From contig CM055097.1 of assembly GCA_029204225.1 (NCBI GenBank), forward strand, positions 66,656,941 to 66,720,940: 64,000 nt of DNA, in the 5' to 3' direction. A program made the translations under genes and the position numbers. This document shows positions 1 through 64,000 of the stretch, piece by piece. The notes beneath the pieces are model-generated. The model searched no databases. It was not told where the DNA came from and worked only from the letters and a program-made list of their open reading frames with translations. Position 1 is the stretch's first letter, and each line of letters opens with the position of its first letter. Source of the DNA: Diphasiastrum complanatum. Taxonomy: Eukaryota; Streptophyta; Lycopodiopsida; Lycopodiales; Lycopodiaceae.

Positions 1-800
1 TCTTATAATGATGTTAAAAAGTCTATTTTTAAGGATAGTGATCAAGAGTGTAGAATAAGTGGTGTAGGTACTATTCCATTGTACTTGGGATCATCCAAAA
101 GGATAAATCTTGAAAATGTCCTTTATGTACCATCTATCACTAAGTTGAGTGTTGGCCAATTGATGGATAATGGCCTTGATGTACAATTTAAGCATGGAGT
201 TTGTACCACATTTAAATGATAATTGCATAGCTAAAGGATTTAAACAAGGTAGATTGTTTAAATTAGAAGCTAATGTGGCAATGGAGAGTGTTAACATGGC
301 AAAGGAGGAGATCACCAAAGTGGAGATATGGCACAAAAGGTTGGGCCACCCCAACTTAAAAGCAATGGAATCAATGTGTGCAAAGGATCTCCCCCCCCAA
401 GCATTTGTCAAGTGTGGTAACATTGTGAGGCTTGTAGCCTCTCAAAGTCTCATAAGCTTCCTTTTTCAAGATCAATTACAAGAGCAAACACTCCTCTTGA
501 GATCATGCATTTGGATGTGCATAGCTTCTCACAAGCATCCAATGGAGGTGCAAAGTATTATGTATCTTTTATGAATGATCATTCAAGATATGCTCGGATC
601 TACCTTTTGTCTTCCAAAAGTTTGGTGTTTGATTTATTTGTATTCAAAACTCTAGCTAAAAATCAACTTAATACCAAGATTAAGGTATTAAGATGTGATA
701 ATGGAGGAGAATATATTTCCAATAAAATGATAGACTTTTGTAGTTTTTAAGAGGGAGTTATCTTGTCATTATACCCAATCTAAAATGATAATGTGAAAAT
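1..800 (+). pseudogene. Ty1/copia (family A) protease-to-integrase fragment
   Basis: This is the middle of a copia polyprotein that enters from the left edge. In frame 1 the window opens with the C-terminal part of the aspartic protease region (GTIPLYLGSS, ENVLYVPSITKLSVGQLM). It is followed by a GAG-pre-integrase segment (WHKRLGHPNLKAMESM, about 328-380) and the integrase core (HLDVHSFSQASNGGAKYY, then LRCDNGGEYISNK near 690-730). Frameshifts near 215, 390 and 480 and a stop after IDFCSF at about 748 show it is dead. A shifted frame (KRELSCHYTQ) carries the homology to about 795. The closest relative in the window is the minus-strand element at 37883-40511, which has the same residues around these motifs. 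No RT follows in this copy. Confidence 0.85.
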
Positions 801-1716
801 TGATTGCGAATGACATCAAATTTGAGATTTATTGTGTGGTAGGGGGATTGAATTCAAACAATCCAAATGTACTAAACATGATGTTGGTCAATTTTGGTGA
901 GTTATTTTTAAAGCTCATAAGCTTGGCATTAATTGAATTATGAGTAGCCATAGGGAGCATGAAATTGAAGTTATTTGAATGTACTAAACACAAGATTACT
1001 CTAAGTTGATCAATCTATTAACAATGCAATCTCGATCTAATCAGATATTTATAGCCTTTGGTTGTATCGGCTATGCATTCAGTCAATGTGCTGATTGCAA
1101 TATATAGAGGGCCAATAAAGACAAAGTGTCAGTGCCAATGTTATAAGGATGATGTAAAAAACCTTTATAACATAGATAAGGTCCATGATCAAAAAATTCA
1201 TTAATGTTTCCATAGTTTAAATATTTGATATCAATTCAAACATTAGTTTTGGAAATTGTTCTACCATTAATTACAATTGGATGTAGAAGATGAAAATTGC
1301 TGGGTGATAACAATCAAAATGTGTATGTAGAGATGTGTTGTGCTCACACATATAAAAAAAAGATGCAATAATGAACGTATGATATATATATGATATCATT
1401 TATAGTGATTCAAACGAAGGAAAAAAATGAAAATTAAAAACACATACTTTGAAACAAAATTTGACCTAAACATTCTGATCATCCCAAAGATCAACCAATT
1501 CTACAAAAACAATTGTTGCACCAAAACAGCTGATTTTTAATCCACTTAAATATCATTATAAGATTCAAACTCATTGGCCAATATATCTTGCAACTCATTT
1601 TCACTTAGATGGACTCCATTATCACTAAAATATTCAGCCCCAACTACTTCATTGTCTTTACTAAAATAATCAATACTATCTTTTTCATTTGCAACGTCCT
1701 CCAATTTATTTGTAAA
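801..1716. other. AT-rich stretch without a recognisable gene
   Basis: There is no ORF of note and no LTR terminus or PBS that I can see. The stretch has a short AT dinucleotide run near 1380-1400. It lies between the broken integrase on the left and the abrupt start of an RT fragment at 1717, where homology to the right-hand inverted copy begins. Confidence 0.5.
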
Positions 1717-2709
1717 GTGGATGATATATTGCTCTTCAGCAACAATACCAATATGGTTAAGGATTCGAAATAGATGTTGTTCTCAAAATTTGACGTGACT
1801 GATCTGGGCGAAGCTCACTTCGGTCTGGGAATTCAAGTCCACAGAGACAGAGCAAATTGACTGTTTTACATCACTCAACAATGGTATATTCATAATGTTC
1901 TTAATAGATACAATTTGATGAATTGTAAATTAGCTCACTCACCAATGGATCCAAGCCTGCATTTGTCAAAGGACCAATGTCTCCAGACCAAGCAGAAAGA
2001 GCAGCAAATGAGAGAGTATTTGTTTCGATGGATACTAGGATCTCTCATGTACGCAATGTTCTGTACAAGACCAGATATCTCTTTTGTTGTTAGCTCACTC
2101 AACTAATACATAGCTAATCTTGGCATTACCCATTGGAAGACTCTTATTCAAGTCATGAGGTATATTCAAGCTACCATGGACTAGTGCATCTGCTATGGAG
2201 ATGTCAGCAACGACAATCTTCATCAGCTCAGTGGTTATTCTGATGCAAGCTAGGGAGGAGATGCAAACAATTGTAAGTGCACATCTGGATTTACATTCTT
2301 CTTCAACGATGGTCCTATTTCATGGAACAATCATAAGCAAACCTCTATCGTACTTTCTACTACTGAAGCAGAATACATTGTGGCTTCTCAATCTATTAAG
2401 AAAGCATTTTGGTTGAGAAATTTGTTGTCAGACATCAATATGTATCAGTACAGCCCTACAATTTTGTTTTGTGACAACCAAAGTGCTATTGCCTTATCGA
2501 CCAACCCTAGATTTCATTCTAGGAGTAAGCACATTGAGATTAGATATCACTACATCAAGGACAAGGTTCTCAATAGAGAGGTGAGCTTAACGTACTATAG
2601 AATGCAGGACATGGTTGCAGACATCTTCACGAAAGCACTTAGTGTTAATGCACACAACAAATTTTGTGCATTGCTCAGTCTGAAGATCAAACATTCACGG
2701 ATCCAGATT
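1717..2709 (+). pseudogene. Ty1/copia (family H/K) RT C-terminus and RNase H
   Basis: The fragment begins exactly inside the RT catalytic motif: it reads VDDILLFSNN, so the Y of YVDD is cut off. The thumb region follows (ITQQWYIHNVLNRYNLMNCK, SPMDPSLHLSKDQ, GSLMYAMFCTRPDISFVVSSL). The RNase H domain is then nearly complete: SGYSDAS, STTEAEYIVASQSIKKAFWLRNLL, ILFCDNQSAIALSTNP, SKHIEIRYHYIKDKV and the terminal DMVADIFTKAL. Stops occur at about 1858, 2104 and 2182. The first 410 bases are repeated in inverted orientation at about 46580-46993, but the RNase H part is missing there. The element ends in a polypurine tract at 2710. Confidence 0.88.
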
Positions 2710-2718
2710 AAGGGGGGG
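2710..2718 (+). promoter_or_regulatory. Polypurine tract of copia H
   Basis: The run AAGGGGGGG lies directly before TGTTGG, the expected start of a copia 3' LTR, and just after the RNase H coding end. This is the plus-strand primer position of an LTR retrotransposon. Confidence 0.75.
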
Positions 2719-3308
2719 TGTTGGATTTATTACTTCTACTCTCCTTAAATCCCATTTTAATCTACCTCTATTCATGTTGCATATTTACTAACGTTGTCGC
2801 GTAGCCTGCATATTTACACGCAAATTCGCACAGACGAATAAAAGACGAAAGAATCGCAACACTGTGTTTTTACACAGGTTATGGTGACAGGCAAAACATC
2901 ATCACCAACGATCACTTCAGCACTTACTAACGTCGCATCTTTTCACGCTCACCCCATGCAGTTGCGCTAATAGACTGGACAACGATTGCGGCCACCCACG
3001 ATCTCTTACAGACAACACATCTATTGTACTTTCCACATCTGCACACCTGTAATATAATGTATATATGTTGGATACCATTTGCGTATTCAGGTTAATGGGT
3101 GAATAAGTTGATGAGTGAAGAGACATATACAGAAGTAGACAAAGTAGATGCCTTGAGCATTGATTCTTCATTCTTGTCTGAATTAAGGTTTCATCCCTTT
3201 TTACAGATTAAAATAAGTTTTGTAGGGCACGCAGCTTCGTCCGCTATTATCTTGTGCTCTACCGCATTATTGACATGTATACATGATATACTTAATCTGA
3301 TACAGCTC
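2719..3308 (+). repeat. Probable 3' LTR (start clear, end uncertain) of copia H
   Basis: The stretch starts with TGTTGG right after the polypurine tract. I could not fix its 3' end: no convincing CA terminus and target-site duplication was found. The given end is where homology to the right inverted arm resumes (TTCTGCATTCAGATCC at about 3312). This block plus the RNase H region (about 2127-3308) is absent from the right arm. No protein-coding signal is visible. Confidence 0.5.
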
Positions 3309-3420
3309 TTTGTTCTGCATTCAGATCCGTGTTAAAATAGCTATGCTTATTCTTCATTCTGTCTGATCTTTTTAGTTGTTCCTTCTGGTAATAGTCGACT
3401 AACATGTAGTCTTGTCTTTC

Positions 3421-3440
3421 TGTTGGGGGTATTCCCAACA
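3421..3440. repeat. 20-bp palindromic terminus TGTTGGGGGTATTCCCAACA
   Basis: This is a near-perfect palindrome of the TG...CA kind often seen at copia LTR ends, followed at once by a TATA-like TATAAATATATAA. The same palindrome is found inverted at 46451-46470. It probably marks an LTR boundary, but the matching second terminus is not certain. Confidence 0.5.
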
Positions 3441-3679
3441 AAGTATAAATATATAAAATCATCCAATAAAATGTGTTGCGAGGGCATGGCATCCTGCGTG
3501 TATAAGCCCATGGCCCAATGAGCACACAAGTGAAGTTGTAAATAAAATAATAGACTTGGGCCCTTTGTAATTAAAATAAAACTTGAGGCCCAAAGTCAAT
3601 TCTAGACTTAGAGTTTACTTTTTAGAGTTGGGTCCAATTTTGGACTCACATGAATCTTGTGATTTCCAAATTCAAATCT

Positions 3680-4320
3680 TCATAAGAACTCTCACAGAGC
3701 CCTCTGAAGTTCCATCTCAGTGAGACCAGGACACAGAGAAGCTTGCGAGAGTTAGTTTGATGTCTAAGTGCCTATGTGAGGGTTCCTAGTGAAAAAAAGA
3801 TAGAAAAGTACGAATGAACTCTCGCAGACAGCAAAGTTTTCAGTTTCAGTGGTCAAGAACTCTTGCAGAGGATTCTAAAGTTCCATCTCAGTGAGACCAG
3901 GACATAGAAGAGCTTGCGAGAGTTAGTTTGATTCCAGTGAGCAGAAAATTGGGGTTAAGTGCTAAAAAATCACTAAAAAGTGAAGATCCAGCAAATCCTT
4001 CCAGTAAGAACTCTCGCAGACACCCTCAATCGATCCAGAATGTCAATTTACATCAGTGATGAAGCCTGCGAGAGTTAGTTTTGAGATTTGGTGAAGATCA
4101 AACCAAAAAAGTGGTTTGGACCCTCGCAGATAGTGAAATTTTTACTTCTTGCAAGAGTTAACTCTCGTAGAGAATTCTATAGTGAGATCTGACCCAGATC
4201 CAGCTACTGTGAGTCTTGCAAGAGCTACTTCCAAAATATCAGAGACATATCAGATTTTTTATTTGCAAATCAGCTAAAGAACCCTCGCACAAGAAAACCC
4301 TCACAAACTAGATCAATGGA
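3680..4320. repeat. Array of AACTCTCGCAGA / TGCGAGAGTT motifs (left copy)
   Basis: At least ten close variants of AACTCTCGCAGA or its reverse complement TGCGAGAGTT lie in about 640 bases. They are near 3683, 3745, 3820, 3852, 3914, 4010, 4067, 4117, 4150-4175 and 4215, alternating in orientation. The stretch is non-coding and lies between the palindromic terminus at 3421 and a PBS-like site at 4483, so it looks like the internal or untranslated part of a non-autonomous LTR element. The same array is present inverted at about 45580-46210. Confidence 0.7.
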
Positions 4321-4482
4321 AAGATCCAGCTACTGTCAAAATCTCAGGTCAATCAGTGCAAGGAGTAAAAAGTTATCAAGGAAAAGGACTAAAATTCACT
4401 TCCGGTCTATCTACATTTCTATTTTTTATACTAGAAACAAGAAAGCCCACATCATGCTAGGTCCGCCCAGCTTGAACCATCA

Positions 4483-4497
4483 CCTGCTCTGATAACA
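4483..4497 (-). promoter_or_regulatory. PBS-like site (TGTTATCAGAGCAGG)
   Basis: On the minus strand this reads TGTTATCAGAGCAGG, close to the plant initiator-Met tRNA primer site TGGTATCAGAGC. It lies directly next to a TGTTGAAAAC terminus at 4498, which is the arrangement expected downstream of a minus-strand 5' LTR. Confidence 0.55.
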
Positions 4498-4935
4498 TGT
4501 TGAAAACCAAAACACATCGATAAATTTAAAACATTGAGAGAGTAGGGAGAGAGAACACACAATGCTAGTATCAAAGAATTGCACAATAATACAATGTGAC
4601 AAATGAGAGAGATGAAGTTGTTTAAAGACTTGTCTCTTCACATCTAGTCAATTGTTCTCCAATCTTCTTTCACAAAGGAAAGATTGGACCTCTTTAATTA
4701 GATAATCATTAAGTACCAGCAAGTACATTGTGATTGGTTGTATGGTGTGTACCACAATTGATGATGACGCAACTAGACATGAGACAAATGCTAAAATGGC
4801 ATATATTGATGTGGCATTCAAAAACTTTTGAGATACTTGATCTTTGTGATATCTTTTTGGAAACATTTGTTGTATTTCAAAAGAGTGCTTTGTGCATTGG
4901 AATAGGTTGGAAGAGAAGGATCAAGTCATTGCAAC
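4498..4935 (-). repeat. Putative LTR of a minus-strand element (left copy)
   Basis: In plus orientation the block starts TGTTGAAAAC and runs to CATTGCAACA at about 4935, where a plus-strand copia gag begins. The lower end is supported by the adjacent PBS; the upper end is only a TG...CA guess. No coding potential was seen beyond short chance frames. An inverted copy lies at about 44948-45385. Confidence 0.42.
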
Positions 4936-6448
4936 ATGGCTATATCAAGTAGATACATGTTAGAAGGCAATGATAGGCTTACCTAGTCAAGCAACTATTC
5001 ATTGTGGAAAGTGAGGATGGAATCACTTCTTGAGATGAATGATGCTTTGGATATTGTACAGGTTTGGAGGAGAGATCAGCAACACAACAAGATAAGTGAG
5101 GTATTTCAGGAGGACAAAAAGAGCTCTACACATGATAAAGATGAATGTTACCAATGAACTTCTCAAGGAAGTTGATGAGTGTACTTCATCAAGCGAGGCT
5201 TGGGAAGCTTTGAGAAGCTTTATGAATCCAAGTCTACATCTAGAATGTTGACTCTAAAAAGACAAATCTTTTAAAGTTTGCAAAAGAATGAAGAGAGTCC
5301 AAATATTTTTGTTTTGAAAGAGGAGGCTTTGAATGATGAGTTATCTTGCATTGATGTGAGCATTAAGGAAGGAGAGCTTGTTCAAGTTATTCTTAATGGT
5401 TTGTTGGATGCTCATGCTAACATTGTACAAAGTCTTTCCATTCAAAGAACTTTGCCAAGTTTTATGGATCTCAAAGAGATTTTGATCAATGAAGAATATA
5501 GGCTTCAAGCAAGAGGTGGATCTTCATCAACATCTCAAGTTGGAGAGGAGGCTATGTTCATCACGGGAAAAAGCAAAAGTGAGTGGTCTAAAGGACAAGA
5601 ACAAGGGGAGGCTTTTTCAAATGGAAAAAAGAAAGACAGGTCAAAGCTAAAGTGCTTCTATTGTGGCATCAAAGGACACTTTGCAAGTGAGTGCTACGAG
5701 AAGAAGTCTTCATGTATGCTTGCTAATGATGGAGATGTAGATCAATGGTGGATTGATAGTGGTGCAAGCTCACACATGACTTTTCACAAAGAGTACTTCA
5801 CTTTTTTGTTGTCATATGAAGATGACAAGAAGGTGATCTACACGGCCAATGATGGTGAGTGTGCAATCAAAGGGATTGGCACAATTCCTATTTCTCTCTC
5901 TACAAATAGGAATGTTCATTTGAAGGATGTTTTGTTCATACCTTTCATGACCAAAAATCTACTTAGTGTGAGTCAAGCGCTAAGTGATTGTTTCAAAGAT
6001 GAGTTTCATGGAGATGCTTGCATAATCAAAAGGAAGGATATCTTGATTGCAAAAGGTAAAAGATGAGGAAAATTGTTCAAACTAGATGCTTGTGTTATTG
6101 CTAACCAAGTTAGATTTGTGAGAAGTGAGCAAATACCTATTCAAGAGGTTTGGCATAAAAGGATGGGACACCTCAACTTCAAGTCATTGGAGGTAATGGC
6201 TAAGAAGCAAGTTGTGATTGGTCTTCCAAGATTCTTAAGTAGCATCAATCATGTTTGTGAGTCTTGTGCTTTGTCAAAGTCACATAGACTACCTTATGCT
6301 AGATACATCTAAATCTACAAAGCCTTTTCAAGTTGTACATTCGGATATTTGTGGAACTGTTACAATTAGCAATAGTGGAGCTAAGATGTATGTAACTTTC
6401 ATTGATGATTTTAGTAGGTTTTGTTGGATCTATTTACTAAAAACATGA
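4936..6448 (+). pseudogene. Ty1/copia F: gag, zinc knuckle, protease, start of integrase (left copy)
   Basis: Gag starts at ATG 4936 (RYMLEGNDRL, SNYSLWKVRMESLLEMNDAL) but has a stop at about 4984 and a frameshift near 5060. A long clean frame at 5278-6066 holds the gag C-terminal half (ELVQVILNGLLDAHANIVQS), one CCHC knuckle (CFYCGIKGHFASEC, about 5653-5694) and an intact protease site WIDSGASSHM (about 5749-5778). After a stop at 6064 come GAG-pre-integrase (WHKRMGHLNFKSLEVM) and the integrase zinc region and core start (VVHSDICGTVTISNSGAKMY). The frame is cut at LLKT, position 6448. Compared with the inverted copy at 43669-44947, this copy lacks 29 codons between the knuckle and the protease but keeps gag sequence that the other copy has lost. 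Confidence 0.9.
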
Positions 6449-7207
6449 TAACAAAAAAAAAGAGAAATGACTTGAAGACCCATTTTTTTTTAATTTATTA
6501 ATTTTTTTTTAAAGTATCCAAATTTAAAATGCTTCAAATAAATTTATTGTAATGGTAAAAAAATGTTGTATTTTGCAAGAAAATAATTTAAGCTACAAAA
6601 GTTTGGTCAATAGATTTCTATAAATAACTTAAAGTTAGCTTATATTAAATAATAATACTATTTAAAATAAAATCATTAGATACACAACCACTAGAATACC
6701 TAAAAAATATTTTTTGCTTACTAAAAACAAAAGTTATAGTTTTTTTTTTTGGAATTTTAAAAGTTTTTTTTAATTACAATTCTTGTATCGAAAAAAATAT
6801 TTTTAAAATTATGTTATTAGACATTAAATCAATACAAATACAATTACCTTACAATAATCGAGATTAAATTATTTGTGATAATATTTAAATCACCTTGAAG
6901 AAAATATAATTTTTTTTTCATTTCTTATAGTTTTTAACAATATTTTTTTTACAAAAAATATTATAAAAACACATCTAAAATTAAAATATTATAAACTTGA
7001 CAAATCATTACAAAATTACTTTTTGGTAATAATTATCAATGTTAAAATTTTTAAAATATTTCAAGTTTTAAATTTTAAATCGTTAAAAAATAAATTTAAA
7101 AATGTTAAATCAATAAAAAAGAATTCAAAACACAATACATCAAAAATAATAGACACAATTATTTTTTAAAACAAAAGATAATTTTTTATTTCCAAAAATC
7201 ATCGATG
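6449..7207. other. Very AT-rich spacer, no gene
   Basis: The stretch is poly-A and poly-T rich with no ORF. It is the 3' flank of the methyltransferase gene and is matched, inverted, at 42964-43668. Because the copia integrase stops at the same base in both copies, the junction here is older than the duplication. Confidence 0.6.
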
Positions 7208-9966
7208 TCATTTACATCTTTTTCTTTTGTTTTTTTCTTGAGTAGCCACTGTACTATCAAGTGACACCTCTTCTACAATTTTCTTGACTACAATTATTAC
7301 ATTGTAATCTTGAACTAGGACATCAGCAAATTCTCTTGTATCGCCTATTTTTCCACTAGCAAGAGACTGAAGTTCCTTGGACAAGAGAATTATTGTATCC
7401 TCGCTGTCCAAACTCTTTCCCACCTTAGATAATTCATCTGACAAAATTGAAAGAGATTTCATTCTCATTTTTATGAAATCAATTAAATTAGTATATAAAT
7501 CTACTGCAGCAACATGTCTACCTTTTTGAACAGCACATGCGCTCGTAGTGCCGCTATCGCTAAACAAATCTAAAACCCGATCAACTGGGTGAGAAAAAAT
7601 ATCAATTAAATGATTAATTAATTGTAGTGGCTTTTGGTATGGACAAGCCACGGAACTCGTCATTGGATTTTTTAATTTCTTTGTCACAGTTGGATACTAG
7701 AACAAGTTTCCAAAACCTGTCAGTCCGGAAGTGTTATAATACAGCATCGAGCGTTTGTCATCCAAAGAATAATAACCAATGGTTATGTATTCTATTTCAT
7801 CGCAAAGTCGAGCTCCTCCCGGTTCTTGACATTGGGCTTGACTTGACATGGAACATTACAAGTAAAATCAATTTAAAATTTTAATTAAAAAATAAAAAAT
7901 TTAAAATAAAATTATGGATTAAAATACGAATTGATAATTCAAGGAACTTAAAAACTTACCTCACAACATTCTCGATTCTCGCATTACAGAAAGTTAGTAG
8001 AGCTTTCTGTACTGATGCTGACTGCCAAGAAGAATGAAAAATACAACTTTTCAAATTGGAGAAGTTGTGACTTCAAGAAAGCCCTGCATAAAACTATGGA
8101 TTTCAGTGAATTTGAAAAGAGTATCATCATTTAATGATTTTTTCATCTGAAATCCATATGGTATATCGACGATGCAGAGTGTATAAGATTTTTTTCTTAA
8201 ATTTTTTGAAATTTCTCTACAATCGCCCTCCTCAACAGAGTAAAAACATGGCTGATCATCGACACTTTTGGGAAGGTAAGTCTCTAATGGATCCTCCTCC
8301 GCAATGGTCTCATCCTGTGCCAATCTCTCCTTGTCCCTTTTTTCTGCTTTTGTCTTCAGAATATGTCTCTTGAATTGCTTTGGAAGGACTTTGTTTTTTT
8401 TTTTTTTTTTTTGGGTCTTTGGGAGACTGAAAAGTAAAAAGCTATGCTTAGCATGGGAGACAAAAAATTTAAAATAGAATAGGAGACTTAACTTTTCAAA
8501 AAAAAAATTAAATAAAGAAAAAACTATGCTTAGCATAGGAGACATAGAATATAGAAAAGAAACAATTAATACGCACCTATGTTAAGCATGGGTGAAATAA
8601 ATACCATGTCTCCAAACAAAATAAAAAATGGACTCAGGGGTTCATTTTGGCTGTTCAAAGGATAAAGCCTCTGACACTCATCAAAATTTTGACAATTTAA
8701 CCCTGTCACAAGGGCTTCTTGAACTTTCATAAATAATTTGTGCCTGCATTTAAAAAATATAGTTGTTAAAAATCCAACCAAATTATGAAAATTATTTTAT
8801 AAAAAAAAAAAGTAACATGAAAAAGAATATGTAAATTATGATTATTACCTCTAAAATTCTTTTCCTATTTCTGTTAGGAAAAGTTGACCATCGGCAACTC
8901 TTGACAGGACACTTATTATTAGCTCTAAAGAGCTACTCTTTTGCATATTCTTTTGATATTCCCATTTCAGTAGGGATTGGCTTAAGAGTTCGAGTGCTCA
9001 CAACTTTTTTTTTTGGACTTTGAGGCACCCTGAGCAGGTTGGCCTTTTATTTGAAAAGTTTTGCACTTATCAAAAATTTTATCAACAAGGGCCGACACTT
9101 GAAATAAAAAATATATATTTAATTGATAAAGAATTTAACCAATATTAAAATTGAGTTCAAAATTTTAGTTTGATAAAAATAATTTAAAAAGATTATAACA
9201 TATATTATGACTAGAGCATTCCATGACGAGCATAGCCAAACAAATTACCTGGCCACTACAAAAAGCAAGCTGAAAAAAATTATCATATTTAGTAAGGCTC
9301 TGCGTAGGATTTTTCAAATCAAGAGACAAGCCTGTCTCTTGAGCACATAGTGCTTTAATCAAAATTTGCAACATCGTTGTATTCGTTGGAATCAACCAAA
9401 ACAACAAAGGGAGTAACTATGGCCTGTGTATGATCTTTAAATTTTAGTTTTAAATTATGTACATGTGTTTCATTAGGCTCTCCAACTTCCATTAGCCTGT
9501 TTCCTGTTATTGGGTCTACAGGTGGCCTATCACACTGATTTATGTCTAAAATTATAGCTGTTTATTTTATTTTTTTGGTTTATGAAAATCCTCTCTTTAC
9601 TTGGCAAGTTCGGAGCTGTCTTGTAATGGGCGGATGGATGCACCAGGTAGCGACAAAGATGGTTCAGTGACGGCTTTTTTGCTTTCAACAAAAGGGATGG
9701 ACTTATGGCATAGCCATGGTCTTTGGGCGTGACTTAGGTCTAGTGGACGAAGTCTTAGAAATATTATGAGATTTTTTTTTTTTTTGATGAGACATGGCTA
9801 CGATTTCATCCTCAACATTTTCAGAGGCCGGCTTTGTGACCTGAGCAGTGGTAGAAGCGGACTTGCGAGGTCCAATAGATACACCTTTTGAACTCTATAA
9901 TGAAAAGACCGGATCTTTTCCCTCAACAATAGCAGCTAAATCCATTTTTAAGCATTGCTTCATGCT
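7208..9966 (-). pseudogene. N6/N4 DNA methyltransferase-like gene with introns (left copy)
   Basis: Read on the minus strand, this is a multi-exon gene with a beta-class amino-methyltransferase domain. Motif IV comes first (IVDIPYGFQMKKSLNDD, a DIPY form of the usual DPPY, about 8130-8180). A KPN segment follows, then CDEIEYITIGYYS, then the PYQKPLQL helix and the SAM-binding motif I (VLDLFSDSGTT, about 7545-7575), ending KRKRCK*. The usual motif I glycine is Asp here. Plausible GT-AG introns include 9546-9600 and those that map to the four listed for the right copy. N-terminal exons are lysine/serine rich and unrecognised (CDRPPVDPITG). Frameshifts (for example between KPNV and PGGARL, shared with the right copy) and stops make it a pseudogene. 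A donated or captured gene is possible; the specific base methylated is unknown. Confidence 0.72.
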
Positions 9967-9999
9967 CTGGACAGAAACAAAAATCAAGTTTAAAATATA

Positions 10000-10524
10000 A
10001 TGACTAAAAGCCCGTCATCATCTGAAATTCCTCAAGCAAGTACTTTTCAAGAAATGACGTCTGTAACTCAGCTTGTATCAAATCTTTTGACCTCGTCCTC
10101 CTCTTCGGATACAGGCTCGACAAAACTAGAACATTGTTTTCTTGAACAAGTTGAATCATTGAGTGATGAGTCAAAAGCTTCAATTCACTCAGTGACTGAT
10201 TCTAGTAAATCAACAGATCCACGTAAGTCTGTTGATCCGCGACGTTTAAGCTTTTCTCATGTTCGTAGGAGACCTCCTCAAAGTGATGTTCGTCGTGTTA
10301 AATCTAGAAGGGCTATATTCATTGAAAACTTAGAGCCTCCTGAGGGTCCAAAACATCTTGGGGTTGGAGTCAAAATTCCTGGTTATGAAATTCCAACACC
10401 TTCTCAATCAGTTCAAGCACCTACCAGTATCACAAGTTCAATTTATAGATTAGACTCCAAACAAAAAGAAAAATACAAGAGAGACTTGAGATCATCACTT
10501 GATTTAACGAATCGTCAAAAATAG
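10000..10524 (+). CDS. Orphan Ser/Arg-rich protein, 174 aa, unknown function
   Basis: This is an uninterrupted 174-codon frame with protein-like composition. It has a Ser/Thr-rich N-terminal half (SNLLTSSSSSDTGSTK, DSSKSTDPRKSVDPRRLSF), a basic middle (HVRRRPPQSDVRRVKSRR), then a more ordered, Pro/Gly-rich stretch (NLEPPEGPKHLGVGVKIPGY) and a Lys/Arg-rich end. After the TAG at 10522 the same frame stays open to about 10667 (LITKYEIRNVRNIVCSSSCC), so the stop may be a disabling mutation and the 3' end may have been cut off by the LTR inserted at 10728. It starts 33 bases from the last visible exon of the methyltransferase, divergently. It is not part of the inverted repeat. I do not recognise the family, and no signal peptide or membrane segment is visible. 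Confidence 0.45.
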   Translation: MTKSPSSSEIPQASTFQEMTSVTQLVSNLLTSSSSSDTGSTKLEHCFLEQVESLSDESKASIHSVTDSSKSTDPRKSVDPRRLSFSHVRRRPPQSDVRRVKSRRAIFIENLEPPEGPKHLGVGVKIPGYEIPTPSQSVQAPTSITSSIYRLDSKQKEKYKRDLRSSLDLTNRQK

Positions 10525-10727
10525 TTGATTACAAAATATGAGATTCGAAATGTACGGAATATTGTTTGCTCCTCATCCTGCTGTTTGCAAAAGTTGAGTA
10601 TCAAAAAAATTGAAGAATTAAGATCAAACTTCTTTTTTACGAAGTAAGGATGAGATAAATTACTATTTGTGTGCAACAATGAGGCCGGACAAAAATTCAT
10701 TTTGGTATTTTTTAAATGCTTTGGAGG

Positions 10728-11418
10728 TGTGAAAAATTGCCTACATTGGCAAATCTAGCCATGTAGAATATTGTACATTTTGTCCATATTGTTTGTTGGT
10801 TACTTGAATGGCCAAAGTGCCACTTGTACATACACACCTAAAGTAGGTTACCACAAGTCAAGAGGAGTGGTTGTGTCCATTTGGTAGTGATTCCTACTTT
10901 GTAGGATCTAGACCATGATTTATGATGAGATTTGTACCTACCATGCACCTACCAAGCATGACTCTTGGATCTAGGCTAGGGTTTTCACATTAGGGCAAGA
11001 AAGTGGAGTCTACTTTCTTATTACATACTGGATTTTCACCTAACTTAGCAAAGCAAGTGTGTTTTACTATGTCTTCCCATTCTCCATAGTGAGAAGATAG
11101 AAACTTTTTGGAGCCTCAAGGAGAAACTCAAGTTTCCTCTCATTGTATGGTGATTACTCTTGATTTCCAATGAAACCCAGCTTTGGCACTTTGTAAACAC
11201 TGTCTACAGGCCGTACTACAGCCTTATTTCCACACGTGTGGAGTTGGATTATACTAATTGATCAATGCTTTGATTGTCTCTACTTGTTTCCTATCAAGCT
11301 GCTAAACTAGATCTTGTTTTCTGATAACTAGTTTCTGATAGATTGTTTAACAAGCATACAATCACCTTGTGGATCATTCAAAGATCCATTTATGGTCCTT
11401 AGTACTGTACTTTTCACA
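10728..11418 (+). mobile_element. Copia LTR, 691 bp
   Basis: The block opens TGTGAAAAATTG and closes CTTTTCACA, giving matching TGTGAAAA / TTTTCACA terminal inverted repeats, and is followed without a gap by a PBS. Both termini and the PBS are clear, so this is a well-defined 5' LTR. The early 12-mer CTACATTGGCAA recurs at about 18720 and 50690. Confidence 0.82.
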
Positions 11419-11430
11419 TGGTATCAGAGC
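11419..11430 (+). promoter_or_regulatory. Primer-binding site TGGTATCAGAGC
   Basis: An exact match to the plant copia PBS complementary to initiator methionine tRNA. It directly abuts the LTR end at 11418. Confidence 0.9.
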
Positions 11431-12047
11431 CAAGTACAAGTCCATTGATCTGTGTCTAAATCTAATCCAGTTTTAGCAAGTTTTGGTGCAAAAAGCTAGT
11501 ATTGGAAGGGCGAGCAGGTATCCAGGTTTTGGTGAGGGGATTTGATCCCAAACTTTTTTAGTATCAAAATCTGTACTGTTCACAGGTGTGGGCATCTCTG
11601 AACCAACATTTAATAACCCATATTCATTGGATCATAGAAAATTCATCTGGTGTCAGTTTGATGTAATTTTTGGTGCAAATCCTAGGATAAGCTACCAAGA
11701 TCACTTGCCATTGATTAATTTTGAATTTGTTTCATGAAAACTAGTTAATCTAGGCTGATTTTAGGACTTCTTAAAGTGGAAACCAGGTCTTGAAAGTACA
11801 AAGTGAATGAGAGAGATAGAGTCAGTTTCTGTCCAAGAATAGCCAAGATTGGCAAGATTTGCTTGAGAGTAGTTTTCATCTCATCTTATCTTCATTCCAG
11901 CTTTGTGAGGGAGTGATAGAACTGTGATTACAATTCCATCTGTTGGATTAGAAGTCAACATTTGAGTGAAACACTGCAATTTGTAAACCTTTGTGAGTTT
12001 CAGGTCCAAACAAATCTATATCTTGTGTGTAGAATCTTGCTAGTAAG
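11431..12047 (+). other. Untranslated leader of the LTR element
   Basis: About 620 non-coding bases lie between the PBS and a polyprotein that starts in the middle of integrase. The normal gag and protease regions are missing; the leader joins family-A coding sequence at 12062, the exact base where homology to the right-hand copy begins. Confidence 0.6.
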
Positions 12048-13766
12048 ATGGGATCAGTGGGAGGCATCTTTGTGGGATATGGTGAGAATAGCAAAGCTTA
12101 TAGAGTCTTCAATCCCATCACTAGCAAGGTGATAGTGAGGAGGGATGTTATTTTTTATGAAGGACATGCTTGTGATCTGGATGATAATGCTACTAATCAT
12201 CTTGATGCCAAGGATCATGCTAGGATGGAGGAGGAGCTTCCAAGTGAAGAAGAACTTGAGGATCCACCTCAAGATGCAAGAGCTCCAAGAACTCCAAGAA
12301 CTCCAAGAAGGTCTACAAGGGCAAGATCCGAGCCATTGAGGCTCACCTATGATGGTCAAGGTGATCAAAGGGAAGGCTCATCATCTTTCACATCTTACAC
12401 CTTTATTACTTCAATGTTAGATGAGCCAACATGCTATGAAGATGCTTGTAAGTCTACAAGTTGGATGGATGCTATCCAAGTAGAGTATGATGCTCTTATT
12501 GAGAATCATACTTGGGATCTTGTGGATCTTTCTCAAGGGAAGAAACCTCTTGATTGCAAGTGGGTATTTAGATTGAAGTATAATCGAGATGGATCAATAA
12601 GCAAGCATAAAGCTAGGCTTGTTTCCAAAGGTTTTTTTCAAACCAAAGGCATTGATTATGATGAGACTTTTGCTCCTGTGGCTAAGCTTGTTACTATCAC
12701 GTTGATCATTAGTCTTGCTACAACCTTCAATTGGGAGCTATTTCAACTTGACTTTACAAATGCATTCCTCAATGGTTATTTGGAGGAAGAGATCTACATG
12801 AGGCAACTCGAGGGCCTCATCAAGGCAAAGCATGAAGGAAATGTGTGTTTTTTGAAGAAGAGCCTTTATGGGCTCAAGCAAGCACCTAGAGCATGGTACT
12901 CTAGGCTGAACTCTTTTCTCATTTCCATCAATTTTGTAATGAGTGCCTATGATCCATCATTGTATATAAGTTATCATGATGGCATGATCATTATTCTTGT
13001 TTTGTATGTAGATGACATTATCTTGAGTGGTAATGATCTAGATGGAATTAGAGATGTAAACATTGCTTTAGCAAAAGAGTTTAAGATGGTAGATCTTGGC
13101 CTATTAGGCTTCATTCTTGGAATAGAAGTTATTAGAGGATGTGATTTTAGCTTCATTTGTCAATCTAAATATGCTACATCCATCCTCGATAGATTTGGAA
13201 TGAAGAATTGTAAAGGCATTGAGACACCAATGGAGCAACATGTAAAAGCATCTATTGGTTGTGATGAAGCATCCTTTAAGGACATCACATTATATAGAAG
13301 GCTTATTGGCTCTTTGATCTATTTAACTATAACTAGACCTGGTCTTAGTTATAGTGTTGGAAAGTTAAGCCAATTCATGCAAAGTCCTCTAGTTTCACAT
13401 TGGAAGATGGCCAAAAGAGTTCTTAGATACATTTCATCCACTAAGAATTTTGGCATTTTGTATAGAGGAACTAATCTTGGCTTAAGAGCCTATAGTGACT
13501 CTGATTTTGCAGGTGACAAAGTGGATAGAAGATCGACAAGTGCCTTTGCCACCTTTCTATGTGATGGAGTAGTATCATGGCTTTCCAAAAAGCAAGATAC
13601 CATCATTTCAAATATGTATTTTTTTGGCTTTTTTCAAAAGAGATTTATTGAAAAAATCCATGATTTTGGCCTCAAACTAGGAACATTAAAAAACACCAAA
13701 AAAGATTACTCTTTTTCAGGTCAAAATCCCAAAACAAATGTCATTGTGTTTAAAGAGCAAAGTTGA
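12048..13766 (+). pseudogene. Ty1/copia A: integrase C-terminus, full RT, part of RNase H (572-codon open frame)
   Basis: A single open frame of 572 codons. The ATG at 12048 comes from the leader (MGSVG) and is fused in frame to the integrase tail (GIFVGYGENSKAYRVFNPIT). An acidic and basic linker follows, then a complete-looking RT: CKWVFRLKYNRDGSISKHKA, QLDFTNAFLNGYLEEEIYM, KKSLYGLKQAPRAWYSRLNS, the catalytic YVDDIILSG (about 13000-13026), and the thumb (LGIEVI, YRRLIGSLIYLTITRPGLSY). RNase H starts (YSDSDFAGDKVDRRSTSAF) and is cut at SKKQ, about 13600. The last 45 or so codons are junk from the junction with the next fragment. Gag, protease and the integrase core are deleted, so it is not autonomous, but the RT frame itself carries no visible lesion. 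Confidence 0.85.
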
Positions 13767-15866
13767 AGTGTATGATGTCTTGGTGAAGCTCAAAAATGCA
13801 AGGGAGAACCAATTTTTTACAAGGATCAACTGGTTGAGGAGTGACAATGGTGGAGAGCACATGTCTACCAAGTTTAAGGCTTTTTGTGATGAGCATGGGA
13901 TCAAGAGGGAGTACACAACTCCAAGGACACCACAACAAAATGGATTGGACGAGATGAAGAATAGGACTTTATGTGAAAGTGCCAAAGCCATTAGATTAGC
14001 AGCTAATCTTCCAAAACCATTTTGGGATCAAGCTTTGTTGTGTGCTAACTTTCTCTGCAATAGGTGGTTGAGTGCTATGTTGGAGGGAAGGACACCTTAT
14101 GAGATGCTATTCAAGAGGAGGTCGAGTGTCAACTTTCTTAAAACTTTTGGATGTACTCGTTATGTCAATATAGCTTTTGATGATAGGACAAGGAAGATCC
14201 ATCTTCAAGGAAAGGTATATTTGTTGGATATAGTGAGGTGAGTAAAGTCTACAAGGTTTACATTCCTACTACTAATAAGGTGATTCATTGGTACAAATGT
14301 CATTTGAATGAGGGAAATATTCCGAATGTGTCTTCAAGTGATGATGGTGTGGGTGGATCTAGCATTCTTGATGTTGATGTAAAGGATCCTACTTTAGATG
14401 GTGACGATGAAGGACTTTCATCAAGTCAAAAGCCAAGAAGAACATCAAGGGAAAGACAATGCCTTCAAGACTCACATATGATGAGAAAGGTAAGCAAGTT
14501 GTTAGAGGTACACACTTTGCTTTCCTAACCTCTTTTGATGAACCTGCTTGTGTAGATGAAGCAAGGAACAAAGAGGAGTGGATCCAAACAATGGATCTTG
14601 AGTATCAAGCTCTTAGTAAGAATGAAACATGGAAATTGGTGGAGTTACCTAAGGACAAGAAAGCTATTGAATGCAAATGGATCTTTAAATTGAAGAAAAA
14701 CCAAGACGGATCTATCAATAAGCATAAGTCAAGGTTGGTGGCACAAGGATATGCTCAAGAACATGGTATTGACTATGATGAAACCTTTGCACCTTTGGCA
14801 AAGATGGTAAGCATTCGGGTCATCATCTCTTTTGCTACTCTTTATGGATGAGATCTATGTCAATTGGATATCACAAATGCTTTTTTGAATGGTGATCTTG
14901 AGGAGGTAGTGTACATGGAGCAACTCGAGAGCTACATGTCACCTACAAAGCCAAATCATGTGTGTCTTCTACAAAAGAGCTTATATGGCCTTAAGCAAAC
15001 ACCAAGGAGTTCGTATGCTCAGCTTAACACTTTTTAGTTCTCTCAAGGCTTTGTTATGAGTGAGTATGATCATTCACTTTATTATAGGTTTGCTGGAAAT
15101 GATGTTACCATTTTGCTAATCTATGTGGATGGTATCATCTTGAGTGGTTGAGACAACCAAGATGTGGAGAATATCAAGAGTGCTCTCAAGAAGGAGTTTG
15201 AGGTGCATGATCTTGGTCATTTGCATTACATATTAGGAATAAAAGTGATTAGATCTTCTCAATATAATTTCATTTGTTCAAGAGAAGTATGCTAATTCTA
15301 TTCTAGAAAGATTTCATATTGTAGATGCAAAGTCTTGTGATATACCTATGGAGTCAAATGTAAAGCTAACTATAAGAGGTAATAAAAGATCCTTCAATGA
15401 CATTTCTCTCTATAGGAAGCTAGTTGGTTCACTCATCTATCTTATCATCACAAGACCATATCTAAGCTATTGTGTTGGTAAATTGAGCCAATTCATGCAA
15501 GATCCTAATAAAGAGCATTGAAAGCTAGAAAAATGAGTTTTGAGGTGTATCATTGGAACTTGAAATTTTGGCATATTGTATGAGGGATCATCACCTAACT
15601 TGTTTGGATTTTCAGATTCAAACTTTGTTAGAGATAAAATGGATAGGAAACTCATAAGTGCTCATTATATTTTCATAGGTAATGGAGCTATATCATGGAT
15701 TTCAAAGAAACAAGCCTACTATCTCATTGTCATCTAGTGAGGCCGAGTACAAATCACTTACACATTGCGCAAAGGAGATGGTATGGATCAAGAAGATGAT
15801 CAAGGATCTTTACTTGCTATATTTTTCAAAGAGTCCAATCATCTTTTGTGACAACCTATCGTCCAA
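13738..15866 (+). pseudogene. Ty1/copia B: integrase core, RT, partial RNase H
   Basis: A second copia polyprotein starts mid-integrase (LRSDNGGEHMSTKFKAFCDE, then TPQQNGLDEMKNRTLCESAK) and runs to 14241. RT follows in another frame from 14459 (ECKWIFKLKKNQDGSINKHK, GIDYDETFAPLAKMVSIRVI) until a TGA at 14849. Beyond it the homology continues through stops: LYGLKQTPRSSYAQL, and a mutated catalytic motif YVDGIILSG instead of YVDD at about 15121. RNase H resumes at 15682 (SLSSSEAEYKSLTHCAKEMV, IIFCDNLSSKS) and is cut at 15866, before the usual ADIFTK end. The integrase part is duplicated inverted at 37252-37755. Confidence 0.87.
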
Positions 15867-16055
15867 AAGTTGACAACTTAGACTTAGAGTTTGACTTTTC
15901 AAAGTTATATTAGTCTAAAAGCATTTGAATAAACACTTTTTGAAAGTGTGGAAAAGTGTAGTACACGATTTTTTGAAAATTCAATTTGAATATTGGAGAC
16001 ATTGAATCTAGTCCACATTAATGCTAGGGTTTTTTGATATGGAGGGAAACCAAGA
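15867..16055 (+). repeat. LTR fragment (first part of a split LTR)
   Basis: The sequence from about 15880 (ACTTAGACTTAGAG) to the GGAGGGAAACCAAG at about 16043 matches, in the same order, the LTR at about 50250-50430. The continuation of that LTR reappears only at about 18440. The copia B coding region is joined directly to this LTR interior, so its 3' end is rearranged. Confidence 0.6.
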
Positions 16056-16102
16056 TTATTAATGAGATATGGATCTATTATATATGGCTGTACACACATA
16101 GG

Positions 16103-16208
<106 letters not shown>

Positions 16209-16521
16209 GGGCTCTATTACATAAATATATTACTCTATTTACTTCGCAAACCTCTGTAGAATGCAAATGTCGCGTAATAACCCTTTTTATTGGTCGGGGA
16301 GAAAGGAAAATGCATTGCTATGATAGAAGACCCCATTTTTTTAATTATTAAAAAAAAATTGGTGGGAAAGTTGGTAGACTTTCCAAGGTCCAAGATCTGT
16401 GCACACTCTGAACAATCAATCTAACGGTCGACAACTATTTGCACTTAGTACACCTAAGTGTCCTCTGATTCTATAAAGAGAGAAGTCACAAAACCCTATT
16501 CACTCTCCCTCATACTTTCCT

Positions 16522-16525
<4 letters not shown>

Positions 16526-16610
<85 letters not shown>
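16526..16610. repeat. (TC)n microsatellite, about 42 units
   Basis: A second pure TC run of about 85 bases, 320 bases downstream of the first. Confidence 0.97.
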
Positions 16611-16611
<1 letters not shown>

Positions 16612-18430
16612 CTTCAGCCCTGCTCTACTGGTGCTTTTCTTTACGGTGATTGCTATTGAAGAGGAATACTCGTGAATGCTACTGGAAGTACAATCGTGTG
16701 AATGATACTGCAACCTAAGGTGAGAATGCTATGAACAATGTTAGCTCGCTGATAATGAAGGTTTTGTGCTATACTTTATGATTAGGAATGAATGTTTCCA
16801 ACTTGTTGTGATTACCGTTGTGTAGTAGCAAGTTTTGGCTTGCAAAACTATGATTCGACATCCTTACAATCAAGCGCTGCCTCAAGGAGCATAAGTGGGC
16901 ACATGTACAGGTATTTTTTCTATCATTGATTGATTTATAGTTGGCGCTGGACAACGATCCACGTGTATACTGAAAGTATAACTGATTATGTGTGAATAGT
17001 AGTCGCTGGCCAGCGCTATCTATGTAGCGGAATGGGCCGCTAGCCAGCGCTGCTTTCTGAGTATTAAATCCATATTGATACTGCGATGAAGCATGGCCTT
17101 GCATGCATGCATTATTCCACACTTTTTACAGTATATAAGGATGGAAAAAGTGCGATGGACCGCTGTCTTTACTTATGGATTTTAGTGATTATAATGATGA
17201 ATTGATAAGAGCATTCCTGCTATTCCATTGGCTGTTACTTGCTATAATTGGTTGCTCTAGATGATTGCTATGTTTGTATGATACAAACTATGATGATTGA
17301 TGCCTCTGATAAGGAGTGGATTGGCTTCTAAGAGTGTAACTTGAAGAATGCTTGGTTTGATTGTTTCTTTGAGAAGACGTATACACAGAACATAGTTATC
17401 GATATGTTGTGGATGCTGTGGGGAAGGAACTGCTCTTGAATAAGCTGAATGATAAGTTAATAATCTGCGACAAAATGATGGATTAACTATTGTTAATGAC
17501 TATGAGGGTGACAGAAGTACTTTACGCTTAACACAATACTTTCGGTTTGAATCTTCTAGCACATAGGTGATTTGTTAAAATAGCTGAAGATGGATAATTC
17601 GCAAGAGATGACGTTGTCTATCATTCAGGTATGATGCTATATGAAACTAAACCAATACGGTGGGTAGCCTTATTCGTTACTACAGGAAGTCTTATCCATG
17701 CATGATTATACTGAAATTTCTTCCTTGAAAGGTAATAACTAATAATGATTAGAATGGTCTAATCTTATGTACGTTAAAAATAGACATGAACTTGTATTTT
17801 TTATGTAATTTAATTCGCTTGCATATGATGTCCCAGTGTTGTTTGTAAGGTCACGTACTCATATAGAGCTTGACAATGGTACAGTTGAAGGGCATGGATT
17901 TGCCCAAGTTGTTCGATGTTTGGGCTCTCGAAAAACAGTTACGGGATATCCATGGGGGCTAGTATAGCACGGAAGTGCTCTAGTACCTAACACTGTGACC
18001 ATAGTCATATCTCTGTCCATCAGTATAGTGAAGTATAGTTGCTTACATGGAAAATGTAAATGTGAACCTAATACATGTCTTTTGCTCTTGTACGGATCGG
18101 TATGGCTTATGCCCTGATACGGCTTTGTTAAAGAGCAGAATATATTGCTTAATAATGAAGTGAATAATTGAGAAGATTGGACGTACTTTTTATAAGCAAT
18201 TTAGCTGATAAACTAGTGAATCTTGTTTCGGAAATGAGTAACAACTGATGCTCACCTATGACACTTGTCTTTCTCACGCGACTAACTTGTGCGGTTTTGT
18301 TGTGTGGGATGGTGGCAGGTAACAGCTGGGTGTCTTAGAACTTGCTTCGCTTTATGGTACTCTTCTGTACTGTTATACTTTATACAGCTGTATTTTTACC
18401 TGTTATGCTATAAATTGAAGGGTTCAAAGG

Positions 18431-18712
18431 GTTTGGTCTTGACTTGTCAAGAGGGACTATGTGAAATCTTGTTACTTTCATCTCATTTCATGCTTATACC
18501 TGGTTCTCTTGGGTTCATCTAGCCATTGGTGCACTATATTTGTGATATCTTGCAATCTTGTGTGTAGAATGCTTATTTTATGCTATTTTCAAATCCACAC
18601 ATGTGAGATATAGTAGCTTAATATTTTTGTATGGACATCAACTTCATCATATCTTTTGTTTGATGTTTGATCAGATTTTTATTGAGTTTGTATCTCTTTC
18701 ATAGACTAGTTG
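18431..18712 (+). repeat. LTR fragment (second part of the split LTR)
   Basis: The stretch CATCTCATTTCATGCTTATA through CACACATGTGAGATATAGTA, TGGACATCAACTTCATCATA and TGATCAGATTTTTATTGAGT matches about 50500-50687 in the same orientation. It ends near TGATTTTTCTACATTGGCA. Confidence 0.6.
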
Positions 18713-18779
18713 TTGATTTTTCTACATTGGCAAAATTGGTAGAGGTGATCTATTTTTAAATAAAAATCAAGTTATGGAA

Positions 18780-20866
18780 TTGGATCTTAAATGATTTGAA
18801 TTTCTTCACACCACCTTGTTCCTAAGGCTAATAGCTCATTTTAAACATTTTTGTCCTAAAAAATGAAGACGTCTGCTTACTAAACTCAAATGCTCAAGTT
18901 AAGTAGTCTTGATTGAGAATGTCATATTCAATAGCTTCATGGCAATTGTTGAATAAATGAGTTGTTGACCCAATAATTGTCTTCATCAAGAAGGTTTTCC
19001 TAGTGAACTAGATATTCTTTGATTATCTTGTCGTTTTGCAATATCTTGTCCTGACATCCAACAACTTTGGCTAGTTCCAAAACCATATTACCTTCATGAT
19101 CCAAAGGTGGTAGACTAGGAGTTGTAGTTGAGTGTTCTCCCAAGATCTTCTTAAAAAGAGAGACATGAAACACTCGGTCGTTGATGGTAGATCATACGAG
19201 TTGTTGATGGTAGATCTAATTCATAATTCAACTTTCCGATCTTCTTCACAATCTTGAAAGGTCCATAACTCTTGGAACCAGTTTTTCGCTTTGAGTTTTC
19301 TTTAACTTAGTGTATTTATAAGGTTGTAATCTTAAATACCCAAAATCTCCTTTAACAAAGTCACGAAAAGTCCTTTCAGATCGACGTACTGCTTCATTTG
19401 CATATGTGATATTTTAATATGCTCATGAATAGATTTTAAAATATTCATTCATGTGTTGAACGTAGTCCACAACTGCTGGAACTACAACCTCTGACAAATC
19501 TACACTAATAGGTTGTAATGATTCATGGCCATATAATGCAAAGTAAAGTGTCATGCCAATTGACATGTGTGGTACAACCAATCTATCCACCTTGTCTGGT
19601 GGTCTAAAACAAAGTGTCGCAAATAGCACTCCAACCACCGGTTGACCCTTTCCGTCTATCCATCAATTTTCAGATAAAATGATGTACTTAAGCACATTTT
19701 AGTGCCCAACTTGTCCATTAAAACCTTTCAGAAATGGAAATAAATCTGTTGTCTCTATCCCTCACTATCTCCTTTGATATCCCATGTTATTTGAAGATGT
19801 TCTTCAATATTTGTGATATTTGGATTGCACTGTCAGTAGTTTTATAAGATAGAAAATGTGCATATTTTGTACGTTGATTCACCACCACACAAATATCATC
19901 ATATTCCCCAGACGTTGTCAGCAAGGAAGGTATAAAACCCATGCTAATACTTGTCCAATATTGTGTATGAATAGATAGCGGATGCAATAAACCTGGTTGC
20001 TTGACATGTTCCATTTTATTAACTTGACAATGGATATATTCTTGCAAATATGTATATTTAGTCTTCTTCATACCAACCCATTTGAATAGCTTCTTGATTG
20101 TTTGATATGTCTTCAACATTCCATTGTCCAACACTTGGAGATGAGTATAGCTCATATAATACTTGTCTAATAAACTTGGATTTAGGAGCAAGCACAATTA
20201 TAGAATTATCTTACAACAATATTTGTTCTTGCCTCCTATAATGGATGAATAACATAATTGGAGTTTTGTGATTCCTCCTAAATCTCTTTTAAATTTGAAT
20301 CCTCTATATACTCTGCTTGGATGTCTTTTACCCAATTAGCACAATGTGCCTCAAGTATTCCACCTCATCTTGAGCAAATTCACATTTGGTGATTGCTGCA
20401 AACAGCTTGTATTCTCGAAGAATACTTAAGATCGTGTTCAAATTTCGCATGTTCTTCCATGTTTCTACTATATATTAGGATGTCATCAAAGAATACCAAC
20501 ACAAACAAGTAAAGATAAGGTTCAAAGATCTTATTTATGAGAGCTTGAAAAGTAGCAGGAGCATTAGTTAATCCAAACGACATAACTTTGAATTCAAAAT
20601 ATCCCCTATCAGTTCAAAAAGTTGTTTTATGTTGATCCTCCTCTTTGACCTTGATTTGATGGTATCTCGAACATAGATCTATTTCTGAAAAAACATTGGC
20701 TCCTTTCAAAGCATCCAACAAGTCATCTACCCTGGGAGTAGGATATCTATATTTATGGTAACTTTGTTAAGGGCTTGATAGTCGATACACATCCTGAATG
20801 TTCCATCTTTCTTCCTAACAAGTAACATAGGAGAGGCAAAAGGTGAATTACTCTTGGTTCTTGCTC
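18780..20866 (-). pseudogene. Ty3/gypsy RT and integrase fragments
   Basis: On the minus strand the RT begins at about 20850 ([20 protein letters not shown] after frame correction) and includes RYHQIKVKEEDQHKTTF and then [15 protein letters not shown] with FFDDILIYS as the YxDD site (20380-20583). RNase H is missing or unrecognisable. Integrase follows at 19787-20197: a degraded zinc-binding region, then SMGFIPSLLTTSGEYDDICV and QRTKYAHFLSYKT. The C-terminal part is at 19423-19638 (LYFALYGHESLQPISVDLSE) with a GPFKIVKKIGKLNYELDLP-like tail near 19260. Multiple frameshifts and stops are present. The RT is joined at 20866 to a copia gag, which is not a natural order for either superfamily. Confidence 0.8.
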
Positions 20867-21477
20867 CTACCTTTGTGCTTGTCCTTGACAAATAGAGCTT
20901 TCCCTCAAGAGTTTGTACTCTTGTCTTGATTCTTCAGAAATAAGCACACTTTGAAGGGCCTCCAAGTTTGGTAGTTCCTCCTTAATGGCATAGGATTGGA
21001 CAAGGTTATCAAATTCACTTTTCAAGCAATTGAGAATGACTTGGACTAGCTCATTTTGATTGATAGAATCACCAATGCATGTAAGATCTCTATGAATATC
21101 CTTGACTCTCAAAACATAACTAGATGCACTCTCGTCACTCTTTTGGATACTTTGAAAGATTTTATTTCTAAGAGTGAGGATCCTAGAGGTGTTCTTAGCC
21201 TCATAGATAGTCTTAAGACAATCCCAAGCTTCTTTGGCTGTTGTGCAAGTACCTACTCCCTCAATATCTCATTAGAGACATTCATCTTAATGTAGTGGAG
21301 AGCCATCCTAGCTCTCTTCTTCTCTTGAAGAAATTGAGGTTCTTCTTCAAGGCCAAGAACAATGTTCATCACATCTTGAAGGATAAAGATGGACTCCATT
21401 CTCAACTTCCATATTGAATAGTTTGAAGTGGACAATCTCTCACTTGGTTCCAACAAGCATGAACTCATTGAAGCCAT
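20867..21477 (-). pseudogene. Ty1/copia M gag (UBN2 type)
   Basis: Minus-strand gag starting at ATG 21477: MASMSSCLLEPSERLSTSNY, YSIWKLRMESIFILQDVMNI, then after a stop at about 21255 TAKEAWDCLKTIYEAK, DESASSYVMRVKDIHRDLTC, NELVQVILNCLKSEFDNLVQ and a C-terminal stretch to [10 protein letters not shown]. The order is that of plant copia gag proteins, but it breaks off before any zinc knuckle and is fused to gypsy RT. Its leader, PBS and LTR lie in the proper order upstream (21478-22793). Confidence 0.82.
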
Positions 21478-22179
21478 CTAAAGTAAAAAGAACTCAAATG
21501 ATGAACAAAAAATGTTTCTACACACTCTCGATAGGATCCAATGATGATGTGCTATCAACTCCTATGAAAGATCTTGCAACAAATTGTGAGATGAATCTCA
21601 CTAGCTATCTCAATCTCTTCAAAACTAGATCTATATCACATCAAATGGAGTATGGGCAAAATTAGGATCAAACAGTCTTAGCATGTGTAAAATACACTAA
21701 GAAACAAAATTTGACTCAAATACAATGATATTGCATGAAACAAAATGGCTAAGATCTCAAAACAATGCCTAGATCACATATAGATAAGATTGGTAAGCAT
21801 CCAACTGTGATTTGGGATCAAACAAGCAATCTCTTGACCAATCCAAATGTGTCCACCCAGGTCTCGGTGCCCTACCTAACTCTTATAACTTTTGATTAGC
21901 TCAACCAAATGGAATGAGATTGATTGCATTAGAAATTAGACAAAAATATCTTCAAAACAAGCTATCTAGCAAGACTTTTGGATCAAACATCTCTCAAACG
22001 AAAATTGGATATTCCTCACACGTGTCTGAGCACTTGATTCCATACAGTACCAGGTCAGACCCAATCAATGTCCTATTGATCTCTTTTGATCCAAAAATGA
22101 ACATGATAGCTAGAAAAATGGATCTTGACAATTTCTAGCTCAATATCTAATGGATGGAAATGCATGGTAACCTTAGGTA

Positions 22180-22192
22180 GGCTCGGATACCA
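22180..22192 (-). promoter_or_regulatory. Primer-binding site of copia M (TGGTATCCGAGCC)
   Basis: The minus strand reads TGGTATCCGAGCC, one base off the copia consensus TGGTATCAGAGCC. It directly adjoins the LTR end at 22193 and is followed by about 700 bases of leader before the gag ATG. Confidence 0.82.
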
Positions 22193-22793
22193 TGTGAATT
22201 TCACACGTGTAGAGTGCCCACTACATGTGATTTGGATCTCCTAAGGTGTGTGGATGCACAATGATCAAGATTATATTGAGATTCAAGATCTATCTAGCTC
22301 TCAATGGCAAACACACACTACTACATGCATTAACTCACTTCCAAAGTACACGTGTGGGAAGTGTTTCAAAATAAAACTAAGTAAAATTAAGCTTCTCTCC
22401 TTGGGTAGAGAGAGAATCCTACCAATAGCTCTCTGATAGAGAGAGCTTAGTCTCAAAATCCACAAATCTCCAAATCAATTAGATCAAAGTGAGAAGTACA
22501 ATGATACTATAGATTCACGAGCTAACACAATGCTCAAACATGATTGGACCACACTTTTGCCACATCTCAATCCTATTGGACCATTGACCCATCCATCTCT
22601 AAATCCTATTGGACCATTCATGGTTCCACCTATAAATCCTATTGGACCTCTTGAACTCCATCAAACAAAAGCCTTACACATGTCTATTATCCATTTAGCT
22701 CGAGTTTTGCCTCTTACACTACTTTGGCTCAATAGTGGTCTTACATGTGGAATTGAACAATTTGCTATTATGCCAAATTTGACCCTATCAACA
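22193..22793 (-). mobile_element. 5' LTR of copia M, about 601 bp
   Basis: On the minus strand the LTR runs from TGTTGATAGGGTC (22793) to GTGTGAAATTCACA (22193), with TG...CA ends and a PBS right after it. Inside are three copies of AATCCTATTGGACC at about 22569, 22610 and 22638. The 3' LTR was not found. Confidence 0.68.
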
Positions 22794-23366
22794 TCCTAGA
22801 CCAAGATGCTTGACACAAAAGAGTATAATACCCCTATAACTAACATAGATAACCTTTTTACATTTCTCACAACTCATACCGGGTGTTTTCCTTGCCTAAA
22901 GCTCATCAGTCCTTGTTCAACATTAGAGGAGTTCCAAAATAAAATAATACCCTTTTTAAATATACTTTTATTTATTTTTCTTTAGTTTCGACCATCACCA
23001 GGCCCAATCAAAATGCACAGATTTGAAATCTACGTAACGTAGTTCAAATTAACTGAGAAATAAAAATGCAATATAGAAAACTTTGAAATTTGTGTCCGGG
23101 CAGCATGGACTTATCCCATTGGTTTCTTCTTCCGGTCCGACACGTGCTAATCTGCCGACGTCAATACCTCAAGTTAAATTTACTTGACTATGCTGGTTAG
23201 TATAGTGAAATTTTCTAACTATACTAGTTACAGTTATAGAAATACAGCATGTATAGTTATATAAAATATGGTATACACAGTTCTGTGACTATGTTGGCAT
23301 TCACATTAGATTTAATGTGATACAAAAAATTAAAATTATATCGGAAAGATTTTTGGCGCCCAAGCT
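22794..23366. other. No gene seen
   Basis: Mixed AT-rich sequence between the copia M LTR and the small two-exon candidate. I see no ORF, RNA gene or terminal repeat. Confidence 0.45.
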
Positions 23367-23878
23367 TTGAAAATAGCAATGGCAAGGAGACCCAGATCTA
23401 CAATCGAGTCTATGATTCTTTACAATGAGAAAGATGAAGCTGATAACTGGAAGCCAACAAAATATACGAAGAATTCATGGATATTGCTGCATCCATCATC
23501 AAAGGACAATTTTCGACAAAAGAAAAGAGCAAAAATGATATACAAATCTTATTGGAAAGCAAAAATTTTGGAGTTTAAGACTACCTTGGAGGTCAATCGA
23601 TATCAGAAGTTTTAGTACAACATGTATATATGCATTCAGAAATCAAAGTACATGATATCAATCCTCATGATCATCGAAAATATAATTGTAAGTATATCAA
23701 AACATATGCACTCTACAACAATCATATGTGATTTTCTTTATTGATGCTCTTCTAATTATGATTTAAATGTTTCAACATTGTTTTTTTCTTTCAGATTTAT
23801 ATCCATCATGCATAAGTGAATGGGAGCCAACACAATCACTTGCGGGAATATTGGACGTGATTCATTCTGATGTCGGAA
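23367..23878 (+). pseudogene. Small two-exon gene fragment, unknown
   Basis: The first frame (23367-23612) encodes a basic 82-residue stretch (MARRPRSTIESMILYNEKDE, NSWILLHPSSKDNFRQKKRA). After a one-base shift near 23597 a second frame reads SEVLVQHVYMHSEIKVHDIN and PHDHRKYN up to a GTAAGT donor at about 23690. A TTTCTTTCAG acceptor at about 23793 then gives, in the correct phase, LYPSCISEWEPTQSLAGILD and VIHSDVGKLQYRG with a stop at about 23878. The phase match over the intron argues for a once-real gene. The CIS..WEPTQSLAGIL stretch faintly recalls the part of ubiquitin-conjugating enzymes around the active cysteine, but this is weak and I do not assign a family. Confidence 0.33.
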
Positions 23879-23929
23879 AGCTACAATACAGAGGATAAAG
23901 TCCAAAGGAACTTGCAGATTAGATCAGGC

Positions 23930-24452
23930 TTTCTACGTGTCCACATTTCGTACGATGTTTTGTTTTCCAAGGCTATCGTTGTTGATCTGTTCTGCAGGTG
24001 TACCGCTGCAGCTATTGTCTCAGCTCAAAATTGACTCGGCAATCGAACATGTGCCATCATGCATCTGACTCCTTCGACTAGTGTCATGTTTCTTCTTTCT
24101 GCGATACCATTATATTCGGGTGTGTATGCAGGAGTGAATTGATGCTCTATTTATTGTTCTTGGCAGAATCTTGAAAATTTATTTACTTGTGTTGCTTGTG
24201 ATTGGCATGCTTAGAATAGGATCCTTCGATTGAGGACTTTATAATTTCTCTCCATATTTTGCAACATGCATAAGATTAAAAGTCTTGTGTAACTTGAATT
24301 TTCTCTCTCATCATAGTTTCATGCTGGTATGAAATTTGAGGTTCTTCCAACAATTCTTTTGTAGGTAAATTGTCTTGAGGTGGATTTGTTTTATCTGCTG
24401 CTTGTTTTCCACAGCCACCCATTTAAAAAAATGGTATAATATATATACAAAT
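23930..24452 (-). pseudogene. Copia J-like integrase fragment (inverted copy)
   Basis: The reverse complement of this stretch is nearly the same as 51793-52316, where it forms the start of a copia integrase frame (FWADSIAAAVHLQNRST region, here near 23960-24040). No further copia sequence continues on either side, so it is a captured piece about 520 bases long. Confidence 0.78.
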
Positions 24453-24539
24453 GAGAAATCTGAACTTTGATAGCTGCTTAATGTTCGTCTTGTCATTCCA
24501 AACACTTTTCATTTTTACAACATTCAATTCTTAGGTCAA

Positions 24540-25640
24540 ATGGAAAAGTTATAAAAGTTTAAAAATTGATAAAGGAAACAAAATATTAAGACCTTACAAA
24601 TAAGGTCCTAATACTTTTTAAACAAAAGAAAAAATACGACAGAAAATAAGGAAAATATAAAAATATAGGTGGAAAATAGGAAAATTATAAAAAATTCCAA
24701 AAAATAGCAAAATGAATAAAATATTACTAAAAATAATTAGTGCAAGTAATGCTACAAATGAAAAATACAAACATTCCAAAAACAACATATGAATATTACC
24801 TCACTTAAAAAAAGTGAGTAATGCCAAAAGTAAAAAAAATGTGAAAATTGAAAATTGGTAACCAAGCAATCTACTTACAAAAAATAATAAGGGCGAGTAA
24901 TGCCAAAATAATAATTGCAAATTCCAAATTGGTAGGCGAATAAAATACTTACTAGAAATAATAAGCGCACAATTTTGGAAGGAGTAAAAAACTTACTAAA
25001 GATGATAAAGTGATAATGGGTGAATAAAAAATTACTAAAAATTTTAAAATTAGTGTGAAAGTTTGGAAGGCAAATTAAAAAACTTATTACAAATAATAAG
25101 GTTTTTTTTTTTCGAAAATTTTAGAATGAAAAACTTGAAAAAAATTTTGCAACAAAACCAAAACTTCAACAATGAAAAATTGAAACACTTATCCCCCAAT
25201 TTTCTCTCCAAAAACAAGGAATGAACCTACTCTACAAGAATCTCCATAACTTTGCCAAATCTTAACCAAATTGGAAGAAATTGGTGCAAATCAAAGCTAA
25301 GCCATAGATCTACAAATTTGTAAAATTACAATTAAAAAAAAATGCCAAAAATAAGGCCAAAAGTGGAAGAAAATAGACAATAAAAACTATAGCCGACTAA
25401 AAGTAAAATGAAATCACAAAAATGACCATAATTGGGTCATTATAGCTCCAAATAAAAAAAAATTAGTACCTTCAAAAAGGTAAGCCCTACTGATCTAAAA
25501 CAAGAAATCATGCAAAAAACAAATATTAATAGTTTTAAAATTGAGACAAAACATTCTGAAAATTGGAAAATAAAAAACCTAATAAAAGAACTCTACCAAA
25601 TACAAAGCAAATCACCAAATATGATGGGAAAAGGATCTAT
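24540..25640 (-). other. A-rich internal region of a minus-strand LTR element
   Basis: No coding sequence is seen. From about 24720 to 25105 a loose tandem motif ACTTACTAAAAATAATAAGG recurs about five times with TAATGCCAAA spacers. Its position just beyond the PBS at 25641 suggests untranslated or internal element DNA. Confidence 0.42.
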
Positions 25641-25653
25641 GGCTCTGATACCA
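25641..25653 (-). promoter_or_regulatory. Primer-binding site (TGGTATCAGAGCC)
   Basis: The minus strand reads TGGTATCAGAGCC exactly. It is separated by five T residues from the end of the adjoining LTR. Confidence 0.85.
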
Positions 25654-25658
25654 AAAAA

Positions 25659-26205
25659 TGTCATGTGCCAAATCCGAATCAATAGCAATTACAAGGGAAG
25701 TAAAGCTAATACCAAGAAAAGTATAAAACATTCATCATAGCATATCCATAGAAAGCTAGAAACAAAGAGATCTCCATGAAATCGCAATGGAAATGAGCAA
25801 ATGATTACAAGGAAATGAAAAAGGGCATGGATTCATGTGGATAAGGCACAGGGCACATGAGATCTAGCAATGGAAATCCCAAAGCTCACATTCACGAAAA
25901 GGAAGCTTAGAGCTCTCTCATTTGTAAATGAGCCAAAAGATCCAAAAATGGATGTCTTTTGCTTACTTATAAACAATGCTCTAAGTTAACTAAACATAAC
26001 TATCTTAAAAAATAGTTAGCCCTTATTGAGTCTTATTTAGTATACTTCGGGCCCTTCTTGGTTTATTAGCCTTATTATATACTTTGGAGAGCCTAAAGAC
26101 GGAACCGCCTTGTTCCTAAGGGTTATAACTCCTTTTGGGCCTACAAAGCTTACATTGGATATTATATAGCCCTGATGAGCACTGATGTACTAAAAGCACA
26201 TGACA
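25659..26205 (-). mobile_element. LTR with PBS, 547 bp
   Basis: In plus orientation the block opens TGTCATGTGC and closes GCACATGACA, a perfect 10-bp terminal inverted repeat, with a PBS on the inner side. It is the 5' LTR of a minus-strand element whose coding part is absent or unrecognisable. No second LTR was found in the window. Confidence 0.78.
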
Positions 26206-27190
26206 TCGAGCAATTGCAAGAAACATGTTGGAGTTCATAGATCCCAAAAAACTATATTCAAAATCATCAAAAAGATGAAGTGGTAGAAAATTATGAAAAC
26301 TGGAATCTACAATCACATCTATAAAAGGAAGAGGAACAACCTGTTGTCGATAGGAAGATCAAAAACATGATCCAAGTAAACATCCAAAAACTGATAAAAG
26401 AGAGTGGAAAATTACCGAAGAGATCGGATTTAGAAGTTGTGAAGTGCATTAGAAGCAGCCTTCTACAAGAAGAACAATAATGTGAAAATGTCCTAAAGGA
26501 ATCCATGATGTCTTATAAACTCTTGAAACCTAAAAACTACCTTCTAATTTTCCACTCTCTTCACTACTCGTGTTAGATCCACTTGCCTGACTGCTGCACA
26601 GACTTATTCTCCTATAAATCTAAGGTTATGTCCCAAGCTCCCTAGCAGGCCTTTCCCCCATATACAAAGAAGGCAACCCCACCTATTTAATAAGTAACAT
26701 TTGCAACTTCTTCAAAAGCAGACTCAACATAATCTTCCTTTGATACCAATGATTCTCTGATTTGTGCTGCAACTAAGGCCGAACTCTGCATTCCATCTGG
26801 CTGAAGATTGTTTCTCTGATTTGTAGAGCAAGCTGAGCATTTCAGATGCTTCTATAAGAAGAGAAAAATCACAGTACTCTGTAACCCACAAACCTAACTC
26901 AGAATGATTTTGAAATTTAGCTTGAAAAGTTATTAGGATATCCTATTCTAGAAAAGCTATTTATGATTCAAATAAAGTCTGTCGAATCAGTATGCGTTTT
27001 CGAAAATTAGAATTAAGGAAAAATCTCACAGATCATTTCTTCAGTAGCTTGTAAAAGCAGGAGATGGTGCTATATGATACATGAACACACGGCTGGATGC
27101 AGGGTTTTTTGCAAACACAAACCTGCCAGCTCAAATTGAAGTTGGAGGCTCCCTTGGATTCTCAGTGATATCTGACACTCAGATACCTTC
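26206..27190. other. No confident gene
   Basis: A plus-strand stretch at about 26275-26480 reads like protein after one stop (VVDRKIKNMIQVNIQKLIKE, SDLEVVKCIRSSLLQEEQ) but I cannot assign it. The rest up to the lipase 3' end holds nothing I recognise. Confidence 0.35.
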
Positions 27191-27200
27191 AGATGTGTTG

Positions 27201-28379
27201 TTATCTCTTTAATATTTCAACAGCAGAAAGGCTTTGAAAATGGAAACATACGGGTTGCGTGCCAGCTGCAACCAGGCCCATGACATGCTTCAGATAATGC
27301 GTCCTAAAGAAGCAGTCAAGACACGCAATATTTTCATTTATCGGACTTGAAAATTGAGAATTCAAAAGCACGTTTTGTGGAAAATGCTCCAATTCACTTG
27401 TTGCGAAGGTGCTGCGTGAGTTCAATGGCTTGTCGAAAAGCTTTGGCATCAGGAAAGGCTTCACGTCATCCGAAGTGTGTCTTTTGGAGGGAGGTAGGGG
27501 TTTTTTCCAGAAGCAAACTTCACAGGCTACAGGTATGTTAGTTTCGTAATAGCAGAAAGTCCCTACCTGTTTCTTCCAAGAGGTTCTCATAACCTCATCC
27601 CACTCATCCGATATGACAAAAACTTTATGCTGTTTGTCTGCTTCAAGCTGCAACAAATGTTTACTAAGAATGTTTTTTGGACCTCCAGCGCTAAAGGCTA
27701 CCACGGGAAGTAGGCAAGAGTCAGAAAGCGCAGCAGAAACTAAGATAGCCAAAGTAGCTCCCAAGCTATGGCCTGTCAATAGCAACGGGGAGTCGGGATA
27801 TGCATCAATGACTTTTCTGGTGAAATTAAGGGCCTGTGAGAAATAATCAAGGGTTTCATTGCTGAACTTAGAGCAATCTGTAGGCATAGGAACAACTCTG
27901 CTGTCTTCCCCGAACAAGATCAAGTCCGCACACATGTCCGCAATGCTGCCTTCATCTCCAGAAAGATCCGTTCCTCTGAATGCCAAAACCACTCTCTTAC
28001 CCTTGCCTGTCACTGCTGCCGCTCCTCCTTCATGAACCCTACCTTCTTCTGCTTGTGCTTGTTCTTCATAAACCACAGCGTGGGCGCCACCATGAAGCGG
28101 CGCAAGGGGCAACACCTGCGATGCCACACTCCATCCTTCAACGGCCACCTGCTTGGGATAGCGATAGGCATTAGCAGAGATTTGAACGAGCGGCCATGCG
28201 ATTTGCCGAAACTCGGAGCCATCCAAACGATCCAAGGTGGCGATCCAGTCCCATCCTGCAGAAGGGAATGGCGAGACGAGCAAAAGCTGCTGCCAAAGGC
28301 ATGAAGAAAGAAGAAGCAGCACTGAGAATGCCGGTGTGGGAGGGAGCAGACGACGATCCATCGCCACAGCCACAGCCAA
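27201..28379 (-). CDS. Class-3 lipase / alpha-beta hydrolase, 392 aa
   Basis: A complete 392-codon frame. It starts with a hydrophobic segment after a short basic N-terminus (AFSVLLLLSSCLWQQLLLV, about residues 18-36), which fits a signal peptide or anchor, so the product probably enters the secretory path. The fold markers of the class-3 lipase family follow: VVLAFRGTDLSGDEG (oxyanion loop, about residue 130), LLLTGHSLGATLAIL with the nucleophile Ser in GHSLG (about residue 200), VVAFSAGGPKN, and a C-terminal HYLKHVMGL that may give the catalytic His. A Cys-rich stretch (TNIPVACEVC, IACLDCF) fits plant lipase-like proteins of this type. The 5' part is GC-rich, unlike the AT-rich neighbourhood. 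A CAG-GTAGGG at about 27567 could be a donor, but the frame reads through. The substrate is unknown. A MITE sits 90 bases upstream of the ATG. Confidence 0.85.
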   Translation of the reverse strand: MAVAVAMDRRLLPPTPAFSVLLLLSSCLWQQLLLVSPFPSAGWDWIATLDRLDGSEFRQIAWPLVQISANAYRYPKQVAVEGWSVASQVLPLAPLHGGAHAVVYEEQAQAEEGRVHEGGAAAVTGKGKRVVLAFRGTDLSGDEGSIADMCADLILFGEDSRVVPMPTDCSKFSNETLDYFSQALNFTRKVIDAYPDSPLLLTGHSLGATLAILVSAALSDSCLLPVVAFSAGGPKNILSKHLLQLEADKQHKVFVISDEWDEVMRTSWKKQVGTFCYYETNIPVACEVCFWKKPLPPSKRHTSDDVKPFLMPKLFDKPLNSRSTFATSELEHFPQNVLLNSQFSSPINENIACLDCFFRTHYLKHVMGLVAAGTQPVCFHFQSLSAVEILKR

Positions 28380-28468
28380 GACTGGCCTGAGCAGTGAGGC
28401 CTCTTTGCATGAATTTAAACCCGGCCAGTTCTGCAGAATATGTTTGCATGAAGTCTGGACCAGTGGAC

Positions 28469-28936
28469 CAGTGCTGGGCGAGTATCAAAATTTTTTATAC
28501 CCTCCGGTCAGGGTATTGCAGTTTTTTAGAAAATGTAATACCAGTAAGGTATCCATATAAGGAGGTATAGGAGTTGTAGACTGGTATAAACTGAGCTTGT
28601 ATCACAAGGTGATATACCAGCTGGTTATCAACCCGAGTATCAATATGTACGAATTGTTATAAATATACTTTTTAAAGTGTAATATCATAATTAAAAATAT
28701 AAAAAATATGAGATATGAAAAAAATATTAAAAATAGTACTACTATTGATACCACGACAAAAATCCACAAAATCTCCCCAACGTGGGTATCAACATGAATA
28801 GTAAAATACTTAACATTGGGTGTCCGGTTCTAGACCCTGGTATTATAAATCATATACCAGTCGGGTCGGTTTTTTAATACCATGTTGATACCCATTATTG
28901 ATATCAGCCGTGACCCTATATACCCGCCCAACACTG
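28469..28936. mobile_element. hAT-like MITE, 468 bp, with 8-bp target duplication
   Basis: The left end CAGTGCTGGGCGAGTAT and the right end TACCCGCCCAACACTG are imperfect inverted repeats of 16 bp. The 8-mer GTCTGGAC flanks it at 28453-28460 and 28937-28944. Between the left GTCTGGAC and the left terminus lies an extra CAGTGGAC, which forms a local tandem repeat (GGACCAGT twice). The interior is non-coding and full of GTATCA / TGATAC / TACCAG sub-terminal words. An 8-bp duplication and CAGTG ends are typical of hAT MITEs. It lies in the 5' flank of the lipase gene. Confidence 0.83.
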
Positions 28937-29060
28937 GTCTGGACCCACGGGTGCCGGAAAGCCTGGACACAATCACTTTGGGTGGCCTCTCTCAAACTTA
29001 AAAGGATGGTCCTTTTAAATAGAGGGCCGTCCTTATTTTAAACTCTATTAAAACTCTGAA

Positions 29061-30353
29061 TCATTCTAGAGAGAGGGCCAAGGCCACGATTACTTTTTCT
29101 AACAAATTTCCTAGAGCAAGATTTGGAAGTCTATTACAAAGATAATTTGCAAAAAAACTTGTTTTTTCCCAAAACTCTTTTGGAACTATTTTAAGTGCTT
29201 TTGCATATTCACATAGAGTTCTATTTTTTCTTTCATCCACTCCATTTTGTTTGGGGAAATAAGCACAAGTAAACTCTCTCCTCACTCCCTCTTGCTCACA
29301 ATAATCGTTAAATTTGTTGGAGACATACTCTCTACCACCATCACATCTCAAGGCTTTTAAATTACAAGAGAATTGCTTTTCAACAAAAGCTTTGTTTCAG
29401 GAATACATCAAACACCATAGACTTGGAAGATAAGATATACACCCAAGAAAATCTTGTATAATCATCAATAAAAGTAACAAAGCATATAGCTCTTCCTTTG
29501 CCCTTGGAAGATGCAAAGTGAACATCCGAGTGCACTAGCTCAAAAGGAAGTTGAGACTTGATGTTGGATCTTGGAAAGGCCTCTTATGAGATTTGGCAAT
29601 AGCACAAGCTTCACAAGGTTGAAGCTTCATCGATATAGTCTTTGGCAATCCGATATCTTTTCTATCTTTGACCATGGATGTCATGGCCTTGAAACTGGGA
29701 TTGCCCAATCTCTTATGCCATATATTGGTCTTGTAGACAACACACAAATGTTAGCACTCTCACTAGAATCTAGTTTGTATACTCTCCCAAATCTAGATCC
29801 TCTAGCTATCACCTCATCCTCACTCTTGATTATACATGTGTCAACATCAAATTTGACATCAAGACCATTGTCAACAATTGAGACTATTGAGATTCTTTGT
29901 TAGTTTTGGCACATAAAACACATCATTGAAACACAAAATGTTTGATTCCTTCAATTCTACACTCAACATCATTTGTAGTATAGATAGAATTTTTAGTATG
30001 CTCGTAAGGCTTGAGACTAGTAAATGAATTTTTGGAACTAGACATACGGGAACTAGCCCCACTATCAATCCACTAAAATTCATCACTCTTGAAAGGAGAG
30101 AAAGAAAAACTAGACATCATAAGTGAATCCTCCCTATCACTCTCATTAGCATCACTCTTAATTGGTTCTTTTTCTTGAAGCAATTAGAGGCATAGTGGCC
30201 TTTCTTGCAATAAAAAAGCCACTTGATCTTTTTCTCCTTCCAATTAGATGTTGAAGCTTGAGAGGAATGGACTTCATCTCCATCTTTGAATTTTTCTTTG
30301 TTCTTTTCCTTCTTGAAATGTCGTTGTTGTCCTTTGCTCCTCCCCTTTGGCAT
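29061..30353 (-). pseudogene. Ty1/copia N: zinc knuckle to integrase
   Basis: Minus strand, from the gag C-terminal end. It has a Lys-rich stretch and a knuckle LFYCKKGHYASNCF, where the first Cys is replaced. A protease region shifted out of frame follows (NDVFYVPKLTKNLNSL, about 29880-29940), then GAG-pre-integrase (IWHKRLGNPSFKAMTSMVKD, CEACAIAKSHKRPF) and the integrase core (MRCDGGREYVSNKFNDYCEQ; FPKQNGVDERKNRTLCEYAK). It ends near 29085 (LCNRLPNLALGN). The second catalytic segment reads CDGGREY instead of DNGGEY. RT is absent. Several stops and shifts. Confidence 0.87.
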
Positions 30354-30360
30354 GTTCTTG

Positions 30361-30660
30361 GTGAATAGGCTTCAAATCACACCTAGATCTCAACTAGACA
30401 AGATTGACAAGCAAAAACATCAGTTTTTTGATCAAACAAGCCATATATAAGTCAAACTTGATGTGTCCAACCATGTTGGGTGCCCTACCCACCTCACTTC
30501 AAATGGCTATAACTTACACAAGACACATCCAATTGAGTTGAAACAAATTGCAACACAAACTAGTTTTGTATTATCACATACTAGATTTGGATCTACCTTG
30601 GAGATACACCAACTTCAGAAAAATCCAAAATGTTTGTTTGTACTATCTGTGAGCAATTGA
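30361..30660 (-). other. Copia leader-like sequence
   Basis: The words GTGTCCAACC..., GGTGCCCTACC and CAAATGGCTATAACTT resemble the leader of copia M (about 21790-21910). This is probably the 5' untranslated part of copia N after deletion of its gag start. Confidence 0.4.
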
Positions 30661-32846
30661 AAGCGCTCAAAGAACAAGTAAAAACTGCTCAAGAAAAAGG
30701 TAATTGACAAATACTAAAATTTGTTCTTTTTTTTAAGCTCTCATTTTAAATTTCTTTTATGCTTTCAATTTACTAAATCAATTTTGTTTGTGTACTTTTT
30801 TTAGTGGCCATTACAAAGTAACTTGAATCCGTAGAGAGCAACAAACAACAAAAAGACAAGCTTGTAAAGCACAAAAAAATGTCTTTGGATTTTTCTCAAA
30901 AGTATCTGGTCTCATAATCAATGGAATGGATCTAGTTTGTTGTCATTTTGTAAGGGTGCCAACGAATTGAAACGAAACAGATTTTATTTAAGTTCATTTG
31001 GTAGAAGCTCTCATATTCAATGACACTTTGCAGTCTAAAGTGTTTTTTTAATTGTCTCAATGTTCAAATTGATCCAAACTTGACCATTACCAGAATTCAT
31101 ACAATAATAGCTGAATTTGGTAATAGTCTTTCTAAGATTCTCAATACTGCTAGGAAAAAAAAAATCAAACAATGATGAAATATGCATCGATGTTGGTTGC
31201 TTTGAAAACTTTCAAAAAAATCAAAACCGTATTTATATTGGTGGATCACACTCATGATTAAATTGACCAAATGTTTAGTTGCTTTTCTAAAAAGTTAAGA
31301 TGCAAAAAAGATTTTTTTTCACCAATGTTATAGAATATTATCGAGGAGTCTTACACCCCTACATTAAATGTGTTGATACTATGACACATTTGATTTTAGA
31401 GATTATATCAAAATGTTCGAAAAACATTGCATTGCATCAATAAATGATATTAGTTTTTCAACATCAATTTAAAATTTCAAATAATGTTAGTGGCATCACA
31501 TTATTGTGGGAAAAACAATTTTCGAACTTTGTAGCATACGTACCTTTCAAAAGCTCAAGGAAAACATCGTTCAGTTGATCCATTTATGACATTGAACTTT
31601 TTGAAAACAAACATTCAATCCAGATACCAATCTTTTGACGGGTTTGATCAACGTTTTGGTGGATAGATATTTTGAAAAGTAAAAAGTAAGTGTGCTTCAC
31701 TTGGGAGATGCAAACTTGTTTGAAGAGTTTCAACGATCATTTAGATATTTAATTCCAACACAATTAATTCCTCTGCTATTTCACAATCTCTTCTACGAAA
31801 CGAAAAACGTGAAATTTATTTGGAATCTAGAAAAAATCACCAAATTGTAAATGTCTCCAAGGCTAAATGGTCTGGTAACCCCAATGAAATAAAGGTTGGG
31901 GGACTCATTGCACTTTTAGCTTCATAAAATAGCAAAAATCATTCATTTCGGATCACTAAACTGATTAGCTTCATTTAGAGCGACAACACGTTGGCAAAAA
32001 TTGCATGTGTGCATGCATACCACTTCAACAAAGGCTTTTTTGGAAAGGTATGAGTTAGAAATGTTGCAATTAGATCCAAAAGACAAAATGAAGCATTCAA
32101 CAAAAAATCAACAAAGAGTAAATAATGTAGATATTCAAGATGTGGATGTGGTTGCATTTAATTTTGATCTTGACAATGACCAACCATATTTTTACGAAAG
32201 TCAACAATATCCATTCTACAAGAACGTCTTAAATTAAGTGCACAACTATCATCATCAACTTGACATCAACGTAGCAAAACCACAATACACAATTTTTTTG
32301 TCAACATTGGATTCTAACTCAGATGAGAATTTGCTAATAGACTCTGATGAGAAAAATGAGTTGTCAACTTCATCAATTGAAAAAGAAAGTCTTAATAATA
32401 TTTAGAGGTTTGAGTTGAGAGGAGTTAGTGAGAATTCCTTTGAGTTTGAATTGTTAAAAAAATAATATAAAAAATATTTTCAAAATTTGTGGATTTAACG
32501 TAAATAGCAACAAATGTAATTTGTAATTTATTTTCATGAAAGTCAATTGGGAGTATTCAAACACCATAAATATTTGTGTATTTTGTTCATGTAGATAATT
32601 TTATTTTTTAAATTTGATTAAAAAATCTAATTTTTTTTGGTGTATTCATTTTTTTTGGTTAATTGCATTTATTTATTTTTTTGTGATTTTTGAGAATGTC
32701 TTCATGGAAAAACATGTTTTTGGAAAAAGAAAAATTGAAAAATTGAAAACATGTTATTAATTTTTTGGAATTTTGAACATTTCAAAAGATTTCACGTTAC
32801 TTCAAGAAGATACTTGATATGGGCAATAAAGACACATATATAAAGG
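30661..32846. other. Degenerate AT-rich stretch, no assignable gene
   Basis: Short protein-like runs appear on the plus strand (for example about 32041-32236: ERYELEMLQLDPKDKMKHST, NVDIQDVDVVAFNFDLDNDQ, then YPFYKNVLN), but frames are broken and no family is recognised. It may be an old transposase or host gene relic. Confidence 0.35.
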
Positions 32847-33158
32847 GTGGTTTCAAAGAAAATAAATTCCATTGCCAATATGATTGCGAAGGTGATATCG
32901 ATAGAAATAGCAAGGACAAAAAAGCATGAAGTTTTTCATATAAGGACAACTCACTCAAGGATCAAGGGTCATACATATAGAGTCACGATAAGTATAAACC
33001 CCTCCTGCATGTGCTCGTATTTGAAGTTTAGTTCCGTAGGAGGGGAAATATTTATGGCTTGTACACATATATATTTCGTTTACATGAAGGTATTTGGATT
33101 AGATTGTAAATATAGCTTGTACATTATAAGTGCTAAATGGAACTACCCTTATGATTAA
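32847..33158 (+). pseudogene. SWIM-type zinc finger fragment
   Basis: A 103-codon frame contains GHTYRVTISINPSCMCSYLK, a spacer, and MACTHIYFVYMKVFGLD, which fits the CxC...CxH order of a SWIM zinc finger. SWIM fingers occur at the end of MuDR/FAR1-type transposases and in some host proteins. No transposase core or terminal repeat was found near it, so the parent is unknown. Confidence 0.42.
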
Positions 33159-33779
33159 AAGTTGCATCTCGATACTTGAAATGTGTGTTGCATTTGTTTA
33201 TTGCAATAGTGTGGTTAAAACCCAATTAGAAAGCCACTATGTATAAGAGGTAGATATCATCTTTTTGGATTGAAAGACGTTAATAAACGATCTTGTTTTT
33301 ATTATTCCAATGATATTGCACTAAATAAAAGTCTTTTGTATTGAAAAACTCCATAAATGCTCGCTCACACATGAGTTATGCAATATAATGCTCACATTTC
33401 CATGTTTGCTAGAATGGAGATTCACTCGCTTTTTTCATGCTTGCTAAAAATCTACATTCTTGAAATATAAATATTTCAGTATGACACTCAATATTAAAGA
33501 ACCAAGCTGAAGCCAATTTTGCTTCAAACTATTGTACTCAATTTTTAATCAATCAGAGTGCAATTTTGTCTACACTACTGTATTATTCTATTATGCATTG
33601 TTACTAATTATCCCTTTTGATTATTTGTTGGTAATTGACATGCTTTCAATCCGCAACCATCCATTGCTTACTTCCGCTGCTATTCCACCAATTTTTGATC
33701 TAATATCAGAGCTCTGTTTCTATCAGTGCTCTACTAATTCGATCAGTTGATCCTTCCGCATTACCCACGTTTTGCGACA

Positions 33780-33833
33780 TGGTATCAGAGCTCATTTCTA
33801 ATAATCTACTATTTTTCGACATGGTATCAGAGT
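33780..33833 (+). promoter_or_regulatory. Tandem primer-binding sites of copia E
   Basis: TGGTATCAGAGC at 33780-33791 is repeated as TGGTATCAGAGT at 33822-33833, each preceded by a CGACA. The 42-base spacing and shared flank (TTTTGCGACA / TTTTTCGACA) show a short tandem duplication. The LTR of the element should end at about 33779; its start was not found. Confidence 0.7.
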
Positions 33834-33967
33834 GGGTGGTTCAGTAATTTGTATTTCTATTGCGGAATATCAGTCTTGTTTCTACCAAGACTTAGTTTTA
33901 GCAAGTGCGTAGGCAAGAATATTCCGATATTGTTGTTTCTATCAACGATCTCACTCACTACACCAGA

Positions 33968-36097
33968 ATGGATCCATCTTCTAATTCATCTCTAATTGAC
34001 AAACTCTTCAGAGAGAACTACCATCTCTGAAAATTTAAGATGAGAGTTGTACTACTAGTCAAAGAACAGTGAAACATAGTTGATGGCACAGAAGTCAAAC
34101 CAGAAGCTAATGCAGCCATCACCACCAAATGGAGACAATGAGATGGCACAACATTTGCCTTGATCACACTCAATATCAAAGACTTTCAAATCTGCCATAT
34201 TCGAACTTCTTAGACTACTAAAGATGCTTGGGACATCCTAGCAACCCTCTACGATATCAGAGATGTAACTTCTAAACTTCATTTGAGGAAAAAGTTTTTC
34301 ACTCTGAGAATGTTTGAAGCAGATAGTGTTTCGAGTCATCTCAACACTTTCAAAAATCTTATGGAGTAGATGACTACAACTGGCTCAGTCATTGAAGATT
34401 CCGATGCAGTAATGACTCTATTATCAAGTCTACTTGATGCCTAGAAAAACTTGGTCATGGCAATTTCAACCCAGCAACAACTCACTTTATCAAGAGCAAT
34501 TTCGATGCTACTGCAAGAGGAGATCAGACGAATTGCATCCTCTTCCATCTCAGGATTAGATCCTCAAGTTCTGTATTAAAAAAAAAATTAGAAGCTCAAA
34601 TCCAAGAGATCTACATAGTCAGATTATCCTGACAAGAAGAGCAACATGTAGCTTGGATCCTATTTTGGAACTTCATCATTCCAGCCAATGCAAAAACTAT
34701 CTTGCAAAAACTATAAGAGGACCGATTATCTCATAAAGGACCATAGAATTCTAAAATACAACAATGAAAAAAAGAAGCAGTTCCAATAGCAAACACATGC
34801 TACATCACCTGTCACTCAATCCAACAAGAAGAGAAAGATAAAATATCATTTATGACCAAGGTTGGAGAACAACAGAATATCGATTCTTGGTATTAGGACT
34901 TTGGAACAACTCAACACATGACTCACCATTGATACTGGTTCAAAGACTACAAATCATTCACCCACTCTCGAGTTGTGAAACTTGGAGACAATTAATCTCA
35001 CAGTATCAAGGGTGAAGGAACAGTCAAGATCGAGTTTCAGAAAGATGAAGCAAGATTTCTGTCCAATGTTCTTCATGGACAAGTCTAGAAAAGCTTTAGC
35101 TTTTGGGAGAAAATGTGGCTACCTTTGCAAGCTTAGTCACTATTATTCTTTAAATAGTCATGCTCTTCACACGTCTACTTTTGAATCAACTGATATGCTT
35201 TGGCATTTCAAATTAGGCCATTTAAATTTCAATAGTATTCATCAAATGTCGAATCAAAATCTAGTGCAAGATCTTCCTTCCATTAGCAAATCGAATTCTC
35301 CATGTGAAAGCTATATTATCAACAAATGTGCTAGAAGTCCATTCATTTTCGATTTGAGTTCATAATTCTAGAAATTTGCTCAATCTTGTACACAGTGACA
35401 TTTGCGGACCAATGCAAACTACTTCCACAAGTGGAGCCCTCTATTTTTTGACATTTATTGATGACTTTTCTCGAAAAACTGTCATGTATTTTTTGAAGAA
35501 CAAATATGAGGCATTCAAATTCTTCAAATAGTTCAAAACATCTACAGAAAATCAGACCCAGCAAAGGATCAAATCTCTATGCACCGATGGAGGAGAAGAA
35601 TTCATCTCTATCGAATTCAAGGAGTTCTACAAGGCCAGCAGAATACATCAACAATTCACAACAAGCTACTCACCTCAATCCAATGGTGTAGTTGAACGGA
35701 AGAATTGGACACTGATCGAAAGTGCCAAGAGCATGCTAGCCCATGCCTCTCTTCCAAAGAAATTTTGAATAGAAGTTGTTACTATAGCCGCCTATCTACA
35801 AAATTGATCCATTACAAAGGCCCTAAATGGAAAAACACCTTATGAGGTATGGATAGGATCGAAACCATCACTCAAGAATATTTGAGTGTTTGTATGCATA
35901 GCTTATACTCAGATCCTTGCTGATCTAAGAAAGAAGTTGGACGACACAAGCAAAAAATCAATTTTCATTGGCTATTCTCCATATCACAAGGCATACAAGC
36001 TCTACAATCTAGATACCTAGAAAGCATACACCAATAGAGATGTCATTTTTGTGGAAGATCAATTTATCAACCACAAGGAAAAAGCTTGAGAAATTTC
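33968..36097 (+). pseudogene. Ty1/copia E: gag, protease, integrase (left copy)
   Basis: Gag starts at ATG 33968 (MDPSSNSSLIDKLFRENYHL) and continues through stops (KDAWDILATLYDIRDVTSKL, TLSRAISMLLQEEIRRIASS). The protease site is damaged: DFGTTQHM instead of DSGA. GAG-pre-integrase reads MLWHFKLGHLNFNSIHQMSN. Integrase has FLTFIDDFSRKTVMYFLKN, then LCTDGGEEFISIEF (canonical DNGGEF altered) and YSPQSNGVVERKNWTLIESA. The C-terminal domain reaches FIGYSPYHKAYKLYNLDT. It is cut at 36097 by a gypsy LTR. No RT is left. The 3' two thirds are repeated inverted at 62776-64000. Confidence 0.87.
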
Positions 36098-37176
36098 TGT
36101 GATGCCACGAAATTGCTAAATAATGAATATCAACCTAATTATGGCATGATATACTCGAATATGAAGATATGAGCTGGATAAATATAAATTATGAAGAGGC
36201 CTATATCATTTTTTGAGAATATAACTCCTAAAGACTTGTCTTATATTTAAGGACAAGACCTCCAAAAGTGAAAACGCTCTCTTGGATAACCTTTACTAGG
36301 TCATCGACACGAAACTACTAAATATGAATCGACATATTAAACTAGAGTAGTTTAAACTCTTAGATAACTATACCTCTCACGGTATAATTGAACATACATT
36401 CAACCTAATTATTAACTAGACCTCTTCACGGGAGCGACACACTTGTAGTCTTTAGAGGTGTGTTTGTTCACTTCGTAGAACATATATTAAACACACGCTT
36501 CAGTCTCGATCATCGTGAGAGAAAGAGTTTATGTATTTGTGAGAGATTGAAGAAGTGAATAGAGTGTTGAAGATTATTCTCTCTTATCTCTATTCTCCGC
36601 ACTATTGAGTGTGAGTGATCTTGAGTCTACTAGCAATCTCTATTGCATTACATGAATTACTCTTTGGTCAGACAGATGCTTTAGCGCATTACAGTCATTT
36701 GTTGTATATCCGTAAATATGTTCTAAAGAACTATCTTAAAACTATCATATTCGTTTGTCATGAACACTTTGTATTCGACACTCGAATAACGTCGACATTT
36801 GGGGCTGTCTAGCTCGATCATTGATAAAACTGTATGTATACATTTGAGATGACAATCCCTATCTAAGGAATTGAGTCATTGATCCGTGTTCTTGTTTGTA
36901 ACAAACATAAGTTTCTAACATACTCTAAAACTATTCGTGTTCTTTAACCACATAAATTGGACTCTAGTTGTTGAGGACTTCTATCTAGAACCGAACGATT
37001 CACGAATATGATTAACTAATTGTCTGTTCATACACGGATACATTGAACATTTCTCGAATATTTGCCGACAACTTAATCAGCCGGAGTGTAGTACTGTCGT
37101 GCTACTCTTATAACATCTCACCTATAGAATGTGTTTCATTCAATTGGTAGAGACAAGACTGTTGTTTTGGAATTAT
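36098..37176 (+). repeat. Truncated Ty3/gypsy LTR
   Basis: The block begins TGTGATGCCACGAAATTGC and matches, inverted, the LTR at 61499-62775, which is followed by a gypsy PBS. Here the last roughly 200 bases and the PBS are missing, and the LTR is joined to copia B at about 37176-37182. The short ORF inside (36615-36812) occurs in both copies but is not a gene. Confidence 0.72.
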
Positions 37177-37755
37177 CCTCTCATTCAAAATGACATTTGT
37201 GCCAATGAATCACCTTATTAGTAGTAGGAATGTAAACCTTGTAGACTTAACTCACCTCACTATATCCAACAAATATACCTTTCCTTGAAGATGGATCTTT
37301 CTTGTCCTACCATCAAAAGTTATATTGACATAGCAAGTACATCCAAAAGTTTTAAGAAAGTTGACACTCGACCTCCTCTTGAATAGCATCTCAGAAGGTG
37401 TCCTTCCCTCCAACATAGCACTCAGCCACCTATTGCATATAAAGTTAGCACTAAACAAAGCTTGATCCCAGAATGGTTTTGGAAGATTAGCAGCTAATCT
37501 AATGGCTTTGGCACTTTCACATAAAGTCCTATTCTTCATCTCGTCCATTCCATTTTGTTGTGGTGTCCTTGGAGTTGTGTACTCCCTCTTGATCCCATGC
37601 TCATCACAAAAAGCCTTAAACTTGGTAGACATGTGCTCTCCACCATTGTCACTCCTCAAACAGTTGATCCTTGTAAAAAATTGGTTCTCCCTTGCATTTT
37701 TTAGCTTCACCAAGACATCATACACTTCAACTTTGCTCTTTAAACACGATGACAT
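37177..37755 (-). pseudogene. Ty1/copia B integrase core (right, inverted copy)
   Basis: The minus-strand frame 37252-37755 carries the same integrase segment as 13738-14241: LRSDNGGEHMSTKFKAFCDE, TPQQNGMDEMKNRTLCESAK, FWDQALFSANFICNRWLSAM. It ends at the gypsy LTR junction; the RT that follows in the left copy is absent. Confidence 0.88.
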
Positions 37756-37882
37756 TTGTTTTGGGACTTCGACCTGAAAAAGAGTAATCTTTTTTGGTGT
37801 TTTTTAATGTTCCTAGTTTTAGGCCAAAATCATGGATTTCTTCAATAAATCTCTTTTAAAAAAAGCCAAAAAAATGCATATT

Positions 37883-40511
37883 TTAAATGATAATATCTTG
37901 CTTTTTGGAAAGCCATGATACTACTTTATCACATAGAAAGGTGGCAAAGGCACTTGTTGATCTTCTATCCACTTTGTCACCTGCAAAATCTGAGTCACTA
38001 TAGACTCTTAAGCCAAGATTAGTTCCTCTATACAAAATGCCAAAATTCTTAGTGGATGAAATGTATCTAAGAACTCTTTTGGCCATCTTCCAATGTGAAA
38101 CTAGAGGACTTTGCATGAATTGGCTTAACTTTCCAACACTATAACTAAGATCAGGTCTAGTTATAGTTAAATAGATCAAAGAGCCAATAAGCCTTCTATA
38201 TAATGTGATGTCCTCAAAGGATGCTTCATCACAACCAATAGATACTTTTACATGTTGCTCCATTGGTGTCTCAATGCCTTTACAATTCCTCATTCCAAAT
38301 CTATCTAGGATGGATGTAGCATATTTAGATTGAAAAATGAAGCTAAAATCACATCCTCTAATAACCTCTATTCCAAGAATGAAGCTCAATAGGCCGAGAT
38401 CTACCATCTTAAACTCTTTTGCTAAAGCAATTTTTACATCTCTAATTCCACCTAGATCATTACCACTCAAGACCATCATAGGTGAGCCTCAATGGCTCGG
38501 ATCTTGCCCTGGTAGATCTTCTTGGAGTTCTTGGAGTTCTTGGAGCTCTTGCATCTTGAGGTGGATCCTCAAGTTCTTCTTCACTTGGAAGCTCCTCCTC
38601 CATCCTAGCATGATCCTTGGCATCAAGATGATTAGTAGCATTATCATCCAAATCACAAGCATGTCCTTCATAAAAAATAACATCCCTACTCACTATCACC
38701 TTGCTAGTGATGGGATTGAAGACTCTATAAGCTTTGCTATTCTCACCATATCCCACAAAGATGCCTTTGATGGATGTTGCACCATCCTTTCTTCTCTTAT
38801 CCAAGGATTGGTGTACATAGCAAGTGGATCCAAAAACTTTGAGATTCTTGAGATTGGGCTTCTCTCCAAATAGAGCTTCAAATGGTGTGATTCCTCCAAT
38901 GGCTTGGTTTGGCAATCTATTGCACAAATAGTTAGCACAAGTTATTGCTTCACCCCAAAATGGTTTGGATAGCGAAGCATCTAGCCTTAAGGCCTTAGCA
39001 CACTCACAAAGAGATCTATTTTTTCTCTCACTCACTCCATTTTGTTGAGGGGCGTATGGACATGACAACCCTCTCTTTATGCCATTAGAACTACAAAAGT
39101 CAATCAACTTATTGGAGATATATTCACCTCCATTATCACTCCTTAATACCTTAATCTTGGTACTAAGTTGATTTTCTACCAAAGTCTTGAACTTTACAAA
39201 AGAATCAAACACCATTGATTTGCTAGACAAGAGGTACATCCAACAAAGTCTAGAATAGTCATCAATGAAGATTACATAGTACTTGGCACCACCATTAGAC
39301 TCATGTGAAAAACTATGAACATCCGAATGGATGAGTTCAAGAGGAGAGTTTGATCTTGACTCTAGATCTTGAGAAGGATAGTTTGTGAGCCTTTGAGAGA
39401 CTGCATGCTTCACATCTCTTCCCACACTTTGACAAATGCTTGGGGAGTCCAACTGCAAGCTCCTTTGCAACCATAGATTCCATGGCTTTGTAGTTGGGGT
39501 GGCCCAACCTTTTATGCCACAGTTCCACCTTTGATAACTCCATCTTTGCCAAGTTAACACTCTCCACTACAACATTAGCATCAAGCTTAAACAATCTACC
39601 TTGCTTAAAGCCTTTGGCTATACATTCACCATTTCTAAGGATGGAACAAACTCCATGCTTATCCATTTACTGGCCAACACTAAGCAAATTCTTGGTTAAC
39701 TTAGGAACATAAAGAACATTATCAAGATTCATCCTTTTGGATGATCCCACATACAAGGGAATTGTTCCTATTTCACTTATCTTACATTCTTGACTACTTG
39801 CAGTATAGATTGATCTATGTAAATCATTGTAAGAAAGTAAACTGGAGAATATGTCCTTTTGTAATGTCATGTGGAAACTTGCCCCACTATCAATCCACCA
39901 AGAATCATTGGTGTTGCTCTTGGATGATGGTGGTTTGTTGGAAACCATCAAGGATGACTCTTCATCCTCCTCCTCCTCCTGATGTGCAATGTTGCTTTGT
40001 TTGCTCTCTTGTGCCTTCTTCTTCTTGAGACATTCTGATGCAAAATGTCCTTTCTTTCCACAGAAAAAACATTTGTGCTTGGACTTGTCTTTGATCTTGC
40101 CCTTTGAGCTTGAAGCCTCATCCTCCTCCTTGGTCTCCTTGAAGTGCTTCTTCTTGCCATTGGTCTTCTTCTTGCTTTTGAATGAGAAATTAGCTTTCTC
40201 ATCACCATCCTGCAGAGAAATAGCATTCATTCTTGCATTGGTATGCATCATCCTACACTCTTCAGTTACTAACACATTGTGTAGCTTTTCTATAGTAGGC
40301 AAAGTGTCTTGGATTGCAAAGCTTTGGACCAAATTTGTAAAGGCACTCCCTAGACCATTGAGGACAATCTGAACAAGCTCACTATCTTGAATCTTCTCTC
40401 CAATGGAAGCTAACTCCCTATTGAGAGACTTGATTCTTAGCACATAATCTTGTGCACTCTCATCACTCCTCTTTGTAGAATTTGATTCCTAAGCATGAGA
40501 ATCCTCGAAGT
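37883..40511 (-). pseudogene. Ty1/copia A: gag, knuckle, protease, integrase, RT C-terminus (right copy)
   Basis: Minus strand. Gag (40443-39667): LNRELASIGEKIQDSELVQI, knuckle CFFCGKKGHFASEC (about 40029-40070), protease site WWIDSGASFHM (about 39880-39912). Pre-integrase: LWHKRLGHPNYKAMESM. Integrase: LIHSDVHSFSHESNGGAKYY, LRSDNGGEYISNKLIDFCSS, APQQNGVSERKNRSLCECAK and the tail GIFVGYGENSKAYRVFNP. At about 38475 the reading jumps from LTYDG to LSGNDLGG: about 670 bases of RT, with YVDD, are deleted relative to 12350-13023. The RT thumb and RNase H start follow to 37883. Gag begins abruptly at 40511, at the joint with the methyltransferase gene. Confidence 0.9.
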
Positions 40512-41738
40512 GGTGCATCCAACCGTCCATTACAAGACAGTTCCGAACTTGTCAAATTAAGAGAGGATTTTTATAAAACAAAAAAAAATAAAATAAACAA
40601 CTTTAATTTTAGACATAAATCAGTGTGATAGGCCACCTGTAGACCCAATAACAGGAGACAAGCTAATGGAAGTTAGAGAGCCTAATGAAACACATGTATA
40701 TAATTTAAAACTAAAATTTAAAGATCATACACAAGCCATAGTTACTCCATTTGTTGTTTTGGTTGATCTCAACGAATACAACGTTGTTGCAAATTTTGAT
40801 TAACACACTATGTGCTCAAGAGACAGGCCTGTCTCTTGATTCGAAAAATCCTACGCAGAGCCTTACTAAATACGATAATTTTTTTCAGCTTGCTTTTCGT
40901 ACTAACCAGGTAATTTGTTTGGCTATGCTCGTCATGGAATGCTCTGGTCATAATATATGTTATAATCTTTTTAAATTGTGTTTATCAAACTAAAATTTTG
41001 AACTCAATTTTAATATTGGTTAGATTCTTTATCAATTAATTTTTTTTTTTTATTTCAGGTGTGGGCCCTTGTTGATAAAATTTTTGATAAGTGCAAAACT
41101 TTTCAAATAAAAGACCAACCTGCTCAGGGTGCCTCAAAGTCCAAAAAAAAAGTTGTGAGCACTCAAACTCTGAAGCCAATCCGTACTGAAATGGGAATAT
41201 CAGAAGAATATGCAAAAGAGTAGCCCTTTAGAGCTAATAATAAGTGTCTTGTCAAGAGTTGCCGATGGTCAATTTTTTCTAACAGAAATAAGAAAAGAAT
41301 TTCAGAGGTAATAATCATAATTTAAATATTTTTTTTCATGTTACCTTTTTTTATAAAATGATTTTCATAATTTGGTTGGATTTCTAACAATTATATTTTT
41401 TAAATGCAGGCACAAATTATTTATGAAAGTTCAAGAAGCCCTTGTGACAAGGTTAAATTGTCAAGATTTCGATAAGTGCCAGAGGCTTTATCCTCTGAAG
41501 AGCCAAAATGAAGTCCTGAGTCCATTTTTTATTTTGTTTGGAGACATGGTATTTATTTCACCCATGCTTAACATAGGTGCGTATTAATTATTTCTTTTCT
41601 ATATTCTATGTCTCCTATGCTAAGCATAGTTTTTTCTTTATTTAATTTTTTTTTTTGAAAAGTTAAGTCTCCTATTCTATTTTATATTTTTTGTCTCCCA
41701 TGCTAAGCATAACTTTTTCCTTTTCAGTCTCCCAAAGA

Positions 41739-41783
<45 letters not shown>

Positions 41784-42963
41784 AAAGTCCTTTCAGAACA
41801 ATTCAAGAGACATATTCTGAAGACAAAAGCAGAAAAAAGGGACAAGGAGAGATTGACACAAAATGAGACCATTGCGGAGGAGGATCCATTAGAGACTTAC
41901 CTTCTCAAAAGTGTCGATGATCAACCATGTTTTTACTCTGTTGAGGAGGGCGATTGTAGAGAAATTTCAAAAAATTTAAGAAAACAATCTTATACACTCT
42001 GCATCGTCGATATACCATATGGATTTCAGATGAAAAAATCATTAAATGATGATACTCCTTTCAAATTCACTGAAATCCATAGTTTTATACAGGGCTTTCT
42101 TGAAATCACAACTTCTCCAATTTGGAGAGTTGTATTTTTCATTCTTCTTGACAGTCATAGAAAGCTCTACTAATTTTCTATAATGCGAGAATTGAGAATG
42201 TTGTGAGGTAAGTTCTTAAGTTCCTGAATTATCAATTCATATTTTAATTCATAATTTTATTTGAAATTTTTTATTTTAAAATTAAAATTTCAAATTGATT
42301 TTACTTGTAATGTTCCATGTCAAGTTAAGCCCAATGTCAGAAACCGGGAGGAGCTCGACTTTGCGATGAAATAGAATACATAACCATTGGTTATTATTCT
42401 TTGGATGACAAACGCTCGATGCTGTATTATAACACTTCCGGACTGACAAGTTTTGGAGACTTGTTCCAATATCCAACTGTGACAAAGAAATTAAAAAATC
42501 CAATGACGGGTTTCGTGGCTTGTCCATATCAAAAACCACTACAATTAATTAATCATTTAATTGATATTTTCTCTCACCCAGTTGATCGGGTTTTAGATTT
42601 GTTTAGCGGTAGCGGCACTACGAGCGCATGTGCTGTTCAAAAAGGTAGACATGTTGCTGCAGTAGATTTAGATACTAATTTAATTGATTTCATAAAAATG
42701 AGAATGAAATCTCTTTCAATTTTGTCAGATGAATTATCTGAGGTGGGAAAGAGTTTGGACAACGAGGATACAATAATTCTCTTGTGACTTCAGTCTCTTG
42801 CTAGTGGAAAAGTAGGTGACACATGAGAATTTGTTGATGTCCTAGTTCAAGATTACAATGTAATAATTGTAGTCGAGAAAATTGTAGAAGAGGTGCCACT
42901 TGATAGTACAGTGGCTACTCAAAAAAAAACAAAAGAAAAGGATGTAAATGACATCGATGATTT
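40512..42963 (+). pseudogene. N6/N4 DNA methyltransferase-like gene with introns (right copy)
   Basis: Inverted copy of 7208-9645. Candidate GT-AG introns are 40910-41058, 41308-41409, 41549-41727 and one from 42208 to about 42320. An exon after 41727 codes a poly-Lys run (43 A residues at 41740-41782), then EAEKRD-like charged sequence and motif IV (IVDIPYGFQMKKSLNDD, about 42009-42060). The last exon has EIEYITIGYYSLDDKRSMLY, VACPYQKPLQLINHLIDIF, an intact motif I (VLDLFSGSGTT, about 42586-42620) and the acidic VDLDTNLIDF strand. A TGA at about 42785 ends it early (EDTIILL), so the C-terminal tail kept in the left copy is lost. The first exon is missing because of the joint with copia A at 40511. 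In beta-class enzymes motif IV precedes motif I as seen here. Confidence 0.75.
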
Positions 42964-43668
42964 TTGGAAATAAAAAATTATCTTTTGTTTTAAAAAATAA
43001 TTGTGTTTATATTTTTTGATGTATTGTGTTTTGAATTCTTTTTTATTGATTTAACATTTTTAAATTTATTTTCTAACGATTTAAAATTAAAAACTTGAAA
43101 TATTTTAAAAATTTTAACATTGATAATTATTACCAAAAATTAATTTTGTAATAAATTATCAAGTTTACAATATTTGAATTTTAGATGTGTTTTTATAATA
43201 TTGTAAAAAAAATATTGTTAAAAATTATAAAAAATGAAAAAAAAATTATATTTTTTTCAAGGTGATTTAAATAATATCACAAATAATTTAATCTCGATTA
43301 TTGTAAGGTAATTGTATTTGTATTTATTTAATGTCTAATAACATAATTTTAAAAATATTTTTTTCGATACAAGAATTGTAATTCAGAAAACTTTTAAAAT
43401 TCCAAAAAAAAAAACTATAACTTTTGTTTCTAGTAAGCAAAAAATATTTTTTAGATATTTTAGTAGTTGTGTATCTAATGATTTTAAGTTATTTATAGAA
43501 ATCTATTGACCAAACTTTTGTACCTTAAATTATTTTCTTGCAAAATACAACATTTTTTTACCATTACAATATATTTATTTGAAGCATTTTAAATTTGGAT
43601 ACTTTAAAAAAAAATTAATAAATTAAAAAAAAAATGGGTCTTCAAGTCATTTCTCTTTTTTTTGGTTA
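42964..43668. other. Very AT-rich spacer, no gene (right copy)
   Basis: Inverted match of 6449-7207; poly-A and poly-T rich, without coding sequence. Confidence 0.6.
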
Positions 43669-44947
43669 TCATGTTTTTAGTAAATAGATCCAACAAAATC
43701 TACTAAAATCATCAATGAAAGTTACATACATCTTAGCTCTACTATTGCTAATTGTAATAGTTCCACGAATATCCGAATGTACAACTTGAAAAGGCTTTGT
43801 AGATTTAGATGTAGATCTAGCATAAGGTAGTCTATGTGACTTTGACAAAGCACAAGACTCACAAACATGATTGATGTTACTTAAGAATCTTGGAAGACCA
43901 ATCACAACTTGCTTCTTAGCCATTACCTCCAATGACTTGAAGTTGAGGTGTCCCATCCTTTTATGCCAAACCTCTTGAATAGGTATTTGCTCACTTTCCA
44001 CAAATCTAACTTGGTTAGCAATAACACAAGCATCTAGTTTGAACAATTTCCCTCATCTTTTACCTTTTGTAATCAAGATATCCTTCATTTTGATTATGCA
44101 AGCATCTCCATGAAACTCATCTTTGAAACAATCACTTAACGCTTGACTCACACTAAGTAAATTTTTGGTAATGGAAGGTATGAACAAAACATCCTTCAAA
44201 TGAACATTCCTATTTGTAGAGAGAGAAATAGGAATTGTGCCAATCCCTTTGATTGCACACTCACCATCATTGGCCATGTAGATCACCTTCTTGTCATCTT
44301 CATATGCCAACAAAGAAGTGAAGTACTCTTTGTGAAAAGTCATGTGTGAGCTTGCACCACTATCAATCCACCATCGATCTAGATCTCCATCATTAGCAAG
44401 CATACATGAAGACATCACAAAAGCATCATCATTTGAGTTTTGGACATCCAAACCATCATCCTCATGAGTAAGATTACCTTGTTTGTCACCTTGATCTTTC
44501 TTCTTCTCGTAGCACTCACTTGCAAAGTGTCCTTTGATGCCACAATAGAAGCACTTTAGCTTTGACCTGTCTTTCTTTTTTCCATTCTCTTCATTCTTTT
44601 GCAAACTTTGAAAGATTTGTCTTTTTAGAGTCAACATTCTAGATGTAGACTTGGATTCATAAAGCTTCTCAAAGCTTCCCAAGCCTCGCTTGATGAAGTA
44701 CACTCACCAACTTCCTTGAGAAGTTCATTGGTAACATTCATCTTTATCATATGTAAAGCTCTTTTTGTCCTCTTGACATACCTCACTTATCTTGTTGTGT
44801 TGTTGGTCTCTCCTCCAAACCTACAACAATATCCAAAGCATCATTCATCTCAAGAAGTGATTCCATCCTCACTTTCCACACTGAATAGTTGCTTGACTAG
44901 TTAAGCCTATCATTGCCTTCTAACATATATCTACTTGATATTGCCAT
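43669..44947 (-). pseudogene. Ty1/copia F: gag, protease, integrase start (right copy)
   Basis: Minus strand from the gag ATG at about 44947 (SSRYMLEGNDRLN, then stops). The frame 44703-44053 carries CFYCGIKGHFASEC, an insert absent from the left copy (KDQGDKQGNLTHEDDGLDVQ) and the intact protease site WIDSGASSHM. The middle of gag is deleted: LQKNEE is joined to NGKKKDRSK. A single frame 44046-43669 then runs without a stop through WHKRMGHLNFKSLEVM and VVHSDIRGTITISNSRAKMY to LLKT, the same end as at 6448. Confidence 0.9.
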
Positions 44948-45385
44948 GTTGCAATGACTTGATCCTTCTCTTCCAACCTATTCCAATGCACAATGCACTC
45001 TTTTGAAATACAACAAATGTTTCCAAAAAGAGATCACAAAGATCAAGTATCTCAAAAGTTTTTGAATGCTACATCAATATATGTCATTTTAGCATTTGTC
45101 TCATGTCTAGCTGCGTCATCGTCAATTGTGGTATACACCATACAACCAATCACAATTTACTTGCTAGTACTTAATGATTATCTAATTAAAGAGGTCCAAT
45201 CTTTCCTTTGTGAAAGATGATTGGAGAACAATTGACTAGATCTGAAGAGACAAGTCTTTAAACAACTTCATCTCTCTCATTCGTCACATTGTATTATTGT
45301 GCAATTCTTTGATACTAGCATTGTGTGTTCTCTCTCCCCACTCTCTCAATGTTTTAAATTTATCGATGTGTTTTAGTTTTCAACA
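44948..45385 (+). repeat. Putative LTR (right, inverted copy)
   Basis: Plus-strand counterpart of 4498-4935, ending GTTTTCAACA at 45385 directly before a PBS-like site. The upstream boundary is uncertain. Confidence 0.42.
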
Positions 45386-45400
45386 TGTTATCAGAGCAGG
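45386..45400 (+). promoter_or_regulatory. PBS-like site (TGTTATCAGAGCAGG)
   Basis: Plus-strand copy of the site at 4483-4497, next to the LTR end. Confidence 0.55.
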
Positions 45401-45579
45401 TGATGGTTCAAGATGGGCAGACCTAGCATGTGGGCTTTCTTGTTTCTAGTATAAAAAATAGAAATGTAGAGAGACCAGAAGTGAATTTTAGGCCTTTTAC
45501 GATGGTTTTTCCTTGATAACTTTTTACTCCTTGCACTGATTGACCTAAGATTTTGACAACAGCTGGATCTGATGCAGAT

Positions 45580-46215
45580 CTTTCCATTGATCTAGTCTGT
45601 GAGGGTTTTCTTGTGCGAGGGTTGGCTGTGCGAGGGTTCTTTAGCTATTTTTGCAAATAAAAAATCTGATATCTCTCTGATCTTTGGGAAGTAGCTCTTG
45701 CAAGACTCACAGTAGTTGGATCTGGGTCAGATCTCACTATAGAATTCTCTACGAGAGTTAACTCTTGCAAGAAGTAAAAATTTCACTGTCTGATCTTCAC
45801 CAAATCTCAAAACTAACTCTCGTAGGCTTCATCACTAACGTAAATTGACATTTTGGATCGATTGAGGGTGTCTGCGAGAGTTCTTACTGGAAGGATTTGC
45901 TGGATCTTCACTTTTTAGTAATTTTTTAGCACTTAAACCCAATTTTCTACTCACTAGAATCAAACTAACTCTCGCAAGCTCTTCTATGTCCTGGTCTCAC
46001 TGAGATGGAACTTTAGAATCCTCTACGAGAGTTCTTGACCACTGAAACTGAAAATTTTGCTGTCTGCGAGAGTTCATTGGTACTTTTCCATCTTTTTTTC
46101 ACTAGGAACCCTCGCACAGGCACTTAGACATCAAACTAACTCTCGCAAACTTCTATGTGTCCTGGTATCACTGAGATGGAACTTCAGAGGGCCTTGCGAG
46201 AGTTCTTATGAACAT
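45580..46215. repeat. Array of TGCGAGAGTT / AACTCTCGCA motifs (right copy)
   Basis: Inverted counterpart of 3680-4320, with units such as GTGCGAGGGTT, ACGAGAGTTAACTCTTGCAAG, TGCGAGAGTTCTTACTGG, AACTCTCGCAAGCTCTTC and TGCGAGAGTTCATTGG. The spacing and alternation are kept in both copies. Confidence 0.7.
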
Positions 46216-46450
46216 TTGAATTTGGAAATCACAAGATTCATGTGAGTCCAAAATTGGACCCAACTCTAAAAAGTAGACTCTAAGTTTAGAATTGACTTTG
46301 GGCCTCAAGTTTTATTTTAATTACAAAGGGCCCAGGTCTATTATTTTATTTACAACTTCACTTGTGTGCTCATTGGGCCATGGGCTTATACACGCAGGAT
46401 GTCATGCCCTCGCAACACATTTTATTGAATGATTTTATATATTTATACTT

Positions 46451-46470
46451 TGTTGGGAATACCCCCAACA
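46451..46470. repeat. 20-bp palindromic terminus (right copy)
   Basis: TGTTGGGAATACCCCCAACA, the exact reverse complement of 3421-3440. Confidence 0.6.
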
Positions 46471-46579
46471 GAAAGACAAGACTACAAGTTAGTCGACTAT
46501 TACTAGAACGAACAACTAAAAAGATCAGATTGAATGAAGAATAAGCATAGGTATATTAACACGGATCTGAATGCAGAAC

Positions 46580-49500
46580 AGCAATGCCAGGATTAGCTAT
46601 GTATTGGTTGAGTGAGCTAACAACAAAAGAGATATCTGGTCTTGTACAGACCATTGCGTACAAGAGAGATCCTAGTATCGATCGAAACAAATACTCTCTC
46701 ATTTGCTCCTCTTCCTGTTTGGTCTAGATTCATTGGTCCTTTGACAAATGCAGGCTTGGATCCATTGGTGAGTGGGCTAATTTACAATTCATCAAATTGT
46801 ATCTATTAAGAACATTATGAATATACCGTTGTTGAGTGATGTAAATTAGTCAATTTGCTTTGTCTCTGTGAGTTTGAATCTCCAAACAGAAGTGAGCTTC
46901 GTCCAGATCAGTCACGTCAAATTCTGAAAACAGCATCTGTTTCGAATCCTTAACCATATTGGTATTGTTGCTGAAGAGCAATATATCATCCACGTAAAAG
47001 GTGATGATAATGAAGGACTGCTACACTGATTTCGAATAAATGTTGCAATCAGCAATGCTTGGTTTAAATCCTTGTTCAATAAGGAATGTATTGATCCTCT
47101 AAAACCAAGCCCTGGCAGACCGTTTCAAGCCGTACAATGCTTTGTGGATTTTATAGACATGATTCTTCATGCCTTTCAGAACGTATACTTTGGGCTAGAT
47201 CATGTAGATATCTTCTTGTATAACTCCATTCAGATAGGCTGTTTGTACATCAAGTTGATGTACTTCGAGGCCGGCAGCTACAACATAAGACAAGAGCATT
47301 CGGATCGACAAATGTTTGACGACTGGACTAAAAGTCTCACTGTAGTTGACATTCGAGATCTGAGTGAATCCTCGTGCTACCAGTCTGGCCTTCCTTTGAT
47401 CAATTACTCAATTGGCATTATATTTCATCTTAAAGATCCATTTGCAATCAATGATATTGTAGCCAATAACAGCTTCGACTAATGACCATGTCTGATTCTT
47501 GATCAGAGAGGAATACTCTCTGTCCATGGCTTCTCTCTAAAGATCAGAGTCTGGTTGGCTAAGTGCCTCTTCGACTGTCATCGGTTCCTGCATCAAGAGA
47601 CAGGCAGACTCAGGAGTATACCTTGTGGGATGTGTGCATACTCGGCTCGATCTTATGGGAGGATTCGACTGATAAACCACTCTTGGGACTTGTTGCTGGG
47701 TAGCAGCAAAATCTTCGTCTGATTCGCTGTCTCAAAGTGGGTCAACAATAGACACACCTGAGCTAGAAGCTCGGACTGTCGTGTCAATGGCAAGTGATGA
47801 AGGCTCTTCTTGAGCAATATCCTTGTCTTTGAGGTTGACGAACTGATCCTCGATAAAGACTGTATCCCGGCTATACAAGATTTGCTAGGTATCAGGATTG
47901 TACAACTTGTAAGTGTTATCAAACGAAGTATATCCAATCAGGATGGTCTTAAAACCTTGGGAGTCCAATTTCTTCCTTGTGTTCTTTGGGATCTACGCGT
48001 AGGCAATGCACCCAGACACTCTTAGGTTCTTCAAAGAAGGCTTAGAGCCTGTCCACACCTTGTGGGGTGTCTTGTTTGAGAGGGCCTTGGTCGAACATCT
48101 GTTCTGGAGGTAAGCTACAGTGGAGACAGCTTCAGTCCGGAATATCTTGGGCAACGATGCATGCGATAGCATACATTTGACAGACTCGACCAGAGTACGG
48201 TTCTTCCTCTCAACTAAGCCATTAGACTGAGGACTCTAAGGAGTGATGAATTGTTGCTCAATGCCTTGGCTTTCGCAGTACTCCTTAAATTCGACAGAGA
48301 TATATTCTCCACCGTTGTCTGACCTTAGGGCCTTGATCGTCCTTCTAGTCTCCTTTTTTGCATGCTCCTTGAAGATTCTGAAGCAGTTGAAGGCTTCTGA
48401 TTTCTTCTTTATGAAGTACACCATAGTCCTTTTGGAGGATTTGTCAATAAAGGTTATAAAATACTTGGCATCCTTCAACGAAGGATTTTTCATCGGGTCA
48501 CAAATATCTGAATGTACAACATCTAGCAATCCTCTAGAAACATGCTGATGGCTTGACTTAAATGGTTTCTTAGTCTGTTTACCAACTAGACAGTCTTGAT
48601 AGACGGGTAACTCGACCTTTTTGTGAGGATAGTTGAGATCAAGAACAATAGATTGTCTAGACATTCGTTGTACAGCAGCATGATTTAAATGAACAAGTCT
48701 ATAATGCCAAAGTAAACTTTTATTTGAATGAATTGAAGTACTAAGAGCTTGACTAGAGACAGAAAAGCAATGACTCAACTTATACAAATATCCATGTCTC
48801 TTTTCGAGTGCTAGGATCTTGCCTGTCCTATCAACTACTTTACATTGATCACATTTGAACTCTACTCTATGTCCTAGATCTGTGATTATGCTTACAAAGA
48901 GCAGATTTGTAGATAACTTTGGTACATATAGAACTCAGAGAGTAGCTTAGACTGATCATTTGCAAAGCATAATCTTACAGTACCTTCACCTTTAATAGCT
49001 TTTGTACTATTGTTGCCAAGGTGAACGAATTTCTGAGTACCGTAAGGTGTATTGGACTCGAAACAGCCAATGAGGCTAGTCATGTGCTGAGTGGCTCTGG
49101 AATCCAAGAACCAAGAATTGTCACCAGATGCTCCTTGATGATTGGTCATGAAGGCATCATGATCCACTTTTTGAATAGGCTGTGGAGCTTCTCCAGCTGC
49201 ATTTGCCACTTGATTCGACTACCCTTTGCTGTTGTTCTTTGTTTGAAGTATTCGGTAGTCTTGTATTTTGTGGTTGTTTCATTTGCAGTATTTGCAAAAC
49301 AACTTCTTCTTTGTCCGCGAATTTGACTGTTCCTTGTGCTGAGCTGATTTTTGGTCTGGCTTTGATTGCTTCGGGCCTTTCTTCTTCTTCTGTTTTGTCG
49401 TGCTCTTGTTGGTGTACAAGGCATGAGAATCAACTGAGGAACTCGAGGCTTCCTTCCTCCGTGTGTCTTCCTGCAACAACATAGTAATGACTCTCGAAAG

Positions 49501-49695
49501 AGTCAATTCTGGATGAGACATAATGATCATCACCCAGCTGTCGTAAGAACTTGGCAAGCTTGTAAGTAGTTGCATCATTGCGTCTTGATCGTCTATGACA
49601 GATCCGACATTGGCCATTTGTCTTAGCAGGTTCTTGAATTGATTAATATGATTCTGTAGAGTAATAGGACTGGCTTTCCCTTGGGAATCCTTGTG
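46580..49695 (-). pseudogene. Ty1/copia K: gag, protease, integrase, RT
   Basis: Minus strand. Gag (49617-49279): MANVGSVIDDQDAMMQLLTS, LTLSRVITMLLQEDTRRKEA, then a Lys-rich stretch and a degraded knuckle FCKYCK. The protease site reads WFLDSRATQHM (DSGA changed to DSRA; about 49105). Pre-integrase: LLWHYRLVHLNHAAVQRMSR. Integrase (to 48236): DVVHSDICDPM, ALRSDNGGEYISVEFKEYCE, then past a stop SPQSNGLVERKNRTLVESVK. RT: IIDCKWIFKMKY, KARLVARGFTQ, and the VDDILLFSNN region at about 46993, then the thumb to about 46590. RNase H is lost at the deletion joint near 46585. It is the parent family of the left fragment 1717-2709. Confidence 0.87.
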
Positions 49696-49709
49696 GAAGA
49701 GTTAGTCTT

Positions 49710-50169
49710 ACTTGGTTGATGGAGTTATGTGGTGCTGGATTTGCATCATTAATGTACTCACCTACTCATGTATTTCCAAGGTTTGATGGTTTCTTGTGGC
49801 AAGATGGAGATGGAGGCTCATTCATGGAATTCTATGGTGGAGACATATCAAGAAAGGACAAAATTGGAGGAGACAAGCAAGCAAATGGTCATCTCACATT
49901 TATTGTTTGGTTGCTATAATTTTCTAGAGAGTTCAAAGTTTGAAACATGGAGGAATCATTTCATTCACATTTTATTTGGTTCTTTATGTTCTAGTTATAT
50001 CTTGATGTGTAAAATTGATGTAAGAGATAGTGAAGCATCCAATTTGGACACTATTCTCCATATCAATTATGAAAGATACTTTAGAACCTTAGAAATGAGA
50101 TCTATACTTAGGATGGAGAAAAAAAATTTGGATCAAAGTTCTATTGTCAAAACTATGCCAAAACTAGTT
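49710..50169 (+). other. Internal 3' region of a plus-strand LTR element, coding unclear
   Basis: Two overlapping frames are open (49716-49919 and 49768-50184), ending KLVEEGV at the polypurine tract. They do not resemble RNase H or any copia domain I know, so this may be non-autonomous element sequence or heavily decayed. Confidence 0.4.
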
Positions 50170-50179
50170 GAAGAGGGAG
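50170..50179 (+). promoter_or_regulatory. Polypurine tract GAAGAGGGAG
   Basis: A purine run immediately before a TGTGAGAGA LTR start at 50180. Confidence 0.7.
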
Positions 50180-50687
50180 TGTGAGAGATTTCAACTAGTT
50201 TAGTCTAGTTTAGTCATATTTTGGTAAATTGTCAATAAGAGGCCAAAACTCATTTTAGACTTAGAGATAAACTTTTTGACGCTATATAAGTTTAAAATAT
50301 ATTCAATAAACACATTTTGAAAGTGTGGGAAAGTTGGTAGTCGAGTTTGAGAGAGATTCAAATTTGAACTTTGGGTACATTGAATCTAGACCCAAAAATA
50401 GTAGGGTTTACATTTTGGAGGGAAAGCCAAGTGGCCAAATAGGGTTTGGACACTCTATGAAAGGATGTAACTCGTGGAGAGACACATCTTCTCCCTTCTA
50501 TCTCTCATTTCATCATTATACATGGTTCTCTTTGGGTTCTCATATTTTGCTATTTTCGATTGCACACGTGTGAAATACAGTAGGGTATTGTAATTGTATG
50601 GACAACAAACATATTTTATGTTTTGGTTCATGTTTGATCAGTATCTCTTAGAGTTTGCATCTCATTTTGTATGTAGATGCTGATTTT
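50180..50687 (+). mobile_element. 3' LTR of a plus-strand copia-like element
   Basis: The LTR starts TGTGAGAGATTTCAAC after the polypurine tract. Its interior matches 15867-16055 and then 18431-18712, which shows those two pieces are halves of one LTR. The 3' end is uncertain, near TGATTTTTCTACATTGGCA. Confidence 0.62.
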
Positions 50688-50739
50688 TCTACATTGGCAG
50701 GAGTGTTGGTTTGCTCCTTCTTGTAACCAAAGATTTTGG

Positions 50740-50885
50740 ACATGGTTGGATCTTGAATGATCTGGAATCCTTCACAGATAGCCAATAATGGGCCATCGCA
50801 TGACGCACGTACCTTTCGACAAAATTTGCATGTGCCATGTGGCATCCTGTGATATGCTTTCCATGCACATATAATGTCGACATAT
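50740..50885 (-). pseudogene. BED-type zinc finger relic (hAT-like)
   Basis: The minus strand reads GTCKFCRKVRASC in one frame and, after a shift, HYWLSVKDSRSFKIQPCPKS in another. Together they give the C..C....H......CP order of a BED finger as found at the start of hAT transposases and related plant proteins. The rest of a transposase was not found. Confidence 0.4.
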
Positions 50886-50889
50886 ATAA

Positions 50890-51792
50890 AACCAATGCAA
50901 AATTCTGAAAAAAAAAAATGAAATTTTGTTTTGCATTTGGTCATTATGCAGAAACCCAAAAATTTCAAAAGAAAAGTCATCTGAAAAAATTTGACAAAGT
51001 AAAAAAGTTTAAAAATATTGTAAAAAGATATTTCAAAGAGAATTCAAATATGGTCATTATGTGGGGGAAGGCTCAAGGGCCTCAAGCCTGTAATCTTGCT
51101 AGGGCCCTGGCCTCCAACTAACGCCTTGAACATGGGCACTTCCACCCATGGCCCTTTTGCCTAGGGCCCTCCCAGGGCGGAAGGCCCTTAGACTAGGCCT
51201 TTAAAGCCCCACACAAGAATTTATCAAATCTCTATGATATGGTTGGAATAGGACCTTCTTTTTACATTATAATACTACATACTTTTTGGAACCACTACTA
51301 GTGCCTATCAAAGCCCAACCGATCAATGCTTTAAAGATTGTTTATTTCTTATGAGAATATGTCAATGTTTTGTTCCAATTCTAGAAACAAGAAAATTTAA
51401 TTAATTCTTCAAATATCATGCATTTCTTATAGAAATATTTCAATGGGTTGTGTCGTTTGTAAAAACACAATTTTTTTAAGGCCAACTTACCTTTCAATGA
51501 AAAAGTGATCAAATGTGACAATGACAAGTGATAACATAGTTCATTCGAGTTTTCAAGGCGGCATCCATGTCTATACCTAGATCCTCTATATAAAACTTTT
51601 TAGATTTTAAGTGATCTATGAAAGCGCGTTTCATTTGCTTTGAAACAAGTCCTGCATGATGGTGAATTTGGCATTTTGCATATTAAATAAATTCAAAGAA
51701 TCTACATAAGTTTCACCCTACTTCTAGGTCTTGTTTTTATAATAAGTGTAAGTATTGAATGACATCTTCTACAGGGTATTTGGGTCAAGGTC
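50890..51792. other. No gene; short GC-rich patch
   Basis: Mostly AT-rich. A GC-rich patch at about 51065-51215 repeats AGGGCCCT-like words (GGGCCCTGGCC, GGGCCCTCCC). No ORF of note. Confidence 0.4.
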
Positions 51793-54360
51793 TCTCATTT
51801 GTATATTGTACCATTTTTTAAAATGGGTGGCTGTGGAAAACAAGCAGCAGATAAAACAAATCCACCTCAAGACAATTTACCTACAAAAGAATTGTTGGAA
51901 GAACCTCAAATTTCAAACCAACATGAAACTATGATGAGAGAGAAAATTCAAGTTACACAAGACTGTTAATCTTATGCATGTTGCAAAATATGGAGAGAAA
52001 TTTTAAAGTCCTCAATCCAAGGATCCTATTCTAAACATGCCAATCACAAGCAACACAAGTAAATAAATTTTCAAGATTCTACCAAGAACAAGAAATAGAG
52101 CATCAATTCACTCCTGCATACACACCCAAATATAATGGTATCGCAAACAGAAGAAACATGACACTAGTCGAAGGAGCCAGATGCATGATGGCACATGTTT
52201 GATTGCCGAGTCAATTTTGGGCTGACTCAATAGCTGCAGCGGTACACCTGCAGAATAGATCAACAACGATAGCCTTGGAAAACAAAACATCGTACAAAAT
52301 GTGGACAGGTAGAAAGCCTGATCTGTCATACGTGCGTGTATTAAGATGTGCAGCATACAAGCACATACCAAAGGAACAAAGAAACAAGCTCGACAAAAAG
52401 TCAGAGCAGACAGTCATGGTAGAATACTCGAACGGATCACAAGTTTACAGACTGTACAACCCAACCACGAAGAAAGTTGTGTCAAGTCGAGATGTGAAGT
52501 TCGATGAGTCCACATTCTTTGGATTAAAGGAAGAAAAGAGACATGAGATCTTCATACTACTGCCAATTCAAGAGGGAGATCAAGGGCAAACATCAAATCA
52601 AAATGTCGAGCCCCATTTTTCAAAGTAGTAAGAAGCCGAAGATCAACCCGAAGAAGAAGAAACATTCGAGCAACGATGAATCGAACCCAAAAGGTCGACA
52701 AGACAATGAAGACCTCTAGAACGATACACTGACAACATTCAATGGAGCGAAGAAACAGAGTTCGAATACTACAACTTCACTGAAGAGCCAACAACATATC
52801 AAGAAGCTATCCAAAGTCCAGAAGGAGAATTTTGGAAATAGACGATGTCAGAGGAAATCGAATCAATGAAGCAAAATGAGACATGGACACTAGAGCCACT
52901 GCCCAAAAATAAAAAGATCTTCGACTGCAAATGGGTCTACAAAAGAAAAATCAAATCAGATGACATTGTCGGACGATACAAAGCAAGGCTTGTCACGAAA
53001 GGCTACACACAAAGGTATGGCATCGATTACTTCGATACCTATTCACCAATGGTTAAAATGACAAGCATTCGACTGCTCCTTGTATATGCAACCCAATACA
53101 ATCTGGAAGTTTACCAAATTGATTTGAAGATAGCCTTTCTCCATGGAGATCTAGAGGAAAAAAATCTTCATAAAGCAGCTTGAAGGATTCGAAGACCCCG
53201 ACAATTAACAATATATTTGTCGTTTGCAACGATGCATTTATGGTCTGAAGCAGACATCACGATCTTGGTATAAGAAGATCGATAGTCTTCTAAAATCTCT
53301 AAATTGTATTCCTACACAACCAGATTGTAATGTCTATATAAAAAAAGTAGGAAGAAATTTTGTGATTCTGACCATATTTGTAGATGACTCCCTAATGATA
53401 GGTAACTCCTTGATGCTAATCAAGAAAACAAAGAGTCAAATTTTTAAAAGTTATGAAATTACAGATCTAGGAGAAGCAACAAAATGCCTTGGACTGGAGA
53501 TCAGAATAAATCGAATGAGAAGAGAAATGCATCTGAGTCAATCAGAGTATGTCGAGAAAGTGCTAAAGCAGTATCAAATGATGGATTACAATGAAAACGC
53601 CACACCAATGATAGCTGGAGCCAGACTAACGAAACATGATTGCCCAAATACAGATGAGGAAAGACAAAAAATGGAAGGTGCCTACCAAGACCTGATCGTT
53701 AGTCTGATGTGCCTTACAATATGTACCAGAGCCAATTTGGCCTTCTCTGTCTATGCTTTAAGCCAATTCTCTTCGAATCTTGACATGGCACATTGGCAAA
53801 TGGCGAAGTGAATTCTGCGATATCTAAAAGGTACCCAAAACATGGGATTAACCTACAAAGCAAACAAAGGCAAAGGATTCGAGCTGCAACACTACAGTAA
53901 TGCAAGTTGGGCAAGCTGCAAAGATGACAACAAGTCCATGACAAGAGGATATTTGATAGTGTGCGGACCAGTAATCAGTTGGACATGCAAGAAGCAAACC
54001 TTGGTAGCTCAATCCTCATGCGAAGCTGAATATGTTGCAGCTCCAAAGATGATGAACGAGATAGTATGGTTGTAGATGATGTTGGAAGCAATTGGCATAC
54101 CACAAAGAGAACCATGCACAATGATGATAGAATCTCAAAGTGCCATATATTTGTCCTAGGATCCTGTTTTCCATTCAAAAACAAAACATATATCTCTGAA
54201 ATACCATCATATTTGAAACTTGATCTCGAAAGGAGAGCTCAAGGTTTAGTATATAAAATCTGAAGACATGATTGCAAATCTGCTCATGAAGCCGCTTGAC
54301 AAACCACTCTTCGCAAGGCAAAAAAAAACAATTGGATTGAATATACAAAGTTGCAAGGTT
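51793..54360 (+). pseudogene. Ty1/copia J: integrase, RT, RNase H
   Basis: The integrase C-terminal half begins near 52090 (FTPAYTPKYNGIANRRNMTL) and runs past a stop at 52200 to the integrase tail (SYKMWTGRKPDLSYVRVLRC, DVKFDESTFF). RT from 52845: FDCKWVYKRKIKSDDIVGRY, GIDYFDTYSPMVKMTSIRLL, YQIDLKIAFLHGDLEE, a frameshift at about 53163, then CIYGLKQTSRSWYKKIDSLL and the catalytic FVDDSLMIGN (YVDD changed to FVDD, about 53380). The thumb (LGLEIRINRMRREMHLSQSE) and RNase H (YSNASWASCKDDNKSMTRGY, AQSSCEAEYVAAPKMMNEIV, LLMKPL) follow. Stops at 52628, 53809 and 54073. The stretch 51793-52316 has an inverted copy at 23930-24452. Confidence 0.87.
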
Positions 54361-54370
54361 CAAGAGGGAG
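54361..54370 (+). promoter_or_regulatory. Polypurine tract CAAGAGGGAG
   Basis: Lies between the RNase H end of copia J and the TGTCAGAAATTG start of its 3' LTR. Confidence 0.75.
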
Positions 54371-54903
54371 TGTCAGAAATTGTGAACTCCTGCAACTTGG
54401 CACGAAGGTGATGAAATGAAACAAAGCAAAGAACGACCGGGTGACGAAACAAAATGAAACAAAACGAAGCGAAGGACGACCGGGTGACAAAACAAACTTG
54501 AAAAAGACACAAAATGAAGGAAAACCATTTGCACTGCCAACTGGCAGCTTGACCAGCATGGTGTATTGTACTTCATGCTCAACTGAAAGAGATAGTGATA
54601 ACATAGAATAACTAACTAGTTGATTAGCATTAACTTGTCTTGTGATTCGCTTATTAACTATCTTGTAAACTCCACACAGTGGAGATAAATACGCATTTTT
54701 AATTAACACGAAATAGAGAAGAGTAGAGTGAGATAGAAGAGAATAGAGTTGTGCATGAAAGTTTGCTGCCAACAAGCAGAACACAACAACTGAGGTGATC
54801 GTTAGGCCACCAACGAGCGAGACATTGAACGACTCACTGAAAAACATAAAAATAGAAAATATTATTGTTCTCTTCTCCACCTCATCGTTCGAGTCGTCCA
54901 CTT
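54371..54903 (+). repeat. 3' LTR of copia J (end approximate)
   Basis: Starts TGTCAGAAATTG after the polypurine tract. A 43-base tandem duplication carries ACGACCGGGTGAC at 54433 and 54476. The downstream end is a guess near the CT-rich change of composition at about 54900. The 205-codon minus-strand frame across it (54284-54901) is antisense to LTR and RNase H and not a gene. Confidence 0.5.
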
Positions 54904-56384
54904 TTCTACCGGAAGAGTGTTTTCTAATTTTCTCCCCCCCTTAAATCTTCAAACCAGATATCAACTATAATCCTAAAAGGATTTCTGTAATATCAAAATA
55001 TCCTATCGTTTCCGATTCTTACGATAAATGTTTCTCATTGATAACTCTTTTTTCTTCCACTTCACTCCCTTTTTAAGAGGAAATGACATGAGTTTCCAAG
55101 GGGTGTAATGCATCTAGATTTGTCCTGGGTGGGGAAAGTTTTAAAGAAAAGATTCGAGAAAATATTGAAAGCCAAAGAAATGTTGCATCATTGTAAGCAA
55201 ATATCAATGGTGTCCCAACATTGGACTTAACAAAAGATCTTCTTTATTACCAACTTTGAGAATTGACCCACAAATGAGAAAATGAGTTTTTTGAAGATTT
55301 TAGTAAGGAAAACGGCTTAGAAAAAGCTTCATTAACCATTTTTGTGACATCCTCCAAGGTCAACGGGTAATTAAAATTACCTTCCAAGGAATCACAAGAA
55401 ATTGGGTAAATAAATGTGTTTAAGAAATTCATCAATATATCTTTTACAAAGAAATAGCTTATCGGGTTTCCAGTTTTGTAGATTTGAGATATCCAAAAAA
55501 GAGAGACCATGACCAATATCTCAAATTTTTGACAAAACACCCATTTTATGATCAATAGTATTTGGCATCACTAAGATTTACGGCCTTACTACGGTCAACT
55601 GATCCAGTTAGTTTCAGATCTTCATTTTGGAATCGCCTGCATCCCATACCACAGGTTCTTCCTCCATGAAGGCCCTCCACTTCTTGATCGTAGTGTCAGA
55701 AAAATTATTTAAACTATATGAAGTTCTCGGGAATTATTAATAAATTCCAACTTCATAAAACAATTTCCACTCATAATTTCTTTCGCCCCTCTTCATAATC
55801 TCTATGGTAACTGAAGAGATTGAAGTATTCCTAGTGACAGATTTAGAAATGAGAAAGAACGAGTCGGTTGTTCTAATAACACATTGCGGTGGCACGCCCA
55901 AACTTCAAGGACATCCAGAAACAAACTTTTCGTTCCATTTCAGTCTTTCCATCTTAGGCTTTTGGGTCATTTGACAGTGTTTGTTTTCAAAAAAAAAAAA
56001 GGACATCTTGGTCAAAAAAAAATTCCAAGAATCTCTAGACACAATTGTCCAATTCTCGGTTGCCCATTGCAGTTAATAAACCGAATATACATTTCGTCAA
56101 CTGTGAAAAAAACTTTACAAAATTCCTCCAAGAATTCGGCCCAGCCACAATTCTATGGGTTGCATCCTCTAGCACGAGGAGGTTGTACCCAAAGCAAAAA
56201 AACGACGAAATTCATTTTTTTTATTCTGGGACATTGTGCAAGCTAAAGTAGCTCAATCAATGATTTATCCAGTCATCAACAACTTCGGGGCTTTTAAACA
56301 ACGAAAAAAATTTCCGGTTAGCCCAAGTTGTTTTGTATTAATGGCCTATAATTGTCTGAAATGATTTTGCATTTGGTTGATTAA
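54904..56384. other. No gene seen
   Basis: AT-rich sequence with scattered short frames only; the 120-codon frame at 55884-56246 shows no domain. No terminal repeats were defined. Confidence 0.42.
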
Positions 56385-56896
56385 GTACTTATAGCTTTTA
56401 TAAAGTTCCATAACAATCTTACCGAAGGTTAGCTTGTTATAAATTCAAGAGGTCCATCACTTTTAGATGATGCCGGATAACTAGAAATGATCTCGGACAG
56501 CTTGTTAGATTCACACCCTCTGCTCTCCAGTGCCTTCAAGAAGCTACTGAGGACTATATGAGCATTTTTTTTGAAGATTCATTTTTGCTTGCTATTCATT
56601 CCAAGAGAGTCACCATAATGCCTAAGGACTTTCAGTTACTGATGAGAATGAGGGAGAGATTTTGCAAGTTACACATATCTTAGTCTGCTGCTCCCAGATC
56701 TATTCCTCTAGATAGGACTGACCTTCCTACCATGGCCAAGCATCCTAGGAAGCAGGTAGTCCCCAAGAGAGCTCCGAAGAAATTAAGGAGGGTAGATACC
56801 ACCGACTCTGCGAAGCCTAACCTGGATGCAATTGTAGATAATGTCTTGAAAATCTTCTCGGAAACTTTTTTATTAAAGATGCTAGAAAATTTCTAG
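56385..56896 (+). pseudogene. Histone H3-like fold (possibly centromeric H3) pseudogene
   Basis: From 56474 the frame reads [40 protein letters not shown] and [20 protein letters not shown], then ERFCKLHIS and a TAG at 56681. This lines up with the H3 fold from the end of the alpha-N helix through alpha-1, alpha-2 and alpha-3, including the near-invariant [12 protein letters not shown]. Upstream, in another frame (56385-56426), VLIAFIKFHNNLTE looks like the decayed start of the H3 core (the ALREIRKYQKSTE region). Past the TAG the same frame continues 71 codons with a basic stretch (MAKHPRKQVVPKRAPKKLRR) to a stop at 56894. [17 protein letters not shown] and one extra residue before alpha-1 differ from canonical H3 and lean to the CENH3 side, but that is inference. 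The gypsy element begins directly after it. Confidence 0.62.
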
Positions 56897-57007
56897 ATAT
56901 ATTCTTGAAAAAACATACTACAAAAGTCGGAGAAAAATTGGTAAAAAATGCTAAAAAAGAATGCTAGAAAATTTGCGAAAAATTCCAAAAAGATTCTAGA
57001 AAGAGAA

Positions 57008-58090
57008 ATATCAAAGATAATATTTTTTGAGCCAAGACCCATTAATTCGAGTCGGTAATAGTTCTCCTTCAAGTGATTGGAGTTGAACAAAACCATTTTC
57101 GAACACCTCGATAACTTTATAAGGTCCAAGCCATCTCATATGAAGTTTTCCAGGGAACTTTTGATGCTGACTATCATAGATCAGCGCAAAGTCATCAGAT
57201 TTAAGATCACTTTTCCTGATATGACTATCATACTTTTTCTTTTGTTGTTTCTGGATTTCCTCCGTTAGTTTTTGTGAGTTTGAACGAGCTTCAGATAGTT
57301 CTTCAATAGTCGTCAACCTAACATTAATACATTCTTTATCTGTTCGTTGGGCTTGTATACGAAAAGTTGGCACCTCAAATTCAATAGGTAAAATAGGATA
57401 TATACCATAAGTAACATAATATGGTGTTTGTTTCATCGTGATCTTCTCTGTGTTTCGATAAGCCCAGAGAACTGAAAGTAATTTTTGATCCTAATCAGTC
57501 GCATGTGCAACAATAATTTTATTCAAGATCTTCCAAAGTATTCCATTTGCTTCCTCAATTAACCCGTTTGCTTTTGGATTATAAGGGATTGTCTTTCTGT
57601 GTTTAATCAGAAAATACGTTGTTAGAAACCGTATTGTGTCATTTAAAAAATGTGTACTATGGTCACTAACTAATTCAAGAGGACAACCATATCTTGTGAT
57701 TATTGATTTGAATAAGAATGCTGCGACAGTTTTCGCATAGTTTTGTTTCGTTGCTTCTGCTTCTACGTTCTTCGTAGCATAATCCGTCACAATCAGAATA
57801 TAATGACAGTGTGTCGAGTCACGGGCTTGATTAGACCGACAAAGTCAATCTCCCACTTTTCAAATGGTGCAAGAGGTAGGATTGGTGTCAACGGCCAATT
57901 CATTGCTTTTGTTAGCTTTTCAGATCTTTGGCATGGATCACACAATTTTATATAATTCGATACATCCTTGAATATAATTGGCCACCAATACTTGGCAGTC
58001 AAAATTTTATCAACAATGTTCTTTAAAGCATAGTGTCCGCCAGCATCTTCTGAATGTAAGGCTTGTACAATCTTTTTAATATCTTCAGTT
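57008..58090 (-). pseudogene. Ty3/gypsy (Tat/Athila-like) integrase
   Basis: Minus strand: the zinc-binding region (HSEDAGGHYALKNIVDKI, YWWPIIFKDVSNYIKLCDPC) leads into the core, which has WEIDFVGLIKPV (first D), LELVSDHSTHFLNDTIRF (second D) and YNPKANGLIEEANGILWKIL (the E). The C-terminal part reads LLSVLWAYRN, TPYYVTYGIYPILPIEFEVP and FPGKLHMRWLGPYKVIEVFE, ending SWLKKYYL. No chromodomain follows, which fits the Tat/Athila side. Two stops break it (about 57790 and 57492). Confidence 0.88.
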
Positions 58091-58229
58091 TCGAGACATT
58101 TACTCTATGATTCCTAGCACAAATAAGCACCATACATTTTTCCTTCTAGGAAACTGCATTTGTTTAAAAACTTTCGATCTTCTTAGTTGTTGATCAACAC
58201 CAAGCTTATACAGGACATTGTAAATAATA

Positions 58230-58760
58230 GTATAAGGTGCTACCTTATATTGAAAAACTGTCTTTTTTTCCAAATCATATCCATCCGGATATATCTGATC
58301 CTTAAGATAGGTAATGATATCAGAATATAACGAATTCGTAGATGAAATTTTGAATAAATCTCAACTTTTCCTGTGCTGAGTCGCGATAAACAATCAACAT
58401 TCGTATGATATTTTCTTTGGTGAAGTCCTACTTGATAAGTGAATTCTTGCAAAAGTAGAACCCATCGAACAATTCGTCCTGATAAATCTGGTTTATTCAC
58501 AAGATACTTTAGAGCACAGTGATCAACATGGAAAATGAAAGCGTATCCAAGCAAATAATGTCAAAATTTCTTAAGATAAAAATCATTTCGAGTGCTTCCC
58601 TTTTTGTAGCCGAATAATTCTTCTCCGAGGCACTTGATTGTCGACTTGCATAGTATATAGGATGGTCTTTCTTCTGATCATCATTCTGGCTCAGACAGAC
58701 GCCAATAGCAAATGCAAAAACATCGATATATAACTATGCAATCTCTGTTTGAGTTCTTTG
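58230..58760 (-). pseudogene. Ty3/gypsy RNase H
   Basis: Minus strand: FAFAIGVCLSQNDDQKKDHP, IYYASRQSSASEKNYSATKR, REALEMIFILRNF, a stop at about 58560, then YAFIFHVDHCALKYLVNKPD and TYQVGLHQRKYHTNVDCLSR. The domain is complete enough to be sure, but it follows the RT connection stump (TTFKELKQRL) with no RT palm upstream. Confidence 0.85.
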
Positions 58761-58799
58761 AACGTTGTCTACTGTTCTTTCGTCCACAAGTATTCCACT

Positions 58800-59700
58800 T
58801 GTTTCTTAAGTAGATGAGTAAGCGCAATAGCAATAGAGACATGATTTTGGATACATCTCTGATAGTTCTTCGTCATTATTCTCGTAGCATTCGAAATATT
58901 GCACTTCAATGTCAGATGCATTGGAGAAAATATTTAGTGCATAAGAAGAATCTTTTGAGGTAAACTTGGTGTCCGACAAAGGAGTTTCACCTCCATATTT
59001 GTCATGACTCCAGGTGATTATTTGTTCTGCTGGCTTACCTCGATTATTGGTCTCACCAGTTTGAAATCTCAACTCTCTGGACTTCCAGTGAACACTTGCA
59101 TTTGATTGATCAAGTCAGGGCCATCCAATTAGCACAGAATCAGATGGCAAACCAAGTTGTTTGATAACTATAAAATTCATTGTGAAAGGCTTGGCTTGAA
59201 TGTATACAGTGACATCCTTCAATTCTCCAATAGGCTTTCGTCAAGTTGAATCTACTAGCTTGATATTTTGCTGTGTTGTGGTCGAATGTCAATCAGCCCT
59301 AGAGCATGAGCTGTGTCTTCTGTTATTATGTTCACACTTGAACCAGAGTCTATTGGCCACAGTTTCAATTAAGCAACCAGCAATGGTAACATCAATTTCT
59401 GGCACGTCGAGATCTCCTAAATCAATAGATAGTACACCAACATTTGGCAAAGAAACTTTCTTCTTCTTTTTTGAGGTAGAGAGACCTTTTAATTGCTTGC
59501 GGTAATAAGTGTTGTCTGTCAACAATTGCTCAAAAGTGATGTTTGAGCGAAGAGATCCAATATCAGTCACTATATCATCGTCTTTTGTCATTGCTTTCGA
59601 GATTGGCTTGTCAATAACAACATTAGACAATTTAGTCTTTGGTATTTTTTCGTCCCCATCCTCGAATGTGACCTTCTTCTCTACAGCAGCTGATTATAAT
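58800..59700 (-). pseudogene. Ty3/gypsy protease and linker; RT polymerase missing
   Basis: The frame 59630-59289 runs through NITFEQLLTDNTYYRKQLKG and VPEIDVTIAGCLIETV. A one-base shift then gives the active site IDSGSSVNIITEDTAHALGL (about 59350-59300). The post-protease stretch (MNFIVIKQLGLPSDSVLIGW) and a linker (59072-58806) follow. The RT fingers and palm, including YxDD, should lie next but are absent; the sequence goes straight to the connection region before RNase H. Confidence 0.78.
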
Positions 59701-59768
59701 TCAGTATTCATAATTTATTTTGCTTCTGTTGAGATGTCTTTTGCAAATGATGTTGTAGCATTACGGTC

Positions 59769-61300
59769 CTAATCAGAGTCATTTTTAAGATCTTCCTTGG
59801 TTATAGATTTGTTAGTTGACTTGCTCGAAGATTTCTTCGAATACTTTCTGTGCTTCGTCGAAGATTTTGATTCGGGTTTCAAAGAACTTTTGCTTCTGGT
59901 GGTGACTTTGAATAGCTTTTCTATGTCACTTGGCCAAGACTGGTTTTCTGTCTTCACCAATTTTCCTTCAATAATATCAATCCTCTACACAATTGCATCA
60001 GTCGAAGCTTTCGGTTTTGAGTTTGCAGCAGCTAGTGTTGCTACATACTGGTACTTTGGTCTCATCTTCTGCGACTGAGGGCAGTATGGATATTTGTGGC
60101 CAAGTTCTCTACTGTTCAAACATAGTGGTACATATCCAATCGGCTTTTGCGACTGAGGACAATCAAGTGAAAAATGTCATGGATCTCCACAATTGTAACA
60201 ATTGTCTGACACTGGTTTAGTCGTGGTTGGTGACTTCATCGCTGGTCCAACAAATTCTAGAGGATTGTGTCTTTTTGGTGCGAACTTTGGTCTATCCTAC
60301 TGAGTTGATGATGTAGTACCCTGAATACAATTAGTAGTCGCATCATTCTAAAAAATGAAGAGTACCTCCTAGGCAGGATCTTCGATATACTTTACATTCA
60401 CAATTGTGCACTCTTCCTTGGAATGTCCAGAAGTTTTGCATTTCGTACACCACATTCCCAAGTTGGAAGAAAAAGCTTTTGGTTTTTTGTCTGCAACTTC
60501 AGAGATCTGCACTTTCAAATCATTAAACTTTTTATTCAAATCAGCCATGTTACTCTTTCAAAGCTTTTCAACTTTAGAAGTTGAAAATTTATTCTCGATA
60601 GTTTCGTGTCGTCCTCGTTTGGATCGACATTTATTTCTTCTATCTCTTTATCAGCTTCTGATTCCGATGAATCACTGCTTTCAGACTCCGAGCTTGAAGA
60701 ATTGGAACTTGATTCAGTATCTGAATCATCTTCACTATCACTAAAATCGGTTTTAGATCTACGAGATCTTTTAGTAGAGCGTCGCTTGTGTGCTAGTTTT
60801 GAAGTCTCAAAATTCTCAGCACTTGCTATTACTGCTGATAAGGAAGTTGTGTCTCATTGTCTGCAATATTGATTGATCTTTGGTGGTAAACCAGCCAAAA
60901 ACCATTTGATCTGCATATCTAAGGGATATACACCTGTTAGTTTTCCTATAAGATTCTTGACCTTTCGTGTATATTTTCAAAGGGATTCTTTAGTTTTTTT
61001 CTGAACATTCTTTAGATTTCTCTAAACAGGTTCAGAAACGCGTCTTTCATTAGTAATCAAATTCCTACACGGCGTGGTTCAACTTGACTGTACCACATGC
61101 GTGCTTGCTTTCTCAACAGACCGAAAAAGATTTGTAGTTTGTCTACATCAGTTCCTTCGTTATTTGCATTAGCAGTCGACTCGAATTGCGAGACATAGTT
61201 GTCTGCATCATCTGAAGTAGTCCCCTTAGAATAATTGTATTTGATTTTTGAAATGGGAGTGAAACGTGGAGCAAGTCCCTCCATACTGAAACTAAATAAG
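59769..61300 (-). pseudogene. Ty3/gypsy gag with CCHC knuckles
   Basis: The gag start is at 61284 (MEGLAPRFTPISKIKYNYSK, DADNYVSQFESTANANNEGT, DVDKLQIFFGLLRKQARMWY), broken after QVEPRRVGI. An acidic Ser/Asp/Glu-rich linker lies at about 60610-60780. An intact CCHC knuckle CTKCKTSGHSKEEC is at 60408-60449, and a second one with an internal stop (CYNCGDP*HFSLDC) is near 60165-60205. A Lys/Ser-rich C-terminal part (59960-59769) leads to the protease. The order fits a Tat/Athila-like gag. Confidence 0.8.
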
Positions 61301-61475
61301 AGTTTGAGAAGTTGGTCGGTGATCTCTTCAAAATTTCTTCAAATCGTACCCGCACTCTATCTTTGTAAAAATTCCTCTTTAAGCTTACAATATCAATCTA
61401 ATCGGGAATCTCTATCTGACATACACTAGGAATGGAGATGGAAGTGTTAGTTTCTTTTTAACTTTCCTTTGCTAT

Positions 61476-61492
61476 CCTCGACAACGGCGCCA
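61476..61492 (-). promoter_or_regulatory. Gypsy primer-binding site TGGCGCCGTTGTCGAGG
   Basis: Minus-strand 17-mer typical of Tat/Athila/Ogre elements. It lies six bases inside the LTR end at 61499 and 192 bases upstream of the gag ATG. Confidence 0.88.
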
Positions 61493-61498
61493 AAAATT

Positions 61499-62775
61499 TG
61501 TATATGTCATACTATACCAAGAAAGATAATATAGATTTTGTAGTAATTAATGTCGAACCCCAAGAGGATAGCGTGTGAAAGTTAAGTATTTGGTATATTT
61601 ATGATTTATTTGGAATGAAGTGGATTTGTGTGCTATTTTGGTTATCAACAGACATTAGAAAGTAACCAATATCACTTGTGTTGGGGGTGTGTAGTGTTAA
61701 TAATTTCAGAACAACAGTCTTGTCTCTATCAAATCGAATGAAATGCATTCTACAGGTGAGATGTTATCAGAGTAGCACGACAGTACTACACTCTGGTTGA
61801 TTAAGTTGTCGGCAAAGATTCGAGAAATGTTCGATGTATCCATGTATGAACAGACAATTAGTTAATCGTATTCGCGAACTGTTAGGTTCTAGACAGAAGT
61901 CCTCAACAACTTGAGTCCAATTTATGTGGTTAAAGAACACGAATAGTTTTAGAGTATGTTAGAAACTTATGTTTGTTACAAACAAGAACATAGATCAATG
62001 ACTCAATTCCTCATACATGGACTGTCATCTCAAATGTATACATACAGTTCCATCAATGATCAAGCTAGACAGGCCCAAATGTCGACATTATTCGAGTGTC
62101 AAATACAAAGTGTTCACGACAAATGAATATGATAGTTTTAAGACAGTTCTTTAGAACATATTTACGGATATACAATAAATGACTATAATGCACTAAAGCG
62201 TTTGTCTTACCAAAGAGTAATTCATGTAATGCAATAGAGATTGCTAGTAGACTCAAGATCACTCACCCTCAACAACGTGGAGAACAGAGATAAGAGAGAA
62301 TAATCCTCAACACTCTATTCACTTCTTTAATCTCTCACAAATACATAAACTCTTTCTCTCTCAATGATCGATACTGAAGCGTGTGTTCAATATATGTTCT
62401 ACGAAATGAACAAACACACCTCTAAAGACTACAAGTGCTTCGCTCCCGTGAAGAGGTCTAGTTAATAATTAGGTTCAATGTATGTTCAATTATACCGTGA
62501 GAGGTATAGCTAACTAAGAGTTTATACTACTCTAGTTTAATATGTCGATTCATATTTAGTAGTTTCATGTTGATGACCTGATAAAGGTTATCCAAGGTAG
62601 CATTTTCACTTTTGGTGGTCTTGTCCTTAAATACAAGACAAGTCTTTAGGAGTTAAAAAAAAAATGATATAGGCCTCTTCATGATTTATATTTATCCAGC
62701 TCATATCTTCATATTTGAGTATATCATGCCATAATTAGGTTGATATTCATTATTTAGCAATTTCGTGGCATCACA
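61499..62775 (-). mobile_element. 5' LTR of the gypsy element, about 1277 bp
   Basis: Minus strand: starts TGTGATGCCACG (62775) inside copia E and ends GACATATACA (61499) before the PBS. A truncated second copy lies inverted at 36098-37176. A matching 3' LTR at the far end of the element (below 57000) was not found. Confidence 0.76.
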
Positions 62776-64000
62776 GAAATTTCTCAAGCTTTTTCCTTGT
62801 GGTTGATAAATTGATCTTCCACAAAAATGACATCTCTATTGGTGTATGCTTTCTAGGTATCTAGATTGTAGAGCTTGTATGCCTTGTGATATGGAGAATA
62901 GCCAATGAAAATTGATTTTTTGCTTGTGTCGTCCAACTTCTTTCTTAGATCAGCAGGGATCTGAGCGTGAGCTGTGCATACAAACACTCAAATATTCTTG
63001 AGTGATGATTTCGATCCTATCCATCCTCATAAGGTGTTTTTCCATTTAGGGCCTTTGTAATGGATCAATTTTGTAGATAGGCGGCTATAGTAACAACTTC
63101 TATTCAAAATTTCTTTGGAAGAGAGGCATGGGTTAGCACACTCTTGGCACTTTCGATCAGTGTCCAATTCTTCCGTTCAACTACACCATTGGATTGATGT
63201 GAGTAGCTTGTTGTGAATTGTTGATGTATTTCGCTAGCCTTGTAGAACTCCTTGAATTCGATAGAGATGAATTTTTCTCCTCCATCAGTGCATAGAGCTT
63301 TGATCCTTTGCTAGGTCTGATTTTATGTAGATGCTTTGAATTGTTTGAAGAATTTGAATGTCTCATATTTGTTCTTTAAAAAATACATGACAGTTCTTCG
63401 AGAAAAGTCATCAATAAATGTCAAAAAATAGAGGGCTCCACTTGTGGAAGTAGTTTGCATTGGGCCGCAAATGTCACTGTGTACAAGATCGAGCAAATTT
63501 CTAGAAGTATGAACTCAAATCGGAAATGAATGGACTTCTAGCACATTTGTTGATAATATAACTTTCACATGGAGAATTCGATTTGCTAATAGAAGGAAGA
63601 TCTTGCACTAGATTTTGATTCGACATTTGATGAATACTATTGAAATTTAAATGGCCTAATTTGAAATGCCAAAGCATATCAGTTGATTCAAAAGTAGATG
63701 TGTGAAGAGCATGACTATTTGAAGAACAATAGTGACTAAGCTTGCAAAGGTAGCCACATTTTCTCCCAAAAGCTAAAGCTTTTTCTAGACTTGTCCATGA
63801 AGAACATTGGATAGAAACCTTACTTCATCTTTCTGAAACTCAATCCTGACTGTTCTTTCACCCTTGATACTGTGAGATTAATTGTCTCCAAGTTGGACAA
63901 CTTGAGAGTGGGTGAATGATTTGTAGTCTTTGAACCAATATCGATGGTGAGTCATGTGTTCAATTGCTCCAAAGTCCTAATACCAAGAATCGATATTATG
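62776..64000 (-). pseudogene. Ty1/copia E protease-integrase (right, inverted copy)
   Basis: Reverse complement of 34870-36097, running off the window. It includes the same integrase stretch and the same insertion point of the gypsy LTR. Stops and shifts match the left copy in many places, so it was already dead when copied. Confidence 0.87.

What the first reader, a model, noticed from the sequence alone, without database searches (positions are those of the whole stretch)
7208..9966. Bacterial-style N6/N4 DNA methyltransferase domain in an intron-containing plant gene
Motif IV (DIPYG), the KPN segment, PYQKPLQL and motif I (DLFSxSGTT) occur in beta-class order in a gene with several GT-AG introns. 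Such amino-methyltransferases are standard in prokaryotes and known from only a few eukaryotic lineages, including 4mC enzymes reported from liverwort. Introns argue for long residence in a eukaryotic genome rather than contamination. The N-terminal half matches no domain I know.
Basis: partly seen in the sequence, partly recalled or inferred. Interest (0 to 1): 0.78.

Follow-up and report, generated by a model that had tools for sequence, protein, structure and literature searches.

The report
DNA methylase carried by plant transposon
The bacterial-style DNA methylase gene is real, but it is a decayed copy of a gene carried by a jumping DNA element that is repeated throughout this large, presumably plant, genome, so these elements may once have chemically marked DNA themselves.

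Summary
A beta-class N6/N4 DNA methyltransferase gene with introns lies on the minus strand at about 9963-7186 (PF01555, E=1.1e-9). It is not a single host gene. An inverted second copy lies at 40.5-43.0 kb (E=1.2e-13), and both copies are decayed. Other copies show the source: a DNA transposon with a divergent DUF7869 (PF25273) gene, presumably its transposase, short ends and 4-bp target duplications. In the window it sits inside a copia element; a relative of that copia without the insert was found. Pairwise dN/dS falls from 0.77 (recent pairs) to 0.20 (old pairs), as if the methylase was maintained while the family spread. ParB-like plus N4/N6-methylase genes were recently reported in algal transposons (PMC12477816). 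This looks like a land-plant version; my searches showed no earlier report. Target base, function and host lineage are untested.

The parts
6442..13750 (.). Copy A of the methylase-bearing DNA transposon (remnant), inserted in copia element no. 1 and itself interrupted by copia no. 2
   Evidence: Left end shared with other genome copies (matches of L100, L103, L104 start at 6442, L112 at 6440); right end shared with L116, L117, L120; empty copia relative in L111
6438..6441 (+). Target site duplication TAAA, left
   Evidence: Sequence; L111 relative without insert reads ACTAAAGAGC
13751..13754 (+). Target site duplication TAAA, right
   Evidence: Sequence
7186..9963 (-). N6/N4 methyltransferase gene with N-terminal (ParB-like?) domain, copy A, decayed; six exons in the model
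   Evidence: PF01555 E=1.1e-9; phrog_67 E=1.2e-17 on the read-through; exon and lesion coordinates
7186..7839 (-). Exon 6 (start uncertain): motif X (PYQKPLQL at 7642), motif I (DLFSDSGTT at 7570), C-terminus ending DDFWK-stop; TAG at 7699
7960..8426 (-). Exon 5: motif IV DIPYG at 8167
8577..8743 (-). Exon 4
8849..9097 (-). Exon 3; in-frame TAG at 8935 is shared with copy B and five fetched genome copies (model or subfamily lesion)
9249..9534 (-). Exon 2 of the N-terminal domain; a block present in other copies is deleted here
9601..9963 (-). Exon 1 (Ser/Lys-rich), TAG at 9897 and a frameshift
9994..10727 (+). N-terminal part of the divergent DUF7869 gene, cut off by copia no. 2
   Evidence: Its relatives run into DUF7869 genes in L107, L115, L117, L121 and others
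10728..11418 (+). 5' LTR of copia no. 2 (TGTGAAAA...TTTTCACA) inserted in the DUF7869 gene; primer-binding site 11419-11430
13605..13750 (+). Right end remnant of the transposon
   Evidence: 85-87% identical to L116, L117, L120 ends
37743..43675 (.). Copy B: the same transposon remnant in an inverted duplicate of the nest
40503..42970 (+). Methyltransferase gene, copy B (truncated 5'; DIPYG at 42009, DLFSGSGTT at 42596 intact; two stops late in exon 6)
   Evidence: PF01555 E=1.2e-13
30974..32444 (+). Another, more diverged DUF7869 gene remnant in the window; no methylase recognised beside it
   Evidence: tblastn

Best explanation
It is a decayed copy of an accessory gene of a eukaryotic DNA transposon. 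Shown: the element (8794 bp between target duplications in the copy on C4) has shared ends, makes 4-bp target duplications, and carries two divergently transcribed genes: a DUF7869 gene and an intron-containing beta-class N6/N4 DNA methyltransferase with an N-terminal domain. Supported: the methylase was under purifying selection while the family spread, and the window copies have drifted freely since an inverted duplication. Inferred: the DUF7869 protein is the transposase that moves the element by cut and paste; the N-terminal domain is ParB-like and brings the methylase to the element's own DNA; the methylase adds N6-methyladenine or N4-methylcytosine there. The likeliest benefit is to the element, either blocking host silencing or tuning when its ends are cut. 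The window copies make no active enzyme.
For: PF01555 in both window copies. 1605 candidates, 150 of 150 scored over cut-off, on 51 contigs including each of C1-C24. DUF7869 in neighbouring frames: E=8.3e-27, 2.6e-19, 1.3e-16, 1.5e-16. Of 14 methylase-partner pairs within 15 kb among 150 x 150 places, 12 are divergent with 5' sides facing and the other 2 come from one tandem array; sliding one list gave 0, 0, 0, 1, 0 pairs. Three of the 12 look like repeats of others on small contigs, so about 9 are independent. Ends and 4-bp duplications TAAA (with empty relative L111) and GGAA. dN/dS by age class: dS<0.15, 0.77 (41 pairs); 0.15-0.4, 0.47; 0.4-0.8, 0.23; 0.8-3, 0.20, from 22 non-redundant copies. 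Window A against B: exons 81/1752, introns 26/525 changes, Fisher p=0.73, codon positions about even. Motif I FSGSGTT intact in 22 of 29 distinct places, DIPYG in 11 of 18 (rows, repeats of one place merged by hand; some places are near-identical to each other).
Against: No complete intact two-gene copy was demonstrated: each of the six copies read with both genes shows an in-frame stop somewhere in the aligned parts. Of the 20 methylase stretches fetched, only 5 show the partner gene within the 10 kb; one of the others (L104) was extended by 3.2 kb on that side and still showed none. First-look candidates are more numerous for DUF7869 (2953) than for PF01555 (1605), so many DUF7869 elements may lack the methylase, as the second one in the window seems to. 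ParB likeness is weak: no Pfam or PHROG hit, two hits of E about 1 by tblastn in phages, hhalign P=0.36 in a first run with two misframed rows, P=0.019 and probability 2.4% in the cleaned run (0 of 100 column shuffles as high). A first alignment test of the inverted ends was not significant (right end one base out of register); an 11-bp comparison gave 9 of 11 for copy B and 8 of 11 for copy A (random pairs: 0.0003 and 0.0026). Motif IV is DIPYG, not the canonical (D/N/S)PP(Y/F/W). Target base, binding and any effect on silencing are untested. dN/dS pairs are not independent.
Confidence: 0.82

Rival explanations
1. A host (plant) N6/N4 methylase gene, like the 4mC enzyme reported from Marchantia, that was duplicated by chance with surrounding repeats.
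For: Introns, beta-class order; bacterial-type 4mC enzymes are reported from a liverwort and from bdelloid rotifers (passages in PMC8885841 and PMC8566409).
Against: 150 of 150 scored matches over cut-off on 51 contigs, element ends and target duplications, and divergent pairing with a DUF7869 gene.
Confidence: 0.04
2. A passenger: the element once picked up a methylase gene that does nothing for it (pack-type capture).
For: The copies read are broken; transposons do carry host fragments; ParB domain not securely shown; many DUF7869 elements may do without it.
Against: dN/dS of 0.20 between old lineages (125 pairs) and intact motif I in 22 of 29 places need long selection on the protein.
Confidence: 0.09
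3. The enzyme belongs to the element and is kept by selection, but acts on RNA, protein or host DNA rather than on the element's DNA (compatible with the identity part of the best explanation).
For: Specificity cannot be read from PF01555; DIPYG differs from canonical motif IV.
Against: Best matches are DNA methylases (PRK11524 and CcrM models, both below their cut-offs; RsrI, CcrM, MboIIA structures); the reported algal counterparts are interpreted as DNA methylases (PMC12477816).
Confidence: 0.12
4. Recent bacterial or phage contamination, or a recently integrated virus-like element.
For: The only database matches available here are bacterial and phage genes.
Against: Only about 21-26% identity over the domain to phage enzymes (up to 43% over short stretches), introns, chromosomal repeats in the same assembly, and nothing beyond the generic domain in viral contigs. 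No viral family passed its cut-off among the frames scanned with Pfam, but that was not a search for one.
Confidence: 0.02

Closest known systems
Sola1-1_Ec32 accessory gene of the brown alga Ectocarpus (PMC12477816; passages read)
   Same: DNA transposon; accessory gene on the strand opposite to the transposase; N4/N6 DNA methyltransferase domain together with a ParB-like domain
   Different: There 21.5 kb, Sola-1, 1104-aa product, brown alga; here about 8.8 kb, DUF7869 gene, 4-bp target duplication, several introns, presumed land plant, 150 scored matches; ParB weak here; selection on the methylase examined here
[quoted passage not shown] 2011; Petroll et al. 2025: seen only as references 50 and 51 in PMC12477816, not read)
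   Same: Called similar proteins by PMC12477816
   Different: Could not be compared; the second is not held, the first was not looked up
Bdelloid rotifer N4CMT (PMC8885841, passages)
   Same: Permuted (beta) PF01555 enzyme in a eukaryote, with introns
   Different: Host gene with SPPY motif and C-terminal chromodomain, linked to transposon silencing; here DIPYG, N-terminal domain, and the transposon itself owns the gene
Marchantia MpDN4MT1a/b (seen only through passages in PMC8885841 and PMC8566409)
   Same: Bacterial-type aminomethylase in a plant
   Different: Sperm-specific host genes without extra domains acting genome-wide, as those papers put it; sequences not available here
Phage ParB-methylase fusions, e.g. 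Vibrio phage 1.213.O AUR95847.1
   Same: Possible same domain order, ParB then N6/N4 methylase
   Different: 30% identity over part of the methylase (H25); ParB similarity weak by profile comparison

Membership tests
N6_N4_Mtase (PF01555), beta-class aminomethyltransferase | Profile score above curated cut-off | tested here: met
   39 and 52 bits against 26.7
N6_N4_Mtase (PF01555), beta-class aminomethyltransferase | Motif IV before X and I (permuted order) | tested here: met
   DIPYG 8167, PYQKP 7642, motif I 7570 on the minus strand; aligned with phage enzymes
N6_N4_Mtase (PF01555), beta-class aminomethyltransferase | Canonical (D/N/S)PP(Y/F/W) in motif IV (motif definition recalled) | tested here: not met
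   DIPYG in 11 of 18 places, both window copies included, none with PP; three of five phage relatives aligned there have DLPYG
N6_N4_Mtase (PF01555), beta-class aminomethyltransferase | Methylates adenine N6 or cytosine N4 in DNA | not testable with these tools
   No activity or modification data
DNA (class II) transposon | Defined ends shared by copies and target site duplication | tested here: met
   Ends in several copies; TAAA with empty relative; GGAA in the C4 copy. Only two duplications were read on both sides
DNA (class II) transposon | Terminal inverted repeats | tested here: inconclusive
   About 10 bp, ACAYGATGAC-like, at both ends in several copies; 9/11, random pairs 0.0003; a longer alignment was not significant
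DNA (class II) transposon | Encodes a transposase | tested here: inconclusive
   DUF7869 gene in the same element; that DUF7869 is a transposase domain is inferred, PF25273 is named 'unknown function'; one 85-residue DUF7869 piece had no PDB match
Sola superfamily | Sola-type transposase | not tested
   No Sola sequence or model was compared; that Sola2 makes 4-bp duplications is recalled only
ParB-methylase accessory proteins of algal transposons | ParB-like domain N-terminal to the methylase | tested here: inconclusive
   hhalign P=0.019, probability 2.4%, 0 of 100 column shuffles as high; no Pfam hit
ParB-methylase accessory proteins of algal transposons | Gene on the strand opposite to the transposase in the same element | tested here: met
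   12 of 14 close pairs divergent; six copies with both genes
Marchantia DN4MT / bdelloid N4CMT host genes | Orthology | not tested
   I had no sequences of these

The most novel reading that the evidence does not exclude
A land-plant genome was long colonised by transposons that bring their own bacterial-type DNA methylation (4mC or 6mA), targeted by an N-terminal DNA-binding domain to their own copies, and selection kept this because it counters host silencing or licenses transposition: a transposon-owned epigenetic mark, separate from the host's 5mC.
Probability: 0.35. Interest if true: 0.82.

Novelty: new variant of a known kind. Interest (0 to 1): 0.62.

Why it matters
Reports of 4mC and 6mA in plants are disputed (recalled). 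A high-copy transposon family that encodes an apparently maintained N4/N6 DNA methylase gives a concrete, testable source for such marks in one genome and says where to look: on the element itself. It extends a class reported from brown, green and red algae to what is presumably a land plant, on a different transposase, and adds evidence that the methylase was useful to the element. It also warns annotators that 'DNA methylase N-4/N-6' genes in such genomes can be transposon genes and not host epigenetic enzymes.

Tried and rejected
Bacterial or phage origin by close match: tblastn in phages gave 537 records and in plasmids at least 5000 (capped), none covering 80% of the query and all under 60% identity. 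I did not build a tree: at about 25% identity over 220 residues I judged that it would not place the enzyme.

Helitron and antisense passenger of an LTR element were considered for the insertion and dropped once copies with shared ends, 4-bp duplications and an empty copia site were found. I first took the exon 3 TAG, shared by A and B, as proof of death before duplication; one search shows it also in L112, L098, L099, L105 and L102, so I no longer count it as a lesion of the window copies. The block missing from exon 2 in both, private stops and neutral drift carry that claim.

The plant identity of the genome was not settled: the NAC-family test (PF02365) did not complete.

Full report
CHECK. 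On the minus strand of 9963-7186 lies a multi-exon gene whose last exon matches PF01555 (N6_N4_Mtase) with E=1.1e-9. DIPYG (8167), KPN (7839), PYQKPLQL (7642) and DLFSDSGTT (7570) follow in beta-class order. Closest solved structures include RsrI, CcrM and MboIIA. On a read-through, phrog_67 'DNA methyltransferase' matches residues 57-287 with E=1.2e-17, which includes motif IV. The N-terminal half has no Pfam or PHROG match.

A SECOND COPY. Window 5703-9645 is repeated in inverted orientation at 40511-44416 with 93.5% identity, as part of a longer inverted duplicate (1717-14326 against 37166-46993, in pieces). Copy B scores higher (E=1.2e-13) and keeps DLFSGSGTT where A has DLFSDSGTT. Since the duplication the copies have drifted freely: exons differ at 81 of 1752 sites and introns at 26 of 525 (Fisher p=0.73), with no clear codon-position bias in the three exon stretches counted (9, 9 and 12 changes). 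Both lack an exon 2 block that other genome copies have. A has stops at 9897 and 7699; B has two late stops in exon 6.

WHERE IT SITS. The gene lies antisense inside an insertion that splits a copia integrase. The insertion (6442-13750) is flanked by TAAA on both sides, and a copia relative elsewhere in the genome without the insert reads ACTAAAGAGC at the same point (L111). A second copia is nested in it, its 5' LTR at 10728-11418 with a primer-binding site at 11419.

THE GENOME. The genome search answered three times. The assembly has 1,744,706,496 bases in 5176 contigs. Some small contigs look like second copies of the same place (C4185 and C4661 give the same score, and C12:14353959 the same again), so distinct loci are fewer than 150, while the cap hides the rest.

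THE PARTNER GENE. The plus-strand ORF at 9994-10727 continues, in other copies, into a gene with DUF7869 (PF25273): L115 E=8.3e-27, L107 2.6e-19, L121 1.3e-16, L117 1.5e-16. The genome has 2953 first-look DUF7869 candidates, 150 scored, so many DUF7869 elements may lack the methylase. I searched the genome with the N-terminal part of that protein (2195 candidates, 150 scored) and compared the two lists of 150 places: 14 pairs lie within 15 kb, 12 of them divergent with 5' sides facing; the other two belong to one tandem array on C6. Sliding one list by 50-200 kb left 0, 0, 0, 1 and 0 pairs. Among the 12, C4185 and C4661 resemble the C12 pair and C3616 resembles a C20 pair, so about 9 are independent. 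Of 20 methylase stretches of 10 kb fetched, all 20 matched the methylase query and 5 also showed the partner gene. In the C4 copy the two genes' hits lie 4.8 kb apart, about the flank fetched, so several stretches could not have reached it; but L104, extended by 3.2 kb on that side, still showed none. Reading on from the five gave six copies with both genes.

ENDS. Left ends begin mostly (A)ACATGRTGACC, with variants in L104 and L110, and right ends, reversed, AACACRATGACATTTG (five ends: window A and B, L116, L117, L120). A copy on C4 with both ends measures 8794 bp between GGAA duplications. The target duplication is 4 bp in both cases read. A first statistical test of longer inverted repeats was not significant (the right end was one base out of register); 9 of 11 bases match in B and 8 of 11 in A (random pairs 0.0003 and 0.0026). 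I call the ends short and imperfect.

SELECTION. I took 27 exon 6 matches of at least 85 codons (shorter ones such as L088, L113 and L114 dropped), removed near-identical ones to leave 22 (window A and B included; 6 of the 22 contain a stop), and computed Nei-Gojobori distances for 231 pairs with finite dS. Ratio of summed dN to summed dS: 0.77 for dS<0.15 (41 pairs), 0.47 for 0.15-0.4 (42), 0.23 for 0.4-0.8 (22), 0.20 for 0.8-3 (125); one pair lies outside these bins. That is what a selected source gene shedding dead copies gives. Pairs share history, so this is a pattern and not a test. The partner-gene parts gave 0.43-0.53 on 6-9 copies. Motif I is intact FSGSGTT in 22 of 29 distinct places; motif IV is DIPYG in 11 of 18, with NIPYG in 3, YIPYE in 2, and DISYG and NILYG in one each (rows, repeated places merged by hand; the script misread three rows, L088, L089 and L113, which one search shows as FSGSGTT).

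N-TERMINAL DOMAIN. Better copies contain a block reading roughly FFVLGGIHxLQxxKQL...SAIxFxGLTxEEAKLLAWDHNIDQDYR. By eye this resembles ParB, and ParB-methylase fusions exist in phages. Profile comparison is weak: P=0.36 with two misframed rows, P=0.019 and probability 2.4% after cleaning, above all 100 column-shuffled controls (max 18.9 against 19.8). No Pfam hit and nothing convincing in PHROGs or phage genomes. I treat it as likely, not shown.

HOW IT MOST LIKELY WORKS. Shown: a mobile element with shared ends and short duplications that carries both genes. Supported: long selection on the methylase. Inferred: the DUF7869 protein is the transposase; the N-terminal domain binds DNA; the methylase adds 6mA or 4mC to element DNA; the mark helps the element against host silencing or in timing its excision. 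The window copies are relics with no active product.

WHAT IS KNOWN. PMC12477816 (passages and two of five parts of the reference list read; [quoted passage not shown] The sources it cites there (Iyer et al. 2011; Petroll et al. 2025) I did not read (for the second). Searches whose listings showed no report in land plants or with DUF7869; only open-licence PMC papers are covered and most listed papers were not opened. Sola2 is a recognised subgroup (PMC4455052, passages); whether this element is Sola2 was not tested.

LIMITS. Kinship to liverwort and rotifer enzymes was not tested. The confidence of 0.82 stands mainly on what the element is; its DNA-marking role alone I would put between the 0.35 of the novel case and one half.

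Noticed in passing
window 30974-32444 (+): A second, more diverged DUF7869 gene remnant in the window; no methylase was recognised near it.
   Followed up: partly
window 1717-14326 and 37166-46993; 34873-37176 and 61700-64000; 23921-24456 and 51793-52324: Large inverted duplications of nested repeats, about 93-99% identical in the matched pieces.
   Followed up: partly
G000 C22:12333634-12347135: Four methylase matches at about 4.4-4.6 kb spacing: a tandem array of a diverged version, with no partner gene seen in the 10 kb read (L114).
   Followed up: no
G000 C6:50518000-50538000: Successive methylase-DUF7869 units in the same orientation, a head-to-tail array of the element.
   Followed up: partly
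window 27201-28484 (-): 427-residue frame matching Lipase_3 (PF01764, E=1.1e-6); possibly an ordinary host gene, not examined further.
   Followed up: no
exon 3, window 8935 and 41221; L112, L098, L099, L105, L102: An in-frame TAG shared by many copies at the same codon: a missed splice site or a stop that spread with a subfamily.
   Followed up: partly
L098 and L099 (C12:38121300 and C12:38056500): Copies in which exon 1 of the methylase is inverted relative to the rest; the two loci mirror each other in layout.
   Followed up: no
window 3684-3932 and 45959-46207: 78-bp repeats spaced 171 bp apart, in both halves of the inverted duplication.
   Followed up: no
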